Source: a virus
DNA length: 64,000 nt
IMG/VR virus record: IMGVR_UViG_3300049846_000430
Coordinates: 49,401-113,400 of that record
Strand: one strand, 5' to 3'
Shown here one piece after another: positions 1 through 64,000 of this stretch (within the stretch, counting starts at the first letter, position 1; every line of letters starts with the position of its first letter). The notes under the pieces were generated by a model, which was given only the letters and a program-made list of their open reading frames with translations, was not told the origin of the DNA and made no database searches. The translations under genes were made by a program, and so were the position numbers.

Positions 1-3000
1 AACTTTGATAGATACTATGCTCACCCAAAGTTTGAAGAACTTGGTTGGCAACCATATGCCAATAATGAGGAATACTATAATGCCAACTCATCTACATGGG
101 ATGATTCTGTTAGAATGTGGGGTCAGTTTAGTGGATTATTTGGTACTGGTTTTGTAAGTGGTTACCGTTCTATTGCTGATCTTTTTGATGGTGATGACTA
201 TTTATCAACTGCTGACTTAGATAGTGCTACAGAATTCTCAGATGCAATGAGAATAGGTATGTCATCAAGAGAAGGTTTTATGGCAGGAATTAATAATTTT
301 GCACTTAACTCTGCTTATACCTTCGGTATTATTGGCAGCATAGCAGCAGAAGAACTTGCTTTAGCTCTTATGGCTTCAACAGGTGTTGGTGCAATTCCGG
401 CAGCTGCAAGAACAGGTGCAAATGTGACAAGAGCTGGAAGAGCTATAGTAAATTTCTTTGATGTAGGTAAAGCATTAAATGCCACAAGACAAATGCTTAA
501 AGGTCTTAATCAAGCTGATAGAGCAAGAGACTTTTATAACACAATGAGATCTGGTGGTAAGTTTGTTGGTGATTTCTTTTTACCTGAAACTATGGCCGCA
601 ATCAGATCTATGAACACAACACAAAATGGTGTTCAAAATCTTTCAAATTTATCTAAAGCTGCAAGAGGATTTGGTGGTTTCTATAGAGATTTAAGAGGTA
701 TTAATCTTGCCATGTCTGAATCTAAGCTTGAGGCAGGTATGGTGTATAATGATAAGTTTGCTGATATATCCGCAAATCTTAATGAAAAGAATGGTGGTAC
801 AGGATTAACTCCCACTGATGTTGCTAAAGCACATGATGTTGCAGCTAAATCATCATTTGCCACTCTATGGTGGAATGCTCCATTAATTTACCTGAGTAAT
901 AAGATTGTTCTTGGTACTGCACTTGGCGGTATGAATAAAACTCTGGGAAGAGTATTTGATGAAAAACTTACAGGCTTTGGTAAAAGACTAATTAGAACTA
1001 AACCATTAACTGATGCTAGTGGTAAGATATCAAGAGATGTTTTTGAAGATGCTGGTGAAGGAATGTTTGGTGGTCTTTTACCATCAATGAAAAGAATTAA
1101 AGGATACACTGTTGGTGGATCTCTTAAAGCAGCAGGACATGGTGCCGCAAGATACTTTGCTGCAAACTTAACTGAAGGTGCTCAAGAACTTGCACAAGAA
1201 GCTATTGCTGTTGGTACTAAAGATTACTATACTCAATTGTTTGAAGATCCTGCAGCTGCCGGTTATGATGTATTTAAAACAGCATTGAGTTCTGCAATAA
1301 GTAGTCAAATGAATGCTCAAGGTTTTGAAACATTCATGTCTGGATTTATGATGGGTGGTGTAGTACAAGGTCCTCAGAAACTATTGTTTCAGGGACTGCC
1401 TAATGCTATGCAGTATACCTTTAATAGAGAGGCATATGATAAATACAAAACTGCTAAGAATGATTACATTCAGAACCTTGTAAAGACTCATAATGAAGCA
1501 TGGAATACTATGGCTGATGATCCAACAGCAATGTTTGATCCTACTAAACTAAACTTCCTGGTTCAGAAACAAGTGGCTTCAGAGATGAAGCAGTCTGCAT
1601 ATGTAGATGATGTTTTTGGTTTTATTGATGCAAAAGACTTTGGTAAGTTTAATCAGATGTATACCATTTTTAGCAATGGTACAGCAAATCAATTTAAAGA
1701 TCAACTTCAAGGATTTCAATCATTAACTGATGAAGAACTTAACCAAGCATTTCCTGGATTTAAAGCTGACATCAAGAGTGGAAAGTTTAGAGAAAGAATA
1801 GACACTACTCTTAATCAAATTGATGAAACTGAAAAAGCTTATAATGATGCTCAAAATAAATTTCAAAATCCTTTTGATAGTAGAAAATTCAAAAAGGGTA
1901 CAAAAGAGTTTATAGATGAAGCATTGAAAGAAAGAGCTTTTGAACATGCCAAGTATCTTTACATGTTTACACAGGATGGCTTTAAAAGAGCTGTTGAAAG
2001 AGCAGAAAGTATTTACAGTGAAATGGCATCTGAACCGGTAATTTCAAAGATTGCCGCTAATGATCTATCTGTTCTTATGGATATAGATAGTATTAATAAT
2101 GAGTTAGCTGTACTTTTAAAAGAAGCATCAATTGAAGCAACAACTCCAGAAGAAGAAAAAATTGCTGCTGATAAGACTGAAAGGATGATGCATTTAACTG
2201 AAATCAAAAAAGTTCTTACAGATCCCGGCAACCTAAACTCTAATGGTATTCTTGATAGAAGAAAGATTAATAAGCTTTACAAACCATTTCAGAATTATGT
2301 AAACTTCTTGGCTAAGAGTAAGAATGACTTTGTGAATAAGGATGCTGTTGTAAATGCCCTTAAGAAAATCTCTGATTATAACGCACTTAAAGAGAGAGCT
2401 AAAGTTTATGATAAAGCTATTGAGTATCTGAATAATCCAGAAAGACTTACTGAAATGGTTAATAGAACCAGAGCCATTTTTGAAGACTTATTCCGGAACA
2501 ATAAAACAATGTTTGAAAAGAACATTAAGAAGCATGTTAAAAATCTTGAAGCAAATGAATTCTTAAACAAGCTTGTTAAGATTGGTGTATATCCAAATGC
2601 TGATCAAGTTGTTGAGTTCTTAAAAACAGGTGATGTAAATGTGTTAAAAGAATTCTTTTCTGAAGACGGGGTTGTAGATGTCATGAATGATCCCAAAAGA
2701 TTTCTTCAAATTGCAGGTCTTGTCAGAAGTTATAATGAAATAACTGGTAAAGAAGAGGTAAAAGAAGAGACAGAAGAAGAACCTGAAGAAGAAGCAGCTG
2801 AACCAGGAGCTAAACAAAAAAGCTTTGAAGATACATTAGATGATCTAGATATAGATACTAGCAGCATGCCTGGTGTTAAACCAAAACCAGCAAAAGAAAC
2901 AGTAGTTGAAACCAATGATCCAAGTCAATCTCCTTATGGTAAAAAGATTCTTGAGGAGGTATACAATAAATATAGAGCTGAGCAGCTTGCTATTGGTAAT

Positions 3001-6000
3001 ACATACTTGCCATATAATGAATGGGCCAAGACTGAAAAAACTCAAACTGTAATTGCAGCACTTCAAGCACTTAAGGTAGCATGGGCAAAGACTGTTACTA
3101 AAGAATCTCTAGCTAAACGTGGTACTGATGTTTCAACTCCTCAACTTGCAGAAGCTGCAATTAAGTTTGTAATAAAGCAGGATGTTGGATTTTCTCAATG
3201 GCTGCAGTCAAAGAAAGATGAACCATCAGTTAGAAAAGTTCTTGATGAAGCAGGTCTAACATTTGATGCGTTGGCACCAGTTGCACCGGGTAAAAATGAA
3301 GGTAAAGATTCTGTTGTTAAAGATAAGAAGAATACCAAGTGGCACAAGAAAGGTCCGGGTGTAAATATTCTTAAAATTACTAGTAGTGATAATGAGGGTA
3401 ATAAAACTACTTATTATCAGTTGGTAGATAATAATGGTGATGGTCTTTCAGAAGCAATACTAAAAGCTGCCGGTGTATCAATAAACGGTACTTATAGTAA
3501 AGCTAAAGCTGCAGAAGAAGCTCAGAAAAAGATTCTTGATGCTATGCCTGATACTACACCATTTCAATTTGATGGTGTAATGGTAAGATTTGGTGCCACT
3601 GTTACAGATAATAAAGGTAAAGAGTTTATTGTTCTTGGCACACCATCTAAAGTTGCAAAAGGTGGCAAGTTGTTTCTTTTACCAAAAGAGAAACAAACTT
3701 TAAAAGGAGTTAAAGAAAGAGAAAAAGCCTCAATAAAAGTTTCAGAAGGTGAGTTTAATGGATTCTATACTGTAGAAGATCTTAAGTTTAGTGAGCCAGT
3801 TGACAAAAATGTAAGTAAGCTCACTGTTGTTGATCTTCTTAAAAGCTATCCCCGTAACAATAGAGGTGAAGAAAGGGCTGAAGCTCAAAAAAGATTTGAT
3901 ATCATTATGAATGCTGTTACAGCAGAAGAATTTGAAAATGATATTGAATTTGTTGTTAGAAGAAATGAGGGTGCTGGTTCAGAAACAGGTCCATATAGAG
4001 CTGGTAGTAAAGAGCCTAACCCACAAATAATAAAGACAACTGAGACATACAACATTGGAATAAGAATTGGTAATCCAGCATTACAACAAAGACTGGATGC
4101 AATGCTTGAAGAAAAAGGATTTGTTCCTAGTGATTCTGCTGATGGTATCATTGGTTTCATGCCTAATAACTCATATAAACTTCTTGATAAAAATGGCAAG
4201 CAAATCAGTATTTTATCTCTTGATCCAGAAAACTTTGATCAATACTTTGGTGGAAGAGGTACTCTTCAAGACATAAAGACTGCCTATGCTACACAGCAAC
4301 TTCTTGTGAATGCTATCTCAGAACTAATAGGTGAGGCTAGTTTTGCAGTTGTAAAACCTTCTGAGTTAAAAGACAAGGTAACTTTTAGTTTCCAAAGTTT
4401 ATACAAGCAAGATGCATTACCAATATCACTAGATCAGCTTAATGATTATTACGGTACTGAAGATGGCAAAGGTTACACTGTTGATGGTAAGAATGTAATC
4501 ATATATGATAACAAAAGAGTTAGAACAGAAAAAGGATATAGTTATAGCACAACAGTTGTAAGTAATTTAAAACCTGGTAAAAGACTCAGTGATCTATCTG
4601 ACAAGATTGAAGATGAACTAAAAGCTTCAGGTAAATGGGAAAAAGCAACTGACCCAGTGGCAGGTCTTGGCCGTTATGTTATTGTAATAAGACAACCCAA
4701 TGGTGAACTTACTCTTGCTCAGCTTAAACAAAACAAGATAGATAAAGAAGAAGTATATGGATTTATTAAAGAACTTGTGCAAAGAGCTCAGGATACAGTT
4801 GACAATAACATTGAAAATATTGATGATCTTCCAAGAAATGCTTTAGGGGTTATAACAAATACCAAAGATGCTAGAGCTAAGAATCTGGATTATAATTATA
4901 AATGGAATGAAGAATTTAACAACAAGTTTTATCTGGCTGAGATGCCCGGTATAGATGTTGAAATGAAAGTAACAGCTTGGGGAAGAATTGAAATTTCATT
5001 TTATGACAAAAAAAATAAAGAATCATTAACTGCCGCTCCTCTGAAAATATTCCCAGAGCTATTTGCAAAAGCACTTGCAGATCCTCAAGAACTTTTAGAT
5101 AAGATTCAGAGTCTTTTAGATTCGGATCCAACCCTTAAGAAACAAAAAATTTCTGTTCAACCTCAAAACTTTAGAGCATCATTTCCTGAAAGCAGAGATG
5201 CTCAAGTAATTATTGATAATACAAAAACTCAACTTGATCCTAGAGTAAGATTTGATTATAAGATTATTGTTACAGGTGATTCAAGTCAAGTTCAAGCATT
5301 GGCTAACATCTCTACTCCAATTACTCCAGAAGATATTACTGCTGCTCAAGGACCAGTTTCTGAAGATACATTAGAACATATTGCTAAAAAGCTTAATACT
5401 CCTGGTTCTACACTTTCTAAGTATGAACAAGAGATCTATAACATCAATCAATCTAGAATTGAAAAGATAAGAAAAGATCTTGCCGGTAAATCAAGTCTTG
5501 ATACAAGTGAGGATACATATGATGGTATTAATCAGATGTCTGATGATGAATTCAACAGCTATGCTGATGATGAGTTTATGATGCTTCCTCTTGACATTAA
5601 GAATCAAATTGCTGCTAAAATTCTAAAGACTGGTGTAGCAAGTCTCTCAGCTAGAGAGAGGCAAGTAATGAACAGTGATGCCGGCTCCATGATCAATGGA
5701 TTAGTATCTAAACTTGTAAGTGAAGCTGTAAACACACCTTCAGAAGTTGCACCTGTAACTGAAGAAACTTTTACTCAAGGTAATGAAATAGAACAGATCA
5801 AAGCTGAAATTGCATCATTGAAGTTACAAATTGATGCAAGAGAAGAGTTACTTATGAAAGAGTCTTCTAATCCTAAAGAAAGCTTTACTAAAATAAATAA
5901 TGATTCAGAACTTAAAGCTTTAAAGAAACGAAGAAATGATCTAAACAATAAACTTATAGCAAATAAAATCCTTCCAGCAGCACCTCTTACCCCGTATGAT

Positions 6001-9000
6001 GGTGAGACAATTCAGCAGTTTGTAGATTGGGCAACAAATAATCTTCCTGACTTTATTAGCATTGCTGATATAAACACACTTAGAGGTAACCTCATGGGTA
6101 AAGGTGTTAGAGTTGGTGCTTTTGTTTTGAGTCTTGCTGATATTGCTGGTGGTATAAATGTACAGGGTACTCTCTATACCGGGGCATCATCACCTTTTAG
6201 ATACCACGAAGCATTCCATGCTGTGTTTAGAATGCTGCTTACTGATGAGCAGATAAAAAAATACTTGGCTCTTGGTAAGAAAGAACTGCTTGCTAAATAC
6301 AAAGCTGAGGGTAAGAGCTACCAGGCTGAGATGGAGAAGTTTAGAAACACTGCTCCCATGTATAGAGAGATGACTCCTGAAAGACTTGAGCAAGAATTCA
6401 TTGAAGAATACTTGGCTGATAAGTTTGAAGAGTTCAAAAAGTCTCCCGCAAAAACTCAAACAGCTCCGGAAATAAAATCTCTTTTCCAAAGAATCATTGA
6501 GTGGATTAAATCAATCTTTAAAAGATTTACAAAGAATGAACTGAATAGCCTGTATGAAAACATTGATTCTGGTAAGTACAGAACTACTGCTGTCCAGGAT
6601 AATATGTTTACCAACTCTCTAGTTAAAGGAATAACAGTAGAAGCAAACAAACTTATTCCAATTGAAACATATGAAGATGAAAGAGGTAATATAGGTTATA
6701 AGTATATGGATCCAGCTGCAGCAGATGGTTTAATTGCAAACATTGCTGCAATGTATATTTCAAGAGAAGACAAAGCTATTGCTGCAAGTAAGAATGGTCT
6801 TATAAACCGTGGTGAGATTCTTGATGAAACAATAATTGACTTCATGGTAATGTATAACCCAGAAGCCGAACATAATTCAACACTTGATAGAAGTTTATGG
6901 GCACCTTTATTTGAAAAATTCAATGCATTAAAGGATTATACTGAGTTTGTAAAACAAGGTGTTATTGAAAGACTTGCATTACTTGATGTATCAGCAGAAG
7001 AAGGAGCATATGATTTTGAACAGTTTGAACAAGAGGCTGGTCTGAGAAATGTATCTGACTATAAAAGAGGTGTTGAACAAATAGGTGGTTTTGAATCTAT
7101 CTCAAAAGAATTAAGAAGATACATAGGTTCTACAACCATCACCAATGCTGATGAGTTTGGTAATACAGAACTTACTCCTGGTGAATCATTAATTGTTCCT
7201 GTTGATTTTAATGAAGCTTATAATGGTATTCTCAAAGCTGTAAAGAACACAACAAATCCGTTAGATTTCTTTACCAAAATGTATTTCTTTGGGCAAACTA
7301 ATAGGCAAACTGAAGCAGTTGTTAGAAGATTGTTTCAAGATATTGGGGTTACTGATGAACAAATTCTTAATGATGATCTTCCAGCAAGTGTAAAAAATCC
7401 TTTGTTATTTCAGAGAGTTCTTAAAGGTTTTGAAAGCTTTAGACTTGACTATATTTTTATACACACCAATCCTAAAGATGGTAAGACCTATATATATAGT
7501 GCAGCAAACAGAGATGATACAAGTGCTCAGATAGATAGATGGTCTGCTGCTTATGATATTAAATTCCAAAACATGGTAAATAATATCAAGACATGGAGAG
7601 AAACAAAAAGAATACTTGCTAGAGTTGAAAAATATTTTAACCCTGCTGAAGCTTTTGAAACCTTGTCTGATAGGAGACTACAGATCATATCTAGATACTT
7701 ATCAAGAAATCTTTATGAACTCACTGGTATTAAACTAAGTGCTGGTTATATTGAATTTAGTATTGCTTCCGGAATTATAAACAAAACCAGATATCAGAAT
7801 GCTCTGTTAAGAGCAAATCAAAAATCTGAAGCATTAAATTATGATGATATCAAACAGTTTGCAATTCAGATAGAAGCTGCTTACAATGATGCAATCAAAA
7901 ACAGAGGTTACACCTCAATATTCTCTGATACTGCGGGTGTAGGTATGCCGGCCAGATTAAGAAGAATGGCTTTTGGTAATGCACCTTTTGATGAGACAAT
8001 AGGTAATAGTGTATTCAAAAACCCTAATGGTGATCTTGTATATGCTCACCAGGCTGCTACATATCATCTTAAAGCAATTACAGATCTTAATGACGTTGAG
8101 ACTCTTGAAAGACTTCAAGAATCAGATCCTTTCTTATTCAATAACATTCTTCTTAATAGTCCAGCATTTAAAGCTCTTGCTGCAGAAGATAGGCTTAGAG
8201 TGCTAAGGGTAGCAGGTTCTAAGAAGAGTGCTCTTGATAAAACAGATGAAGGTAATTATGCTGAAACAGGAGGTATAAACGTAAATGATGAAGCTACAAC
8301 TTATGGTGATTCTTCACCAAGACAGTTTATACTTAATTTGATAAACTCCTACACCTACAACTACAATCATACAACCGGTAAGAATGATACTATAATTGCT
8401 ATTGATCCTATCACTGGGGAAGAAAAAGAAACTGCTATTGCTCCATCTTTGATCCGTGTAATTGAAGCATCAAATACGGGTGATATGACAGGGTTACCTG
8501 TTATTCAAACTATTACAACAGATGATAACGGGGAAACTGTTCTTAAAGATGAGACTATTGACATGTTCTATGATGAAGTGAAAAGAGAATATGAAAGAAT
8601 AAGAAGAGAAGGTAAAGAAGAAACTAGAACAAAAGATCTTCTTGAAGGATACAATGCTAAAGATGGAGTGAGGGTTGATAAGAATGCTGATTCTAAAGAT
8701 GATCAATCTAGAGCATATAAGTTTACTAAGACTGGTACACTTCTAAAAGAATTTGAAGGAACTGCGGGTGATAAATCTAAGATCAAAGATCCAACAATGC
8801 CTGAAGAAACTGCTCAAAGATTAGTAGAGGGTACTCAAAGTATTATTGTAAGAAGAGCAAAAGCTGCTAGTACCATTGGTCTTACAAGAAAAGGAGCTTC
8901 AGGTTCAGCTACTGTTACAACTAAAGATAAAAAAGGCAATGATGTAAATACCGGGTTTACTATTATAAACCGTGGCCAGGTGATAGTTACTGAAAAGAAC

Positions 9001-12000
9001 TTCAAAAAAATCTTAGATTCTCTTGGAGATGCTGTTTCTGTAGATAAAACAGATACCCATAAGTATAAGTTTGAATATAAAAATAAAGTTGGTTATGTAG
9101 AAACTCCTGACTTAGCAAGCTTCTTGAATGGGTATGAGCCATTCTATGTATATGACATGTACAAGGAAGGAACTGAAATACCCAAGAATGTTCTTAAGGA
9201 TATTGAAAAATCTGACTCACAACCAATTGATTATAAATCAAGACTTGAAGCATATGCTAGAAATTCTGATGTAGAAGATTTGTCTTTTGAAGAGGCTATA
9301 GTTAAAATGAATACTACTGTAGCTGATTTCAAACAATTCTTAAATACTAGATTGATGGATGAATTCAAAGAATTCAGTAAGACACTTGATGAAATTAAAG
9401 CAAAAAAAGGATTAAGTAAGTTTGTAACATTTGGTTTAACCAATGAAGATGGCAGAACAAATTCTGAAACTGCAAGGGCCGCTGCTCAGTTGAATCTTAC
9501 AACTGATGTTGAATACAATCTTATGCAGATATTCTTCAATGATTGGTTGAATACTAAAGCTTTAAATCAAATTCTTCTTGGTGATTCAGCAATGAGTTTG
9601 AAAGATGCTGTTGATGAGATTAAAAGAGCTAAGATGCAGAATGCCGCTGGTAAAAGTGCAGCTGCAACTATCATAGCTCCGGAGTATGGTATCAATCACA
9701 TCTTCCAACAGATGAGTTTGTTTACATTTACTGACACTGAGTTTGAAAAAATCTACAGTGGTGCCAATGCAAAAGGTGAAAGAGGTGATGCTCAGATGTA
9801 TCTTACACCTAAAGGACTTAGATATATTCTCTTTGGTCTTGGCAACTTAAATGAAGCTCAAGTAAAACTTCTTGATAAAATTGAAAGAGGTGATAAGATA
9901 ACAGCTGATGAATTCTTTGGTACAGTTGGAGAAGATGGTTTTAAAGATCAAGGTGCTGTATTTAACTCACTCAAGCTTGTATATGGTGATGGTAAAACAT
10001 ATCTGAAGATGTCTGCGGTAATTCTTACCAAAGAACTTACATCCAGAAAAGTGAATGGTCAGTGGGTAGCAAAAGAAACCAGAAAAGAACTTCATAATAT
10101 GCGTGTGAAGTTAGAGCAGTTTGAAGAAGAAAATCAGACTGTAACAATTGCTGGTGGAAGATCTGCTGTAAAAATGTTAAAGCAGAATGTACTTAGAGAT
10201 ACGGATATGTTCTCTGAAGGATTGCTATCTAAAGACAATGCAACTATTCTAGATACAAACTTTATGAGATTACAGCTGGTCAATCCTTCCAACAAAATTG
10301 TAATTACAGATCCAACTCAGATGAAAACTTTGATTACATCTGAACAAAGTGATAATGTTGAAGTACTTCTTCCTGGATCTGATAAAGTAACCACACTTGG
10401 TGCTATTCGTGAGAAATATAATGAAGCTATATCAAATAGATCTAAACTCAAGTTCATTAACAGAAGAAACTTGATATTTAACTTTGATATTGATGTTGCA
10501 ATGGATGAATTGCATAAGAGTGTTAAATCTGGTCAGATTACTGCTAACTTGTTCAGCTTTCTACAATATGCAACAGAGAGTTTAAAAGCATCACAGTCTT
10601 CATCTAACATTCTTGAATTCTTTAATCCAGAGAACCAAGACAGATATAATCTCAATAATCCTCTTACCATTACAAAGTTTGAACAGTTGTTTCTCAGATA
10701 CTTTAATAATGGTGTATTTAGTGAAAAGATTCCTGGTCATTCAGTTGCTTTGATGTCTGATGTTGGAGTTAAGATTTATAGAAGAGTCTTCTCTGTAGAA
10801 ACACTTGAGGATGGTACCATTGTTCCAGATAGGTTTGAAGTAATTAGGGAAAAGGTTTGGGAAGCCATGCCGGATAAACCTCCAGTTGTTTTTGATGTAA
10901 CTGATAATCCAACTCTGCAGGGTCTTGAAGAAGCTATTAAAGCTAGTGGTAAAAAAGGTGTTGTTATCATTGATAATCTAAGACATAATCTCAAAGAGTA
11001 CAATGAGAAAGGTAAATATACAAAAACAAGATATTCTGAAGCATTAATACCAGCTCACTTCAAAGATGTAATGACACATGTTGAGGATTCTGTTGATGAT
11101 CCTAAGAGTGCTGAAGAAATTACACAAGAATGGAAAGCATGGATTAATGAAGAAAGATGGTCACCAAAAGCAAAAGCTTACATTATCAGACAAAACATTG
11201 AAGACTTTGACCGTAATAGATCAAAGAAAGAATTTGCTAAAGCATTTGGTTATACTTATGAAGAGAATGAAAAAGGTAATGTTAAGTTTACTGCTAGAGA
11301 AAAGAGTAAGTATATGAATGAGATTCCGGATGCTGTAGCTAAAATGTTTGGTATCCGTATTCCTTCACAGGATAAACACTCTGCTGTAAATATTAAAGTA
11401 GTTGACTTCTTACCAGTATTCTATGGATCAACCGGTATATTCCCTCCACAACTCATTGAGATATCTGGAGCTGACTTTGACATTGATAAACTCTATATAC
11501 ACATCAAACAGTGGTTTATGGAGAATGGAGATTTTGTTGAGTACGGTACTGCAAAAAATGACAAAGATGGATATCAGCAATACATTAACTATGTAAACCA
11601 GGAAGTTTATAAAGGTGGTTCCGCATTTGCCGAGGCATTTGAGAAGTATATGAGTGATCAAGGTGTAACTGAAAGAAATCAATTAAGTATTGAGGATATC
11701 CTTGATGCAAGAGATGCTGGCTTTAATGCTGATGCAGTAGATGCTCTTATGATGCTTGGTCTTCCTGTAACACTTAAACAGTACAAAGCTTATAAGAAAA
11801 AGAATCAATCAGAGCCATATGAAGCTCCTTATAACAACCAAGTTTTAGATTATAAGTTTGCTCTACTTGGTAATGAGCATGTAACAAATACTCCTGGACG
11901 TAATGTTCCAATATCATATGAACCTGCTGATCTAGAACCTTTAAAAGAGGTTTGGGATTTTATTAAGGATGAACTTCCTGAACTTGCTGAATTGGTAAAA

Positions 12001-15000
12001 GAAGAAGGGGTTGATATTGATAATCTCTTTGGTAAACTTAAAGCTTGGACCAATAACAAAGAAGGTGCAAACTCAATTGGTGCTGTGGTACTTCCAAACA
12101 TTTACTTGAGTTTGATGAAAGAGTATGATATTTCAATTAGACGTGAGAAAGTAGGTAAGCTTGGTGAGACAATTCCTCAGATTACTCTTAATGGTTACAC
12201 ATTCAGACACTTTGGTAAAGATCCAGAAGATCCTCAAATAACTGGTAACTATGAAATTGTTGATGGTAAAGAAAATAAAAATGGTGCAAGAAGACAGTAT
12301 GTAATATCTGCTTTGATTACAGCAATGACAGATAACGCCAAAGAAAGACTTGCTGCTAAACTTGGTCTGAACAAAGACGCACTTGCTGTTGTTGCAAACC
12401 TTACTGCTTTGGGTGTTCCAATTAAAACTTCCATTCTTTTGATTAACAATCCAATCATTAAGGAAGAATATTTTAATGCTGTAAACAAAGAAGATCCTTA
12501 TGATCCAGGTATTAAATCTCTTATCAGAAGAAGACTTAAAAACTTAGATGAGGTATTTGGCCCAGATATTCCTTTGGTTCCTGTTACAGATGATCTTTTA
12601 AAAGAATCTATTATTAATGCTAGAGTTTTTAATGACTTTAGTCAATCAAAATCATTTAATGTTAATATACTTAAAGAGCTGAAAAAGGAAAATCTTTACA
12701 CACTTACTGATGCATCAATTGATAAATCAATACTTACTCAGTTCTATAATGCTCATAAACTTAAAACCTTTACCGGCAACATTGGAAATATTGTAAACTT
12801 AGTTTCTGATATTGGATCTTCTTTTGAAGATATTATAGGCAGAGAAGAGTCAATTAGAAAACTTGGTCTTGAGTTAAATGATGAAGATTTTGAAAATCTT
12901 GTTGATGATGATGATGCACCTGTACCTATAGATGTAAGAAAGTTGTTTAAGGGAGATACTTGGCAGGCTACTTATTACAAAATGTATAAGGAACTGACAG
13001 AGCAATTGCTTCCTACAGTATTCTTAAGTCAGACCAAAGCCTTTAAAAATATTTATGAAAAACTTAAGGCTGCTTTCTTGGGCGGTGATGATAGTAATTT
13101 CTTCATGACTCCAGAAAGACTTAATAAAATGAGTAAGGACTTCTTGTCTTATCTGACTATTAAGTCATATATGCAGGAACTTGGCAGATCAAATGGTATC
13201 AGAAAACAATCATTGGCTTCTCTTACTAATGAGCTTATATACCCACAAGCAAACTCAGATATTAACATCAACAAGATCATAAGTAATCTTAAAGCTAAGT
13301 ATGAAGCTGAGGGTAGAACTAATTATTTCTTGCAGGCTTTTGCTTACAATGACCCGGCTAGTAGTCCTAAAAACAATACAGGTCTTGATACAGTTATTGC
13401 ATCTACGTTTGCTAAACTTAGTGAAGCTCAGAAAATTAAAGTGCAAGATGGGTTTATTGATCTGTATGGTCCGGCTGAAACAAGGCTGGATGCATTGCAC
13501 ATCCTTCACTACATAATGGTAAAAGATGGTCTTCAGTTTGCTTATGGTACACTCCTAGATGCTATTACACCTTTTATACTTGACAAATACTTAAGTACAA
13601 TTAACAATACGCATAAGGCTTTTGAAACTGGTGTTGACACCAAAGCTTTTGAAACTGTATTTGGCATGGACTATGAAGATTTGATAAATGATTTCATCAT
13701 GAACTATATGGAATCAAACAAAAACAATTACCTGCTGAAGACAATAAAAAGTGTAGTTAATAAAAAGAACATACCAGTTTATAATCCTATTGTTAGTGAT
13801 GCTCAAATAACAGGTACTCTTACTTTAGGAGAAGTTGTATCTAACCCACAAAACTTTTATGTCTTTGGAGAAAACCAAAATGAAGAAGGTTATGTTGATC
13901 AGTTAGCTGTTAGGGGTCAGAGTAATACTTTTGGTCTTATTTTTAAAAAGGGTTTTGCTAGAAATAAAGAAAACTATTTTAAAGATAAAGAACTGGATGA
14001 ATTTGTTAAAATTTTTAGTGCTGGTATAGCATTTCTTAAAACTGTTGAAAAACCAATTCTATTTCCGGCAAGAATTATTGGTGCAAATGACAGAGAGTAT
14101 ATGCAGAAAAATACTCCTGAAATTTACAAGCATATCAAAAATACACTGATAGACAACTTTGATTACGATATTGATGGAGTTGAAAAAGTTGCAGGCACTG
14201 TTAGCAAAGCTGAGGCAGCAAAATCTCCTATAAGAATTGACAAGAGTGGTGCCGCAGAGAAATTATATATAGATTTGTATAATGGTATCTACCAAATTAA
14301 TATAGATGCTGAAGGTACCAAAATTCAAAGAAATGCTGTAGCAGGTCCTAAACAAAAAGAAATGAGAGAGGCAAATCAAAAGTATATACAAGATGCTGGT
14401 TTCAAAACAAGAACATTCATTAAAAAGGAAGGGGATAAAAAAGAATTTACCACAGAAATAATTTTACCTCCATACTTTAGAATTGAACATAAGAATCAGC
14501 TTGATGAAAGAACTTATGATTTTTATAAATTGGTTAAAGTCTATACATCAACAGGAATTGATACACAAAACTTGATATCAAAAGATCCAAACCGATTGCA
14601 CATTTTTGGAAATGCAGCTATGTATGTCAAAGTAAAAATGAAAGGTTCTAATCAACAGAATCCAATAGGGTTTATGTTTGATACTGTAAACTTTAGCAGA
14701 CCTGATTACTTTGACGTAAGAGAAAATGTTAAGAAAAAGAATCAAGAAGAAGGTGATGAAGATATTACGATTCCAGGAGATGGAGAAATAGATGAGGGTA
14801 ATGTAGATTTTAGCAGCATGCCTGGAGCAAGAGTTGATGAGAATGGAATAACTGTAAATGGTAAATCTGTTACAGTTAATGAAATGATTGCAGCAACTGC
14901 CGCAGTAATTACTTCTACAGAAGATGTTACTGAATCTGATTCCAATGTAGAATCAGAAGTTGCGGGTCCACCTGTTAAAGCTGGAACTCTTACTAGTTTG

Positions 15001-15213
15001 CTTGATGATGATGATGAAGCATCTGATTTGTTTGATTTCTGGACAGAGAATATTGAAGATAATAAAGAAGCAATAGCAAAACTGAAAGCTAATGGGATTA
15101 AAGGAAAGAATGATGCGGATCCAGAAATTCAAGACTTCTTTAATGCAAGACGTAATAATAACTATAAGAGTGATCAAGATTTTCTAGATTACATTAAAAG
15201 TTGTATCTTATAA
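1..15213 (+). CDS. Giant virion protein: zincin-like protease and virion RNA polymerase (5' end outside window)
   Basis: The frame is open from base 1, so the gene starts left of the window; at least 5070 residues are present. A zincin motif HEAFH (bases 6205-6219) is followed by a Glu-rich helix (EQEFIEEYLADKF), as in metallopeptidases of phage polyvalent proteins. At 11473-11490 DFDIDK closes a segment resembling the second double-psi beta-barrel of multisubunit RNA polymerases, preceded by RIPSQDKHS, IKVVDFLP and FPPQLIEISGA. DxDxD is the Mg-binding signature of the single-chain virion polymerase of crAss-like phages, which is injected to transcribe early genes. The first 400 residues are rich in Gly/Ala and hydrophobic stretches, fitting a protein that must leave the capsid. 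Acidic linkers ending in SSMPG occur at 2860 and 14812. Polymerase and protease are recognised by motif; ejection and self-processing are inferred. Confidence 0.85.
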   Translation, partial: NFDRYYAHPKFEELGWQPYANNEEYYNANSSTWDDSVRMWGQFSGLFGTGFVSGYRSIADLFDGDDYLSTADLDSATEFSDAMRIGMSSREGFMAGINNFALNSAYTFGIIGSIAAEELALALMASTGVGAIPAAARTGANVTRAGRAIVNFFDVGKALNATRQMLKGLNQADRARDFYNTMRSGGKFVGDFFLPETMAAIRSMNTTQNGVQNLSNLSKAARGFGGFYRDLRGINLAMSESKLEAGMVYNDKFADISANLNEKNGGTGLTPTDVAKAHDVAAKSSFATLWWNAPLIYLSNKIVLGTALGGMNKTLGRVFDEKLTGFGKRLIRTKPLTDASGKISRDVFEDAGEGMFGGLLPSMKRIKGYTVGGSLKAAGHGAARYFAANLTEGAQELAQEAIAVGTKDYYTQLFEDPAAAGYDVFKTALSSAISSQMNAQGFETFMSGFMMGGVVQGPQKLLFQGLPNAMQYTFNREAYDKYKTAKNDYIQNLVKTHNEAWNTMADDPTAMFDPTKLNFLVQKQVASEMKQSAYVDDVFGFIDAKDFGKFNQMYTIFSNGTANQFKDQLQGFQSLTDEELNQAFPGFKADIKSGKFRERIDTTLNQIDETEKAYNDAQNKFQNPFDSRKFKKGTKEFIDEALKERAFEHAKYLYMFTQDGFKRAVERAESIYSEMASEPVISKIAANDLSVLMDIDSINNELAVLLKEASIEATTPEEEKIAADKTERMMHLTEIKKVLTDPGNLNSNGILDRRKINKLYKPFQNYVNFLAKSKNDFVNKDAVVNALKKISDYNALKERAKVYDKAIEYLNNPERLTEMVNRTRAIFEDLFRNNKTMFEKNIKKHVKNLEANEFLNKLVKIGVYPNADQVVEFLKTGDVNVLKEFFSEDGVVDVMNDPKRFLQIAGLVRSYNEITGKEEVKEETEEEPEEEAAEPGAKQKSFEDTLDDLDIDTSSMPGVKPKPAKETVVETNDPSQSPYGKKILEEVYNKYRAEQLAIGNTYLPYNEWAKTEKTQTVIAALQALKVAWAKTVTKESLAKRGTDVSTPQLAEAAIKFVIKQDVGFSQWLQSKKDEPSVRKVLDEAGLTFDALAPVAPGKNEGKDSVVKDKKNTKWHKKGPGVNILKITSSDNEGNKTTYYQLVDNNGDGLSEAILKAAGVSINGTYSKAKAAEEAQKKILDAMPDTTPFQFDGVMVRFGATVTDNKGKEFIVLGTPSKVAKGGKLFLLPKEKQTLKGVKEREKASIKVSEGEFNGFYTVEDLKFSEPVDKNVSKLTVVDLLKSYPRNNRGEERAEAQKRFDIIMNAVTAEEFENDIEFVVRRNEGAGSETGPYRAGSKEPNPQIIKTTETYNIGIRIGNPALQQRLDAMLEEKGFVPSDSADGIIGFMPNNSYKLLDKNGKQISILSLDPENFDQYFGGRGTLQDIKTAYATQQLLVNAISELIGEASFAVVKPSELKDKVTFSFQSLYKQDALPISLDQLNDYYGTEDGKGYTVDGKNVIIYDNKRVRTEKGYSYSTTVVSNLKPGKRLSDLSDKIEDELKASGKWEKATDPVAGLGRYVIVIRQPNGELTLAQLKQNKIDKEEVYGFIKELVQRAQDTVDNNIENIDDLPRNALGVITNTKDARAKNLDYNYKWNEEFNNKFYLAEMPGIDVEMKVTAWGRIEISFYDKKNKESLTAAPLKIFPELFAKALADPQELLDKIQSLLDSDPTLKKQKISVQPQNFRASFPESRDAQVIIDNTKTQLDPRVRFDYKIIVTGDSSQVQALANISTPITPEDITAAQGPVSEDTLEHIAKKLNTPGSTLSKYEQEIYNINQSRIEKIRKDLAGKSSLDTSEDTYDGINQMSDDEFNSYADDEFMMLPLDIKNQIAAKILKTGVASLSARERQVMNSDAGSMINGLVSKLVSEAVNTPSEVAPVTEETFTQGNEIEQIKAEIASLKLQIDAREELLMKESSNPKESFTKINNDSELKALKKRRNDLNNKLIANKILPAAPLTPYDGETIQQFVDWATNNLPDFISIADINTLRGNLMGKGVRVGAFVLSLADIAGGINVQGTLYTGASSPFRYHEAFHAVFRMLLTDEQIKKYLALGKKELLAKYKAEGKSYQAEMEKFRNTAPMYREMTPERLEQEFIEEYLADKFEEFKKSPAKTQTAPEIKSLFQRIIEWIKSIFKRFTKNELNSLYENIDSGKYRTTAVQDNMFTNSLVKGITVEANKLIPIETYEDERGNIGYKYMDPAAADGLIANIAAMYISREDKAIAASKNGLINRGEILDETIIDFMVMYNPEAEHNSTLDRSLWAPLFEKFNALKDYTEFVKQGVIERLALLDVSAEEGAYDFEQFEQEAGLRNVSDYKRGVEQIGGFESISKELRRYIGSTTITNADEFGNTELTPGESLIVPVDFNEAYNGILKAVKNTTNPLDFFTKMYFFGQTNRQTEAVVRRLFQDIGVTDEQILNDDLPASVKNPLLFQRVLKGFESFRLDYIFIHTNPKDGKTYIYSAANRDDTSAQIDRWSAAYDIKFQNMVNNIKTWRETKRILARVEKYFNPAEAFETLSDRRLQIISRYLSRNLYELTGIKLSAGYIEFSIASGIINKTRYQNALLRANQKSEALNYDDIKQFAIQIEAAYNDAIKNRGYTSIFSDTAGVGMPARLRRMAFGNAPFDETIGNSVFKNPNGDLVYAHQAATYHLKAITDLNDVETLERLQESDPFLFNNILLNSPAFKALAAEDRLRVLRVAGSKKSALDKTDEGNYAETGGINVNDEATTYGDSSPRQFILNLINSYTYNYNHTTGKNDTIIAIDPITGEEKETAIAPSLIRVIEASNTGDMTGLPVIQTITTDDNGETVLKDETIDMFYDEVKREYERIRREGKEETRTKDLLEGYNAKDGVRVDKNADSKDDQSRAYKFTKTGTLLKEFEGTAGDKSKIKDPTMPEETAQRLVEGTQSIIVRRAKAASTIGLTRKGASGSATVTTKDKKGNDVNTGFTIINRGQVIVTEKNFKKILDSLGDAVSVDKTDTHKYKFEYKNKVGYVETPDLASFLNGYEPFYVYDMYKEGTEIPKNVLKDIEKSDSQPIDYKSRLEAYARNSDVEDLSFEEAIVKMNTTVADFKQFLNTRLMDEFKEFSKTLDEIKAKKGLSKFVTFGLTNEDGRTNSETARAAAQLNLTTDVEYNLMQIFFNDWLNTKALNQILLGDSAMSLKDAVDEIKRAKMQNAAGKSAAATIIAPEYGINHIFQQMSLFTFTDTEFEKIYSGANAKGERGDAQMYLTPKGLRYILFGLGNLNEAQVKLLDKIERGDKITADEFFGTVGEDGFKDQGAVFNSLKLVYGDGKTYLKMSAVILTKELTSRKVNGQWVAKETRKELHNMRVKLEQFEEENQTVTIAGGRSAVKMLKQNVLRDTDMFSEGLLSKDNATILDTNFMRLQLVNPSNKIVITDPTQMKTLITSEQSDNVEVLLPGSDKVTTLGAIREKYNEAISNRSKLKFINRRNLIFNFDIDVAMDELHKSVKSGQITANLFSFLQYATESLKASQSSSNILEFFNPENQDRYNLNNPLTITKFEQLFLRYFNNGVFSEKIPGHSVALMSDVGVKIYRRVFSVETLEDGTIVPDRFEVIREKVWEAMPDKPPVVFDVTDNPTLQGLEEAIKASGKKGVVIIDNLRHNLKEYNEKGKYTKTRYSEALIPAHFKDVMTHVEDSVDDPKSAEEITQEWKAWINEERWSPKAKAYIIRQNIEDFDRNRSKKEFAKAFGYTYEENEKGNVKFTAREKSKYMNEIPDAVAKMFGIRIPSQDKHSAVNIKVVDFLPVFYGSTGIFPPQLIEISGADFDIDKLYIHIKQWFMENGDFVEYGTAKNDKDGYQQYINYVNQEVYKGGSAFAEAFEKYMSDQGVTERNQLSIEDILDARDAGFNADAVDALMMLGLPVTLKQYKAYKKKNQSEPYEAPYNNQVLDYKFALLGNEHVTNTPGRNVPISYEPADLEPLKEVWDFIKDELPELAELVKEEGVDIDNLFGKLKAWTNNKEGANSIGAVVLPNIYLSLMKEYDISIRREKVGKLGETIPQITLNGYTFRHFGKDPEDPQITGNYEIVDGKENKNGARRQYVISALITAMTDNAKERLAAKLGLNKDALAVVANLTALGVPIKTSILLINNPIIKEEYFNAVNKEDPYDPGIKSLIRRRLKNLDEVFGPDIPLVPVTDDLLKESIINARVFNDFSQSKSFNVNILKELKKENLYTLTDASIDKSILTQFYNAHKLKTFTGNIGNIVNLVSDIGSSFEDIIGREESIRKLGLELNDEDFENLVDDDDAPVPIDVRKLFKGDTWQATYYKMYKELTEQLLPTVFLSQTKAFKNIYEKLKAAFLGGDDSNFFMTPERLNKMSKDFLSYLTIKSYMQELGRSNGIRKQSLASLTNELIYPQANSDININKIISNLKAKYEAEGRTNYFLQAFAYNDPASSPKNNTGLDTVIASTFAKLSEAQKIKVQDGFIDLYGPAETRLDALHILHYIMVKDGLQFAYGTLLDAITPFILDKYLSTINNTHKAFETGVDTKAFETVFGMDYEDLINDFIMNYMESNKNNYLLKTIKSVVNKKNIPVYNPIVSDAQITGTLTLGEVVSNPQNFYVFGENQNEEGYVDQLAVRGQSNTFGLIFKKGFARNKENYFKDKELDEFVKIFSAGIAFLKTVEKPILFPARIIGANDREYMQKNTPEIYKHIKNTLIDNFDYDIDGVEKVAGTVSKAEAAKSPIRIDKSGAAEKLYIDLYNGIYQINIDAEGTKIQRNAVAGPKQKEMREANQKYIQDAGFKTRTFIKKEGDKKEFTTEIILPPYFRIEHKNQLDERTYDFYKLVKVYTSTGIDTQNLISKDPNRLHIFGNAAMYVKVKMKGSNQQNPIGFMFDTVNFSRPDYFDVRENVKKKNQEEGDEDITIPGDGEIDEGNVDFSSMPGARVDENGITVNGKSVTVNEMIAATAAVITSTEDVTESDSNVESEVAGPPVKAGTLTSLLDDDDEASDLFDFWTENIEDNKEAIAKLKANGIKGKNDADPEIQDFFNARRNNNYKSDQDFLDYIKSCIL

Positions 15214-15216
15214 TAT

Positions 15217-18200
15217 ATGGCGGCAAGATGTCACAATAGAGCAACCCCTGAGTATAAAGCTTTACTTCAGGAGTTTAAAACAAACATTGCAACAGACAAT
15301 GTTATAACCAGTTGGCAAGATCTTAATAATACAAATGAGTTTCCTACTGTATCACAAGCACAAGAGTTTTTAAAGCAGTATAAAACAAGTGAGTCTTTAA
15401 GAAAAAGAGAGTTTGCTGAAGCACTTCTTTCTAACTTATCAAGATTGGGATATGCTAAAGCTGGTAAAAATGGATATTATGTTACAAACAGCAATCAACC
15501 AGGCGGCATATTTGATGAGAATGTTTTAAACTCTAATAGAAACAAAATCATCAACTACTTGATGATGAATAATATTCCTGTTGACTCAGTAAGCTTTTCT
15601 GACACAACCAAAGGAGAAACATACTTCATATCTATTGATGATGCAAGTCTTTCACAAAGAGATATATTACCTAAAAGAAGAGGGTTTGATGAACCAAAGA
15701 CAGTTAAGATTTTAAATCATCTCAATAATCTTTTTCCAGAACTTAATATTCAAATTGCTACAATCCAAGAAGCAAGAAACTATTATGATTCTTTGGATCC
15801 TGCAATGAAGGCTAATGTAAAGTTTGAAGATGTCAAATCTTTTTATGTAAGAGGTAAGGTTTATTTGGTAAGAGGAAGAGTAACAGATAACACAGCCATA
15901 GAAGAAGTACTTCACCCATTTGTTGATGCACTCTTTATTCAGAACAGAGCCTTGTTTGATAACTTACTTAAAGAAGCAAGAACAAACTTTCCAGAATTAA
16001 ACAGAGAGATTAACAGAGTTTATTCTGAGATGAATGGTTTTACTCAAGAAGAAAGAGATCTGGAACTTGTAACTCAATCTCTTACTAGACATTTTGCAGA
16101 TGAGTATGAGAAGGCACCTACAAAAACATTCATGGATAGAATCCGTGAGTTTCTTGAATGGTTTAAAACTGTTATTAATGATTTTCATAAGTATCTGACT
16201 GGTGTAACAATCCGTAGAGCAGATCAAATAGTATCAGCCACCACTCCAATTAAACCAGGTGTTGCAGAACTATTTGAATCTAATCCTAAATTAGCTACTT
16301 CTGTATATGAAGCTTTAGGATTTACTGAAAAAAAATATGCAGATAAACTAAAAGGAATTGCACAAAGAAGAAGTTTAGCTACTAAAGAGGATCTTGAAAA
16401 GTCTCAGCTTATTAAAGATCTGGTAGTAAATGAGTCTCAACCTAATGAATTAAAACCAAATAAATCTGATAAAAATCTAGCTGCTATAATGCTTTATGGT
16501 GAGAGATATGATGATTTATCAGATACAAGAACATCTGAAGAAGATTTTGAAAATTCTTCAGATTATAAAAAGTCTCAGTCTGAGTTATTAGCTTACAGAA
16601 TATTAAACAATTTAATGTTTGATGTTGAAGAATTAGCTTATTATGAAGACATCATCAAACAATATCCGGAATATGCTTCAACATTATCTACCAATGAAAA
16701 TCCTGTAAAAGATTTTTTTGAAAATGATATATTTGAACAAGCCGAAAAAGAAAAGTTTGAAATAACTTCAAAGCAAAAACAACAAGCTCAACAACTATAT
16801 TCCCAATATCTTGATACTATATTTCCTGATAGTAAAGTAAAGGATATTGTTTATCATGGTACAAATTCTAAATTTGATAAATTTGTAATACCTGAAAGAA
16901 CTTTTTCAGAATATGATGATGAATTAAAAAAAATGGTTCAGCTAAAAGGTAAAGGGGCTGCTTATTTTACAGATAAAAAATCTTTAGCAGAACAATCTGG
17001 AAAGAGTAAAAAAGCAGAAAATGTTTTATCTGCTGTTATAAATTTAAAAAATCCAAAAGAAACAACTAGTCAAGTTGGAGTAGATGATAATATTATAAAT
17101 CTAAGAAAGAGTTTTGATGGGTATGTTTATACTAATATAAAAGCAAACTATATAGTGCAAGCTGTATTTGAACCAGAACAAATCCACATACTAGGTAATC
17201 AAGAAGACATAGAAGGATTTAAAGAGTTTGCATCTAAGGAAATACAGGTTACTCCTACATTAGCAGTTGGAGAAATTAAACCGATAGCTAAACTTACTGA
17301 TATTGCAAAGCTTCTGAATACCAGCATGTTTAAGTTTGATCTTCAAACTGAAGATAGTTTAAGAGTTAGATATGCTTTGAGTGATAGAAAACAAAAGCTG
17401 GTTGACAAAGCATTAGACTCATCTAACGAGGTTCAGAAGAATGTAATTAATAGATTGTTTGGTATAGCCAGGACAAGGGATGAAAGTATTGATTCTCTCT
17501 CTGCAAACATATACAGCCCTTATGAAGATTCAAGTATTGTTGTTCTAAACAAAGCTGATCACACATATATTGATATAACTACAGGTGATATATATACCTC
17601 TGTAACTACAGCAATCAAAGGAAAGTTAAAGAATGAAGAGGATGTGCAATTAAATGTTACACTTGGTAATGACTTTGATTTTATCATGGATGGTATTGTG
17701 TCAAACATGACACTGAAAGATATCCTTGAGTCTGGAGAGATAAAGATTCTAAATGAAGAGCAGGTTGAAAGAGCTTTTAATGATCTTCAAGAAAAAATTC
17801 AAGACCTTAGATCTGATGGTTCAGTTGCAATATCTCAAGTAGTATTGTTTGATCAAGCCACTAAGATAGCTGGTACTGCTGACCTTGTACTCATTACTCC
17901 TCAAGGTAAACTTAAAATTCTTGACTTAAAAACAAGTAAGAGTTGGTATGCCACCATGAGAGAAGAATATGATAAGGAATGGAATCTAGATGATGATAGT
18001 GTTTTAAAATCCAGAGGTATTGCTGATAAACTTTCTACAAGACAGCAACACAACCTGCAGGTTAATCTCTATAGGAGAATGGCTGAGAACATGGGTTATG
18101 ATGTAGCTACAGATGAATATGCAACATCAACCTATCATATCCATGTAGACATTACCGGTAAAGGTAAAGAACAGAAGTTTGAGGGAACATTTGAAGTTGA

Positions 18201-21200
18201 TGGTTGGGTGCCGCATCCCCCTAGTCAGAACTCTGTTTATGTAGATAAACTAATTCCAGTTGATTACATGAATAGAGATCCAGAAATGACTGCTGCAAGA
18301 CTTGGTTTAGATTCTCCAGAAGATTTTGATCCTGATAACTTTTTAGATCCTGAAGAACAGTTGCCTGAAGATCTTACAGATGAAAATGACTATACTGAAT
18401 TCAACACTATCTTTAATGCTCTAAATCAATACAAGACCGGTCTTTTAAATAGAAGACAAGCAATTGAAAGAATAAAGAGTGGTATCTTTATGGATAGAAG
18501 AACTGAACAGATTATTGAAAATATAGATAATACTGTTGGTGCTATTATGGTTGCAATGAGTGAGGGTGGTGCATTAGTATCTTCCACATATACTGATCTT
18601 CTCAGAGATGCAATCAAAGAAGTAGATCAGTTTACAGAGTACATGCTAGACCCGTTAAACTTTGACAAGAATGAGTATATCAACTATGCACTCAACTTTG
18701 ACAGGTTCTTGGTAACATTCAACGGCCTTACTGAGATACAAAAATCAGATGCTGTAAATGCCACACAAGCAAAACTTCTTCTTACTCTTGAGACAAAACT
18801 AAGAAGTCTTGGCGGAACAAAAACAAAGACTGGTATCATTGATGCAGCTATTATGAACTATGTAAAGGAGACTGTTAGAAATACAAGTAGCAGAAACTTT
18901 ACAGAAGCTGAGCTTGATGAGTTAATGAGAACAGCAAAAGATATAGGCATCTTAGATCTTGGAACCAGAGATTTAGCTACATCTACAGATACACTTCTTG
19001 CTATAATGGATAAGATCTATAAGGCCAAGAAACAAGAGCTTTATGATAAGATTGATGCTAGAAATGAAGAGATAATCAATGCTGCAAATAAACTTTTAAA
19101 ACTTTCACCAACATCAAATAGAAATGAGATTTATGATTTTATGTTGGAGTTTGATGATCAAGGAGGATTCACTGGCAGATATGTAAAAGCTTTAGGTAAG
19201 CAGTATTATGATAAGATTGATAAACTAAGAGCTGAACTTTTTGATGAAGAAGGTAACTGGAAAGAATACAGAGAGATTGATGATTTAAGAACAGCCAAGA
19301 AAGAAGACATTGATTATAATAAAGCTTTATATAAAGCTAAGCAAGCTTATACAGATTTCTGGAGAGCAGAAACAATTGGGACAAACGATAACCCAATTGA
19401 TGGGGAATATCATGGATATACTTCTGAATTTAAAGAAGCTAGGGCAAAGCATGAGGTTTTTGTTGCTGAAGGAAAACATGGTTACTGGGTTAGAAAGAGA
19501 GGTATTTCAGACAAAGCATATCTCAACTATAAACTTAAATACTTTGATACATTTGAAACAAAGTTTGCTGTTAAAAAAGATGGTGTCTTTACTGGTAAGG
19601 TTACAGATGGTACTATCCAAGTTCCTAAAGTAAAATACAGATTTGCCAGAGAGATTAGCTCTAAGGGTGAAGATATGCGTAATGCAAAGTATACAGCAAT
19701 CATGAATCCTACTGATGCTTTAGGTGAAGCAAGAAAGGAATTCTATGAAGTGTATGTTAAAAACTTTGAGAATGATCTTCTTAATAAACTTCCAACTGGT
19801 GTAAGAGATCAGATGCTTGGGAGAGTTCCTCTTGTGCAGTCTAATTTGGTTAACAGTCTTAAGGAAAAAGGAAACCTGTTTACAAAACTCTGGAGTAAAA
19901 CAACTAGATCTGTAAGAAACTTAACAACAGAAACTTCTCATATGAGAAGAGTTGTTGTTGATGAGACAGGTCAGTTTGTTGATACGCTTCCCATATTCTA
20001 TGTAGGTAATACTAGAGATGATCAGGCACTTGAAATTCTTGAAGCAAAGCTGGACCAGCTTAACAAAGAAAGAAAGATGGGTGCTGTCAATGCCATTGAG
20101 TATAAGAAGCAAAGCATGGAGTTAAATGGGAAGATTACTGATATCAAAAATAAACCTGCAACTAATGAGATAAGCAGAGATATGGGAGATAGTCTTCTTA
20201 AGTTTAGTGCTATGGCTGAGCATTATGAAACCATGGGTGCAATTGAAGACACCATGAATGCTTTTCTATATGTCATTGAAAATAGACAGTATGAATCTGC
20301 AGAAGATAATGTTACCAGAATAGCTAGATACGGAAAAGAAAACATAAAGGTATTTCAAAAGAAAGGTAGTACTGAGGCCAATGTCATAACAAGAGCTAAG
20401 AAATTTATGAGTATGGTCTATTATGATAGTGATGAAATAACAAAAGGTAAGTGGGATAAAATATCTGATTTCATTATCAATACATCATCCATGACATATG
20501 TAGCCTTTAACCCTTTTGGTAATATAAATAACTATGTGATGGGTAGACTTAACAATAACATTGAATTGTTAGGTCAAAGATTTTTTACAGCTAAGTCCGG
20601 ATTAAGAGCAACACAAGAGTTTAATAAAAGAGCTTTACCTGATGTAGCTAAAAGATTTGGAATGCATGGTTACAAGCTTGGTATGGGAGGTCAATATGAC
20701 CCAACTAAACCAATGAGTAAATATGAAGGTTTTGTTGACATGTTTAGAATGATGGATACAAAGTCTGATATCCGTGAGACAAGAGGAAGTACTGCTCAGA
20801 AAAGTTGGTTTGAAAGTTTCTTTATTGAAAAACTTGGTTATGGTCTTCAGGATGCTGCAGAATACAACGTGCAGACAAAGGTTGGTATGGCCATGGTTAT
20901 GGATACCATTTTAAAGAACAAGACAACTGGTGAAACACTTAGTCTTTATGATGCTGCTGAATTTGATTCAGTAACACATAAACTTAAATTCAAAGATGGA
21001 TTTGATACTATAGTTAAGAAAAACGGTGTTGAAGTAGCTTTTGATGACAAGTTTAGATATGATCTTAGAAACAGAATCCGTGAGGTAAACAAACAGATTC
21101 ATGGTAACTATGCAAGAGAAGACAGGATGGTTATTCAAGCTAACGCACTTGGTAGACTTGCTGCACAATTTCACAAATGGGTGGCACCAGCTATTAGAGC

Positions 21201-21891
21201 AAGGTTTGGAAGAGAATACTTTGACGAAAACTTAGGATGGATGGAAGGAAGATACAAGTCCTTCTGGCAGTTCATGGGTTACTTCTTTAGAAATCTTGAT
21301 AAAGTAGAAATGACCGGTAAAATCATTGGTCCTAAAATGAAGGAAGGTTTTCTTAAAGATTATGGTTATAAAGGAGACGGTTCTCAGGATGATGCAAAAG
21401 CTGAGAACAAACTTTATAATATGTACAGAACTCTTGGTGAATTAGGTATTATCATTTCAATTATGGTGGTAAGAGAAATACTTGGAGGAATGTTATCAGG
21501 TGATGATGATGATAATGAAACTATAAAAAGACTTGAAAATGCTATTCTATTCCAGGCAGACAGATCTGTAAAAGAAATGAAGACTTTTATACCTGTTATT
21601 GGATTTACAGATATGTATCAAATGGCAAAAAGTCCTGTTGCTTCAACAAGAACTCTTGCGGAATGGGGACAAGCACTTGGTAGTACTATGCTTACCGGAT
21701 ATAATGGTGTAAAGTATATGGCAACAGATAATCCAGAGTACTGGGAAGGTAATAAAGATATTGTTTACCAAAGAAAACCAGATAAAGGAAATCTTAAGAT
21801 GGCAAAAGAATGGAAAGATGCTATTCCAATTTTGTATACCTTTCAGAGATGGGCTAGCTATGATACTGTATCAGACTTCTACATCAAATAA
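15217..21891 (+). CDS. Giant polyvalent virion protein: decayed zincin, ADP-ribosyltransferase-like and PD-(D/E)XK domains
   Basis: 2224 residues, starting 3 bp after the stop of the RNA polymerase gene, so co-transcribed. Residues 229-233 read EEVLH inside a zincin-like segment (first His of HExxH lost, His233 kept). Residues 546-670 look like the ART domain of polyvalent proteins: YHGT, GKGAAYFTD, and near the end QIHILGNQEDIEGF. Residues 889-906 (DLVLITP, then ILDLKTS) have the D-x13-DxK spacing of PD-(D/E)XK nucleases of the RecB/Cas4 type. The C-terminal half is long, charged and helical, ending with one hydrophobic segment (IIISIMVV, near 21450) and an acidic DDDDNE. By position this is a virion cargo protein delivered with the polymerase; the domains are read by eye and their activity is inferred. 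Confidence 0.8.
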   Translation: MAARCHNRATPEYKALLQEFKTNIATDNVITSWQDLNNTNEFPTVSQAQEFLKQYKTSESLRKREFAEALLSNLSRLGYAKAGKNGYYVTNSNQPGGIFDENVLNSNRNKIINYLMMNNIPVDSVSFSDTTKGETYFISIDDASLSQRDILPKRRGFDEPKTVKILNHLNNLFPELNIQIATIQEARNYYDSLDPAMKANVKFEDVKSFYVRGKVYLVRGRVTDNTAIEEVLHPFVDALFIQNRALFDNLLKEARTNFPELNREINRVYSEMNGFTQEERDLELVTQSLTRHFADEYEKAPTKTFMDRIREFLEWFKTVINDFHKYLTGVTIRRADQIVSATTPIKPGVAELFESNPKLATSVYEALGFTEKKYADKLKGIAQRRSLATKEDLEKSQLIKDLVVNESQPNELKPNKSDKNLAAIMLYGERYDDLSDTRTSEEDFENSSDYKKSQSELLAYRILNNLMFDVEELAYYEDIIKQYPEYASTLSTNENPVKDFFENDIFEQAEKEKFEITSKQKQQAQQLYSQYLDTIFPDSKVKDIVYHGTNSKFDKFVIPERTFSEYDDELKKMVQLKGKGAAYFTDKKSLAEQSGKSKKAENVLSAVINLKNPKETTSQVGVDDNIINLRKSFDGYVYTNIKANYIVQAVFEPEQIHILGNQEDIEGFKEFASKEIQVTPTLAVGEIKPIAKLTDIAKLLNTSMFKFDLQTEDSLRVRYALSDRKQKLVDKALDSSNEVQKNVINRLFGIARTRDESIDSLSANIYSPYEDSSIVVLNKADHTYIDITTGDIYTSVTTAIKGKLKNEEDVQLNVTLGNDFDFIMDGIVSNMTLKDILESGEIKILNEEQVERAFNDLQEKIQDLRSDGSVAISQVVLFDQATKIAGTADLVLITPQGKLKILDLKTSKSWYATMREEYDKEWNLDDDSVLKSRGIADKLSTRQQHNLQVNLYRRMAENMGYDVATDEYATSTYHIHVDITGKGKEQKFEGTFEVDGWVPHPPSQNSVYVDKLIPVDYMNRDPEMTAARLGLDSPEDFDPDNFLDPEEQLPEDLTDENDYTEFNTIFNALNQYKTGLLNRRQAIERIKSGIFMDRRTEQIIENIDNTVGAIMVAMSEGGALVSSTYTDLLRDAIKEVDQFTEYMLDPLNFDKNEYINYALNFDRFLVTFNGLTEIQKSDAVNATQAKLLLTLETKLRSLGGTKTKTGIIDAAIMNYVKETVRNTSSRNFTEAELDELMRTAKDIGILDLGTRDLATSTDTLLAIMDKIYKAKKQELYDKIDARNEEIINAANKLLKLSPTSNRNEIYDFMLEFDDQGGFTGRYVKALGKQYYDKIDKLRAELFDEEGNWKEYREIDDLRTAKKEDIDYNKALYKAKQAYTDFWRAETIGTNDNPIDGEYHGYTSEFKEARAKHEVFVAEGKHGYWVRKRGISDKAYLNYKLKYFDTFETKFAVKKDGVFTGKVTDGTIQVPKVKYRFAREISSKGEDMRNAKYTAIMNPTDALGEARKEFYEVYVKNFENDLLNKLPTGVRDQMLGRVPLVQSNLVNSLKEKGNLFTKLWSKTTRSVRNLTTETSHMRRVVVDETGQFVDTLPIFYVGNTRDDQALEILEAKLDQLNKERKMGAVNAIEYKKQSMELNGKITDIKNKPATNEISRDMGDSLLKFSAMAEHYETMGAIEDTMNAFLYVIENRQYESAEDNVTRIARYGKENIKVFQKKGSTEANVITRAKKFMSMVYYDSDEITKGKWDKISDFIINTSSMTYVAFNPFGNINNYVMGRLNNNIELLGQRFFTAKSGLRATQEFNKRALPDVAKRFGMHGYKLGMGGQYDPTKPMSKYEGFVDMFRMMDTKSDIRETRGSTAQKSWFESFFIEKLGYGLQDAAEYNVQTKVGMAMVMDTILKNKTTGETLSLYDAAEFDSVTHKLKFKDGFDTIVKKNGVEVAFDDKFRYDLRNRIREVNKQIHGNYAREDRMVIQANALGRLAAQFHKWVAPAIRARFGREYFDENLGWMEGRYKSFWQFMGYFFRNLDKVEMTGKIIGPKMKEGFLKDYGYKGDGSQDDAKAENKLYNMYRTLGELGIIISIMVVREILGGMLSGDDDDNETIKRLENAILFQADRSVKEMKTFIPVIGFTDMYQMAKSPVASTRTLAEWGQALGSTMLTGYNGVKYMATDNPEYWEGNKDIVYQRKPDKGNLKMAKEWKDAIPILYTFQRWASYDTVSDFYIK

Positions 21892-21927
21892 TTTGTATTT
21901 TTAAAAAACACTTTGTATATTAATACT

Positions 21928-22239
21928 ATGACCATACTAAAAAAAATAATCAACTGGCTTCTTGGTAAAACCAACATTGATGAAAAAGTCCTTGAAGCAA
22001 AAGAAACAGTAACTGGAAAAGTTGCTGATGCAAAAGTGTACATCAAGAATGTAGAGAAAGAAGTTGTTGATGTAGTAGATGCTGTAGCAGGTAAGAAACA
22101 AAAGCCGGAGGTAGTTCCTGCCAAACCTGTTGTTGAAGAAACAAAAGCATTTGAAACACCTATTGCTAAACCAAAACCCAAGAAGAAGTATTACAAAAAA
22201 AAGAATGCTTCTAAGACCACCAAGACTACTAAAAAATAA
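21928..22239 (+). CDS. Small Lys-rich helical protein
   Basis: 103 residues from ATG 21928; the TTG 15 bp upstream lies in a TTTGTATATTAATACT leader and is not needed. An amphipathic N-terminus (ILKKIINWLLG) precedes a long charged helix with K/E/V repeats, then a proline/lysine tail ending in KKYYKKK and TTKTTKK. It opens the series of small basic genes that follows the giant virion genes. No family recognised; membrane or nucleic-acid association would fit the composition. Confidence 0.75.
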   Translation: MTILKKIINWLLGKTNIDEKVLEAKETVTGKVADAKVYIKNVEKEVVDVVDAVAGKKQKPEVVPAKPVVEETKAFETPIAKPKPKKKYYKKKNASKTTKTTKK

Positions 22240-22244
22240 AAATA

Positions 22245-22442
22245 ATGGCTGAGAAAAAATGGATTCAGAAGGCTATTAAGAAGCCTGGTTCATTGACAGC
22301 TACCGCAAAAAAAGCTGGTGCTGTTACTAAAAGTGGCACAATCAAAAAAGATTGGCTTGAGTCAAAGGCTAAAGAAGGTGGTAAGACTGGTCAAAGAGCC
22401 AGACTTGCTATCACTCTTGGTAAAATGAGTAAGAAAAAGTAA
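22245..22442 (+). CDS. Small basic phage protein, WIQKAIKKPG type
   Basis: 65 residues, about one third Lys/Arg, starting MAEKKWIQKAIKKPGSL and ending GQRARLAITLGKMSKKK. From memory this pattern recurs in Bacteroidota phages and other large viruses as a small conserved protein of unknown role. Its stop overlaps the next start (TAATG at 22440-22444), indicating translational coupling. Confidence 0.8.
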   Translation: MAEKKWIQKAIKKPGSLTATAKKAGAVTKSGTIKKDWLESKAKEGGKTGQRARLAITLGKMSKKK

Positions 22443-22585
22443 TGGCAAAGGCAAAAGCATCTAAAGAAGTCACTAAGTGGAAACCTAAAGCAAAGGTTAA
22501 GAGACCTGGTGTTGTTTCTAAAAAGAAAAATAGTAGTCTCAAGACTAGTAAGAATTATGTAAAACCTTATAGAGGACAAGGATAA
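22442..22585 (+). CDS. 47-aa basic protein
   Basis: Very short gene between two longer ones, joined to both by TAATG overlaps (starts on the last base of the previous stop; its own stop shares a base with ATG 22585). Sequence starts MAKAKASKEVTKWKPKAK and ends NYVKPYRGQG; strongly basic and without hydrophobic segments. The perfect coupling on both sides and matching composition are the evidence that it is real. Function unknown. Confidence 0.7.
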   Translation: MAKAKASKEVTKWKPKAKVKRPGVVSKKKNSSLKTSKNYVKPYRGQG

Positions 22586-23028
22586 TGAAAAAGCCTGTAA
22601 AAAAACTCACCAAAAAACAAGGTGGTGGACCACAGGATAACACAAGAGAATACTATCCTGCTGGATCAATGCCTATAAGTACGGCTGATAATATTTCTAG
22701 AAGAGACAGATTTAGAAATCAGGTTAGTGCTGGTGCATATGATTTTATAAGCCAAACACCAGGACGTGAAGGAACCAGGAATGAAAGAAATACTGCCATA
22801 GATATTGTTAATGCTGGCCGTAAAGAAAGTGGTATGGGACGTGCTGGAAGAATAAAAACAGCTGCAAATTATCTTGAGCTTGATAAACCAGCAGTTAGAA
22901 CCATGCTTAAAACTGCTCCTGCTAAATCAAGAATACCTTCAAATCAAAGTCCTTTTTGGGGAGGAAAATGCCCAATGCCAGAACAGAAAAAAGGCGGAGA
23001 AACTAAAACTTCAAAAAAGAAAAAATAA
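22585..23028 (+). CDS. Basic small protein with GG motif
   Basis: 147 residues, starting MKKPVKKLTKKQGGGPQDN with ATG overlapping the previous stop. The central part (SRRDRFRNQVSAGAYDF, RAGRIKTAANYL) is helical and basic, and the C-terminus has two Cys-free lysine clusters. The KKQGGG opening resembles the KKGGS units of the next two genes. No function recognised; likely a virion-associated nucleic-acid-binding protein by composition and position. Confidence 0.75.
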   Translation: MKKPVKKLTKKQGGGPQDNTREYYPAGSMPISTADNISRRDRFRNQVSAGAYDFISQTPGREGTRNERNTAIDIVNAGRKESGMGRAGRIKTAANYLELDKPAVRTMLKTAPAKSRIPSNQSPFWGGKCPMPEQKKGGETKTSKKKK

Positions 23029-23029
23029 T

Positions 23030-23659
23030 ATGAAAAGTCTTAAGAAAAAAACACTTGTAAAGAAGGCAAGTGGTGGTCCAATGGGTGAAAAAAAACCTGC
23101 TCTTAACAAAGTAACTCCTGCTCAAAGTAAAGTTACAGGAGCAAAAGTTGGTGAGTCTTATAGAACAGCACCAATTAAAGGTGATGCTATTAATGCTCCA
23201 ATCCGTCAGAAATTATCTGATTATGCTACACGTGGTCCTGAACCTAAAGAGTATACCAAATATCAAGAGCTTACAAGAGCTGCATCTAAACCCGCTATGA
23301 AAAGAGGTGGTTCTATACCTAAGAAACAAGATGGTGGTTCTATTGGTAAAACTACAGAATCTCAAGTATTTAGACCAAATATGCAACCTCCAGGTGGATT
23401 TAAACCCACACCTGTTCCTAGAAAAGTAAGAAAACAGATGGAAAGATATGAAGATGCTGTGTCTAAAGAAAGAATAAACCCCAGCCCTCTATTAAAAGAA
23501 CCTTCTCCAAAAATAAAACCCAGCCCTCTTAAAGAAGACAAAAAACTTTATCAGGATTTAAAAGTTACACCCATGAAGAAAGGTGGTTCAATGTCTAAAA
23601 TGACAATGATGAAAAAGGGTGGTGCTATGAAAGTTTCAACTATCAAAAAAAAGAAATAA
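23030..23659 (+). CDS. Lys/Gly-rich repeat protein (KKGGS units)
   Basis: 209 residues from ATG 23030, one base after the previous stop; the longer reading from 22874 runs inside the upstream gene and is not needed. Carries repeated short units (KRGGSIPKKQ, QDGGSIG, MKKGGSMSK, MKKGGAMK) joined by proline-rich stretches (NPSPLLKEPSPKIKPSPLK). Low complexity and very basic. The unit is shared with the next gene, so the two are probably related. Role unknown. Confidence 0.75.
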   Translation: MKSLKKKTLVKKASGGPMGEKKPALNKVTPAQSKVTGAKVGESYRTAPIKGDAINAPIRQKLSDYATRGPEPKEYTKYQELTRAASKPAMKRGGSIPKKQDGGSIGKTTESQVFRPNMQPPGGFKPTPVPRKVRKQMERYEDAVSKERINPSPLLKEPSPKIKPSPLKEDKKLYQDLKVTPMKKGGSMSKMTMMKKGGAMKVSTIKKKK

Positions 23660-23660
23660 T

Positions 23661-24278
23661 ATGAAAAAGTACAAAAAAGGAAGTGAACTGAAACCAGTTC
23701 CTTCAGACAGACCCGGACTTGGTAAACTTCCAAGCAAAGTACGTAATGCCATGGGTTACATGAAATCTGGTGGCTCCATGATTAAGAAACAGGATGGTGG
23801 CCCTATACCATCAAAAATAGATGTTACTAAAAAAGATATAAGGCGGATGGAGAGAGCAATTAACAGACAAAATCCTGATATGTACAATAAAACAAGTAAA
23901 CCTACAGGTATGATTTATGATTCTAATGAGAAGCCGACTTTCCCAAAGATTGAGGAATTAAGAAAAACTACTCCAAAAGATTCAACAGTAAAGACAACAC
24001 CTATTTATAATAAAAAAAGAGGTGGTTCTATAGGAAATGCAATGTCAGCTGTAAAGAAAGGCTTTGATCAAGCAGGAGCAATGATAACCTCTAAGAAAGC
24101 ATATGGTGGTTCTATGGTTAATAAACCCGCAAATAAAATGCTTATCAAAGCAATGCAAGCTGGTGGACCCATGGATATGGTTGATGTAGTTGCCATGAAA
24201 AAAGGTGGTTGCATGAAGTGTGGCGGATCCATGAAGAAGATGGGTGGAGCTGTCATCAACACAAAAATGAAGAAGTAA
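23661..24278 (+). CDS. Lys/Gly-rich repeat protein (KKGGS units), second copy
   Basis: 205 residues, starting one base after the previous stop. Repeats of the xGGSM/GGSI type are densest at the C-terminus (MKKGGCMKCGGSMKKMGGA), which also holds a CMKC pair. The middle has a helical basic segment (KDIRRMERAINRQNPDMYN) comparable to VRKQMERYEDAV in the previous protein, suggesting duplication. A strong terminator follows at 24285. Confidence 0.75.
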   Translation: MKKYKKGSELKPVPSDRPGLGKLPSKVRNAMGYMKSGGSMIKKQDGGPIPSKIDVTKKDIRRMERAINRQNPDMYNKTSKPTGMIYDSNEKPTFPKIEELRKTTPKDSTVKTTPIYNKKRGGSIGNAMSAVKKGFDQAGAMITSKKAYGGSMVNKPANKMLIKAMQAGGPMDMVDVVAMKKGGCMKCGGSMKKMGGAVINTKMKK

Positions 24279-24284
24279 GTAACT

Positions 24285-24320
24285 AGCAGGTAGGTATAAA
24301 AGCCTACCTGCTTTTTATTT
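24285..24320 (+). terminator. Rho-independent terminator
   Basis: Ten-bp stem AGCAGGTAGG / CCTACCTGCT with an 8-nt loop, running into CTTTTTATTT. It splits the small basic gene cluster into two transcription units. Confidence 0.85.
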
Positions 24321-24353
24321 ATAAAAGTTATGAGGACTTATCAATAAAAAATC

Positions 24354-24539
24354 ATGGCAACTAAATCAAAAGTAAACCAAGCGGGTGTTTATACTAAACC
24401 CGGAATGAGAAAGACTTTGTTCAATAAGATCAAAGCAGGTAGTAAAGGTGGTGACCCAGGTGAGTGGTCAGCCCGCAAGGCACAAATGCTTGCAAGAGAA
24501 TACAAAGCCAAAGGTGGTGGCTATAAAACTAAAAAATGA
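24354..24539 (+). CDS. Small viral protein, WSARKAQ family
   Basis: 61 residues with YTKPGMRKTLF, GGDPGEWSARKAQ and YKAKGGGYKTKK. From memory this pattern is a conserved DUF-type family of large viruses and phages; its role is not known. First gene after the terminator at 24.3 kb; the gap 24321-24353 is AT-rich and could hold a promoter, though no clear box was seen. Confidence 0.8.
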   Translation: MATKSKVNQAGVYTKPGMRKTLFNKIKAGSKGGDPGEWSARKAQMLAREYKAKGGGYKTKK

Positions 24540-24540
24540 T

Positions 24541-24840
24541 ATGGCAATCAAGAAAAAAATTACTAAAAAACCTTTAGTTAAAGCACAAAAAGGAAAAGAA
24601 ATAAAACCTGATTATAGTAATATAAAAGGTAAAGGTTGGGATTATTTTAAAACTCCTACAGCAAAAGATAGTGCAGATTATAGACAAGGTTTCTATAAAA
24701 AAGTTAAAGGTGAACAGCTTAAACAATTTCCAAGTCCATCAGGAGCTGAAATAAGAGGATACAATGAAGCAACAAAAAGAAAGTTAAAGACTGGCGGAGC
24801 TATTAAAACTAAAGCTCTTGTTTACAAAACTAAAAAGTAA
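24541..24840 (+). CDS. Small basic protein
   Basis: 99 residues from ATG 24541, directly after the previous stop; the alternative start at 24448 would overlap the previous gene by about 90 bp and is rejected. Starts MAIKKKITKKPLVKAQKG and holds GKGWDYFKTPTAKDSADYRQ in the middle, with a TGGAIKTKA end. The stop overlaps the next start (TAATG). Unknown function. Confidence 0.75.
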   Translation: MAIKKKITKKPLVKAQKGKEIKPDYSNIKGKGWDYFKTPTAKDSADYRQGFYKKVKGEQLKQFPSPSGAEIRGYNEATKRKLKTGGAIKTKALVYKTKK

Positions 24841-24983
24841 TGGCAAAGAATAAAAAACAACAAGCTGCAATTGCTGTCTCTATGAAAGAGAAAGGCAAAG
24901 TTCCTAAGGGTTATCACAGAATGCCTGATGGAAAGATCATGAAAGATTCTGCACACAAAACCCCAGCCAAGAAAAAGAAATAA
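24840..24983 (+). CDS. 47-aa basic protein
   Basis: Short gene coupled on both sides by TAATG overlaps (24838-24842 and 24981-24985). Contains KVPKGYHRMPDGKIMKDS and ends in KTPAKKKK. The MPDGKIMKD piece recurs, from memory, in small proteins of other phages. Start and stop coupling is the main support. Confidence 0.75.
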   Translation: MAKNKKQQAAIAVSMKEKGKVPKGYHRMPDGKIMKDSAHKTPAKKKK

Positions 24984-25252
24984 TGGTTAAGAAAGATCCA
25001 CAACAAAGTCTTAGAGACTGGACAGCACAGAAGTGGATGACCTCTGGTACCCATGCTAATAAGAAAAAGGGTAGCAGTAAAGAGGTAAAGTCAGAAGGTA
25101 AGAAGAGATACTTACCTGAAGCTGCATGGGGGGCTCTCTCTAAAGGAGAAAAAGCTGCAACCAATAAAGCAAAGGCTTCTGGCAATGCTAAAGGTAAGCA
25201 GTTTGTGAAGCAACCTAAGACAATTGCTAAGAAAGCAAGTAAATACAGATAA
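24983..25252 (+). CDS. Small conserved viral protein, RYLPEAAW type (DUF5872-like)
   Basis: 89 residues. Has the order SLRDWTAQKWMTSG, KKRYLPEAAWGALSKGEKAA and GKQFVKQPKTIAKK, which I associate with the DUF5872 family of viral proteins (assignment from memory). Lys-rich like its neighbours. Translationally coupled to the gene before it. Confidence 0.8.
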   Translation: MVKKDPQQSLRDWTAQKWMTSGTHANKKKGSSKEVKSEGKKRYLPEAAWGALSKGEKAATNKAKASGNAKGKQFVKQPKTIAKKASKYR

Positions 25253-25270
25253 AATCTATAAATTTGTACT

Positions 25271-25504
25271 ATGGCAAAACTAAAAATAAATAAAGAAATG
25301 GCTAAGCAGGAACGCCAGTGGCAAGTTGAGGATGCAATGAGAACCCTCAAACGTGCTGAAGAAATCCGCCAAGATGGTAAATTAATGGGTGAAGTTAAGA
25401 AGTCTATGGAGAGTCTTAACAAGATGCTTATGGGTGGTGCTATGAAACCAGCAGCTCCTAAAGTAATGAAACCTGTTGCAAAGAAAATCATGAAGAAGAA
25501 GTAA
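25271..25504 (+). CDS. Small basic helical protein
   Basis: 77 residues; N-terminal half is a charged helix (EMAKQERQWQVEDAMRTLKR), C-terminal half is Met/Ala/Lys-rich (MLMGGAMKPAAPKVMKPV). A TAnnTTTG box (TAAATTTG, 25259-25266) lies 4 nt before the ATG. Last of the basic cluster before the spike gene. No family recognised. Confidence 0.7.
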   Translation: MAKLKINKEMAKQERQWQVEDAMRTLKRAEEIRQDGKLMGEVKKSMESLNKMLMGGAMKPAAPKVMKPVAKKIMKKK

Positions 25505-25505
25505 G

Positions 25506-26834
25506 ATGTCACTAGATCCAAAAAGAAGATTTTACCTGGATGGTTATGGTCAACATCCGGAATGGTACACTTGGCATTATCAAATGCTAGGTAGACTTAT
25601 TGATATTAATAACAGTATCACAGGTCAATCAGGACCATCTTCAACTGCCCAGGATTCTTTTGGAAGGCTTAGAGTTTCTGAGCCTTTCACTCTTTTTGAT
25701 TCTAGTCACAGATATTCTGATAATGGTTTATGGGCTACAGCTACTGCTACTGGCGGTACTGCTGTATTTAACGCTAACCAAGGACTGGTAGATTTAAATG
25801 TAACAGCAGCTTCTGGTTCTTCTGTTAAAAGAGAAACATATAAAGTATTCTCTTACCAGCCTGGCAAGTCTTTACTTGTCATGTCCACTTTTGTTATGAG
25901 TCCTGCAAAAACAGGTCTTACTCAAAAAGTTGGTTATTATGGAGACAGTAATGGCTTTTATCTGCAACAAGAAAATAGCACAATATCTTTTGTTAAAAGA
26001 AGTTTTGTTACAGGTTCAATTGTTGAGACTCCCATTGAACAAGCTAACTGGAACTATGATAAGTTAAATGGTACTGGTCCATCCCGAATTACTCTTGACT
26101 TAACCAAAGCTCAAATCTTATGGATGGATATGGAATGGTTAGGTGTAGGTTCTGTAAGAATGGGATTTGTAATTAATGGACAATTTATTGTTTGTCACAT
26201 CTTTGAACATGCCAATCTAATTACCTCCACTTATATCACCAGTGCGTCTCTTCCATTACGTTATGAGATTGAGAACACCGCTGGTACATCTGGAGCTAGC
26301 ACATTAAAACAGATTTGTTCTACCATACTTTCAGAAGGTGGATATGAACTAAGAGGAGAAGCACATACTGCAGCAACAGCTATTGGAACTCCTTACAACA
26401 TGACAGTTGCTTCAACTTATTATCCAATAGTATCTATAAGATTGAAATCAACTAATTTAGATGGTATAGTTATACCTACAGCAATGTCATGTCTTCCAAT
26501 TAGTACAGGAACTTACGAATGGAGATTAGTTGAAAAGGGAACAACAAGTGGAGGTACTTGGGTATCTGCAGGTATAGATTCAGTAGTTGAATATAACATA
26601 ACTGGTACATCATTTACCGGAGGTAATATAGTGCACACAGGATTTTTTAATGCTTCTAACCAAGGAACAACAACGTCTGGATTAGATAAATCAGGTCTAT
26701 TTGACCATCAATTGCAAAGAGATTCTTTTACATCCACTCGTTATGAGTTTACACTTGTTGTAGCTGCCAACACTATAGGTGGAGGCGGCAGTAATGTTTT
26801 GGGTCATATAGATTGGGATGAAATAAGCCGATGA
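25506..26834 (+). CDS. Virion spike/fibre-type structural protein
   Basis: 442 residues. The pattern DSFGRLRVSEPFTLFDS, YQPGKSLLVMSTFVM, KVGYYGDSNGFYLQQ, WLGVGSVRMGFVINGQF and SLPLRYEIEN matches, from memory, a structural protein family seen in phages and in large algal viruses. Beta-rich, Gly/Thr/Ser-rich, no signal peptide. It begins 1 base after the basic gene cluster and overlaps the next start by 4 bp. Likely a spike or fibre component exposed on the particle; the exact position in the virion is not known. Confidence 0.7.
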   Translation: MSLDPKRRFYLDGYGQHPEWYTWHYQMLGRLIDINNSITGQSGPSSTAQDSFGRLRVSEPFTLFDSSHRYSDNGLWATATATGGTAVFNANQGLVDLNVTAASGSSVKRETYKVFSYQPGKSLLVMSTFVMSPAKTGLTQKVGYYGDSNGFYLQQENSTISFVKRSFVTGSIVETPIEQANWNYDKLNGTGPSRITLDLTKAQILWMDMEWLGVGSVRMGFVINGQFIVCHIFEHANLITSTYITSASLPLRYEIENTAGTSGASTLKQICSTILSEGGYELRGEAHTAATAIGTPYNMTVASTYYPIVSIRLKSTNLDGIVIPTAMSCLPISTGTYEWRLVEKGTTSGGTWVSAGIDSVVEYNITGTSFTGGNIVHTGFFNASNQGTTTSGLDKSGLFDHQLQRDSFTSTRYEFTLVVAANTIGGGGSNVLGHIDWDEISR

Positions 26835-27277
26835 AAAAACTAATAGCCATACTAGCTTTATCTATTCTTTTTACTTCTTGTATTGTAACCAAGAAGCAAA
26901 GACAAAAGATATGTAATGAATGCCATGTCATTGAACATGATAGTATTTATATAAAGGATACCATTGTCAAAGTTGACAGTGATACAGCCTTTATTGAAAC
27001 TAAACTTGATTGTGATAGTTTAGGAAATGTCAGGATGGTTGAGATCAATCAGCTCAATGGAAAACTGATTTCCATGCAAGCTAAACTCAAAGATAACAGG
27101 CTCAGAATTATCTCCAGAACTGATACCATAAAGGTTTATGTAAAGGGAAATACTCAAATTAAAGTAAGAACCCTGGTAAGAGAGAAGGAAGTTTATAAAG
27201 ACTACTGGTGGAAATGGCCTTTGATTATTTGGGCTTTGATTGCCACAGTGCTTTATTTATTGAAAAAAATTTTGTAA
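26831..27277 (+). CDS. Candidate unimolecular spanin (lipobox plus C-terminal TM)
   Basis: 148 residues. Begins with a lipoprotein signal (MKKLIAILALSILFTSC, lipobox FTSC, Cys17), followed by a charged periplasmic stretch of about 100 residues rich in beta and coil pattern (DTIVKVDSDTAFIE, RLRIISRTDTIKVYV). It ends in one hydrophobic segment (WPLIIWALIATVLYLL) with a short KKIL tail. Outer-membrane lipid anchor plus inner-membrane TM in one chain is the layout of u-spanins, which fuse the two membranes at lysis. It lies among virion genes about 2.1 kb before the other lysis genes. Assignment is by architecture only. Confidence 0.6.
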   Translation: MKKLIAILALSILFTSCIVTKKQRQKICNECHVIEHDSIYIKDTIVKVDSDTAFIETKLDCDSLGNVRMVEINQLNGKLISMQAKLKDNRLRIISRTDTIKVYVKGNTQIKVRTLVREKEVYKDYWWKWPLIIWALIATVLYLLKKIL

Positions 27278-27286
27278 ATTATAATT

Positions 27287-27688
27287 ATGAAAACTCTAAC
27301 TGAACAAGAGCAAACCAATCTTAATATTATTGCCCAGTCATCCACACCTTATCTTCCTTTTACATTAGTATCTGCAGCAACTGATAATTCAACAGTTGTA
27401 AAAGGAACAATGGGGACTATTGGAAATATAACAGCAATAAATGTTAGTGGTACTATACACTACTTAAAATTTTATAATAAAGATACTGCTCCTAATCCAG
27501 CTTTAGATACTCCAATTGCTGTATATCCAATACCGGCTAGCACAAGCGGTGCAGGATTAACAGTAAACTTTCCTTCAGGACTTAGATTTTCCAAAGGAAT
27601 AAGTTTTGTTATTGTAAAAGGTATAGCCTCAAATAATAACACACCAGCAAATTCTAATGCGGTTGTTGTAACAATAGCTTATAAGTAA
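27287..27688 (+). CDS. Small structural protein, putative
   Basis: 133 residues, Ser/Thr/Asn-rich with alternating hydrophobic residues (GTMGTIGNITAINVSGTIHYLKFY, shown in part), so mostly beta. No signal peptide or charged repeats. Similar small beta proteins sit beside tail or head decoration genes in many phages. Its stop overlaps the start of the LamG-like gene (TAATG). Preceded by a TTTGTAAATTATAATT leader. Confidence 0.6.
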   Translation: MKTLTEQEQTNLNIIAQSSTPYLPFTLVSAATDNSTVVKGTMGTIGNITAINVSGTIHYLKFYNKDTAPNPALDTPIAVYPIPASTSGAGLTVNFPSGLRFSKGISFVIVKGIASNNNTPANSNAVVVTIAYK

Positions 27689-28551
27689 TGAGTTTAACAC
27701 TACTTGGTGCAGGTGCAGTTATCTCTGCTGGTCCTAGTTATACTGGGGTACTTGATCTGTATCCAGGGGCCGGTGTTGCTTATTCTGTAAGGAGACTAAG
27801 TGGTAGTTATTTAGGTGATGCTATAAGAGTACGTAGATCATCAGATAATAATGAGCAAGATATTGGGTTTCTTTCAAATGGTAATTTAAATGAAGCTCAG
27901 TTAACTTCTTTTGTAGGTGTTGGTGATGGTTTCATAACTAGTTGGTATGATCAATCTGGTAATGGTAACAATGCCAACCAAACCAATGGATTAAATCAAC
28001 CTAAAATTGTAAGTGCTGGTGTTGTTAATAAATTAAATTCTAAGCCTGTAATAACTTTTGATGGTATAAATGACTTCATACCCATTAGTTCAGCTCCGTC
28101 AGTTAGTAATCCAACTTTGTTTTTTGTTGTTAAGCCATTAGGAGATTCACCAGGCTTTGGAAGAAATGGTGGTGTAATTACTATGCATGGTTCTAGCATT
28201 ATTGTTAACAACCATTTTGGTATTACAGGTCCAGATTGGTATGATTCATTTTGTAGTACAAATAGACCCTATATAACTAGTGGTATAACTACACAACAAT
28301 ACCTTGGAACTATGTATCATAGTGGAACAAGTATTGTAGCATCATTGAACGCAGGTGCAGATATAACTGTTAGTGCTACAATAGATACAAATCTTACTAG
28401 GTATGGTATAGGAAACTTCTTAACTGGATACTATAATGTGTTTCCATCTAACAATCAATATCAAGAAGTAATATTATATCCCGATAATCAAACCTCTAAC
28501 ATGTCTGCAATAAAAGCAAACATAAATAGTTATTATACCATTTATCCATGA
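27688..28551 (+). CDS. Tail-associated protein with arabinofuranosidase-B/concanavalin-like domain
   Basis: 287 residues. The stretch AYSVRRLSGSYLGDAIRVRR, NNEQDIGF, FITSWYDQSGNGNNA and KPVITFDGINDF is typical of the arabinofuranosidase-B-like/LamG-type jelly-roll domains found in tail fibres of Bacteroidota phages. C-terminal half continues as a beta sandwich (GNFLTGYYNVFPSNNQYQEVILYP). Probably binds host glycans; enzymatic activity is not implied. The first 10 residues are not a signal peptide. Overlaps the next gene by 4 bp. Confidence 0.7.
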   Translation: MSLTLLGAGAVISAGPSYTGVLDLYPGAGVAYSVRRLSGSYLGDAIRVRRSSDNNEQDIGFLSNGNLNEAQLTSFVGVGDGFITSWYDQSGNGNNANQTNGLNQPKIVSAGVVNKLNSKPVITFDGINDFIPISSAPSVSNPTLFFVVKPLGDSPGFGRNGGVITMHGSSIIVNNHFGITGPDWYDSFCSTNRPYITSGITTQQYLGTMYHSGTSIVASLNAGADITVSATIDTNLTRYGIGNFLTGYYNVFPSNNQYQEVILYPDNQTSNMSAIKANINSYYTIYP

Positions 28552-28787
28552 TAATAAAAGGCTATAAATTTTTGACAGAGCAAGAAGCAATTGATGCAAG
28601 AGAGTCTTGTGATAAGTATTATGGTATACCAGTAACTCCACAAGATGTTACTCAGAATTGGGTAGAATATTACTCTACATACTTTGATGATCCGGTATTT
28701 TGGTATATGATGGGAGATGATTCCCTTATACCAATATTAGGTGAGCCATATGAGTTTGAAGTTACGTTTCCAATTGATCCTATATAA
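28548..28787 (+). CDS. Small acidic protein beside fibre gene
   Basis: 79 residues, acidic and aromatic-rich (YYSTYFDDPVFWYMMGDD, ILGEPYEFEVTFP). Starts with ATGATAA overlapping the previous stop. Size, charge and place directly after a fibre-type gene fit a small tail accessory or chaperone protein, but no family is recognised. Confidence 0.6.
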   Translation: MIIKGYKFLTEQEAIDARESCDKYYGIPVTPQDVTQNWVEYYSTYFDDPVFWYMMGDDSLIPILGEPYEFEVTFPIDPI

Positions 28788-28788
28788 T

Positions 28789-29097
28789 ATGAAAAAGAAA
28801 GATTCAAGATTAGAAAAGGCTGGAGTATCTGGCTATAATCAACCCAAGCGTACACCATCACATCCTACTAAGTCACATATTGTTGTGGCCAAGTCAGGTG
28901 AGCAAGTTAAGACAATCCGCTTTGGTCAGCAGGGTGTAAAGACCAATCAAACTGCAGGTCAAAGAGAAGCTTTTAAGTCTAGGCATGCTAAGAATATTTC
29001 CAAAGGAAAAATGTCTGCTGCCTATTGGGCTGATAAAGTTAAGTGGAGTCCTAGCAAGACTGCTTCTCCAAGTAAGAAGTGGAAAAAAGGATCATGA
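28789..29097 (+). CDS. Conserved small basic viral protein
   Basis: 102 residues from ATG 28789, one base after the previous stop (a start at 28741 would lie inside that gene). Carries LEKAGVSGYNQPKRTP, HPTKSHIVVAKSGEQVKTIR, FGQQGV, RHAKNISKGKMSAAYWADK and VKWSPSKTASP, a pattern I recall from small proteins of many phages and large DNA viruses. Strongly basic; function unknown. Coupled to the next gene (ATG within its stop region). Confidence 0.8.
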   Translation: MKKKDSRLEKAGVSGYNQPKRTPSHPTKSHIVVAKSGEQVKTIRFGQQGVKTNQTAGQREAFKSRHAKNISKGKMSAAYWADKVKWSPSKTASPSKKWKKGS

Positions 29098-29327
29098 AAA
29101 AAGTAACAGCTGGTAACGAAAAGCACATTGTCTATAAAAAGAAAAACAATATAGGCAAAGGCAAGAAGGGAGATATTATTGTAAACCATCCTACCATGGA
29201 TAAAGGTAAATGGGATACAATCAATCTCACTAAGAAAGCTGGTGCTAAAACAGTTGCTGAAGGGGTAAAAGCTACAAAGAAGTGGCATAAGGAAAATCCT
29301 TACCCGAAGAAAATGAAGAAAAAGTAA
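29094..29327 (+). CDS. Small basic protein
   Basis: 77 residues from ATG 29094, which overlaps the previous TGA as ATGA; the 5-codon longer start at 29079 is less likely. Contains KGDIIVNHPTMDKGKWDTIN and WHKENPYPKKMKKK. Belongs by composition to the same series of Lys-rich proteins as those at 22-25 kb. Bases 29328-29400 hold an AT-rich leader and no clear gene. Confidence 0.7.
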   Translation: MKKVTAGNEKHIVYKKKNNIGKGKKGDIIVNHPTMDKGKWDTINLTKKAGAKTVAEGVKATKKWHKENPYPKKMKKK

Positions 29328-29400
29328 TTTTTCTCTTTGAATCTTCATGCTGAATGATTAACTTATATCATACAGTTTAACTAAGAATCTATTAATTGAA

Positions 29401-29661
29401 ATGAAACTCCCAATCAACTTTGATCAGTTCTCTAAAGACCCAGTAAAAGGCTTATTATTTATCACTATCTTGACCATTGGTTATCTTTATGTAGATAACA
29501 AAATGAATTATCAGGATCAAATTGAAAGTTGTAGTGTCAAGGTTGAAAAGCTTACACTTAAAATAGAAATACTAGAAGACAAACTTAGAAAAAGTGATAG
29601 CACATTAGCGAGAGCTGCTGCTAGATTAGAAATTCTCAATGAAACAGGAAGAATAAAATGA
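29401..29661 (+). CDS. Inner-membrane spanin-like protein
   Basis: 86 residues: a short N-terminus, one TM segment (GLLFITILTIGYLYVD) and then a heptad-patterned coiled coil to the end (CSVKVEKLTLKIEILEDKLR and following). One N-terminal TM plus periplasmic coiled coil is the i-spanin layout, and the next gene, which overlaps by 4 bp, encodes a lipoprotein with its own coiled coil. Could instead be a generic coiled-coil membrane protein; the pairing with the lipoprotein and with holin and endolysin supports lysis. Confidence 0.55.
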   Translation: MKLPINFDQFSKDPVKGLLFITILTIGYLYVDNKMNYQDQIESCSVKVEKLTLKIEILEDKLRKSDSTLARAAARLEILNETGRIK

Positions 29662-30041
29662 AAACAATAGCATTAATCATTCTTGTACTGATAATTCCTT
29701 CATGTATGGAACAGTCAGCCAAGACAACTAATCCTAAAAGATATCTTGAATCAGCTAGTAATGAAGACACTGCATACTCTCCTTTAGAAAGAGCTGAAGA
29801 TGCTCTTGAGATGACGGAAGGAATAGAAGAAGAAGTAGCATTAGCTTTTCATGATGTTGATTCATTGGCAAATCAAAACAAAAAGTTGAAGAAAGAATTG
29901 AAAGAGACTATAGATTCTTTGAAAGAAGCAAAGAAGCAACTTGAGATCATCAGAATGGTGCCCAAGAAAAGAAACTTTATTCAAAAAGTTTTTAATATAA
30001 CTCCAGATTCAATTCAAGTAAAAGACACAATAACTAATTAA
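29658..30041 (+). CDS. Lipoprotein with coiled coil, outer spanin-like
   Basis: 127 residues with a lipoprotein signal (MKTIALIILVLIIPSCMEQ; lipobox IPSC, Cys16). After an acidic linker there is a coiled coil (about residues 55-100: VDSLANQNKKLKKELKETID and on), then a basic C-terminus. Start overlaps the stop of the TM/coiled-coil gene (ATGA), as o-spanin genes often do. Together they could span the periplasm and fuse membranes at lysis. Longer than classical o-spanins, so the role is inferred. Confidence 0.5.
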   Translation: MKTIALIILVLIIPSCMEQSAKTTNPKRYLESASNEDTAYSPLERAEDALEMTEGIEEEVALAFHDVDSLANQNKKLKKELKETIDSLKEAKKQLEIIRMVPKKRNFIQKVFNITPDSIQVKDTITN

Positions 30042-30042
30042 T

Positions 30043-30306
30043 ATGAAATTCCTAAGAGACTTATTTGATGATGCCAACACTGTAAATGAAAAAGCAGTGG
30101 TTGGTTTTATTGCATTTATCATGCTGGTGATTGCTTTGGTTGTTGACCTTGTTACCGGCTATGATGGTAAACCCCTTGTAATAAATGAATTCATCTTTGA
30201 CGGCTTCATGGTCATTGTGCTTGGAGCATTTGGTATTGCTTCAGTAGATAAGTGGCTGAATAAGAAAAACAATAATCAAGATAACCAAGATAATACAACT
30301 GTATGA
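30043..30306 (+). CDS. Holin-like membrane protein
   Basis: 87 residues with two predicted TM segments (AVVGFIAFIMLVIALVVDLV and FDGFMVIVLGAFGIASV) and a charged, Asn/Gln-rich tail. Small two-TM protein directly upstream of, and overlapping, the endolysin gene is the usual holin arrangement. It would form lesions in the inner membrane that release the endolysin. No family identified. Confidence 0.65.
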   Translation: MKFLRDLFDDANTVNEKAVVGFIAFIMLVIALVVDLVTGYDGKPLVINEFIFDGFMVIVLGAFGIASVDKWLNKKNNNQDNQDNTTV

Positions 30307-31118
30307 TAAAAATAGGTTCAACCGGTGATGCTGTAAAAAAAATCCAACTTAAAGTTGGTGCTAAAGATGATGGAGACTTTGGTCCAGGCACTGAAGCCAA
30401 AGTAAAAGCTTGGCAAAAAGCTAATGGTTTACTTGATGATGGAATCATTGGTCCAAATACATGGGATAAAATGTTTCCTGGTGAAACATTTCCTAAACAA
30501 CCTATTGTATCCACAGAATTTAAGCTAAGTGCACTACAGGGACATCTTCCTGCTGCAGTTATTGATCAGATTCCAGAAACATCACAGAAGTTCAATATCA
30601 CAAATGTTCTGAGACTAGCTCATTTCCTTGCTCAATGTTCTCATGAGTCTGGTGGATTTAAACTTGTAAGGGAGAATCTTAATTATGCTGCTGGACAACT
30701 TACTAAGTCATGGCCTGCTTTGTTTCCTCCTGCAGTTGCTGCACAATACGGAGGTAATGCTCAAGCAATTGGTAACCGGGCTTATGGAAACAGAATGGGG
30801 AATGGTCCTGAGTCTTCCGGTGAAGGATTCTTATTCCGTGGTAGAGGATATATTCAACTCACTGGTAAAGACAATTACAGAATATTCTCACAGTTCATTG
30901 GTGAAGACTGTGTGGCTAATCCGGATTTGGTAGCTACTAAATACCCAATGGCATCTGCTGCTTTCTTCTTTAATAAAAATGGACTCTGGTCTATATGTGA
31001 TCAGGGTTCTTCAGATTCCGTAGTCACTGCAGTAACTAAAAGAGTTAACGGTGGCACCAACGGATTATCTCATAGACTTGCTGAGTTCAAGAAGTTCTAC
31101 CAGCTTCTCTCGGTTTGA
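30303..31118 (+). CDS. Endolysin: peptidoglycan-binding domain plus GH19 lysozyme/chitinase
   Basis: 271 residues. Residues 1-60 form a PG-binding repeat (GDAVKKIQLKVGAKDDGDFG, WQKANGLLDDGIIGPNTW). Residues 75-271 match the GH19 fold: LAQCSHESGGF with the likely catalytic Glu115, GEGFLFRGRGYIQLTGKDNY, and a C-terminal NGLSHRLAEFKKFY. GH19 enzymes cut beta-1,4 links in chitin or peptidoglycan; in phages they degrade the cell wall at lysis. No signal peptide, so release needs the holin. Last gene of the + strand arm; a terminator follows. Confidence 0.9.
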   Translation: MIKIGSTGDAVKKIQLKVGAKDDGDFGPGTEAKVKAWQKANGLLDDGIIGPNTWDKMFPGETFPKQPIVSTEFKLSALQGHLPAAVIDQIPETSQKFNITNVLRLAHFLAQCSHESGGFKLVRENLNYAAGQLTKSWPALFPPAVAAQYGGNAQAIGNRAYGNRMGNGPESSGEGFLFRGRGYIQLTGKDNYRIFSQFIGEDCVANPDLVATKYPMASAAFFFNKNGLWSICDQGSSDSVVTAVTKRVNGGTNGLSHRLAEFKKFYQLLSV

Positions 31119-31141
31119 TTTGTTAGTGTTTCATAGGTTTG

Positions 31142-31176
31142 TAAAGGGGAGCTGATTACTCCCCTTTATTTTTTAT
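31142..31176. terminator. Bidirectional terminator between convergent arms
   Basis: Ten-bp stem TAAAGGGGAG / CTCCCCTTTA with a 7-nt loop, then TTTTTTAT on the + strand; on the - strand the stem itself supplies the U run. It lies between the endolysin (+) and the DUF5672-like gene (-), whose stop codon (31166) is inside it. Confidence 0.85.
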
Positions 31177-31804
31177 ATTGATTCATAATCAAATCAACTT
31201 CTTCCTTTGATAAGTATTTATCAATTGCATGATAGCCAAGTGTTCCAAGTTGGAATACTGATTCAACAGAAAATTTTTGATTGATATCTTTAGATAGTTT
31301 AGCTTTTAATTTTTTGAGAGCTGTATAGAAATAAACATCCTCATTTATTTTACCACTCCACTTGTATCTTCTCAAACACTCAATCATTTTGGATACAGTT
31401 CTTAATGATAATCCACCATTAGAACCATCTCTCCAGTATTCTCCTTTTGACCATTCTGAGTCTGGCCATGGTGCTCCTACCCAATCATATTCTTCAAATT
31501 CTTCAATACCTTCTCTTAATAATCCTGAGTCAGATTGAAATGTTAAAACTTTGTCACAGTTAAGTGATTCCCAAAAATTTAAAGATGTAAGCAGGACGTT
31601 GTAATCATGCTGAGATGTGATGTTGTTTTTTAGAACTGTAATTTCAGTATCTCTTCCAAAGTCAATATCTTCTACCAGATGTTTGTTTACATCTGATACA
31701 AAAATGTGTAGCTTATACTTAGAAGGAAGATACTTTAAGTGATCTTTAATGACTTCTACTAGATTTATAATTCTTGTCTCAACTATTACAGCTTTGAATT
31801 TCAT
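31166..31804 (-). CDS. DUF5672-like putative glycosyltransferase
   Basis: 212 residues. The pattern FQSDSGLLR (DxD-like), YDWVGAPWP, GSNGGLSLRTVSKM and KINEDVYF is that of DUF5672 proteins, which resemble GT-A type glycosyltransferases. It would transfer a sugar from a nucleotide sugar to host or viral glycans, or to DNA; substrate unknown. Overlaps the upstream dNMP kinase gene by 4 bp (ATGA). It is the last gene of the - strand arm, next to the late genes, so it may act on the virion or host surface. Confidence 0.7.
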   Translation of the reverse strand: MKFKAVIVETRIINLVEVIKDHLKYLPSKYKLHIFVSDVNKHLVEDIDFGRDTEITVLKNNITSQHDYNVLLTSLNFWESLNCDKVLTFQSDSGLLREGIEEFEEYDWVGAPWPDSEWSKGEYWRDGSNGGLSLRTVSKMIECLRRYKWSGKINEDVYFYTALKKLKAKLSKDINQKFSVESVFQLGTLGYHAIDKYLSKEEVDLIMNQYKK

Positions 31805-32361
31805 AAACCAAGTTTACTTACTTTCTTTCTGAGCTCATATAGATCACCATTGTTTTCAATCACATAATCAAAGTCATGGCCATCTAAAGCTGTTTCACTT
31901 GGATGAGCATTTGCTAAAGCAACCATTGAGGTACCAAAGCCTGGACGGTTAACTCTAATGATAATACCACCTTTTGATTTAACTGCGTCATACTCATTTG
32001 GAAATCTAACATCTGTGATAATCCAGTTATTATGAGGAACATACTCACAGAGTAATGCATTTACCCAGGTGTTTGTATGCAAACCATTTCTCATGGCCTC
32101 CGTACCTAACTTTTGCAAAAGCTCTCTCACTGTCATTTGTCTCCGGGATATACCATATGTATCCCATTCAGGACCAAGAAATGTATTTTTAAAATCTTGG
32201 TCCTCAAACTTATCTACAGAAATGCCAGTAAGCATAGAAGCAATCTGCTTTAACTTGCCAGCAAACTTCTTTACTTCCCATTGTTTCTCAGATATTTCAG
32301 AAATAATCTGAGCAATAGTATCCTTTCCGGATCCTATCTTACCACTTATTCCTATTATCAT
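31801..32361 (-). CDS. Deoxynucleoside monophosphate kinase
   Basis: 186 residues. P-loop GKIGSGKDT at residues 6-14, an Arg-rich middle (RRQMTVRELLQKLGTEAMR), then WIITDVRFPNEYDAV with Walker-B-like Asp, and VNRPGF. This is the pattern of phage dNMP kinases (T4 gene 1 type), which phosphorylate dNMPs to dNDPs for DNA synthesis. Starts ATG 32361. Confidence 0.85.
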   Translation of the reverse strand: MIIGISGKIGSGKDTIAQIISEISEKQWEVKKFAGKLKQIASMLTGISVDKFEDQDFKNTFLGPEWDTYGISRRQMTVRELLQKLGTEAMRNGLHTNTWVNALLCEYVPHNNWIITDVRFPNEYDAVKSKGGIIIRVNRPGFGTSMVALANAHPSETALDGHDFDYVIENNGDLYELRKKVSKLGL

Positions 32362-32367
32362 TACTTT

Positions 32368-32658
32368 TTATTTATTACCTTCGTATGTTTTGTTATAGTA
32401 TTGCTCTCCATCTTCTTTTGTCATATAATCATAACAACCACATCCAGTTAAACTTCCTGCAATATATGCTTCTATTGTCTGCTCTTTTTCCACCTCTAAC
32501 AACTCCTTACACTTAACTACTAAATGAAATGGAATTTTATAGCCATGAGATAATAATTCATCAAGCATAATTTGCATTGCTGTCTGCTGTTTATACAATC
32601 CATCTTTTGCATCTTCATTCATGATGTCTATTATTAGTTGTTTTTGTTTTTGTTTCAT
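32368..32658 (-). CDS. Hypothetical protein
   Basis: 96 residues from ATG 32658, which overlaps the stop of the gene before it (ATGA); the ATG three codons upstream is less likely. Starts MKQKQKQLIIDIMNEDAKDG, has an acidic/helical body and a CGCYDY cluster near the end. Function unknown. Lies between the dNMP kinase and small unknown genes. Confidence 0.65.
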   Translation of the reverse strand: MKQKQKQLIIDIMNEDAKDGLYKQQTAMQIMLDELLSHGYKIPFHLVVKCKELLEVEKEQTIEAYIAGSLTGCGCYDYMTKEDGEQYYNKTYEGNK

Positions 32659-32873
32659 CACATCCATCCTTCTTTTATTACTTTAGGTTTACCATTTACT
32701 AACTGCCAATGTTCAAACCATTCCCCCCATTCACCTCTTCTGCGTCTGTAAACTCTTACTGTTCCGTCAACTGCATCATTGATCATTGTTTTGATTGTTG
32801 CTTTGACATCTGTATAGCGTGGCACTATAAATGACACATCTTTTTTACCGTTGTTGTAATACACTGAAGGCAT
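32658..32873 (-). CDS. Hypothetical protein
   Basis: 71 residues; basic centre (VYRRRRGEWGEWFEHW) and beta-like start (YYNNGKKDVSFIVPRYTDV). ATG 32873; ends in an ATGA overlap with the next gene. No family recognised. Confidence 0.65.
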   Translation of the reverse strand: MPSVYYNNGKKDVSFIVPRYTDVKATIKTMINDAVDGTVRVYRRRRGEWGEWFEHWQLVNGKPKVIKEGWM

Positions 32874-32879
32874 ACTGTT

Positions 32880-33068
32880 TTAAATTTTTGGTTTCCCGCA
32901 ATCACTGCAGGTTTTGATTATTATAAAGTAATCACCCTGGTTCCAAAGTTCATCGTAGTCCTCAAACTTTTCAGGCTTTATGTACTTACTTGGTTTTAAG
33001 TAAGTTCTTTCAACTGGTTTTGATTCATGACAAAAGTCACAAATATCTTTTTCTATATCACCACTCAT
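32880..33068 (-). CDS. Small zinc-ribbon-like protein
   Basis: 62 residues from ATG 33068; a longer frame reaches 33122 but runs into the upstream gene. Two CxxC pairs (CDFC near residue 9, CSDC near 56) could bind one zinc ion. Function unknown; small zinc ribbons in phages are often transcription or replication accessories. Confidence 0.6.
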   Translation of the reverse strand: MSGDIEKDICDFCHESKPVERTYLKPSKYIKPEKFEDYDELWNQGDYFIIIKTCSDCGKPKI

Positions 33069-33073
33069 ATGTT

Positions 33074-33334
33074 TTATATAAAGAAAGGTCTTATTGTTAA
33101 TACACCTAAACCAAAGCCACATGCAAAAGCTAAAGCAATCAATGCTCTCTGCTTAAATGATTTGGCTTCAATGTTATAATGATTCATAGGTAGACAAAGA
33201 AAAGGATTCATAAATACCATAAGGAACATACCCATCCAGTTCTTATCCATCAGGAATCTAAAACCTGCAATACTGTTTACTTCAAGAAGTATTGCTGTAA
33301 TAAATACTATTAATAGTCTGTATCTAAATCTCAT
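33074..33334 (-). CDS. Small membrane protein
   Basis: 86 residues from ATG 33334 (leader AAATTTAAAACA). Three hydrophobic segments (LLIVFITAILLEV, MGMFLMVFMNPFLCL, LIALAFACGFGLGVL) separated by short charged loops. Unknown role; small membrane proteins are common in the early regions of phages. Confidence 0.65.
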   Translation of the reverse strand: MRFRYRLLIVFITAILLEVNSIAGFRFLMDKNWMGMFLMVFMNPFLCLPMNHYNIEAKSFKQRALIALAFACGFGLGVLTIRPFFI

Positions 33335-33346
33335 TGTTTTAAATTT

Positions 33347-33386
33347 GAGAGGTGGCCGGTAATGCCATAACCCGGCCATTGCTCTC
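33347..33386 (-). other. GC-rich hairpin upstream of membrane protein gene
   Basis: GGCCGG/CCGGCC stem extended by GAGAG/CTCTC with short internal loops. On the - strand it follows the micro-ORF at 33420 and precedes ATG 33334. There is no U run, so it may be an mRNA-stabilising or processing hairpin rather than a terminator. Confidence 0.55.
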
Positions 33387-33419
33387 TACCTTTTAACTAA
33401 ACATGAAAACCATGCGGCA

Positions 33420-33500
33420 TTAATATCTGTATCCCTCTTTACCAAGAAGGAGTTTAATCAGTCCTATAGCAACCAATATTTTAACGGCCAACCAAATCAT
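33420..33500 (-). CDS. 26-aa transmembrane micropeptide (putative)
   Basis: ATG 33500 lies in another frame inside the last codons of the upstream gene; the peptide reads MIWLAVKILVAIGLIKLLLG then KEGYRY. A single hydrophobic helix with a charged tail. It fills an otherwise empty gap of about 150 bp. Support is only composition and placement. Confidence 0.35.
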   Translation of the reverse strand: MIWLAVKILVAIGLIKLLLGKEGYRY

Positions 33501-33840
33501 CAAAACTCACAGGCTCACCATTAGCTGTTAAACTGAATGCTACTGAAGCAGGCCAAACTCTATCATCCTCAACATCTTCATTCATGATGCTTAAGAGCTC
33601 AGCCTTATATTCTATTTCCCCTATATCTATGACCATGGGAAACATATTTGCTATTTTAGTATAGTCACCAACTGTTAAGAAGGTGAATGTTTCAAATACT
33701 AGATAAGAATCCTTTATGTTGTAACCTCTTAACTCTGGTATGGTTGGATCCTCATAAGAAGGCTCCAACCTAAAACCAGCGTCAGTAAAGTTTTGAAACA
33801 ACTCCTGTAAGAATTCTTTATGCAAGAGATTCTCAGTCAT
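33481..33840 (-). CDS. Hypothetical acidic protein
   Basis: 119 residues, starts MTENLLHKEFLQELFQNFTD at ATG 33840, overlapping the end of the DUF932-like gene by 8 bp. Mixed alpha/beta, acidic (IDIGEIEYKAELLSIMNEDV). No family recognised. Confidence 0.65.
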   Translation of the reverse strand: MTENLLHKEFLQELFQNFTDAGFRLEPSYEDPTIPELRGYNIKDSYLVFETFTFLTVGDYTKIANMFPMVIDIGEIEYKAELLSIMNEDVEDDRVWPASVAFSLTANGEPVSFDDLVGR

Positions 33841-34738
33841 TTATTTCAAAAGTAAAAGGGTCTTCAAAATCTGGAATTTCAGACTGAATTTCATGAAGCT
33901 CCATGTCAACAGTCATATCTACAGGAACAGTAGCTGTTATTTCTGCAGGCATAATGGGATCTGGAGTCACAACATCCTTGGCAGTATTGGCCATGGTAGA
34001 GAGAAGATTTGCAACAATAAACTCATGGAACTTCTGAGTATCACTCAACCATGTCTTTGGGTGAGATGTCTTTAGAGCATGAGTTACATGATTATAGAAT
34101 GTCCATGCGTTGTCCATGTCACACTGATAATCATAACTTGGATTCTTCATCTGTGCTTTTACAGTGCTCAGCTGAGTTACATCCAGGATCTCCTCATCAT
34201 AGTACAATCTACCAAGAAGCTCAGCTTGTTCTTTGATATTCAGCTGAACTGTCTTCAGATTGTCCTTATCATCAATCATTCTTCTGTAATACTTCTCAGC
34301 ATGCAGAACTTGATTTGAGATTTGATTCTTCATGTCCTGGTCTGCAGAACCGGTGTGCTTTCTACGGAAGTTCATCATGTCTCCTGATACCATACCGTTG
34401 TTACACACCATTACATAACCACCAATTGCACATTGGAACCGTGTGCTCTTGTCATAAGAGTTGGTCCAGGCAAACATCATTCCCAGTTCGTTCTCCAGTT
34501 GAATCATAGGGTCAACAGGATTCTGAGGAACAATATGATAGATGCCCTGTGCAATGTTAGCTTCATGGTTTGCTCTGTAAAGTTCTTTTACAATTCTGAA
34601 GCCACTGTTTTGAAGAATAGAATACGTGTTAGATATCACATCTCTGTGTGATATAACTGTGTAGGTTTTACCATGGTTAGGTAAAACTGCATTTTCCAGA
34701 TAATTTCTGGTAGTCTCTGATGGTTTTTTATAGCCCAT
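33833..34738 (-). CDS. DUF932-like phage protein
   Basis: 301 residues from ATG 34738; an in-frame start 11 codons earlier lies in the AT-rich leader and is unlikely. The segment GMMFAWTNSYDKSTRFQCA, then GGYVMVCNNGMVSGD with FRRKHTG, matches DUF932 proteins of phages and plasmids, whose role is unknown. The C-terminus is acidic (DMELHEIQSEIPDFEDP). Leader 34739-34805 carries a TATATTTG box (see promoter entry). Confidence 0.75.
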   Translation of the reverse strand: MGYKKPSETTRNYLENAVLPNHGKTYTVISHRDVISNTYSILQNSGFRIVKELYRANHEANIAQGIYHIVPQNPVDPMIQLENELGMMFAWTNSYDKSTRFQCAIGGYVMVCNNGMVSGDMMNFRRKHTGSADQDMKNQISNQVLHAEKYYRRMIDDKDNLKTVQLNIKEQAELLGRLYYDEEILDVTQLSTVKAQMKNPSYDYQCDMDNAWTFYNHVTHALKTSHPKTWLSDTQKFHEFIVANLLSTMANTAKDVVTPDPIMPAEITATVPVDMTVDMELHEIQSEIPDFEDPFTFEIND

Positions 34739-34760
34739 ATTTAAAGTTTTAAAGTTTAAA

Positions 34761-34768
34761 CAAATATA
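34761..34768 (-). promoter_or_regulatory. Possible Bacteroidota-type -7 box
   Basis: TATATTTG on the - strand, 22 nt before ATG 34738, matches the TAnnTTTG element of Bacteroidota housekeeping promoters. No good TTTG at -33, so only half the promoter is seen. Confidence 0.4.
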
Positions 34769-34805
34769 CAAAACATAAACTTAAAAAGTTTACATTCAGT
34801 AAAAT

Positions 34806-35018
34806 TTATTTTGATGTATCAAAAGTTTGCTCTTTGAAGAACAAACAACGGGAGGCTCTTGGTGTAAGCCCCCCGGTTGTTGTATAAGTTGCAACATAAT
34901 TGCTATCAAACTTGACTCTGATGCAACAGAGTACCTGTGGTTCAATGATGTCAACAACAGTGCCCCATCCATATAGGACACACCATACACGGTCATTTAG
35001 ATTGAAGATTTGACTCAT
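34806..35018 (-). CDS. Small beta-rich protein (SH3-like pattern)
   Basis: 70 residues: FNLNDRVWCVLYGWGTVVDI, then VKFDSNYVATYTTTGG and RCLFFKEQ. The order 'DRVW...GWGTV...VKFD' is that of small KOW/SH3-like barrels common in phages. Starts with ATGA overlapping the stop of the DNA polymerase gene, hence co-translated. Function unknown. Confidence 0.7.
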   Translation of the reverse strand: MSQIFNLNDRVWCVLYGWGTVVDIIEPQVLCCIRVKFDSNYVATYTTTGGLTPRASRCLFFKEQTFDTSK

Positions 35019-37006
35019 AACAATTTGAGTTGATTAGAAGGAACTGAAAGGATGTTATTTATCTCTGATTCAATTTCTTCCAGATAATAACCGGTGTTGA
35101 TATCATAGTCTTCCCATTTAGGTTTGACAACCATCTTGTTGTACAATGTCTGAAGCCATTTGCCGGATTCAAGTTGTATCTCTCTTCCGTCTACCTCATT
35201 TACTTTGGTCATCTTAACACCCTTCTTGGAAATATAATATCTGTTTACCTTCTGTAGGTTGTCTTCTGTAAAGGCTCCGTCTTTAATGTACCTGGCTACC
35301 TGCTTCCAATCACCTTTTGATTTGACACCAATACAATAATCAAGAATGTTCTTGTTGGTTTGGATATAATCATGTGGCAGGATACCGTTAATGAAGTAAG
35401 CATACACGCCTTTGGCAACAACAAGTTTAGATTTGTTTTTATGAAGCTGAAGTTCATGATAATCAAACCTACCTTTCATCTTGACTGGAGCATACATAAA
35501 CTTATCACCAGTTACCTTGAATAGATAATGGGGATTCTGATCTCTAATCTCTCTCCATGTAGTAATATCAACCTCTTTAAAATTATTCACGGCAATGTAG
35601 TTGTTTACATCCGCCAGGATAAGTTGCTGATAAGAATCATGTTCAAGTTCTAGATTAGTGATCTGTTCCCATTCTTTACAGATGCTCATATACTCATCAT
35701 AATACTGCCTAGGAATTCTTGTTTCTAGACCATCTGTGTTTTGCATAATGGCAACTGCACCAGGTATCCGGGTCATTATCATTTCATACAACATCATAAG
35801 GCTAAGCTGACCGTTAACAGTAATGCTCATACAGAATTCCGGATCATAGAAGAAACTATCTGCGTCATTACTCAAGCCATATGTAGAGTTCAGAATGATC
35901 TTGTACACATAGTTCATTGGGTCCTTCTTGGGAATCTTCTTCCTTTCATTAAAAAACCATTCATACTGATCACAAAACTCCTGTTTAGGGAAGTGAGCTG
36001 GTGCCCACTTGTTTCTGATGGCCAGGTTAGGATAGAAGCTTACTACATCTGAAGTAATAATTATGTGCTCATCATCAGATTTGTAAACACCGGATGTCCT
36101 TGCACCATGCACACCACCCAAACCAAAGTCTGTCTTTACATCCTTATAGACAAGTGTATGTTTAAATGAACCTTTCAGGTTATCACCTTTCAGTTTAACT
36201 TTTCTGAATGTATCAAGTAAATGGTTAAACTCTGGAGATGTAAATTTTATATAGGGCAAGATTATATCTTCAAGTTTAATCACGTCCCTGTGGGTCCTCA
36301 TGTTTTTGATTTCCCTTTTTTCCATGTTGAGCTTCTGGGAGAGATAATAAGCAAATAGCTCCTTACTTATCCTTGGCTCAGAGGCACTATACAGATTGAT
36401 GTCATATCTATCAGTCAATGCTTTTCTTAGTTTGATTTGAGATGCAGATTTTTTAAAGATCTCCTTGGTAGACCGTACATCATTAAGACAATACTCAATG
36501 ATCAGATCTATTTCCTCCATGGTTTTAATCTCTGTGCTATGATGGATTGGCATTTCAAGAATGTTCTCCCAATCCATACTGTACTGAATCCATTTCAAAC
36601 TGGATCTCTTGGCAGGATTGTCCCAGTGGTTCATCTTGAATATGTCAATCTGACCTATATCAAGCTTCCATTGAGGATACTGCTGCCATTCTTTTTTATC
36701 CTGCTTTCTGATGCAGTCCTGTGCGTACTTGTAAATCTGCACAGCCTTACCACAAGCATCATACTCAGACCACTTGGTGTGGTTATTGAGTATGTGTTGG
36801 GTTATTTGAGAATCAAAAGTTAGACCGTTAAAAGATATATGCCATTCTCTTTTTTGCTTGTTCTGTTGCAAGAACATTATAAACTCATTGAAGTCATCTC
36901 TGAGGTTGTGCACCACAAAGACTTTCTTCTCATTGGTTTTATAATGCTCAAAGCATGCAACAAAGCAATTGCTAAGAGTCTCATAATCCATTATCCAATG
37001 TGTCAT
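35015..37006 (-). CDS. Family B DNA polymerase with 3'-5' exonuclease
   Basis: 663 residues. Exonuclease: DYET at residues 7-10 (Exo I), SFNGLTFD at 58-65 (Exo II) and YCLNDVRSTKE around 175 (Exo III). Polymerase: motif A SDVVSFYPNLAIR around 320, motif B KIILNSTYGLSND around 370, motif C QNTDGLE around 420 (Asn-Thr-Asp-Gly instead of the usual Asp-Thr-Asp-Ser). Compact for the family, comparable with other phage PolB enzymes. It is the replicative polymerase of this phage, next to nuclease and unknown replication genes; crAss-like phages carry either PolA or PolB. Confidence 0.92.
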   Translation of the reverse strand: MTHWIMDYETLSNCFVACFEHYKTNEKKVFVVHNLRDDFNEFIMFLQQNKQKREWHISFNGLTFDSQITQHILNNHTKWSEYDACGKAVQIYKYAQDCIRKQDKKEWQQYPQWKLDIGQIDIFKMNHWDNPAKRSSLKWIQYSMDWENILEMPIHHSTEIKTMEEIDLIIEYCLNDVRSTKEIFKKSASQIKLRKALTDRYDINLYSASEPRISKELFAYYLSQKLNMEKREIKNMRTHRDVIKLEDIILPYIKFTSPEFNHLLDTFRKVKLKGDNLKGSFKHTLVYKDVKTDFGLGGVHGARTSGVYKSDDEHIIITSDVVSFYPNLAIRNKWAPAHFPKQEFCDQYEWFFNERKKIPKKDPMNYVYKIILNSTYGLSNDADSFFYDPEFCMSITVNGQLSLMMLYEMIMTRIPGAVAIMQNTDGLETRIPRQYYDEYMSICKEWEQITNLELEHDSYQQLILADVNNYIAVNNFKEVDITTWREIRDQNPHYLFKVTGDKFMYAPVKMKGRFDYHELQLHKNKSKLVVAKGVYAYFINGILPHDYIQTNKNILDYCIGVKSKGDWKQVARYIKDGAFTEDNLQKVNRYYISKKGVKMTKVNEVDGREIQLESGKWLQTLYNKMVVKPKWEDYDINTGYYLEEIESEINNILSVPSNQLKLL

Positions 37007-37013
37007 ACTTGAT

Positions 37014-37046
37014 TGAAAAAAATAGGGCAGTATTACCCACCCTATT
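37014..37046 (-). terminator. Terminator upstream of DNA polymerase
   Basis: Seven-bp stem AATAGGG / CCCTATT with a 12-nt loop; on the - strand it runs into TTTTTTTC. It separates the gene at 37068 from the polymerase gene. Confidence 0.7.
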
Positions 37047-37067
37047 AAAATAAAACGTAACCTATGC

Positions 37068-37481
37068 TTATGAAGGCATAATTATTTTAGGAGTCTCAAC
37101 TTGATTCACATCCACCATGTATTGTTTGAAATCAAAGCTAGAAGCATTGATAGCAAACAAATGGATGAAAGCTTCTATGTCAGACTTATCTGAAATATAG
37201 TGCTCTCCAAATGTTTCAACCAGGACTCTTTGTTCTTTTACAACCTTGCCGGTTGTAGGATTGGGTGCCTTAAGTCTTACAGGCTCACCATTCTCATCAA
37301 GTTTGGGAAGCATATGAAAGGATTCTTTTTTAACCTTTGATATGACAGCCAGGATACCTGAACTAGGGTCATACATTGCCTCTACATAGGGGCAATCATT
37401 GCTTGCTGGGATAATGCCAAATGATTTAGCATTTCTAAAAGCTGAATGAATCAGCATCATGTTGGATCCGATAGTACTCAT
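37068..37481 (-). CDS. Hypothetical replication-region protein
   Basis: 137 residues; MLIHSAFRNAKSFGIIPASN at the start, GILAVISKVKKESFHMLPKL in the middle, FGEHYISDKSDIEAFIHLFA near the end. Its start overlaps the stop of the gene before (ATGA) and it is followed by a terminator. Unknown; position between a nuclease and PolB suggests a DNA-replication accessory. Confidence 0.7.
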   Translation of the reverse strand: MSTIGSNMMLIHSAFRNAKSFGIIPASNDCPYVEAMYDPSSGILAVISKVKKESFHMLPKLDENGEPVRLKAPNPTTGKVVKEQRVLVETFGEHYISDKSDIEAFIHLFAINASSFDFKQYMVDVNQVETPKIIMPS

Positions 37482-38071
37482 GTTGGTTTTGTGTTTTGGT
37501 TCAAAGATATACCAACTTCATTTAATAAATCAACCACTTCAGAAAGTTTTTCATAGAGTGTTTCTTTATCTAGATCTGGTTTATTACAAAGCTCATACAC
37601 TGATTCAATTACATTCATTGGGACATTCAGAGCTTTTGCATACTCTGCATGATAGATATCAGGAAACAAGAAGGCTGTTACAAAACTTGCAATCTTACCA
37701 TTGTTTCCAAAGAATTCTTCAATAACATCCTTTGAAATCTTAGTGAACTTAGAATACTTACCTTGTACAAATGAATCAAAATCACGTTTAAAAGGTGTGA
37801 AATCAAAAATGTATAAGTGGGTGTCATCACTGAGTTTGTGATATTCTTCAAAGAGCACATTACCTCTAAGATTAGATTCAAATGCTTTAAACTTATCATT
37901 CATCTCCGTGTTGTACACACAAAGGAATTTAAAGTCACTTGCATCATATACCCCGTCCCAGCAGATGTAAGTCTCTGCTGGGGTAAAGGGTACATTCTTT
38001 TTTATTCTCAACAGCGGGTATAAGAATACCTTGCTCTTTTGGAAATAGTCTGTGTAGACACCGTTACTCAT
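37478..38071 (-). CDS. Hypothetical protein in nuclease-polymerase operon
   Basis: 197 residues. N-terminal VYTDYFQKSKVFLYPLL, then TYICWDGVYDASDFKFLCVY, and an alpha-helical C-terminal half. ATGA overlap with the PD-(D/E)XK gene before it and with the gene after it. Not recognised; tightly coupled to both. Confidence 0.7.
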   Translation of the reverse strand: MSNGVYTDYFQKSKVFLYPLLRIKKNVPFTPAETYICWDGVYDASDFKFLCVYNTEMNDKFKAFESNLRGNVLFEEYHKLSDDTHLYIFDFTPFKRDFDSFVQGKYSKFTKISKDVIEEFFGNNGKIASFVTAFLFPDIYHAEYAKALNVPMNVIESVYELCNKPDLDKETLYEKLSEVVDLLNEVGISLNQNTKPT

Positions 38072-39069
38072 AGCTGAATTTTTTGGTTTAGAAACAAATA
38101 AGGTAGGCTATAATTTCTCTGTTCATAGTGATACTGAGCCATCTGGAGTGTGTCTATAAGACCTGTACCCCATTCTAACAAAGTATTCTCACTCACATCA
38201 AATACATAAACCTGATTGTACTTGTCAATCACCACAAATTTGCACATAATATCATAATCTTTTTCCTCTTCAGAAAGATTTTCATAGACAAGTCTTCCAT
38301 AGATAGCCATCTGGAGCCAGTAGTTGTAGAAATCTACGGTCTCTTTGAAATCCATAATGGTCTTGGAGGTTGTCTTCAAATCACAGATTATAACCTGCTT
38401 CTTCTGGTCATCCACCTTATAAAAATCCACAATACCTTTCAGGCCAAAGGGATAATCATTCAGTTTCTGAACCATTAAAGGCTGCTCAACATATGTCTTT
38501 ACAGGATCCAACTCAAAGTCTGTTTGATTGGATTCAAACAAAGCCATTACATCTTTGTTACTCTTAATTATATCAACCTGCTCTTGGCATCTTGCTAATG
38601 TATCAGGATCAATAATATCAAGAACACTAGAGTTCAAGAACTGCCAGTAAACATCATTCTCTGGTGTCTGAATTTTCTCAAGTCTTTTAAAATCTTCCTT
38701 CAGAGTCTGATAAAGATTCTCTGATTCTAATGCTTTAAGAATCAAATCAAGATGAGATGCCTCAGTAGATAACAATGATTCCGGCTTAAAAGGATTATCT
38801 TTCATTACCTGAAGAACTTTCTTAATAGAATCAGTGGGGACTTTAGATGGAGCCACATTGAATTTCTTATTCAAGTTCTGAGGTTCAAACAAAAGACAAT
38901 GGATGAGTTTACCTTCTACAAGGTGCTTGTCTGTTCTCTCTTCCTTTTCACCAAGGATATAATCCCGGTAAAATAGGGTAGGGGAAAACAAAAGCTTGTT
39001 TAATGATGAGTAACTAAACTGGAATTCTTTTGAATAGAATTCTTCTTCTTTCACAAAATCTCTTTTCAT
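38068..39069 (-). CDS. PD-(D/E)XK nuclease, RecB/exonuclease-like
   Basis: 333 residues. N-terminal FQFSYSSLNKLLFSPTLFYRD and LVEGKLIHCLLFEP, then KGIVDFYKVDDQ and VIICDLKTTSK (catalytic D...DxK), and YNYWLQMAIYGRLVYE (QxxxY motif). This order is typical of RecB/Cas4-like phage exonucleases that process DNA ends for recombination. Downstream genes overlap it by 4 bp at each side. Substrate polarity cannot be told from the sequence. Confidence 0.85.
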   Translation of the reverse strand: MKRDFVKEEEFYSKEFQFSYSSLNKLLFSPTLFYRDYILGEKEERTDKHLVEGKLIHCLLFEPQNLNKKFNVAPSKVPTDSIKKVLQVMKDNPFKPESLLSTEASHLDLILKALESENLYQTLKEDFKRLEKIQTPENDVYWQFLNSSVLDIIDPDTLARCQEQVDIIKSNKDVMALFESNQTDFELDPVKTYVEQPLMVQKLNDYPFGLKGIVDFYKVDDQKKQVIICDLKTTSKTIMDFKETVDFYNYWLQMAIYGRLVYENLSEEEKDYDIMCKFVVIDKYNQVYVFDVSENTLLEWGTGLIDTLQMAQYHYEQRNYSLPYLFLNQKIQL

Positions 39070-39266
39070 TTCATTACGGGTAAACCCAATTGTTTTGCTG
39101 CATAGTTAATATGCTTTGTTGTTGTCATGGACCAGTAGCCAAGAGGTCTTACATAGTTATTAGTAACTACTGCTACTTTGGTTCCATACGAAAATATAAA
39201 CTTATCACCACGGTCTTCAACCATTTTTAAGTTTTCTTTGTACTTAGGGAATGTTTTAATAGTCAT
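39066..39266 (-). CDS. Small hypothetical protein
   Basis: 66 residues, basic; FIFSYGTKVAVVTNNYVRPL, then WSMTTTKHINYAAKQLG. Overlaps the nuclease start (ATGA) and has a structured leader (see 39273-39317). Unknown; the sequence resembles small phage proteins that carry a conserved 'S.TT.KH' motif. Confidence 0.65.
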   Translation of the reverse strand: MTIKTFPKYKENLKMVEDRGDKFIFSYGTKVAVVTNNYVRPLGYWSMTTTKHINYAAKQLGLPVMK

Positions 39267-39272
39267 AATTTA

Positions 39273-39317
39273 AAGGAGTGGGTGAGCCGAAGCCCACCCA
39301 ATACTATGGCACTCCTT
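39273..39317 (-). promoter_or_regulatory. UUCG-capped leader hairpin / terminator
   Basis: On the - strand a 9-bp stem UGGGUGGGC / GCUCACCCA closed by a cUUCGg tetraloop, plus an outer helix AAGGAG/CUCCUU. The stem contains a G-U pair that would be an A-C mismatch on the + strand, so the - strand RNA is the structured one. It ends 6 nt before ATG 39266, so it may act as terminator, stability element or translation control. Confidence 0.65.
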
Positions 39318-40452
39318 AGAATGGAACAAGAGATTTAACCAATCTGTCCTGATACTTTGGATTGAGTTTGATTGCATCTAAAGAAATTGAGAATGCTCTT
39401 TCTTTTTCATTCGTACCAAGTGTGGTACATATGACATTTTCAAAGAACAATCTTGCTGATTCTTTAAAAGCAAACTCAGTCAAAGCTTTATCTCTTGATA
39501 AGTTATAAATCAAAGCATTATAAGAATGGCTGTTAGAGAAATAACTTCCGCCCATATAGTTTGAGAATTTGGTTCTCAAGACTTTAAAGGCCACACTATT
39601 ATAATTCTTTGATGACTTTAACTTTTCAGTGTTGAAATAAAGAAGCAATGCAAGCTTGTCAAATGATGTCTCAATGTTAGTATTACTCATAATACTGATT
39701 GCCAGACTTCTGTCTTCATCACTTGCATAGATCATCTTCTTGATATTTTCATATCCTTCTTCATCCAATGTATGCAATTGCTTATCAGCAAACTTATACA
39801 CATGAGTATCAGCAACAAGTTTACTGCTACCAAGCATTGCTTGTATAGCAATATTTGAAGAATGAGAAATATAACCAACAGATTTCCAATCAAAAGAATG
39901 TTCAAAAGATCTGAGTGCAGGTTTTGATGCATGGCTGGAGTTCCAATGACCTCTGAAAGTAAAATCAACAAGATCTTTTTTATCAAACATACTCAATGTA
40001 TGCACCATGTTGTGAAATGCGGTATCTTCAAAATACTGTTTTGTTTTTATAATACCTTTTAAAAATTCACCAACATTTGCACTCCTACAGTGTCTTGTCC
40101 ATTCAACCATGTTAGAAAAAGTTTTCAATGAAACAATCTCATAATCTGCAGTACTTGCTGTTTTTACAAGTTTGCAATCATATGTTTCTTTGATCATGTT
40201 AAACTTCTCTCTAGGAAGATTCACGTCTGAATGCCTATAAAAGCTTTTACCTTTTATATCATCTTCAGATGGAGTCATAAGCTTGTTAACAAGGTTTATG
40301 TAAAATGGTGTATTCACAATATCAAAACCGTATCTTCCACCACCATATACAACATAACCTAAATCTTTTATAAGAATGTTTCCATCACCAATAAGTTGAT
40401 GGTCACCCAAACCATTAGTATTAATTTCTAAATCAATTATTTTTTGCTGCAT
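39316..40452 (-). CDS. Unknown protein of MoxR/VWA operon, paralogue A
   Basis: 378 residues. N-terminal part holds a segment (REKFNMIKETYDCKLVKTAS, TADYEIVSLKTF) that aligns by eye with the next protein (SQDRIKAALKEHKITVTN, AADFIITHDDF); the C-terminal part has YASDEDRSLAISIMSNTNIE, aligning with SNSDDRDIAGKIIPTIDY. So the two are likely diverged duplicates. The 'ADxII' piece recalls a BRCT-like or Toprim-like fold, unproven. Overlaps its upstream neighbour by 20 bp. Function unknown; co-transcribed with a MoxR ATPase and a VWA protein. Confidence 0.7.
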   Translation of the reverse strand: MQQKIIDLEINTNGLGDHQLIGDGNILIKDLGYVVYGGGRYGFDIVNTPFYINLVNKLMTPSEDDIKGKSFYRHSDVNLPREKFNMIKETYDCKLVKTASTADYEIVSLKTFSNMVEWTRHCRSANVGEFLKGIIKTKQYFEDTAFHNMVHTLSMFDKKDLVDFTFRGHWNSSHASKPALRSFEHSFDWKSVGYISHSSNIAIQAMLGSSKLVADTHVYKFADKQLHTLDEEGYENIKKMIYASDEDRSLAISIMSNTNIETSFDKLALLLYFNTEKLKSSKNYNSVAFKVLRTKFSNYMGGSYFSNSHSYNALIYNLSRDKALTEFAFKESARLFFENVICTTLGTNEKERAFSISLDAIKLNPKYQDRLVKSLVPF

Positions 40453-41488
40453 AATACTTTCTGTATTGAGGTTTTAACTCTACTTTAAAAATGTACAGGT
40501 CCCTGTTTTCAATCCTGATATCTTTCCGTACAATATGTTCCAAGAACTTAAATGAAACTGAATCAAGCTTGTTATTTTCTTCAAGCCATTGAATCATTTC
40601 CAAAGCATCCTTATACCTGAAATCACTGTACCCTGATACATCCATCCAGTACTGCACATCTTTGTTTTTATTAAAGACATACATTCTTGAGTGAGTATCC
40701 TTAGCAAAATCCCAGAGTATATGATAGTTCTTTGTGTAATCAATTGTTGGAATAATCTTACCAGCAATATCTCTATCATCACTGTTAGAGGAGTTGATGT
40801 ATCTCATGAGATCTATCTTAAGTTCTTCTGTTAGAACAATCTTATTTGCAGAAGCATTCACAATAGACTCAGCATCATACACATCATACTTACCAGATTC
40901 AATTAGATAAGCAAGATTTAAAGCAAGACCGGTAATCATGTACCTATCATGAACTGTATAATCTGTATCTACATACCAGGATCTAACACCAAAGGGTATA
41001 TACTTATCATCAAGCAACACACTGGTGTTGTTAAGACTAAGCCAACGGTCTGTAAATGGATGCTTGCCTCTTGTACTTGTCATTACGTCATAGTTCCAGA
41101 GACTACCCATCATTGCTGTAGTAAGAATAGGATCACCATTTCTAAAAGTCTTGTAGAAATCATCATGTGTGATAATAAAATCAGCTGCTTCATAATCATT
41201 TGTAACAGTGATCTTATGTTCTTTAAGAGCGGCTTTGATTCTATCCTGAGACACAGGACATAAGGGAAGAATGAATGCTTTCTTTTTACTTCTGAATGTT
41301 GTATCATCCAGAGTATTTGTACTCAAAATATCCCTGATTTTCATATAAACACCATCATTTGATGTAACTAGCACTTTCTCAATTGCATCACCAGCATTGG
41401 ATAGTACCCCCAAATAGGAGGCACCATCCAATCCATAGTGAGTTAATGCAGTGCTATCATAAGTCTGATAAACTGATTTACTTGCCAT
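40433..41488 (-). CDS. Unknown protein of MoxR/VWA operon, paralogue B
   Basis: 351 residues from ATG 41488, which shares a base with the stop of the MoxR-type ATPase gene (TAATG). Contains FILPLCPVSQDRIKAALKEH, EAADFIITHDDFYKTF and SNSDDRDIAGKIIP, each with a counterpart in paralogue A. No catalytic motif seen. The gene order VWA - ATPase - B - A points to clients or adaptors of the ATPase. Confidence 0.7.
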   Translation of the reverse strand: MASKSVYQTYDSTALTHYGLDGASYLGVLSNAGDAIEKVLVTSNDGVYMKIRDILSTNTLDDTTFRSKKKAFILPLCPVSQDRIKAALKEHKITVTNDYEAADFIITHDDFYKTFRNGDPILTTAMMGSLWNYDVMTSTRGKHPFTDRWLSLNNTSVLLDDKYIPFGVRSWYVDTDYTVHDRYMITGLALNLAYLIESGKYDVYDAESIVNASANKIVLTEELKIDLMRYINSSNSDDRDIAGKIIPTIDYTKNYHILWDFAKDTHSRMYVFNKNKDVQYWMDVSGYSDFRYKDALEMIQWLEENNKLDSVSFKFLEHIVRKDIRIENRDLYIFKVELKPQYRKYYAAKNN

Positions 41489-42765
41489 TACTTAATTGTC
41501 ATTCTGATGATGTTTGGATCCATCATCATCTTGTTAAATTTCTGTTTGTTACCGTTAAAGATTGTTCTCACAACGAGATATTTCAAATCATTTGTGAAAT
41601 AATCCTTAGTGCACAAAGCAATCAACCTGTTGGTGATCTTGTCACTGATGGTGTTATCTTTAGAATACACCACAGCAAAGTTTGCCAACCTGGTTGCCAG
41701 AGTAGATGCAATATCTGCACGATAGCTGTCACCCTTACCTATGCAAGACTCAAGCTGATTGAGAATGTTTTGCTCATTCTCAGCCAACATCAAATCTTTA
41801 GGTGTTACCAGTTTGTCAAGCTTGTTGTTGATAAACGTGGTGAACATACTTGCAAATGTGTCACCAACAGAACCTTCACCAATCATTTGAATCATGCTCA
41901 AGTTAGATTCAAAATCTGCAAAGCTTGAGATAGAGTTAAAGAATGTGGTGATAGATCTTGAGTTTGTTTCTTGAGTAACAAGCTCAGGATGCAACAACAG
42001 GAAGTTGATACAACGGGTATCAATGCCGGCTTCTTCTGCCCATCTAGCCCATACATTAACATCATACTTCAGATTAGCAGTGATGTATCTGGTCTTTTGA
42101 GCAGCATCAATACTGTTAACCATATAGTCACCATTGTCTGGGTTTGCTGTCAGGATGATGTGCCAATCTTTAGGAAGAGACCAAGAGATGTAAGTCTGAC
42201 GGTCAATCAATTCCATCACGGCCTGAATGAATCTGGTATCTGCACGGTTCCAGTCATCAAGCAAAAGAATGCCACCTTCTTTCTTATCTGCAATCCATTC
42301 CGGAGCACAGTATGACATCCTGTTCTTACCAGTCATCTTATATCCATTCTTCAGATACTCAGCAACAGCAAGTTCATCTACCCACAAACCAATCTTCTTA
42401 ACCTGACCTTCACCAAGTTTAGCCATATCACTAGAAGCAGCTTGCCTCTGTGCAGCAGTAAAGTTTACTTGCTGAGCCTCTTCTGCAGAAGGAGTTACTC
42501 TTGTTTCCTTGTACATCTGAAACTGACGGACAGGAAAACCAACCAGGTCACCAAGCTCCTCAATCTGAGCCAAGTTTAACTTAACAAAGTTGAGGTTGTT
42601 TTCTTTAGCAATCTCAATTACAGTTGAGGTTTTACCAATACCAGATTCTCCAAGTACCTCAATGGATACGGGATTTTTACCTTGTGCTTGCAGGAAGCGG
42701 TTGTTCTTAATGATGTGATTTACAAAGCCCTTGAGCTCATCAATGTTTAAATTTACGTTTGCCAT
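41488..42765 (-). CDS. MoxR-type AAA+ ATPase
   Basis: 425 residues. Walker A GESGIGKT at 39-46, pore/loop region with aromatic FQMYKET, Walker B GGILLLDDWNRA around 164-175, sensor 1 HIILTANPDNG around 203, and an Arg finger region KTRYITANL. The pattern is MoxR/dynein-like: these ATPases work with VWA proteins to remodel or assemble targets. The VWA/metallopeptidase gene is immediately upstream (3 bp gap). Confidence 0.85.
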   Translation of the reverse strand: MANVNLNIDELKGFVNHIIKNNRFLQAQGKNPVSIEVLGESGIGKTSTVIEIAKENNLNFVKLNLAQIEELGDLVGFPVRQFQMYKETRVTPSAEEAQQVNFTAAQRQAASSDMAKLGEGQVKKIGLWVDELAVAEYLKNGYKMTGKNRMSYCAPEWIADKKEGGILLLDDWNRADTRFIQAVMELIDRQTYISWSLPKDWHIILTANPDNGDYMVNSIDAAQKTRYITANLKYDVNVWARWAEEAGIDTRCINFLLLHPELVTQETNSRSITTFFNSISSFADFESNLSMIQMIGEGSVGDTFASMFTTFINNKLDKLVTPKDLMLAENEQNILNQLESCIGKGDSYRADIASTLATRLANFAVVYSKDNTISDKITNRLIALCTKDYFTNDLKYLVVRTIFNGNKQKFNKMMMDPNIIRMTIK

Positions 42766-42768
42766 AGT

Positions 42769-43929
42769 TTAGTTTAATTTGATTGTTTTTCCAGGTAAAT
42801 GATCTGTCTCAGGAGATACACTGCTAAGAACCCAAAGGGTATTCTTAGGACAGTTATCAGGTGCAGAACATTCACCATCAGTTAAATATATGAGGGCAGT
42901 ATAACGCCCGTGTTGATTAAAATGGTCAATAACAGGTTGGAAATCAGTCCCACCTCTACCTTTGACTTCAAATTCCTTTTTAGGATTGAAATCTTCTACT
43001 GAGTTTAGTCTTGAATCACACTGAGCTACGGTAATCTTGTGACCGGTTTTATGCATGTGATGCAATTCACTCAAGAATTCTTTCAGCTCATCATTGTTTA
43101 CAGATCCTGAAGTATCTATACCCACAAGGATATGATTCTTAAACTTGATCTTCAAACCAGGATTCTCAATATATCTCTTATTGAATTTCCTTCTGAGCTT
43201 TTTAGTGTACGTGATAGTTGAATTACCTACAAACCTTCTAAGATATCCTTTCCAGTCAAACTTTGGAGGTTCAACATGGAACAATCTTTCTAGAATGCCA
43301 GCCAACTCACCAGGAACAGTCCCTCTTCTTTTCTCAGTTTGTTCTGCAACTTCTTTCAGTTGGTGTTCAATTTGCTTTTGAACCAACTTCTTATCTGCTT
43401 CAGACAACTGATCAAAATCTTCCCAACCGGGATGACAATAAGGACTGTTACCATCCATTTGATCCAATAAAGAATCCAAAGACGGGGATGTACCATCTTG
43501 TTGTGCTTGTTGTAGTAAGTCATAATAAGTATCAGTACCTGCTTTTGCAGGAAGATTCAACTCAGGAAATCTGTCCAAAGTCAAACCACCTTCTGGAAGA
43601 AAGTCAGCATCTATGTACTGATTGATTTCCAAATCTGCGGCAATGTTGAACAGTTTCTTATCAGGATACAAATCACCAGTCATAAGATGCCCAAAAGAAA
43701 TATGAAGAAGCTCATGCTTAATCAAACCAATTCTGTGTTTTTCACCAAGACCCATAAAGAAGTCAGGGTTAATTACAAGCTGGGCACCAATGCCGTGTTT
43801 CTTAACACCGGCTGTTGGGATTGTTTTTAGATAAGACTTATTCAGCCCTATAAGGAAGAGACCATAGAATGGCTCATCCAGAATTAAAATTTTAGAGGTT
43901 CTTGAAACCTCATCTATAACATGTTGCAT
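42769..43929 (-). CDS. Metallopeptidase-like plus VWA domain protein (DUF2201 type)
   Basis: 386 residues. Residues 66-82 carry a zincin motif (KHELLHISFGH), followed by IAADLEINQYID, the usual layout of the putative metallopeptidase domain that precedes a VWA-like domain. The C-terminal half holds VGIDTSGSVNNDE (MIDAS DxSxS), GGTDFQPV and IYLTDGECSAP. Such proteins pair with MoxR ATPases; the ATPase is the next gene. Peptidase activity is possible since the HExxH is intact, but not shown. Confidence 0.85.
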   Translation of the reverse strand: MQHVIDEVSRTSKILILDEPFYGLFLIGLNKSYLKTIPTAGVKKHGIGAQLVINPDFFMGLGEKHRIGLIKHELLHISFGHLMTGDLYPDKKLFNIAADLEINQYIDADFLPEGGLTLDRFPELNLPAKAGTDTYYDLLQQAQQDGTSPSLDSLLDQMDGNSPYCHPGWEDFDQLSEADKKLVQKQIEHQLKEVAEQTEKRRGTVPGELAGILERLFHVEPPKFDWKGYLRRFVGNSTITYTKKLRRKFNKRYIENPGLKIKFKNHILVGIDTSGSVNNDELKEFLSELHHMHKTGHKITVAQCDSRLNSVEDFNPKKEFEVKGRGGTDFQPVIDHFNQHGRYTALIYLTDGECSAPDNCPKNTLWVLSSVSPETDHLPGKTIKLN

Positions 43930-43932
43930 ATG

Positions 43933-44319
43933 TTACCATCTTAGTTTTATTTCAATGCTTTTAATAAACTCATTATCTGGATTCAGAAACGGAGAATGCA
44001 TTCTCATTACATCATTTGCAATGTAGTATTCAAAGCAATCCTTAAAATTCTTAGGAGGATTCTTTTCTGCAAGTGCACGGTAATAATCAGTTATTCTTGT
44101 ATGTACTCCAGCAAATGACATTTGTTCTGCTTTCTGTTTCACACGGTTTATAAACTCCAATCTTCTATCTAATACCAATTGTCTGATAAAAATTATAAGA
44201 TAGGGCTCATAAAGATCCATGTTTATTATAGTCTCAACTGCCAAATTAAAATCCTCTTCTGAGGCATTCAGCATTTTGAGAAGGTTTTTGTATTCTTCTA
44301 GGGTAAGTTCATTATTCAT
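43933..44319 (-). CDS. Hypothetical helical protein
   Basis: 128 residues, nearly all helical, starting MNNELTLEEYKNLLKMLNAS and containing RRLEFINRVKQKAEQMSFAG. Overlaps the RusA-like gene by 8 bp. Role unknown, probably part of the recombination/replication operon. Confidence 0.7.
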   Translation of the reverse strand: MNNELTLEEYKNLLKMLNASEEDFNLAVETIINMDLYEPYLIIFIRQLVLDRRLEFINRVKQKAEQMSFAGVHTRITDYYRALAEKNPPKNFKDCFEYYIANDVMRMHSPFLNPDNEFIKSIEIKLRW

Positions 44320-44713
44320 CTAATGAAAAGTATTCAATATTGTCACAGTTAAGCAACTCTATGTAAACACCGGGGTTGGTTTTATCATACACATACTCAA
44401 TAAAGACAGGGATGATTACATCTGCATTGTCATCAGTAATCCAATCATAGTTAACCATATCATCCTGAACAGTTTGTGCAGGATTAATGTAGTCAAACTT
44501 GTGTTTACTGTTTCTTACAAATGTGAATCCCACTCTTACTGGTTGTTTGCACTTTGCAAAAGCATCTCTGAATTCTTGAGCATACTGCTCATAGAAAGCT
44601 TTTGAATTCTTTCTGTAATTCATTACACTTTTACTTGCAATAAAGTATTGACCGGTCCACCGTCTTCCATTCTTACTACTTGGAACATTACCAGGTATAA
44701 ACCATTTTGCCAT
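44312..44713 (-). CDS. RusA-like Holliday junction resolvase
   Basis: 133 residues. Starts WFIPGNVPSSKNGRRW (the common 'vPSSKNGRR' opening) and has DYINPAQTVQDDMVNYDWI, then DDNADVIIPVF, matching the Asp-rich core of RusA nucleases, which resolve branched DNA as dimers. Length fits the family (about 120-140). Three bp gap from the primase gene upstream. Confidence 0.8.
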   Translation of the reverse strand: MAKWFIPGNVPSSKNGRRWTGQYFIASKSVMNYRKNSKAFYEQYAQEFRDAFAKCKQPVRVGFTFVRNSKHKFDYINPAQTVQDDMVNYDWITDDNADVIIPVFIEYVYDKTNPGVYIELLNCDNIEYFSLDE

Positions 44714-44716
44714 TTC

Positions 44717-45682
44717 TTAGGGATTTAAAATTGATTTTAACAAAGGCTTCAACTCTTCATGAGTTCTCTGCACACCAAACTTTTTTACAGCATCTGACAC
44801 ATCTTTATCAAGACTAAGAGCACAACCATTGATACTATACAATTCTTTGTATCTCTCAATTGCTTTTGTACCTGCTTCATCATTGTCAAAGAGAGTCATC
44901 ACTTTCTTATATCTATCACGAAGATACTCAATAAGAAAGGGTTTTATGATACTATTCTCACTATCTGGTGCAATCACTTCTATGTTATAACCAAAACTCT
45001 TCAGGCACATGGCATCTTTTAAAGATGAACATATTACCAGATAAGGTTGGTTATACTTCAATTGGTCTAGACCTTGTACATAAGAAGATACTTTTATGAA
45101 TTTCTTATTCTTGTTGTACGGCTGATAGACCTTGTATATTTCATCATGCTTGTTGAAATAACCATAGATATAAGAACCTTTGATTGTGATTCTCTCAGTG
45201 TCTTTTTCCATCTCATAATACTCTATGGGACGGACATTGTACTCTTTTAGAATCTTGGAACCAATGTTAAAATCTAACCAATACTTTGCATCATGCTCAA
45301 ACCACGGGCGTTCTTGCACAAAGCCTACACCCCAGGACTCTTCAATCTTTATCTCTGATTTAACAGAACCATTCTTTTTGACATACTTGTTGTAGTCATC
45401 AATAAGTTTGGTTACTGCCTCACCATAAGACATGTTGAACAATATCATTACAATATCAATCTTGCTGCCCTGTTTACCAGTTGAAAAGTCTTTAAACTTG
45501 TACTGCATAACAGACTTGTCAACATAGATACACATGCTGGGTGTTTTCTCACTAGGATTGAATATTGACCTGATCTTTTCTGTTTGACCTGTGAGTGGTC
45601 TATCTAAGTTTAGATAATAATGGAACACCCAATAACTTGGAACCTGTGATTCATGAATAATGAGATTCTTTGTGCTCAGCAT
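44717..45682 (-). CDS. DNA primase with Toprim domain
   Basis: 321 residues. N-terminal RSIFNPSEKTPSMCIY and YKFKDFSTGKQGSKIDIV resemble the DnaG zinc-binding module without its cysteines. Toprim: VICSSLKDAMCLKSFG at 216-231 and LFDNDEAG at 264-271. The acidic DxD is present, but the usual Glu of the first motif is Ser here. It would lay RNA primers for the PolB and sits beside SSB and helicase genes. Confidence 0.8.
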   Translation of the reverse strand: MLSTKNLIIHESQVPSYWVFHYYLNLDRPLTGQTEKIRSIFNPSEKTPSMCIYVDKSVMQYKFKDFSTGKQGSKIDIVMILFNMSYGEAVTKLIDDYNKYVKKNGSVKSEIKIEESWGVGFVQERPWFEHDAKYWLDFNIGSKILKEYNVRPIEYYEMEKDTERITIKGSYIYGYFNKHDEIYKVYQPYNKNKKFIKVSSYVQGLDQLKYNQPYLVICSSLKDAMCLKSFGYNIEVIAPDSENSIIKPFLIEYLRDRYKKVMTLFDNDEAGTKAIERYKELYSINGCALSLDKDVSDAVKKFGVQRTHEELKPLLKSILNP

Positions 45683-45691
45683 AATTAAAAG

Positions 45692-45718
45692 AAAGGGGGA
45701 TATTACTCCCCCCTTCTA
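45692..45718 (-). terminator. Terminator after SSB-like gene
   Basis: Stem AAGGGGG / CCCCCTT with a short loop and TCTTTTAATT on the - strand, between the SSB-like gene and the primase start. Confidence 0.75.
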
Positions 45719-45723
45719 TAAAA

Positions 45724-46398
45724 TTATAAATCAAAATCAGAACCAGGTGCCTCTGTAGTAAAAGGATTAAAGTCATCAACAGGTGCTGATGCTTTCTTCT
45801 GAAGAGGTTTGATGTGTTCTTCTTTGTTGAACTTAAGAAGTCTTGAGTTTTCAACATCAAGAGCTTCCATTGGAGTTCCTTCTTTGGATGGTCTTGGCAG
45901 GAACAGGTCATAGTTTACATAACCTTCTTTGTTTTCCCACTCACGACCACCAACACATGCATTAAAGAACTTGCTATTACCAAGAATCTTACTGCAAGCA
46001 GCAATGAATTCTTCTATAGTCTGTGCCTGGATGGTGTCCAGTTCTTCTCTCTTGCCAGTTGTCTCAGCTATGAGAACCATTGCTTTCAGAATCTCAGTAT
46101 CCCTACTGATAGTTCTACCGGTAGGAAGAGTTGTATCCTTAAAAGGATAAGGACTCATCCTTACTCTACCAACCTGACCTTCATAACGGGGGCCTGTTGG
46201 GTTGTTCTGTTCTTTCAGAAAACCTTCAAAGTCTCCGCCAACAGGCTGACTTTCTACATGCAGCATTACATTGAATGCTTCCTTGTCATAAGGAGTTTGT
46301 TCTAAAGTAACAGAGTTGATTCTGATTACCTGATTGCCAGGACTGATCACTGGTTTTGCTTTACCACTACCCGTGGTGATGTCTTTTGTGTTAAACAT
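45724..46398 (-). CDS. Single-stranded DNA-binding-like protein
   Basis: 224 residues. A beta-rich core (QVIRINSVTLEQTPYDKEAF, ACVGGREWENKEGYVNYDLF) is followed by a low-complexity linker and an acidic C-terminal tip ending DFDL, the layout of SSB proteins whose tip recruits partners. It follows the Sak4-like ATPase gene by 13 bp; Sak4 recombinases usually work with an SSB. No direct OB-fold signature could be proven by eye. Confidence 0.65.
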   Translation of the reverse strand: MFNTKDITTGSGKAKPVISPGNQVIRINSVTLEQTPYDKEAFNVMLHVESQPVGGDFEGFLKEQNNPTGPRYEGQVGRVRMSPYPFKDTTLPTGRTISRDTEILKAMVLIAETTGKREELDTIQAQTIEEFIAACSKILGNSKFFNACVGGREWENKEGYVNYDLFLPRPSKEGTPMEALDVENSRLLKFNKEEHIKPLQKKASAPVDDFNPFTTEAPGSDFDL

Positions 46399-46411
46399 AA
46401 ACTTTAATTAA

Positions 46412-47098
46412 TTATTCATTTTCGTACTTCAAGATAGCCTGTCTCACATATTCCAAATCATTTCCAATCATTGGCTGTTCAAACATTCCCATAGGGGACT
46501 TACATGTATTCTCACCATTATTTTGGGTTTCAAATACATAAGCAAGAGTACCATCTTCTTTCTTTATAATGCGGGCAAACAGAACAATTGAGAACAAACC
46601 TTCCAAAGTCAGGGAGTTGTCAATCATTTTACCCACGGTCTTTGCCTTAACTCTTCTGTGGCCATGCACATCAGTTGATTCTTCTGCATGAGTGAGAAAG
46701 AATACTGTGAGATCTTCACGGAAGTCTTTAGGCATCTTGGCAACTTGTGCCAGGTTGGTTGCTATCTGAGTAAATTTATCATAGCCCTTCTCAAGAGCTT
46801 TATCAAAATACTCAAAGCTTGACATGTACTGCCAGTCATCAACAACAATAGTTTTGATGTGAGGCATGTTGTCATTTACATGTTTCATTGCTTTCATAAT
46901 ACCAGGAGCTGTTGAAGCATTGGTTATGTTACCATTTGGATTCTCCTTAGAGATCAAGGTGTACATGCTTTTCCAACCCTTGAACGGCAATGGTTTGTTT
47001 GCAATGTTGATAATAAATGTTTCTGTTGGATTTAGAGTTCTGATGGAAGTTGATTTCCCAGAACCAGATTCTGCAATTACTAAAGCTGACTGTGCCAT
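46412..47098 (-). CDS. Sak4-like recombinase ATPase (RecA fold)
   Basis: 228 residues. Walker A AESGSGKST at 9-17, then SIRTLNPTETFIIN and LPFKGW (typical of Sak4/AAA_24 phage ATPases), Walker B TIVVDDWQYM, and FFLTHAEES. Members promote single-strand annealing or strand exchange together with SSB. Start shares a base with the stop of the gene before it (TAATG). Confidence 0.8.
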   Translation of the reverse strand: MAQSALVIAESGSGKSTSIRTLNPTETFIINIANKPLPFKGWKSMYTLISKENPNGNITNASTAPGIMKAMKHVNDNMPHIKTIVVDDWQYMSSFEYFDKALEKGYDKFTQIATNLAQVAKMPKDFREDLTVFFLTHAEESTDVHGHRRVKAKTVGKMIDNSLTLEGLFSIVLFARIIKKEDGTLAYVFETQNNGENTCKSPMGMFEQPMIGNDLEYVRQAILKYENE

Positions 47099-47634
47099 TA
47101 TTTTATTTTCTGTTCAATTTTCTTAAGTGTTTCTGCTATACTGATTAATGCTTCAATTGCAGACCTATGAGACAATACCTCATCCGGGTTAGGTAACACC
47201 ATTTGCTCAGGATTAGGTAAATCAGGGATATCAAAGATACTACTTTTTCCCCGTCTGGTATTAATATCATTGATGATTTTTAACTCAGAAACTGGGATAA
47301 TGTGTCTTTGAAATCCACTGTTGCTCTCAACAAGTTCATACTCTTCACGCCAGTGAGGATTGTACTTATGGAGATACAAAGTTCTCTTAGGATCTTCCGT
47401 TTCATAATCAATGCTGACAAACTCTGTATAGATGTCAACACCTTTCTCAAGCTCACTTGGAAAGAAACTTACATGTAACTCATCCTTGCCAGATGGTCTA
47501 TAAGCCATCTTAGGAATGTATGTAGCATCCGGGATTTCATTGTTTATGAAATATTCTTGATGCTCTTCTCTTAATTTTTCAATTCTCTCTTTTCTTAATT
47601 GTGGTGTTAGAGATTCTTTTTTTGTACTTATCAT
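47098..47634 (-). CDS. Hypothetical replication-operon protein
   Basis: 178 residues; charged helical N-terminus (KERIEKLREEHQEYFINN), beta middle (ELHVSFFPSELEKGVDIY) and helical end. Coupled by overlaps to both the helicase and the Sak4-like genes. Not recognised. Confidence 0.7.
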   Translation of the reverse strand: MISTKKESLTPQLRKERIEKLREEHQEYFINNEIPDATYIPKMAYRPSGKDELHVSFFPSELEKGVDIYTEFVSIDYETEDPKRTLYLHKYNPHWREEYELVESNSGFQRHIIPVSELKIINDINTRRGKSSIFDIPDLPNPEQMVLPNPDEVLSHRSAIEALISIAETLKKIEQKIK

Positions 47635-48581
47635 CTTGTAGCTGTTTGAGGAGTTTGCATTTCTGATATCTCCATTCTCTCAAAGTTTGCTTTGAAAAAG
47701 CTCATTCTGGTATCACCATTACGGGCTTTTAGAAAATGAAGAACCAATGTTTTGTCATCATCTATTATGTACCTGTCTGGTCCATAGTATTTGATTCTTT
47801 GTTTTGCGGGTCTGTTAATACCAACAAGTGTATCTGCATGCTGTAACATAGCATCTGAGCCAAATATATCTGACTCAAGAATATAGTTACCATACTTACC
47901 ATCCATTGCTCTCTCAGGATTATCAATATTCCTATTAAGCTGAGATAGTACAACAAACATGCATGGATACTGTCTTTTGGTTTGAGTAAAGAACTCACCA
48001 AGCTCAAACAACATATCTAATGAGCTTGTCTGATAGGGTGCTCTCTTTACAAGCATTGTGTGATCCAAGGTAATTATTGTTTTCTTACCATTGTTTTCTT
48101 CCATGTACATGTCAATCTGCTCCCGCATTTGATTAACCGTCATTGGTGTACTTATCACATCTACTGGATACTTAACTCTGAGTTTGGCATATTCATGACA
48201 TTTGATTAGGACATCAGAACTTATCTGTGAACCGGCACTGCACAATTCCTTGTATGTTTTACCGGTGATAGAAGAAAATTCTCTCAGTGCTGAAGTTCTG
48301 CCAACCATCTCAAATTGAAATTCCAAAACTCTAAAATCATCATGAGGATTAAGAGTAAAAGATTCTCTTACAATCTGATCCTTCAATAATGTTTTACCTG
48401 AGCCCGGTCTTCCGCCAACTACAGTTAAAGTGTTCCACTCTAAACCATCTGTGGTAGCATCATTAAATTTAGGCCAAGGGGTATAGATTGATTTCTCTTC
48501 CCCCTTGGCTCTACTGTGCATGTACTTCAGGGCCTCATTAAAAGACCTATACTGACCATCCCATGCTTTTGTTGGCTTCAT
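47631..48581 (-). CDS. DnaB-type replicative helicase, C-terminal domain only
   Basis: 316 residues. Walker A VVGGRPGSGKT (54-64), EFQFEMVGRTSALREFS (H1a-like), Walker B TIITLDHTMLV, and FVVLSQLNRN with a Gln sensor. This is the RecA-like motor of DnaB; the N-terminal primase-interaction domain is missing (usual length about 450). It would unwind the replication fork ahead of PolB. Confidence 0.85.
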   Translation of the reverse strand: MKPTKAWDGQYRSFNEALKYMHSRAKGEEKSIYTPWPKFNDATTDGLEWNTLTVVGGRPGSGKTLLKDQIVRESFTLNPHDDFRVLEFQFEMVGRTSALREFSSITGKTYKELCSAGSQISSDVLIKCHEYAKLRVKYPVDVISTPMTVNQMREQIDMYMEENNGKKTIITLDHTMLVKRAPYQTSSLDMLFELGEFFTQTKRQYPCMFVVLSQLNRNIDNPERAMDGKYGNYILESDIFGSDAMLQHADTLVGINRPAKQRIKYYGPDRYIIDDDKTLVLHFLKARNGDTRMSFFKANFERMEISEMQTPQTATR

Positions 48582-49036
48582 TAGTTAGGACTTCTTCTTA
48601 CCCAATTGATAGCAGTAGTGCTTCCAGTCATATCAAACTGGTAAACTTTCTTACCACAGTGGTCATCATCCACTCTAATTTTAAGAAGACTACTCTTCCT
48701 GAATTCATCATACATGTTCTTATCAATATCTACTGATATGATGATCTTCTTTTGATCAGTGGTTCTCATGATAGCATTACCATTAAACCTGGACCATTCT
48801 TCTCCCATTTTGTATGCTAACTCTACATAAGGTTCTTCTGTACAGAAGTAACCATCATAAAGAATCATTGCTACTTTACCATCTCCAAAGTTTTCCAACT
48901 TAAGAAAGTAATTGCCGTCATGACAAAATGCTAAGTGATATACTGGATCAAATCCATTATCAATTGATTCTGTTTTCCATTGTGCTGATAACTTACCAGC
49001 AATTAGTGTTAGTGTAATTAATATTAATTTTTTCAT
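48581..49036 (-). CDS. Secreted protein of unknown function
   Basis: 151 residues with a Sec signal peptide (MKKLILITLTLIAGKLSAQW, cleavage likely after LSA). The mature part is beta-rich with two Cys pairs (AFCHDGNYFLKLENF, YFCTEEPYVELAYKMG). Its stop/start overlaps the helicase gene (TTAT/ATG at 48581), so it is translated with replication proteins although it is exported. Could act in the periplasm on the host surface, for instance against superinfection; inferred. Confidence 0.75.
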   Translation of the reverse strand: MKKLILITLTLIAGKLSAQWKTESIDNGFDPVYHLAFCHDGNYFLKLENFGDGKVAMILYDGYFCTEEPYVELAYKMGEEWSRFNGNAIMRTTDQKKIIISVDIDKNMYDEFRKSSLLKIRVDDDHCGKKVYQFDMTGSTTAINWVRRSPN

Positions 49037-49434
49037 ATTTCTTCTGTTATTTCTCCTGCTTCTAGTTTACTGTAGGCTAAATTCACCTTTAATCTCATTC
49101 CAGCAATTGCTTTAACTGTAAAGTAAAGTCCACATTGTGTACAACTTGCATCACAGTTATTAATATCACTTCCTTCAGCTTCCCACTCTGTTGCTTCATC
49201 ATCATACTCCACTTTGTTTTTAGTTTTGCATTTGGGACAAGTGAATTCCAGAACTGGATAGTAAGTTACTATCTCTTCTGAATATATGGTACCTTGAACA
49301 AAGTTTTCAAGTTCCTTTCTTTCTTCTTCTTTAATGGCAGCTTGTAATAGAGCTATCTGTTCAGGATCACCAACTTTAAGTGGTTCTTCTTGACCATCTC
49401 TGTAAAACTTACCGTTTAATAATATGAGATTCAT
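49033..49434 (-). CDS. Zinc-ribbon protein
   Basis: 133 residues with CPKCKTKNKVEYDD and, 30 residues on, CDASCTQCGLYF, giving two knuckles for one zinc. Acidic spacer between them. Overlaps both neighbours by 4 bp. Unknown partner; possibly a nucleic-acid or RNA polymerase-binding factor. Confidence 0.7.
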   Translation of the reverse strand: MNLILLNGKFYRDGQEEPLKVGDPEQIALLQAAIKEEERKELENFVQGTIYSEEIVTYYPVLEFTCPKCKTKNKVEYDDEATEWEAEGSDINNCDASCTQCGLYFTVKAIAGMRLKVNLAYSKLEAGEITEEI

Positions 49435-49634
49435 TTGTTCTTCCTTTCATCTATGTATGATATGACAAAGCCCACAGCTACAATAAGATTCATTCCTATT
49501 GAAGCCAGGAGCTCTGTCACATCTTCATAAACATTCATGGTTAAATGAACATGACCCACTACCCAGAATGGTATTGATAAGTTCTGGCTAACCCAGACAA
49601 TCAAATACTTTAGGAAGTGGATTATGTTTTTCAC
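49431..49634 (-). CDS. Small two-TM protein with GTG start
   Basis: 67 residues. Start is GTG 49634 overlapping the previous stop as GTGA; no ATG is available nearby. Hydrophobic segments at FLKYLIVWVSQNLSIPFWVV and LIVAVGFVISYI, end in KNK. Small membrane protein, role unknown. Confidence 0.6.
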   Translation of the reverse strand: MKNIIHFLKYLIVWVSQNLSIPFWVVGHVHLTMNVYEDVTELLASIGMNLIVAVGFVISYIDERKNK

Positions 49635-49984
49635 ATTGTTGGTCTCCTTCTAGGTACATAATAATTTACCTCCAGCCATTGTTCAAATGACTGGAAGTGG
49701 TTTCTGTATGTATCATGATACCTCTTAAAGATGTCAGACCAAGTAAAGTCACCTTCAACACTGATAATGTGAATATCAAAGATTTGATTGGCTTCAATCT
49801 CATTGTATTCAAATTCAACTCCAAGAGGAACACCATTCTTAAGTTTGTACTTACTCTTAATTTCAGGTGTGATATCATCTGGGTTCAGTGTATGCTCAAC
49901 GATCATCTTCACATCATTGATGGTTGTGTTGTATTTCAATACCCACTGTTGGGTATAATCATTATAAACTATACTTCCTTTCAT
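49631..49984 (-). CDS. Hypothetical protein
   Basis: 117 residues; beta-rich, with YTQQWVLKYNTTINDVKMI and GVPLGVEFEYNEIEANQIFD. ATG 49984 overlaps the stop of its upstream neighbour; C-terminus RRRPTM. Not recognised. Confidence 0.65.
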   Translation of the reverse strand: MKGSIVYNDYTQQWVLKYNTTINDVKMIVEHTLNPDDITPEIKSKYKLKNGVPLGVEFEYNEIEANQIFDIHIISVEGDFTWSDIFKRYHDTYRNHFQSFEQWLEVNYYVPRRRPTM

Positions 49985-50244
49985 ACAATCTTAGCATAAA
50001 CTGGCCCTTGCCATAGTGGATGATCACGGTAAAGATCAGGATGACTATACTCATCTATTACAGTAAAGTTTACAAAATCTTCAGTGCACTTTTTATAATC
50101 ATCAGGATGTACAGGAAGACTTGTTAGCTTACCAGTGTTTGGTGCTTCTAACAAATCTACAAACAATTCATCTTCAACTATGATAAGTGCACCTCTCTTT
50201 GGTACATCAGGGTTTTCAAAATATTCACGTTTAGGTATTATCAT
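49981..50244 (-). CDS. Hypothetical protein
   Basis: 87 residues. IIPKREYFENPDVPKRGALI then KLTSLPVHPDDYKKCTEDFV. Overlaps both neighbours by 4 bp. No family recognised. Confidence 0.65.
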   Translation of the reverse strand: MIIPKREYFENPDVPKRGALIIVEDELFVDLLEAPNTGKLTSLPVHPDDYKKCTEDFVNFTVIDEYSHPDLYRDHPLWQGPVYAKIV

Positions 50245-50834
50245 ACTACTTTCTCATTAAATGTTTTTACTTCTTCTTTAACTCCATCTGCAATCATATC
50301 ACAATAATCAGCAAGAGCAGAGTGCTTCACTTTGTTCTTATCTTGTTTGGATATGAAATACTGACTAGTCATCATATAGAGATAATCCTTGTCTGCATAC
50401 TCACGGACATACATCCTGGTAGCATCAATGACCTGATCCCATGTGAAATCATATGTTTCAAAGAACCACTTAAATGATTCTGTCAGAGCCTTTACATTCT
50501 GCCTTGCTGGTTTACCTGATGGTAACTTCATAGCAGGAAACAAAGCTCTGTACTCTTCTATCTTTTGAGCAAAGTCCTTACCCATAACATCAATATGAGT
50601 TTTCTTCTTCACTTTAGATATGTAAGATTCCAAGGTGTTGATTATCTCATCACCTTTTTCCATTATTGTAGCACCATCATGGTCTACAGCTATAAATCCT
50701 TTTCTTGTTAGAGTGAGTATATCATTTGTATACTCATCTAGTTTGAGGGATATCTTATTCTTCAGACAGAACAGTATCAAACACTGATTCGGGGTTATTC
50801 CCTGACTCAAAATTCTCTGAAATAATTGAAACAT
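50241..50834 (-). CDS. Hypothetical protein with winged-helix-like start
   Basis: 197 residues. FQRILSQGITPNQCLILFCL and KLDEYTNDILTLTRKGFIAV look like a DNA-binding winged helix; the C-terminal half is helical (ALTESFKWFFETYDFTWDQV). It begins 80 bp inside the DnaA-like gene in another frame; both readings look coding, so the overlap appears real. Possibly a replication loader or regulator given the neighbours. Confidence 0.65.
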   Translation of the reverse strand: MFQLFQRILSQGITPNQCLILFCLKNKISLKLDEYTNDILTLTRKGFIAVDHDGATIMEKGDEIINTLESYISKVKKKTHIDVMGKDFAQKIEEYRALFPAMKLPSGKPARQNVKALTESFKWFFETYDFTWDQVIDATRMYVREYADKDYLYMMTSQYFISKQDKNKVKHSALADYCDMIADGVKEEVKTFNEKVV

Positions 50835-51285
50835 ATTGCTTTACTTTTCTTTTGTACTGGGCTAGGATAGTATTGAATTCTCTGTCTTTGGTGTCAATGT
50901 AATCATGTGCACACTTAATCAGATTGATTGTGCTTGAATGATCATTATCCAAGAACTTACCAATTGCACTCTTACTGTAACCATGTTCAAATGCAACAAG
51001 AGAGAAGACTGTCTTATGCATTATGAATTCTTTCTTCCTGGTTTTAACTTTTAGATTGTTATAAGACCACATCCTGGGATGATTAGTCTGTAATAACTGT
51101 ATCATAAGTTTTTCCAAATCTTCAAGACTTAATCTTATTAGATTGGGATTAGCCAGATAAACATTGAATTCAATGCCGTACTTTTCCATTAGTACATCAC
51201 GCATTACTTCAATAACTTTTGTTGCCTGTTCAAATGTTGCACTGTCCATTACATAAATGTTTTTACGGGATGTCAAATTTACCAT
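50755..51285 (-). CDS. DnaA domain IV-like DNA-binding protein
   Basis: 176 residues. Residues 88-128 read MHKTVFSLVAFEHGYSKSAI, then GKFLDNDHSSTINLIKCA, matching the helix-turn-helix and DnaA signature (DHS/TT) of domain IV that binds DnaA boxes. There is no AAA+ domain upstream, so it is a stand-alone binding domain with a 70-residue helical leader. May mark the phage origin or repress host-type sites. Overlaps the UDG gene by 7 bp. Confidence 0.75.
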   Translation of the reverse strand: MVNLTSRKNIYVMDSATFEQATKVIEVMRDVLMEKYGIEFNVYLANPNLIRLSLEDLEKLMIQLLQTNHPRMWSYNNLKVKTRKKEFIMHKTVFSLVAFEHGYSKSAIGKFLDNDHSSTINLIKCAHDYIDTKDREFNTILAQYKRKVKQYVSIISENFESGNNPESVFDTVLSEE

Positions 51286-51989
51286 ATAATTGTTGATTTT
51301 CCTTGAGATAAAAGGTGATTATTTACTTTATTGAATACATCATCACAGTCCCATACACCACCACTATAAGCTGCAGAAGCCGGGTGATAAACAAAGAATA
51401 TTTTTTGTTGATCAAGATCATCTTTCCATTCTTGTGCTTTTCTACCAAGACATACAACAGCCAGATCTTTATGTTGGTTGTTTATATGATTAAAGACATG
51501 TGTGATAAAGTTTTTCCAAATACCATAATGAGAACCAATCTCATCTATTCTTACAGTAAGAGCAGTATTAAGCATAAGCACACCTTGTTTGGACCATCTG
51601 GACAGATCACAATCTTTATTTTCATATGTACCATACAAAGCATTAAAGATATGCTGCAAAGATTTCTCAGGTTTACCTTTCTTACTGCATGAGAATGATA
51701 TCCCATCTGCCACACCAAACTGCGGGTATGGATCCTGACCTATCATGATTGCTTTCATTTCCTTATAAGGACAGAATATAAAAGCATTGAATATGTCCTT
51801 AAGAACTGGAGTGAATCTATCACCGGCATTTGCTTCCTTTAAAAGAAACTTAACCACATTATCAAAGTCTTCACTTTCTAACCATGGGACCAATACAGGA
51901 CCCCAGTCAGATGATGACTCAATTTTTTCTATGAACCTGTCTCTTTTATCATTAATCAGGTCTTGTTCATTTGAATAATTATTTTTCAT
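51279..51989 (-). CDS. ung: Uracil-DNA glycosylase
   Basis: 236 residues of UNG family 1. GQDPYPQFGVADGISFS at 84-100 (catalytic Asp86), GVLMLNTALTVR, and YHPASAAYSGG with the catalytic His near residue 209. The His that normally follows DPY is Pro here. The enzyme removes uracil from DNA by flipping it out of the helix. Typical length is 220-230. Divergent to the + strand gene at 52007, with 17 bp between. Confidence 0.9.
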   Translation of the reverse strand: MKNNYSNEQDLINDKRDRFIEKIESSSDWGPVLVPWLESEDFDNVVKFLLKEANAGDRFTPVLKDIFNAFIFCPYKEMKAIMIGQDPYPQFGVADGISFSCSKKGKPEKSLQHIFNALYGTYENKDCDLSRWSKQGVLMLNTALTVRIDEIGSHYGIWKNFITHVFNHINNQHKDLAVVCLGRKAQEWKDDLDQQKIFFVYHPASAAYSGGVWDCDDVFNKVNNHLLSQGKSTIIW

Positions 51990-51996
51990 ATCTTTG
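51970..51996 (+). promoter_or_regulatory. Promoter of the lone + strand gene (candidate)
   Basis: TATCTTTG at 51989-51996 matches the TAnnTTTG -7 box; a TTTG at 51970-51973 could be the -33 box, though the spacer (15 nt) is short. ATG 52007 follows 10 nt after the -7 box. Confidence 0.45.
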
Positions 51997-52006
51997 TTTA
52001 AAAATT

Positions 52007-52441
52007 ATGTCAGAGTTTTTAAAAGCTGTAGATTCTTGGGATTATACCAAGAACATTACCGGACTTGAAGTTAATACCGGTTTCATCACTGGACTTGAAA
52101 ACATTCTCATGTTCTATGTTGTGAATATAGTTGAGGATCCAGCAACATTAGCTGAGACTTTCAAGAAATTTGAACTGATCATTACCAATCAGCAACCAAA
52201 AGAGAACCCAATTGAACTTTCTGATATAGAAAGACAAATGTATGTTCTCTTTTCATTGCTGCAGTTGTTCAAGGCTCATGCCTATGAACAGAAATTAAAT
52301 ATCAAACTTGATTCAAATGTAACAAAAGAACAACTCAGTGAGTATCTCAATGAGGTTGTTAGTGGTGATAAAGATAAAGCCAAGGAGAAACTTGAAAAGA
52401 TAATGAGCTTGATTAAGCCATCATCTGAGGTTCATCCCTGA
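52007..52441 (+). CDS. Unknown helical protein, the only + strand gene in the early arm
   Basis: 144 residues from ATG 52007 (the frame extends 12 codons upstream without a good start). Starts MSEFLKAVDSWDYTKNITGL; the body is helical and acidic (FKKFELIITNQQPKENPIEL, KDKAKEKLEKIMSLIK). It carries its own promoter-like box, diverges from the UDG gene and converges with the next - strand gene, overlapping it tail to tail by 21 bp. No family recognised. Confidence 0.7.
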   Translation: MSEFLKAVDSWDYTKNITGLEVNTGFITGLENILMFYVVNIVEDPATLAETFKKFELIITNQQPKENPIELSDIERQMYVLFSLLQLFKAHAYEQKLNIKLDSNVTKEQLSEYLNEVVSGDKDKAKEKLEKIMSLIKPSSEVHP

Positions 52442-52804
52442 AAAATCACCAATCTCAATACAAGCTTGGATTGCCAAGCTTAATTCTGCTTTGTCACATT
52501 TAGCTAGAGATTTACAATACTCTAGTCCATCTTTGATAAAACAAAGACCGGCCTTTCTCTTGACCTGTAGTTTCATTTCATCAAAGGTATAACCAATTTC
52601 ATTTGCCAATTCTCTAATCATGGCATGAACTCTGGCAAGTTGAGCATGAGATCCTTTGTCCGTTGAGACAGAAATAAACAACTCTACATGTGCTCCATCT
52701 GGCACATTCTTAAGGAAGTTTTTTACTCTTGTCTCTTGGGCTTTTATAGGATAACTCAGCTCACCGTCTTTAACAGTAAGATTTACAAATATATTTTCCT
52801 TCAT
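52421..52804 (-). CDS. NinB-like protein (tentative)
   Basis: 127 residues from ATG 52804, an ATGA overlap with the gene before; a TTG start two codons upstream is not needed. Contains LARVHAMIRELANEIGYTFD, EMKLQVKRKAGLCF and KCDKAELSLAIQACIEIGDF. The order 'RE(I/L)A..G.t..emK..vK' recalls NinB-type recombination proteins, but this is by memory and weak. Ends overlapping the + strand gene. Confidence 0.6.
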   Translation of the reverse strand: MKENIFVNLTVKDGELSYPIKAQETRVKNFLKNVPDGAHVELFISVSTDKGSHAQLARVHAMIRELANEIGYTFDEMKLQVKRKAGLCFIKDGLEYCKSLAKCDKAELSLAIQACIEIGDFSGMNLR

Positions 52805-52986
52805 TCCCAAAGATGTGAGTCAGGATGTTCATCATCCGGATCAGAGATTATAGTGTTAAACTTGATAGGTTTTCTTTTAATCTCTTTCTTTACAGATGGT
52901 TCAATCCTAACGGAACAGCTTAAACTAAAGCTGTCTTCTTTTTTTTCTTTTAGTTTGTCTTTTTCAGTGAGTTCTTTATTTTCCAT
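52801..52986 (-). CDS. Small charged protein
   Basis: 61 residues: a Lys/Glu-rich start (MENKELTEKDKLKEKKEDSF) and a basic middle (RIEPSVKKEIKRKPIKF), acidic end (DPDDEHPDSHLWE). Mostly disordered. Coupled to the NinB-like gene by ATGA. Unknown. Confidence 0.6.
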   Translation of the reverse strand: MENKELTEKDKLKEKKEDSFSLSCSVRIEPSVKKEIKRKPIKFNTIISDPDDEHPDSHLWE

Positions 52987-53013
52987 TGTCTGATTGATTC
53001 CACTTCAAAGATA

Positions 53014-53220
53014 CTATTTAAACCTTAATGCACTTCCCACTTGAACAAATTCTTGGCCGCAAGATGTGCAGTAATAATCTACTGCACTATCTTGGACAAG
53101 TGTTGGTTTAAAACAGTTTGGACATCTGATATCACTTGGATAATACTCACGTCTTGGTTCAGTGTCAGGATTGTATTCCTGTTCCTGGATTTCTAATGCT
53201 AAGTCTTTTGATTTTTCCAT
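53014..53220 (-). CDS. Small zinc-ribbon protein
   Basis: 68 residues with CPNCFKPTLVQDSAVDYYCTSC: two CxxC knuckles 17 residues apart, a compact zinc ribbon. Lies 1 bp after the helicase stop. May be a helicase or polymerase accessory. Confidence 0.65.
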   Translation of the reverse strand: MEKSKDLALEIQEQEYNPDTEPRREYYPSDIRCPNCFKPTLVQDSAVDYYCTSCGQEFVQVGSALRFK

Positions 53221-53221
53221 G

Positions 53222-54322
53222 TTAGTCTATTAAAGGATTGTAATATCTAATTTTCTCTGCGTCAAGATCTTTAAGAGCATCTTCCACCCATTTCTCATCA
53301 ACAGTGTTTTTATAACACAGGATATGACAAGTTGCTTTCTCATCTGGATTCAATCTGAGCAATCTACCTATTCTCTGAGAAGTTTTTCTCTCATTACCAT
53401 AAGCATGCATGATTATACCTGCTTTTAGATTTGGAATAGTTATACCCTCATTTAACTGAAGTACACAAGAAAGCTTGCTGATTCTGCCATCACTGAATAA
53501 TTCCAGGTTATGAGCAGACATTGGGTTTGCTGAATGATAACTATGTTGACAGATCTTATCAGCTTGCTTCTGTGTATTTGCAAATACAATACACTTGGTT
53601 GATACATTCTGTAAGAGTGTCTTCACATAATCCTCTTTGGTTTTGTAATCCATGAGAGCTTTCATTCTCATGATGGAACTGAATTGTTTATCCTTGGGAC
53701 TTCTTGCATTTATAACCCTACCACTTAGATAAAGATAATCAGCAACCTCAGATGTATACCATTTGTTCCCGGTCTTTGCTTGTTTCATCATGGTATTAAC
53801 CTTGGAAAGCTCAAGCATATGAACAACAATCTGATAATCATTCAGGATAGATTGTTCTGTTGCTTCATCAACTGAGAATTTAAATACAATGGGACAGTAT
53901 TTCTGCACCATTCTATATTTCTCTGTTGTCTTCCTTATAGGTGGAGTACCGGTGAGACCAAGGATCTTTCCTTTGAACATGGAAAGAAATGGTTCATGTG
54001 ATTCAAGTAGGCTGTGACATTCATCCAGATAAACTATATCATAGTCATCCGGGTTGTGCTTTGTTATAGAGATGTAAGTGCTAAAAGTAATATGAGCACT
54101 TAATCCAGTAAGATTCATTTTCTCTAGTTCATCTGTCCATGACTTCTGAACTGCAATTGTGGGAGTAACAACAAGAACTCTAATTAAGGGATTGTAGTTT
54201 TTCTGCAGATGCTGAATAGCAATTCTGGTTTTACCTACACCCATAGAGATTCCTAACCCACACCGTTTGTAATTTTCTGTTTTCTTTAAAGCTTGTGATT
54301 GAATTATTTCTCTGCTAGTCAT
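53222..54322 (-). CDS. SF2 DNA helicase (SNF2/DEAD-like)
   Basis: 366 residues from ATG 54322; the TTG 7 codons upstream is not needed. Walker A MGVGKT at 27-32, DECH box near 100, LGLTGTPP (motif III-like), and QRIGRLLRLNPDE (motif VI) near the end. Compact helicase of the crAss-like core set; likely remodels DNA or displaces proteins during replication or recombination. The tRNA-Arg gene lies 12 bp upstream. Confidence 0.85.
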   Translation of the reverse strand: MTSREIIQSQALKKTENYKRCGLGISMGVGKTRIAIQHLQKNYNPLIRVLVVTPTIAVQKSWTDELEKMNLTGLSAHITFSTYISITKHNPDDYDIVYLDECHSLLESHEPFLSMFKGKILGLTGTPPIRKTTEKYRMVQKYCPIVFKFSVDEATEQSILNDYQIVVHMLELSKVNTMMKQAKTGNKWYTSEVADYLYLSGRVINARSPKDKQFSSIMRMKALMDYKTKEDYVKTLLQNVSTKCIVFANTQKQADKICQHSYHSANPMSAHNLELFSDGRISKLSCVLQLNEGITIPNLKAGIIMHAYGNERKTSQRIGRLLRLNPDEKATCHILCYKNTVDEKWVEDALKDLDAEKIRYYNPLID

Positions 54323-54333
54323 TTTAAAAGTTA

Positions 54334-54409
54334 GTGTTCCCAACAGGACTCGAACCTGTGGCCTACTGCTTAGAAGGCAGTTGCTCTATCCAGCTGAGCT
54401 ATGAGAACA
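54334..54409 (-). tRNA. tRNA-Arg(UCU)
   Basis: Read on the - strand: acceptor TGTTCTC / GGGAACA, D arm AGCTCAGCTGGATAGAGCA, anticodon stem ACTGC / GCAGT with loop CTTCTAA (anticodon TCT), T arm ACAGG TTCGAGT CCTGT. CCA is not encoded. The phage uses AGA for most Arg codons, which this tRNA reads. Confidence 0.9.
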
Positions 54410-54568
54410 ATGATGTACCGTTCCTATCTACTTTATGAACATACGGTACCAGATGCTTCCTCATAACCTTCGGATAGGTAAGTTTTGAGGATGAGAAGTC
54501 CTCTGTGTTGTAGTGGTTTATTAACACTCTTGACACATACATTCCTTTCTCAAGGGAACAACACTTTG
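54410..54568 (-). ncRNA. Structured spacer with a tRNA-like D/anticodon arm
   Basis: Between the two tRNAs the - strand holds GTGT/ACAC enclosing an inner AGTG/CACT hairpin, then GAGGA-CTTCTCA-TCCTC (anticodon-arm-like, TCT in the loop), but no T arm or matching acceptor follows. Further on, GTACCG/CGGTAC and CCTCA/TGAGG helices form. A weak 47-codon frame also crosses it and ends inside the tRNA-Arg. Likely a tRNA remnant or processed spacer RNA. Confidence 0.35.
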
Positions 54569-54655
54569 TGACCAGTAAGGGATTTGAACCCTCATCCTCC
54601 ATACAATGGAGATGCTACCCTAGGTGGTATTTATTCCCACTTACACCAACTGGTC
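54569..54655 (-). tRNA. tRNA-Thr(UGU) with enlarged D loop
   Basis: Acceptor GACCAGT / ACTGGTC, discriminator A, T arm GAGGG TTCAAAT CCCTT, anticodon stem TCTCC / GGAGG with loop ATTGTAT (anticodon TGT). The D stem GTGT/GCAT encloses 27 nt instead of about 8; this contains a perfect hairpin GTGG-GAATAAATA-CCAC. Either a functional tRNA with a D-loop insertion, possibly removed, or a decaying one. Confidence 0.7.
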
Positions 54656-54670
54656 TCTTTAACTACAAAG

Positions 54671-55027
54671 TTAAAGGTTCATAAGAAGTTCAATTGCTTT
54701 CTTCTTATAAGTTCTGTTCATCTTAACAAGATTGGCCATAGTTATTTCAAATATGTCATCTTCAGATAAATTGCTTTTGAGATCCCTTCTTGCATTCTTT
54801 TGGTTGTGTAATGTGGCAACGCCAGTATTACTAACCACAGAAATAGCAAGGTTGTTATCTTTAATGTTCTTGTAATACCTAACAGAGATTGACATTGGAC
54901 TTCTGTCAATTTCTTTTGAGGCTTCTTCAAAGGCAGCTCTAAGGTTGTTAGGATAACTCTTTACATAGGACAAAACAATGTTGTCCTCTTTTTTAGTCCA
55001 TTTAGTTTTCTGTGTCTTGGTTGTCAT
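54671..55027 (-). CDS. Myb/SANT-like DNA-binding protein
   Basis: 118 residues. KWTKKEDNIVLSYVKSYPNN, then REIDRSP-like KEIDRSPMSISVRYY, is a Myb/SANT (homeodomain-like) helical repeat with the first Trp and later aromatic residues. The C-terminus is helical and ends in a conserved-looking TYKKKAIELLMNL. Probable DNA-binding regulator. Overlaps the gene before it by 26 bp. Confidence 0.7.
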   Translation of the reverse strand: MTTKTQKTKWTKKEDNIVLSYVKSYPNNLRAAFEEASKEIDRSPMSISVRYYKNIKDNNLAISVVSNTGVATLHNQKNARRDLKSNLSEDDIFEITMANLVKMNRTYKKKAIELLMNL

Positions 55028-55316
55028 TTGATTCCTCCTTCATTTGTCTTGCTATGCCTTTGAGAATTGCTAATGGATTATCTGCAATCCATTGTTCTGT
55101 TTTTTCAACCAATGATACGGTTGCAAGTAACAGTAACTCCTTGTAAGAGAGTTCATTTGCAATTTCTTCAGCTAGTAAACTTTGCTTGTGATGTTTGTGT
55201 AATAGGTTATTGCACATGGTGCTAACCTTCTCACTTAATTCTTCAATTTGAGAGTCAGACAAATCTAAGGCTTTTGTAAGTTTGTCTTCTTGATGGTTAA
55301 ATGTTATTTTGCTCAT
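55002..55316 (-). CDS. Hypothetical helical protein
   Basis: 104 residues, nearly all helical and acidic (LSDSQIEELSEKVSTMCNNL, EIANELSYKELLLLATVSLV). No motif recognised. Sits between HNH and Myb-like genes and overlaps the latter. Confidence 0.65.
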   Translation of the reverse strand: MSKITFNHQEDKLTKALDLSDSQIEELSEKVSTMCNNLLHKHHKQSLLAEEIANELSYKELLLLATVSLVEKTEQWIADNPLAILKGIARQMKEESNDNQDTEN

Positions 55317-55319
55317 TAT

Positions 55320-55562
55320 TTAAATTCTTGTTTCTGAAAATCCTAATTCCTTTGCATCTTCTGGATGTGTTTCAATCCAGTCATGACAGTTTCTGCACAC
55401 AGGAAGCCAGGTAGAAGTATCCAAATGATACTTCCCCCGACCTTTCTTGTGATGCACGTCAGTTGCTCTTTGTGTACACTTGTAAATCTTAGCATGACAC
55501 ATAGGGTTATTTGACAGATACTTCTTTCTCTCTTGAGAATAAGCACTGTTAACCTTGGACAT
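55320..55562 (-). CDS. HNH endonuclease
   Basis: 80 residues from ATG 55562 (the earlier TTG lies inside the upstream gene). CHAKIYKCTQRATDVHHKKG, then WLPVCRNCHDWIETHPE give the Cys pairs and the HH of the HNH/betabetaalpha-Me fold. Small free-standing HNH proteins in phages often assist packaging or degrade host DNA. Confidence 0.8.
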   Translation of the reverse strand: MSKVNSAYSQERKKYLSNNPMCHAKIYKCTQRATDVHHKKGRGKYHLDTSTWLPVCRNCHDWIETHPEDAKELGFSETRI

Positions 55563-55563
55563 T

Positions 55564-56100
55564 TTAGATGATACCTTTTTCAAGTTTAGGTTTTAAATCT
55601 AAAAAGTTTTTGGGTAATAAACCTTTGGCCATGAAGAACAAGATTAAATCTTCATAGTTTATGTTTAGATCTTTGAATGTAAGTTTGTTTACATACTCAG
55701 GATCTATCTCATCAACTGGTATCTCAAGAATCTCTTTACCAAGAGGACTCTTTTCAAATACCTTGAAGATCTGATTGAATTTCTTTGCACAGATAACCTG
55801 CTTCCATCTGTTCACTTCATCTTGGGCTCTCTGCCACACTTTCTTAATTCTTCTTTTCTTGTCCCAGTGAAGCTGTTCAATTTCTGCAGGTGTGTAGACA
55901 TTCAATCCATGAAGGACTCTCTTAAAGAGAAAGTGCTGATAAGGATTAAGCTTTGTGTAATCAAGCTTGTGACTTTCCTTTTCAGCGTACAATTGATACT
56001 CTGATAGAATACCTAAGTATTCATATCTTTCTTTTCTTTCAGAGAGTTTTTGAATTTGAAGTTGTTTCTGGATTTGTTGTTTTTGACTTTCATTAAGCAT
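55564..56100 (-). CDS. Hypothetical protein, Lys/Gln-rich helix at N-terminus
   Basis: 178 residues from ATG 56100; the frame extends to 56157 only through a terminator stem. Starts MLNESQKQQIQKQLQIQKLS (coiled coil), has YQHFLFKRVLHGLNVYTPAE and a basic helical middle (RRIKKVWQRAQDEVNRWKQV). Unknown; looks like a transcription- or replication-associated crAss-like protein. Confidence 0.65.
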   Translation of the reverse strand: MLNESQKQQIQKQLQIQKLSERKERYEYLGILSEYQLYAEKESHKLDYTKLNPYQHFLFKRVLHGLNVYTPAEIEQLHWDKKRRIKKVWQRAQDEVNRWKQVICAKKFNQIFKVFEKSPLGKEILEIPVDEIDPEYVNKLTFKDLNINYEDLILFFMAKGLLPKNFLDLKPKLEKGII

Positions 56101-56120
56101 ATGTGTAAATTGATTAGGTT

Positions 56121-56154
56121 GAATTATAAAGAGGGCAGAGTTTCCCCTGCCCTC
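56121..56154 (-). terminator. Terminator
   Basis: Eight-bp stem GAGGGCAG / CTGCCCTC with an 8-nt loop; the - strand continues TTTATAATTC. Located after the gene at 56169. Confidence 0.75.
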
Positions 56155-56168
56155 CATTGTTTCAGTTC

Positions 56169-56699
56169 TTAGCTGAGCTCAAAGGTGGTGTTATCATCTT
56201 CAATAACATCTTCCTCTGTGCTATCAATCTCATTTGCTATTTCTCTAAACACATCTTTACCGATGGCATTAGGAGCAAAGTTAGAGTTGGCTTCACGGAT
56301 GGCATCACCATTGGTATGAGCAATAGTCTCATCCTCAGCATTAGGATCATATGTAAAGAAAGTTTTCCTATAAATAGGTTGACCGTGGTAGCAACAGATA
56401 ATGCCAGTTTCACCGGCTATCTTCAGATCACGGTCTGGATCATTCTTACTGAATGGTTCAAGACTTTCTTTAACTACAATCTTACCGTTGAGCTCAGATA
56501 TCTTATCATAACCAGCTTCTTGAAGATCTTCAATGGTGCCGTGGATAAGAGTGCTAAGCTCAGATTTTTTTACCCAGTTGTTTGTTCCCATGGTAATTCT
56601 CTTTTGAACTACTCTAACATGTCCGAACTCAGGGTTAGTTTTAGACATACGGATGTTGTTCCCCATTTCATCAGGGATGATTTGAACTTTAGTTTGCAT
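56169..56699 (-). CDS. Hypothetical acidic-tailed protein
   Basis: 176 residues. Beta-rich N-terminus (FGHVRVVQKRITMGTNNWVK, IVVKESLEPFSKNDPDRDLK) and a strongly acidic C-terminal tail (EEDVIEDDNTTFELS). The tail and size resemble DNA-mimic or SSB-like accessory proteins, but no family is recognised. Confidence 0.7.
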   Translation of the reverse strand: MQTKVQIIPDEMGNNIRMSKTNPEFGHVRVVQKRITMGTNNWVKKSELSTLIHGTIEDLQEAGYDKISELNGKIVVKESLEPFSKNDPDRDLKIAGETGIICCYHGQPIYRKTFFTYDPNAEDETIAHTNGDAIREANSNFAPNAIGKDVFREIANEIDSTEEDVIEDDNTTFELS

Positions 56700-56734
56700 T
56701 TTGTTGGTTTTATTAAAGGGTTAATTGTTTCTGT

Positions 56735-57028
56735 TTACTCATCCATCCTATAAAAGTCCTCATCAGCAAGCTTTTCAGTTTCACTAATCTCAAATAGTTC
56801 TGGTGTGAAGTCTTCCTCAGCAAGAAGTATCTCATATACTTCATCAGAGAAATCATCATCATCCAGGCATGCTTTAGATGAACTGTAAAGATTTTGAAAA
56901 GGATTATTATAGTCAGATGTAAATGCAGAAGCAATACCATTTAACTCTTGTATTTCATGATCATTGAGAATCAGAAAATGCTCAAGGGAAAGTTCAATTG
57001 TCCGGCCAGATGGCAACTGAAATAACAT
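56735..57028 (-). CDS. Small acidic protein
   Basis: 97 residues from ATG 57028. FQLPSGRTIELSLEHFLILN, then FSDEVYEILLAEEDFTPELF and ETEKLADEDFYRMDE: highly acidic. Phage acidic proteins of this size can mimic DNA or bind RNA polymerase; unproven. Bases 57029-57139 hold an AT-rich leader and nothing else seen. Confidence 0.65.
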   Translation of the reverse strand: MLFQLPSGRTIELSLEHFLILNDHEIQELNGIASAFTSDYNNPFQNLYSSSKACLDDDDFSDEVYEILLAEEDFTPELFEISETEKLADEDFYRMDE

Positions 57029-57139
57029 TTTATCTAACAAATATTGATGTAAAATTAGATAAAACAGTTGCTCTTCCTAAACAATTAACTTTTAAATGGT
57101 ATAACTTCTATAAAATATAGTGCAGCTTTATAGCTACAA

Positions 57140-57670
57140 TTAAATTAAAGGCTCTAATTTGGCTAATTGAGACACATGATCTTTATAGCCTTCATATTTT
57201 GTACTAAATTTTGGTATATCAGTGGCCTGTATCTTTATCACATCACCGGTAGACAAGCTTTCATTATAATAAGAAACTTGTTTTTGGTCATCATGAAAGA
57301 AAGCACTGACTTTGATTTTACCATAGTACGGGTTATAACCTGAATTCCAGGACTCATCCCCTAATACGACAGCATAGACATAGTAAAAATCTTTCTCTAT
57401 AGATAAGAAACCCATTTCATTAAGAATGTCTGGGTTAAATCTCTTATCTACATAAGACTTTGGGGCTTTGAACTTAATAAAATCACCAGGATAGACAAGA
57501 TCTACATCTCCGTCTATATCTGATAACACATCAGTTATGTATCTGATGGTGTTAGAATTGACAGTATTAAGAAAAGCATCCAAAATGAAATCTACTTTTG
57601 TCCCTGATGCTATTGCATCTTTAAGGATTCTTCTTATTAAACTTTTTTTTACTACTACTTCTTCTTCCAT
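57140..57670 (-). CDS. Hypothetical protein
   Basis: 176 residues. Helical start (LIRRILKDAIASGTKVDFIL) followed by beta-rich DLVYPGDFIKFKAPKSYVDK, FYYVYAVVLGDESWNSGYNP. A 'PGDFIKFKAP' pattern recalls small OB/SH3-type domains. Has a branched leader RNA (57671-57756). Confidence 0.65.
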   Translation of the reverse strand: MEEEVVVKKSLIRRILKDAIASGTKVDFILDAFLNTVNSNTIRYITDVLSDIDGDVDLVYPGDFIKFKAPKSYVDKRFNPDILNEMGFLSIEKDFYYVYAVVLGDESWNSGYNPYYGKIKVSAFFHDDQKQVSYYNESLSTGDVIKIQATDIPKFSTKYEGYKDHVSQLAKLEPLI

Positions 57671-57756
57671 AAAATAAAAGATCTCTGCTTGTTAAACAAC
57701 TTGCGTCCCTACTGGGAACAGAGATACTTTAACACCTAAATCAACACATATGTGGG
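57671..57756 (-). terminator. Branched terminator/leader structure
   Basis: On the - strand ATCTCTG/CAGAGAT closes a multi-branch loop with GTTCCC-AGTA-GGGAC and TTGT-TTA-ACAA hairpins, followed by TCTTTTATTTT and the ATG at 57670. Works as a terminator for the gene at 57757 and may be a leader element for the next. Confidence 0.55.
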
Positions 57757-58401
57757 TTACCCCAATATATTTTTGATGAATTCTCCTTGAATGTTAAGGA
57801 TACCATGATCTATGTAATAGTAGTGTTTAGATATATCACCATATTTACCAGATAATACATCAACCATCTTGTCACTATTCTCTTTAATCTTGTTTCTTAC
57901 ATTAGAGAACATACCAGATAAGTCTCTTATGACCCTAATAGAATCATAAGAATCAAGAAATGCTAAACCTTCAGTCTCCAAAGTAGTTTCAATCTGATAG
58001 CATTCATTATTTATCTTGATACTACAGTTTTCATACTTAAAGTGTATATCATAGATATACATAAAGTTGTTACAATTCTTCATATCAGACATGAGCTTTT
58101 GCATCCATTTTGGTGATTTGGTTGATACAAGAACATTTGTAGTTGTTATATCATTAGCAATCTCATATCTCTGGTTGATAATCTTATCATAGAACTTCTG
58201 CCATTTGTAAATAACTTTCTGGTTATCATATAAGCCTTTGGATATACAAGAAGCTCTGTATTTCCTATAACCCTTTTTACGTTCATCATCAATTTCCTGT
58301 CTATGAAACACATAATGACTACCATTACCTATACTGTTAAGAATAAGTTCGGATGATTTACTTTGAATTGCTTCTGCTGTAATTATCTCTTGGACATCCA
58401 T
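57757..58401 (-). CDS. Hypothetical protein
   Basis: 214 residues. Starts MDVQEIITAEAIQSKSSELI; a basic central part (KKGYRKYRASCISKGLYDNQ, KVIYKWQKFYDKI) and a C-terminal helical region. No motif. Overlaps the upstream membrane protein gene by 19 bp. Confidence 0.65.
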   Translation of the reverse strand: MDVQEIITAEAIQSKSSELILNSIGNGSHYVFHRQEIDDERKKGYRKYRASCISKGLYDNQKVIYKWQKFYDKIINQRYEIANDITTTNVLVSTKSPKWMQKLMSDMKNCNNFMYIYDIHFKYENCSIKINNECYQIETTLETEGLAFLDSYDSIRVIRDLSGMFSNVRNKIKENSDKMVDVLSGKYGDISKHYYYIDHGILNIQGEFIKNILG

Positions 58402-58565
58402 TCTGCTAATTGATAAATGAGTAAGACCATAGTAACTACACCAGATAGAACAGCACCGTATAAAAATCCGGCTTCTTGTTCTTCAGATAAAATGTACAAT
58501 TGATTGCACATTCCCATGATTGCTGCAAATAATACAGCAAAGATGGAGATAAATAGATTTTTCAT
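58383..58565 (-). CDS. Small two-TM protein
   Basis: 60 residues: ISIFAVLFAAIMGMCNQLYI and LYGAVLSGVVTMVLLIYQL are two TM helices. Start overlaps the previous stop. Small membrane protein of unknown role. Confidence 0.65.
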   Translation of the reverse strand: MKNLFISIFAVLFAAIMGMCNQLYILSEEQEAGFLYGAVLSGVVTMVLLIYQLAEWMSKR

Positions 58566-58768
58566 GTTGTAAAAGGTTTATTGATTTGTTTGAAAGATTC
58601 TTTTAATTGTGCTAATGCTTCAGGATCATCAATCTTATACTTCTCATATAGAGAAATAATATGTTTAAGGCATATAGCCGTGCAATGTTTAGACAATGAT
58701 GGTAACATCACTGCATTGTGGATCTCATTATAGAGATCATTTGCGGTTTTACTTTTAATATCATTCAT
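58562..58768 (-). CDS. Small hypothetical protein
   Basis: 68 residues: KTANDLYNEIHNAVMLPSLS, then YKIDDPEALAQLKESFKQIN. Helical, with one Cys pair. Overlaps both neighbours by 4 bp. Confidence 0.65.
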   Translation of the reverse strand: MNDIKSKTANDLYNEIHNAVMLPSLSKHCTAICLKHIISLYEKYKIDDPEALAQLKESFKQINKPFTT

Positions 58769-59007
58769 CCTGTATAACTTCTTCCTGTTAGTTCATCATC
58801 CCAGATTCTAAATCTGAACCAGTCTTCTTGTGATGGTATATCATCTGCCATGCTAGCATAGTCAAATGATTCAACACCTTCTTCAACTGGAAATGATTGG
58901 GCAACTTCTACTGTAGATTCTTGAGTGACTGTAGGTTTGGGGTCTGGATTCAACCTGGCAAACCAATCTTCAAATCTCTCGGCTTCAGGTAATTCTAGAT
59001 TGTTCAT
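58765..59007 (-). CDS. Small acidic protein
   Basis: 80 residues from ATG 59007. Starts MNNLELPEAERFEDWFARLN and ends WFRFRIWDDELTGRSYTG; acidic in the middle. A complete TTTG-N18-TATATTTG promoter-like signal lies just upstream. First gene of its operon, which continues with membrane proteins. Confidence 0.65.
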   Translation of the reverse strand: MNNLELPEAERFEDWFARLNPDPKPTVTQESTVEVAQSFPVEEGVESFDYASMADDIPSQEDWFRFRIWDDELTGRSYTG

Positions 59008-59010
59008 ATA

Positions 59011-59040
59011 CAAATATATTTGTTTTTGGTTTAGTTCAAA
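59011..59040 (-). promoter_or_regulatory. Bacteroidota-type promoter (candidate)
   Basis: On the - strand TTTG (59040-59037), 18 nt spacer, TATATTTG (59018-59011), close to the TTTG-N19-TAnnTTTG consensus. The box CAAATATATTTG is a palindrome. ATG 59007 follows after 3 nt, so the transcript would be leaderless or nearly so. Confidence 0.5.
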
Positions 59041-59069
59041 AGAAAAGTGCCACCTTGTGAGTGGCACTT
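59034..59069 (-). terminator. Strong Rho-independent terminator
   Basis: Nine-bp stem AAGTGCCAC / GTGGCACTT, 7-nt loop, then TTCTTTTG on the - strand. It closes the operon ending at 59089, just before the promoter-like box. Confidence 0.85.
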
Positions 59070-59088
59070 GTCAGATGGAAAGTTTGAG

Positions 59089-59229
59089 TTAACTAATGGT
59101 GATTTTGTTTCTCTCACCATCTATTTCCTCATAGATGTAACCCACGTCTGTGAGTTTGGCAGCCAAGTTGATACTTGGTGTAGCCAGTTCTTTACCATCC
59201 CGGATGTAAATGTAAATTGGTTCTGTCAT
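59089..59229 (-). CDS. 46-aa hypothetical protein
   Basis: ATG 59229; MTEPIYIYIRDGKELATPSI, then NLAAKLTDVGYIYEEIDGER. Clean start and stop, followed at once by the terminator at 59069. Fits small phage proteins with a beta-beta-alpha pattern; unknown role. Confidence 0.6.
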   Translation of the reverse strand: MTEPIYIYIRDGKELATPSINLAAKLTDVGYIYEEIDGERNKITIS

Positions 59230-59250
59230 GTAGCAAATCTAAGAAAAATT

Positions 59251-59370
59251 TTAGAATATTCCTCTGAAGGAGTCTTTTAATACTTTTTTCTTAGGAGTCT
59301 TAACTTCAGATCTGTTTACAATCTTTGCCTGAGTAACAGGCTTTTGGGTTTGGAATACGACTTGTCTCAT
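59251..59370 (-). CDS. 39-aa basic protein
   Basis: ATG 59370 overlaps the TGA of the upstream gene (ATGA). MRQVVFQTQKPVTQAKIVNR, then SEVKTPKKKVLKDSFRGIF. Coupling supports it as real; function unknown. Confidence 0.55.
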   Translation of the reverse strand: MRQVVFQTQKPVTQAKIVNRSEVKTPKKKVLKDSFRGIF

Positions 59371-59552
59371 ATGTATTTTTTTAAAGGTTTGTTTACACGT
59401 ATTTGAATAAGGATTACAATAATGGCAAGCAACATGAAGTAACTTGCAAGAGCCAGGTTAAACCATTTGGATTGATCCTGGATAAAGAAGGCAAATCCAC
59501 CCCCACATAAAAACATGAGGGTGGATATGAGATAGTTTACGATTGCTTTCAT
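59367..59552 (-). CDS. Small two-TM protein
   Basis: 61 residues: YLISTLMFLCGGGFAFFIQ and LALASYFMLLAIIVILIQI with short basic tail. ATGA overlaps on both ends. Unknown membrane role. Confidence 0.65.
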   Translation of the reverse strand: MKAIVNYLISTLMFLCGGGFAFFIQDQSKWFNLALASYFMLLAIIVILIQIRVNKPLKKYI

Positions 59553-59800
59553 GACTCATTAATAGCAAAGAAGTGAGCCAGCAATCCTGCACAAAGCAAG
59601 ATAGTGAGCACTATACTTACACCAATGTTACCATCAGCTGTATAGTTACTTATGAAAGAAACTGCAAAGCTGCTACCTGCAACAGAGTTGAAGATACCAG
59701 CACATACAGCTATCAATAAGTGAATGCCCATGAAGAAGATAAAAGGTAACATCATGAAACCAATTATCTTAATACCTGTGAATGTGATACTCTTGTACAT
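59549..59800 (-). CDS. Small membrane protein
   Basis: 83 residues from ATG 59800. Earlier in-frame starts (GTG 59902, ATG 59884) would run through the lipoprotein gene at 59811-59957. Two long TM segments (MLPFIFFMGIHLLIAVCAGI, IVLTILLCAGLLAHFF). Unknown. Confidence 0.6.
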   Translation of the reverse strand: MYKSITFTGIKIIGFMMLPFIFFMGIHLLIAVCAGIFNSVAGSSFAVSFISNYTADGNIGVSIVLTILLCAGLLAHFFAINES

Positions 59801-59810
59801 AACTTGATAA

Positions 59811-59957
59811 TTAATAACTGTTCCAACCTCTGGTGAAGTTGTTATTCCAGTGTTTCTTGTTGTACTTAGAGCACCTGGGTCCATGATTCTTTGCAGAACC
59901 ACATGAGAATATAGCTATCATGACAGCTATACCTAATAGAATGAGAATCTTTTTCAT
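59811..59957 (-). CDS. 48-aa lipoprotein
   Basis: ATG 59957: MKKILILLGIAVMIAIFSCG with lipobox IFSC (Cys19), then a basic Asn/His/Trp-rich mature part (KYNKKHWNNNFTRGWNSY). Ends 10 bp before the next gene. Small lipoproteins of this kind can change the outer membrane to block superinfection; that is a guess. Confidence 0.65.
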   Translation of the reverse strand: MKKILILLGIAVMIAIFSCGSAKNHGPRCSKYNKKHWNNNFTRGWNSY

Positions 59958-59974
59958 ATGTTTGTTATTAAGGT

Positions 59975-60151
59975 TTATTCTGAATGAGAGGCATCACCGT
60001 CCCAAAAGTCACATTCAGTTAGAGACTCATGGCACTGTTGACACATGTGATAATCATCACAGGTACAAGTAAGATCAGGAGAAATACTGTAAAGCATAAA
60101 CTTATCAGCATCTTCCTGTGCAAACTCACCGTTTACTTTGAAAAATTTCAT
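59975..60151 (-). CDS. Small Cys-rich acidic protein
   Basis: 58 residues from ATG 60151 (ATG 60160 also possible): FFKVNGEFAQEDADKFMLYS, then CTCDDYHMCQQCHESLTECD. Four Cys plus His could bind zinc. Overlaps the gene before by 26 bp. Confidence 0.6.
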   Translation of the reverse strand: MKFFKVNGEFAQEDADKFMLYSISPDLTCTCDDYHMCQQCHESLTECDFWDGDASHSE

Positions 60152-60311
60152 AGATTCCATTTGCAAGATAGATTAAGGTGGTGAGAAATGTAATGAGAAC
60201 CATAAAGAGATGCACATATGCAGGTCCTGGTCCATCATTAATTAACAGATGAGTGGATACAATAAAGCACACAAGTGATAATGTACCCATGATGAATGAA
60301 AGTGTTTTCAT
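60126..60311 (-). CDS. Small two-TM protein
   Basis: 61 residues from ATG 60311 (the frame extends upstream to 60410 but without support). IMGTLSLVCFIVSTHLLI and LFMVLITFLTTLIYLANGI. Last protein gene before the large non-coding region. Confidence 0.6.
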   Translation of the reverse strand: MKTLSFIMGTLSLVCFIVSTHLLINDGPGPAYVHLFMVLITFLTTLIYLANGIYEIFQSKR

Positions 60312-61403
60312 ATATTTAGTTTGATTAGGTTTCAGAATTAAAAGGGCTACCTTGATCATCTTAGGTTCCTCCCTTTTGTAGATTTGACGTACACATAGCA
60401 CTGCATACACTGACCTTTTAAATAAATAATACCATTGTTACTTTATTGCTCTGTTCACAATGATAGAAGACTTACCATTTCCCTTACTTTGTCAAATCAA
60501 GTTTTTCAGGAATACTCTATTCTTCTGCTTTTGTCTTACCCCTCTGCACTCAGTTGTTATGACGTAACAGGTTCGTCTAAATGGTCTCCGAAGTCCAAAT
60601 AACAACTGCTCACCCTTGGGAGCTGATTAATCAGTGTTCTCTACACTCAATGATGAAAAGAGTGATGGGAATTGAACCCATATTAATCAGGTGGTTTCAC
60701 ATCTTACATTTGCATTACCACATGCTTATTCTAGCGGTTTATTTCACCCGCCAAAATCTTCAATGTAAAAAGTCTTTATATCCACGTGAGAATGGTGCAT
60801 TAATAATGGGAGAGATTTGTGTTGTAGGTACTCTCCCGGTGACCTGCTGACTAGGCTTTCCTTTTGGCTCTTACATCCCAAAGTCATAAGGGAACGGCAC
60901 ATCTTAGTTTGTTTCCATAAATTTTGGTGGCTAACCGGATTCAAGGGATTTACATTTCCAAAGCCATAAGGAAAACACCACTGTGAAAAAAAACTGGTGT
61001 AGGTGGACGTTTTCATCTCCTAATTGACCAGATAGAGAAATAAAGGCTGAGTGTTGACCTTCATTCTGATAATTTTGTAACCTTTCGGTCACTTACACAC
61101 ACTCTGGATTACTCCAAAGTATATCAGATAGCGAGTAGACTAACTACCATGTACTTTCCTGCTTATATATGCTTCCTTTTCAACCAAGTGTCTTGCGGAC
61201 CAAAGAGGATGCCTCCTCACCTTAGATTTACTCATTCTACATCACATTCTCATCCTTGCGGGACTTACTGTGCCCTCATATTACAGAGGGATAACGCTAT
61301 TTTCAGCTGGAAAGATGGTTGGCTTTTGCTCAATTTTTTAATTGTTTAAGTAAACAATGCCAAGATCCAGGATGTGCAACCATGCATCTATCATGCTTCC
61401 TTT

Positions 61404-61492
61404 TGAGAAGTTTAGATAGTACACCCCAGTGTAGATTACCAGTCTACGTTGCTTTGTGATACTGTTACCGCACCACTTGCAATGGTCTCAAC
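61404..61492 (-). ncRNA. tRNA-like element with GGU anticodon inside the large RNA
   Basis: Within the large structured region: GTAGA-CTGGTAA-TCTAC is a perfect anticodon arm (GGT, Thr), preceded by a D-stem TTGC/GCAA with a 26-nt loop holding GTGGT/ATCAC. TTGAGA/TCTCAA can close an acceptor stem at the right distance, but the T arm is not canonical. Likely a diverged tRNA or a mimic. Confidence 0.35.
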
Positions 61493-61925
61493 CCTTGAGT
61501 TTTTGGTAAAACTCTTGAGTCAGTACCTACAGATTCCCTTATTGTGCTTTCACACTCAAATCCCTTGGCAGGGATTCAACACTCAGATGATAATCCTCTG
61601 TGTTGATTGTCTGCATGCTTACATGGATTAGGTTTCCCTAACGCAAACTCACCTTGTTCAAGTGGTTCACTTTAATCACCATTACTGGTTTTATCCTAAC
61701 GACCATAAACAGCCGTGTCTGTTAGTTCAGAGCAAGCTCCTTAACGCATACACCGTGGATATTTTACAATCCTGTAGGTAGACAAGTATGCTTAATGGTC
61801 TTTAAGGGTAATAGACCAAACCCTGTTCATTATGTACTCAGTTGAACTCTGGCCAGTAACTTACTGGATAGGATGCATTCACTAGATTAGAGTGAGAACA
61901 ATGCCCAAACAAACTCACTTGGAAA

Positions 61926-61956
61926 GTGTACCCTGATTTCTCAGGGATACACTTTA
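61926..61956 (-). other. Long hairpin after the 61967 gene
   Basis: AAGTGTA and CCCTGA pair with TACACTT and TCAGGG (13 bp, one bulged base, 4-nt loop). No U run on the - strand, so more likely a processing or boundary element between the mRNA and the large RNA. Confidence 0.6.
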
Positions 61957-61966
61957 GAAGATATCC

Positions 61967-62350
61967 TCAGTAGAATATCTTATATCTTTTGGGATCTTCA
62001 TCCACTGGACCTGTAGCATCCTCAAGTGGAGGAATAGGAGTGATATCTAGATACCAGGTATCCAGACTACGTTCATGAGAGCACTCAAGCCACATACCAT
62101 TCTCTAAGAGAACTTTGTCAGCAATGAGGTCATGCTTGATTACCTTGAGGGCAACAGAAGCATAACTTTCAGGTCTAGTGAATTCATAACCAGCAGGTGG
62201 TTTAGGAAAGAAAGGACTTTCCTTACCAACTCTGGTAACAAATGATTCACGCTCTGTGATCATGCCTTTAGCAAGCTTAGACACGTACACAAACAACTCT
62301 GGTCTCTGAGCAAGTACCACCTGCTCAAGAAGGTTTTGAAAATTTTCCAT
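61967..62350 (-). CDS. Unknown protein, duplicate pair member 1
   Basis: 127 residues. NLLEQVVLAQRPELFVYVSK, then FPKPPAGYEFTRPESYASVA and VIKHDLIADKVLLENGMWLE. Clearly homologous to the next upstream gene along its length. Preceded by repeat hairpin R1. No family recognised. Confidence 0.75.
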   Translation of the reverse strand: MENFQNLLEQVVLAQRPELFVYVSKLAKGMITERESFVTRVGKESPFFPKPPAGYEFTRPESYASVALKVIKHDLIADKVLLENGMWLECSHERSLDTWYLDITPIPPLEDATGPVDEDPKRYKIFY

Positions 62351-62378
62351 ATGATTTTATTTAATTTAGGTTTCAAAA

Positions 62379-62413
62379 GGAAAGCAGTTTAAACACATGG
62401 CTTAGGTGTTAGG
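62379..62413 (-). repeat. Leader hairpin repeat R1
   Basis: GGAAAGCAGTTTA followed by AACAC-ATGGCTTAG-GTGTT (+ strand). Read on the - strand it is a hairpin plus TAAACTGCTTTCC, 28 nt before ATG 62350. Confidence 0.75.
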
Positions 62414-62414
62414 A

Positions 62415-62783
62415 TTAGAAGATGTCTTCTTCTACAAGAACCTTTTTGGGTTCTTCAATAGGTTCAAGCTCATGAATCCATGAAGACTCACGATCACTGT
62501 AGTTCTTAGCTTCACGCCAAACACCATCAATAACCAAGACTTGATTTGTGATCTTGTCATGTTTGATAACGGCAGCTTTGATAGTAGCATAAGACTCAGG
62601 GTTCTTGAACTTGTAACCATCTGGAGCTTGAGGAAACAAAGAAGAGTCTTTGAATACTCTAATGAAAACATGGTCCATGTCTTGGATCATGTTCTTGCTA
62701 AGCTTCTGAGCATAGATGAATAGTTCAGGATTCTGTGCGAGCACAACTTGCTCAAGCACAGATTGAAATGTTGTGTTTTCCAT
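62415..62783 (-). CDS. Unknown protein, duplicate pair member 2
   Basis: 122 residues. SVLEQVVLAQNPELFIYAQK, then FPQAPDGYKFKNPESYATIK and VIKHDKITNQVLVIDGVWRE; about half identical to its neighbour. C-terminus differs and is acidic (VLVEEDIF). A recent tandem duplication together with its leader hairpin (R2). Confidence 0.75.
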   Translation of the reverse strand: MENTTFQSVLEQVVLAQNPELFIYAQKLSKNMIQDMDHVFIRVFKDSSLFPQAPDGYKFKNPESYATIKAAVIKHDKITNQVLVIDGVWREAKNYSDRESSWIHELEPIEEPKKVLVEEDIF

Positions 62784-62808
62784 ATGTGTTTTTAGATTAG
62801 GTTCAAAT

Positions 62809-62841
62809 TGAAAGCAGTTTAGACACTTGCTTAGGTGTAGG
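62809..62841 (-). repeat. Leader hairpin repeat R2
   Basis: TGAAAGCAGTTTAG followed by ACAC-TTGCTTAG-GTGT on the + strand; 26 nt before ATG 62783. Same conserved tail and loop as R1 and R3. Confidence 0.75.
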
Positions 62842-63048
62842 ACTTCATCCCATAGAGAGTTGTTTTTTCTTTACGTACCATGGCTCACAAGCGGTACAAC
62901 CTTTCCAGGAATTAAAAGTTGGATTTCATAAGACAGTCTCAATTTATTACACGCAAGTCACTAGCGTGGAATCAAGAACCTTCTAGTAAGGATTACCAAC
63001 ATATCAGTGTCAGTTTTACCTAAGTTAAGTAACTAGAATTTTAGAAGT
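62842..63048. other. Non-coding stretch
   Basis: No start-to-stop frame with coding character was found. A CACGC-TAGTGACTT-GCGTG hairpin (- strand) is visible; otherwise nothing recognisable. Could be the 3' part of the R3-led transcript. Confidence 0.5.
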
Positions 63049-63084
63049 GAAAGCAGTTTATAACCACATGCTTAGGTGGTTTGG
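63049..63084 (-). repeat. Leader hairpin repeat R3
   Basis: TGAAAGCAGTTTAT followed by AACCAC-ATGCTTAG-GTGGTT on the + strand. The stem changed at both strands relative to R1 and R2 (ACAC/GTGT to ACCAC/GTGGT). No gene follows it directly on the - strand, so its gene may have been lost or it leads an RNA. Confidence 0.75.
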
Positions 63085-63154
63085 TACAAGAAGGCACATA
63101 TATCAATATATAAAATAATGATACACCTTACCTTTATGCTTCATAGAGAACAGC

Positions 63155-63198
63155 TGGTTCCCTATGCTGGAATTGAACCAGCTTTAACCATTTAGGGA
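63155..63198 (-). ncRNA. tRNA acceptor/T-arm minihelix with encoded CCA
   Basis: - strand: TCCCTAA, 9-nt linker ATGGTTAAA, T arm GCTGG TTCAATT CCAGC, ATAGGGA, A, CCA. Six of seven acceptor pairs form. D and anticodon arms are absent, leaving only the half of a tRNA that aminoacyl-tRNA processing and CCA enzymes contact. Confidence 0.5.
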
Positions 63199-63464
63199 AT
63201 ATTAGCTATATAAAATTATTATAGCTTGTGTAACAAAAGAGAAAAGAGAATATGCTTGAATGTGTGTGAGTATGTATACCCACCCATAAATACATCCTTG
63301 CATATGCCCTTGCAGTACCCCTGCAGTAACTATATACAGCAGTTTGAATAGACAAGTGTGTAGAGACCGCTACACTTTAATCCCTGGACTGTTAGGATCT
63401 TGTTAAAGAGAAGGACTGACTACAGCTCAGTGGCTATAATCAGTCCTTGAAAGGTTTCTGCAGA
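63199..63464. other. Non-coding stretch
   Basis: AT-rich half (63199-63290) followed by a mixed half with CCTTGCAGTACCCCTGCAG-type short repeats (TGCAGTA twice near 63310-63330). No frame looks coding and no strong hairpin was identified. Confidence 0.5.
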
Positions 63465-63854
63465 TTACTCTGCAGATTTGGCCTTCTTGGCCTTGGGCTC
63501 CGGAGGAGTGATGGAGTCTTCAAAGACTTCATCAGCCTCCACCCAGAGCATGCCGGTGGGCTTACCCTCCTTGTCTTTGACAGGAGCGGTAGAGAACCGG
63601 AAGCCTGGGATAGGAGTGCCAGGACCTTTAGCAAGGAGCTTGCTTGCAAGCCTTTTAAAGTCCTGGTGGTCCTCCCGCACAGGTAGACCTGTTTCAGCGT
63701 CTACCAGACACAGGATCCCGAAGGTGACCTGTTTCTGAGTGCGGGTTTTGAAGGCCATGCCTTCAATGGAGCATGCCACTGTTTCCAGTGGTGAGTCAGT
63801 CACAATAATCATAGATTTTGTGATCTTGCGGAAATAAACTTGTTTGTTTTGCAT
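63465..63854 (-). CDS. Unknown protein of higher GC
   Basis: 129 residues from ATG 63854 (ATG 63881 adds nine codons and is possible). MQNKQVYFRKITKSMIIVTD, then VTFGILCLVDAETGLPVRED and GFRFSTAPVKDKEGKPTGML; Lys/Ala/Pro tail ending KKAKSAE. GC is about 57% in the 63481-63540 line, against roughly one third in most of the window, and codons such as GCC, CTC and CTG are common. Function unknown; signs of recent acquisition. Bases 63882-64000 hold G-rich non-coding sequence. Confidence 0.7.
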   Translation of the reverse strand: MQNKQVYFRKITKSMIIVTDSPLETVACSIEGMAFKTRTQKQVTFGILCLVDAETGLPVREDHQDFKRLASKLLAKGPGTPIPGFRFSTAPVKDKEGKPTGMLWVEADEVFEDSITPPEPKAKKAKSAE

Positions 63855-64000
63855 GATATATGTAATTAAAGGGTTATTCATGTATGGGGTGCCAACTGGC
63901 TAAAAAGTAGGTGGGGAGCGGAATTTGGGGACCCCTTAAGAACCACACACATAAAATGAAAAATATGGTAGGAAAAATTTTTATCGGTTCCGGGAGTGGA

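Follow-up and report, generated by a model that had tools for sequence, protein, structure and literature searches.

The zone at 60421–61966 (∼1.5 kb) of the window, by which the whole 64,000-nt stretch of viral DNA analysed here is meant, carries no protein gene, as the earlier note had stated: the longest open reading frame (ORF) on its minus strand spans 90 residues and none of six ORFs in the zone gave a PHROG match at E < 0.1. The zone is non-coding RNA of the minus strand, the features of which are listed in Table 1. Directly upstream lie two similar-looking genes of unassigned family (61967–62350 and 62415–62783, minus strand). The GAAA-capped hairpin at this border may mark where the RNA starts or is processed; a promoter and terminator scan of the zone gave nothing above chance. 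The nearest tRNAs share the strand of the zone RNA at a distance of ∼6 kb, and a search of the 3' part of the zone for a full tRNA found only a hairpin resembling a T-arm. In L125 (G034:C1:112000–117886), at least six repeated tRNA-Leu-like elements are interleaved with small ORFs (2050–4000, minus strand); the acceptor, D- and T-arms of these elements are intact and the anticodon/variable regions are irregular and very long (88–123 nt).

Relatives sought through a neighbouring 127-residue protein were not found, and blastn of the whole zone against GenBank phages gave no match. A structural protein of the window phage is closest to Puniceispirillum phage HMO-2011 (60%). That the phage is crAss-like is not shown, its DNA polymerase matching many phage groups. 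Elsewhere in the window, two giant ORFs on the plus strand (115–15213, 5032 residues, and 15217–21891, 2224 residues) matched nothing but DUF7831 and, below threshold, a polyvalent-protein ADP-ribosyltransferase, and at 63250–63900, near the contig end, the GC content rises sharply to 49%, with very strong folding (z about −9.6, minus strand) and a 138-residue ORF.

Folding energy alone does not distinguish the zone, the z-scores of 200-nt segments (minimum free energy) being mostly ordinary, and exact 9-mer complements are mildly enriched (14 against 7 in shuffled sequences, three of 100 shuffles being as high). Taken singly, the sequence shows no striking structure, and the case presented here therefore rests on homology and covariation.

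Table 1. Features of the zone RNA, in window coordinates.
Feature	Position	Strand	Evidence and remarks
GAAA-capped hairpin	61923..61955	-	Sequence; just past the stop codon of the upstream gene; no U-tract behind it
Module C (5' flank of GOLLD)	61797..61871	-	96% identical to L234; hairpin varies compensatorily in relatives
GOLLD-like domain (5' region and conserved 3' region)	61045..61796	-	RF02032 on 3' half; six homologues aligned over whole length
Closing helix of GOLLD 5' region (helix 1)	61743..61793	-	Compensatory change in L199; G-U variant in L162
GOLLD conserved 3' region (model 1-416 of 416)	61044..61429	-	cmscan 132 bits, E 3.6e-36
Linker between GOLLD and module A	60805..61043	-	60998-61027 (30 nt) also present, unchanged, in L168; two similar hairpins
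Module A, extended form (3' module)	about 60531..60804	-	Model R1, 30.8 bits, E 6.5e-6
Inserted arm of module A, closed by CTGATTAAT/ATTAATCAG (helix 2)	60623..60690	-	Shared with 17 other loci; compensatory variants in several
tRNA T-arm-like hairpin ATGGGUUCAAUUCCCAU in inserted arm	60665..60681	-	Weak tmRNA-model match, E 0.012; also in L208
Variable arm of module A on stem CAGTTGTTAT/ATAACAACTG	60551..60608	-	Sequence; stem conserved, arm hypervariable in relatives

About half of the zone is taken up by a GOLLD-like domain, the limits of which were set from the C–A junction in loci lacking GOLLD and from C–GOLLD–A junctions. An Rfam search at the gathering threshold returned nothing in the zone and GOLLD appears once E-values are used: the cmscan of the minus strand that the earlier note had proposed scores 132 bits against RF02032, short of the gathering cut-off of 150, with an E-value below the 1e-5 cmsearch threshold used for retrieval in PMC12286853; a second search placed the same match at 5.2e-38. 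Since the Rfam cut-off is missed, we file the domain as GOLLD-like rather than as a member of the Rfam family. The conserved 3' region is wholly collinear with the stems of the model, and many of its pairs have changed on both sides. Judged by sequence, the domain is a divergent relative of GOLLD. RF02032 scores among its relatives range from 65 to 134 bits, those in virus records including 88.8 bits (G004/G014), 72.6 (G015) and 65 (G048), and the GOLLD of G021 was recognized through collinear blastn. A strict DNA pattern for the GOLLD core found no match, and blastn of the GOLLD part against GenBank phages gave only short matches at chance level. The earlier note had suggested a member of GOLLD or ROOL or else a new class; the GOLLD assignment stands in this divergent form and ROOL falls away, while 60531–61043 and 61797–61871 are new, belonging to modules present in no Rfam family.

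Seven sequences of ∼750 nt (the window, L224, L162, L088, L089, L124 and L123) were aligned with MAFFT, not by hand. Of 78 predicted pairs, 50 have changed on both sides, which supports the fold. The less conserved 5' region (61430–61796) also aligns and its stems covary, and the 3' end, GTCA-ACACTCAGCC, is near-constant in all but L123. Both long-range helices named by the earlier note are real. In helix 1, which lies within one or two bases of where it had been placed, AAGCATAC (61786–61793) pairs with GTATGC(G)TT (61743–61751), and pairing is kept in relatives, the window combination AAGCATAC/GTATGC becoming AAGTATAC/GTATAC in L199 and AAGTATAC/GTATGC in L162. Helix 2, one base from its proposed position, joins 60682–60690 to 60623–60631 and varies compensatorily among the 17 other loci that share it. 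The 8-nt complement proposed as a pseudoknot, ACCTACAG (61772–61779, likewise shifted by one base) with CTGTAGGT (61525–61532), is not supported: it is lost in L088 and L089, one pair is lost in L224 and the zone has no more exact 8-mer complements than chance would give (33, against 26.6 in shuffles, 23 of 100 shuffles being as high).

GOLLD and ROOL form RNA-only cages, and ROOL is a large structured phage RNA of unclear function (PMC12286853). GOLLD, the cages of which are hollow, has two parts, a 5' region of ∼420 nt that is less conserved and, following it, a conserved 3' region of ∼410 nt (RF02032; Kretsch et al., 2025, PMC12286853). The window domain shares this two-part anatomy and the phage location, and contains the full 3' region with the conserved UCAAAAG, AGCAAAAG, GUAAUAUG and GCAA loops and the ACUCAGCC end. 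It differs in its lower score, in being embedded between modules C and A and in having a linker without a tRNA. The known GOLLD env-38 assembles into a cage, and a closed 14-mer is the assembly that would be expected of a family member. None of the Rfam models for ROOL, HEARO, OLE or group I/II introns matched 60300–62100, even at E = 10.

Past the GOLLD end the window contains ∼500 nt of further structured sequence, the last part of which is homologous to the terminal sequence of contig G034. Within the linker, the hairpins at 60955–60975 (TTCCTTATGGCTTTGGAA) and 60875–60895 (TTCCCTTATGACTTTGGGA), both on the minus strand, are similar to each other. The 3' module, module A, is 78% identical to that of L208 over 209 nt. 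An IMG/VR search with CAAGGGTGAGCAGTTG found at least 120 stretches, and among those listed most have ACTGAGTGCAGAGG within the following 200 nt. The layout of the module, TTAATGCACC..CTCAC-TTCCCAAGG-GTGAG-CAGTTGTAAT-arm-ATTACAACTGAGTGCAGAGGG, is that of a three-way junction with conserved, nearly invariant loops, covarying stems and hypervariable arms. In an alignment of 62 short-form units with the arm trimmed, 94.9% of cells are paired and 11 of 24 pairs have changed on both sides, a count reached in none of 500 shuffles. The outer stem occurs as UA, AU, GC, CG and UG, and such G-U variants in the covarying stems fit an RNA. The extended form in the window carries an extra multi-helix arm within the CTCAC/GTGAG hairpin, as do the 17 other loci, where compensatory variants, helix 2 included, comprise GTGG/CCAC to GTAG/CTAC and CTGATTAA/TTAATCAG.

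Hypervariable arms on an invariant scaffold, together with the T-arm-like hairpin in the arms of the window and of L208, might suggest that the arms bind or decoy host factors, such as tRNA-cutting or RNA-sensing defences, and that the whole chain would act as a counter-defence RNA. We consider this rather unlikely: most arms have no tRNA-like feature and the argument proceeds by inference throughout, with no partner known.

Word counts on oriented loci revealed three further modules, B, C and D. In more than 100 IMG/VR phage contigs, modules C, A, B and D turn up again, all on one strand and within long gaps that carry no gene; these gaps have a median length of about 1.7 kb, as measured with ORFs of at least 110 residues, so that small genes may be missed. 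Opposite-strand matches were absent for A, B3 and D and few for the short B5 and C words, and the downstream gene is on the same strand as the modules in 86 of 89 cases. The C core occurs in exactly 65 IMG/VR stretches, 49 of which provided enough sequence to be scored in an independent scan seeded with C; module A lies downstream on the same strand in 30 of these 49 loci and on the opposite strand in none. These results bear on the reading of the zone as an ordinary divergent GOLLD flanked by incidental, unrelated intergenic DNA. In the nearest relatives (L088, L089, L123 and L124) GOLLD is indeed followed by a gene within roughly 100 nt and has no intact module A, from which it follows that A is not essential to GOLLD. 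However, many contigs have C and A in this order on a single strand, the two modules covary and are also present where GOLLD is lacking, and with the C-seeded scan likewise against it we give this reading little credence.

The distance between C and A falls into two main classes, about 70–370 and 880–1110 nt, with few loci outside them: it is ∼100 nt where the interval is empty, as in L234, where C is joined straight to A, and ∼900 nt where GOLLD lies in between. GOLLD stands between C and A in L224, L162, L300 and L272, and by sequence in L199, and follows C in L261, L302 and L268. As the long-spacing class carries GOLLD between C and A, GOLLD occupies a slot there. What fills a second slot, behind GOLLD, varies between related contigs: module A begins there in L224 and L377, module B in L268 and a Pistol ribozyme in L261 (3451–3518) and L302 (2044–2111), where the ribozyme starts ∼5 nt behind the GOLLD 3' end. 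Hatchet ribozymes occur in the chains of L208, L133 and L288, and a twister-P1 below threshold immediately precedes an A unit in L208; 20 further loci that were sampled contained none, so ribozymes are occasional members of the chains. None of the three is present in the window and its module A matches none of them or any other ribozyme model, the ribozymes of the scanned relatives lying beside A units rather than on them.

Such neighbours, the position taken by Pistol and the compact junction of A with its nearly invariant loops raise the question of whether A may itself be an undescribed self-cleaving ribozyme or a processing signal setting the 3' end of the preceding RNA. Against this, A also directly follows C without GOLLD, B can fill the same slot and the module A of the window lies ∼240 nt beyond the GOLLD end, and we think it improbable that A acts in this way.

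Modules are exchanged between otherwise dissimilar phages. Between the window and L224, similarity in 9 kb is confined to 753 nt of GOLLD (96.3% identity) and a 33-nt piece of module A. L153 and L230 have, besides the A-end repeat, only 240 and 142 nt in common (>99%). In L230 the head of one L153 unit and the arm of the next meet at the shared core, the outcome expected if recombination had taken place at that point. The units at L153:8236–8873 and L230:1823–2178 appear to be recombinant, with head and arm more than 99% identical and no similarity outside. Arms of module A also recur in contigs with different heads. The palindromic stems, the tandem copies and this swapping of arms and heads could be read as the work of DNA elements that happen to lie beside GOLLD, either attC-like recombination sites formed by hairpins or small MITE-like mobile elements, but the strict strand bias relative to downstream genes, the G-U variants in covarying stems and the self-cleaving ribozymes within the same chains make this improbable.

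Module A is absent from Rfam and, at the sensitivity of blastn, from 50,697 GenBank phages and from PLSDB, and its core had a single match in 84,980 GTDB genomes. In contigs longer than 77 kb it is usually accompanied by the DNA polymerase family of the window phage. A literature search, with most subscription papers outside its scope, found no paper containing the core sequence and no description of such modules.

The reading that we favour, and regard as probable, is that the zone gives rise to one long structured RNA of the minus strand, probably co-transcribed with the neighbouring minus-strand genes, in which module C, the GOLLD-like domain, the linker and an extended module A with variable arms follow one another. 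In this RNA, C, GOLLD, the linker and A would be separately folding, exchangeable domains in a chain expressed during infection. By analogy with env-38, the GOLLD part may self-assemble into a cage, and the flanking modules with their changing arms might fix the ends of the cage subunits or present changeable binding sites. Recombination at the nearly invariant cores could account for the spread of the modules.

With GOLLD flanked by swapped modules, a cage-forming RNA seems to be an exchangeable component within a longer modular one. Our confidence is evenly divided on the wider proposal that modular non-coding RNAs of this class are present in environmental phages. They would be built from A, B, C, D, GOLLD and self-cleaving ribozymes on one strand, for which some order is preferred, would bear hypervariable arms and would be reshuffled by recombination at invariant cores; GOLLD cages would be one cargo domain, and A may be a new ribozyme or an element that forms 3' ends. 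The modules are widespread in viral metagenomes and point to domain shuffling in RNA, much as in proteins. If GOLLD is one slot in such a shuffled chain, then its true ends, its processing by the ribozymes behind it and its partners, through the variable arms, become testable.
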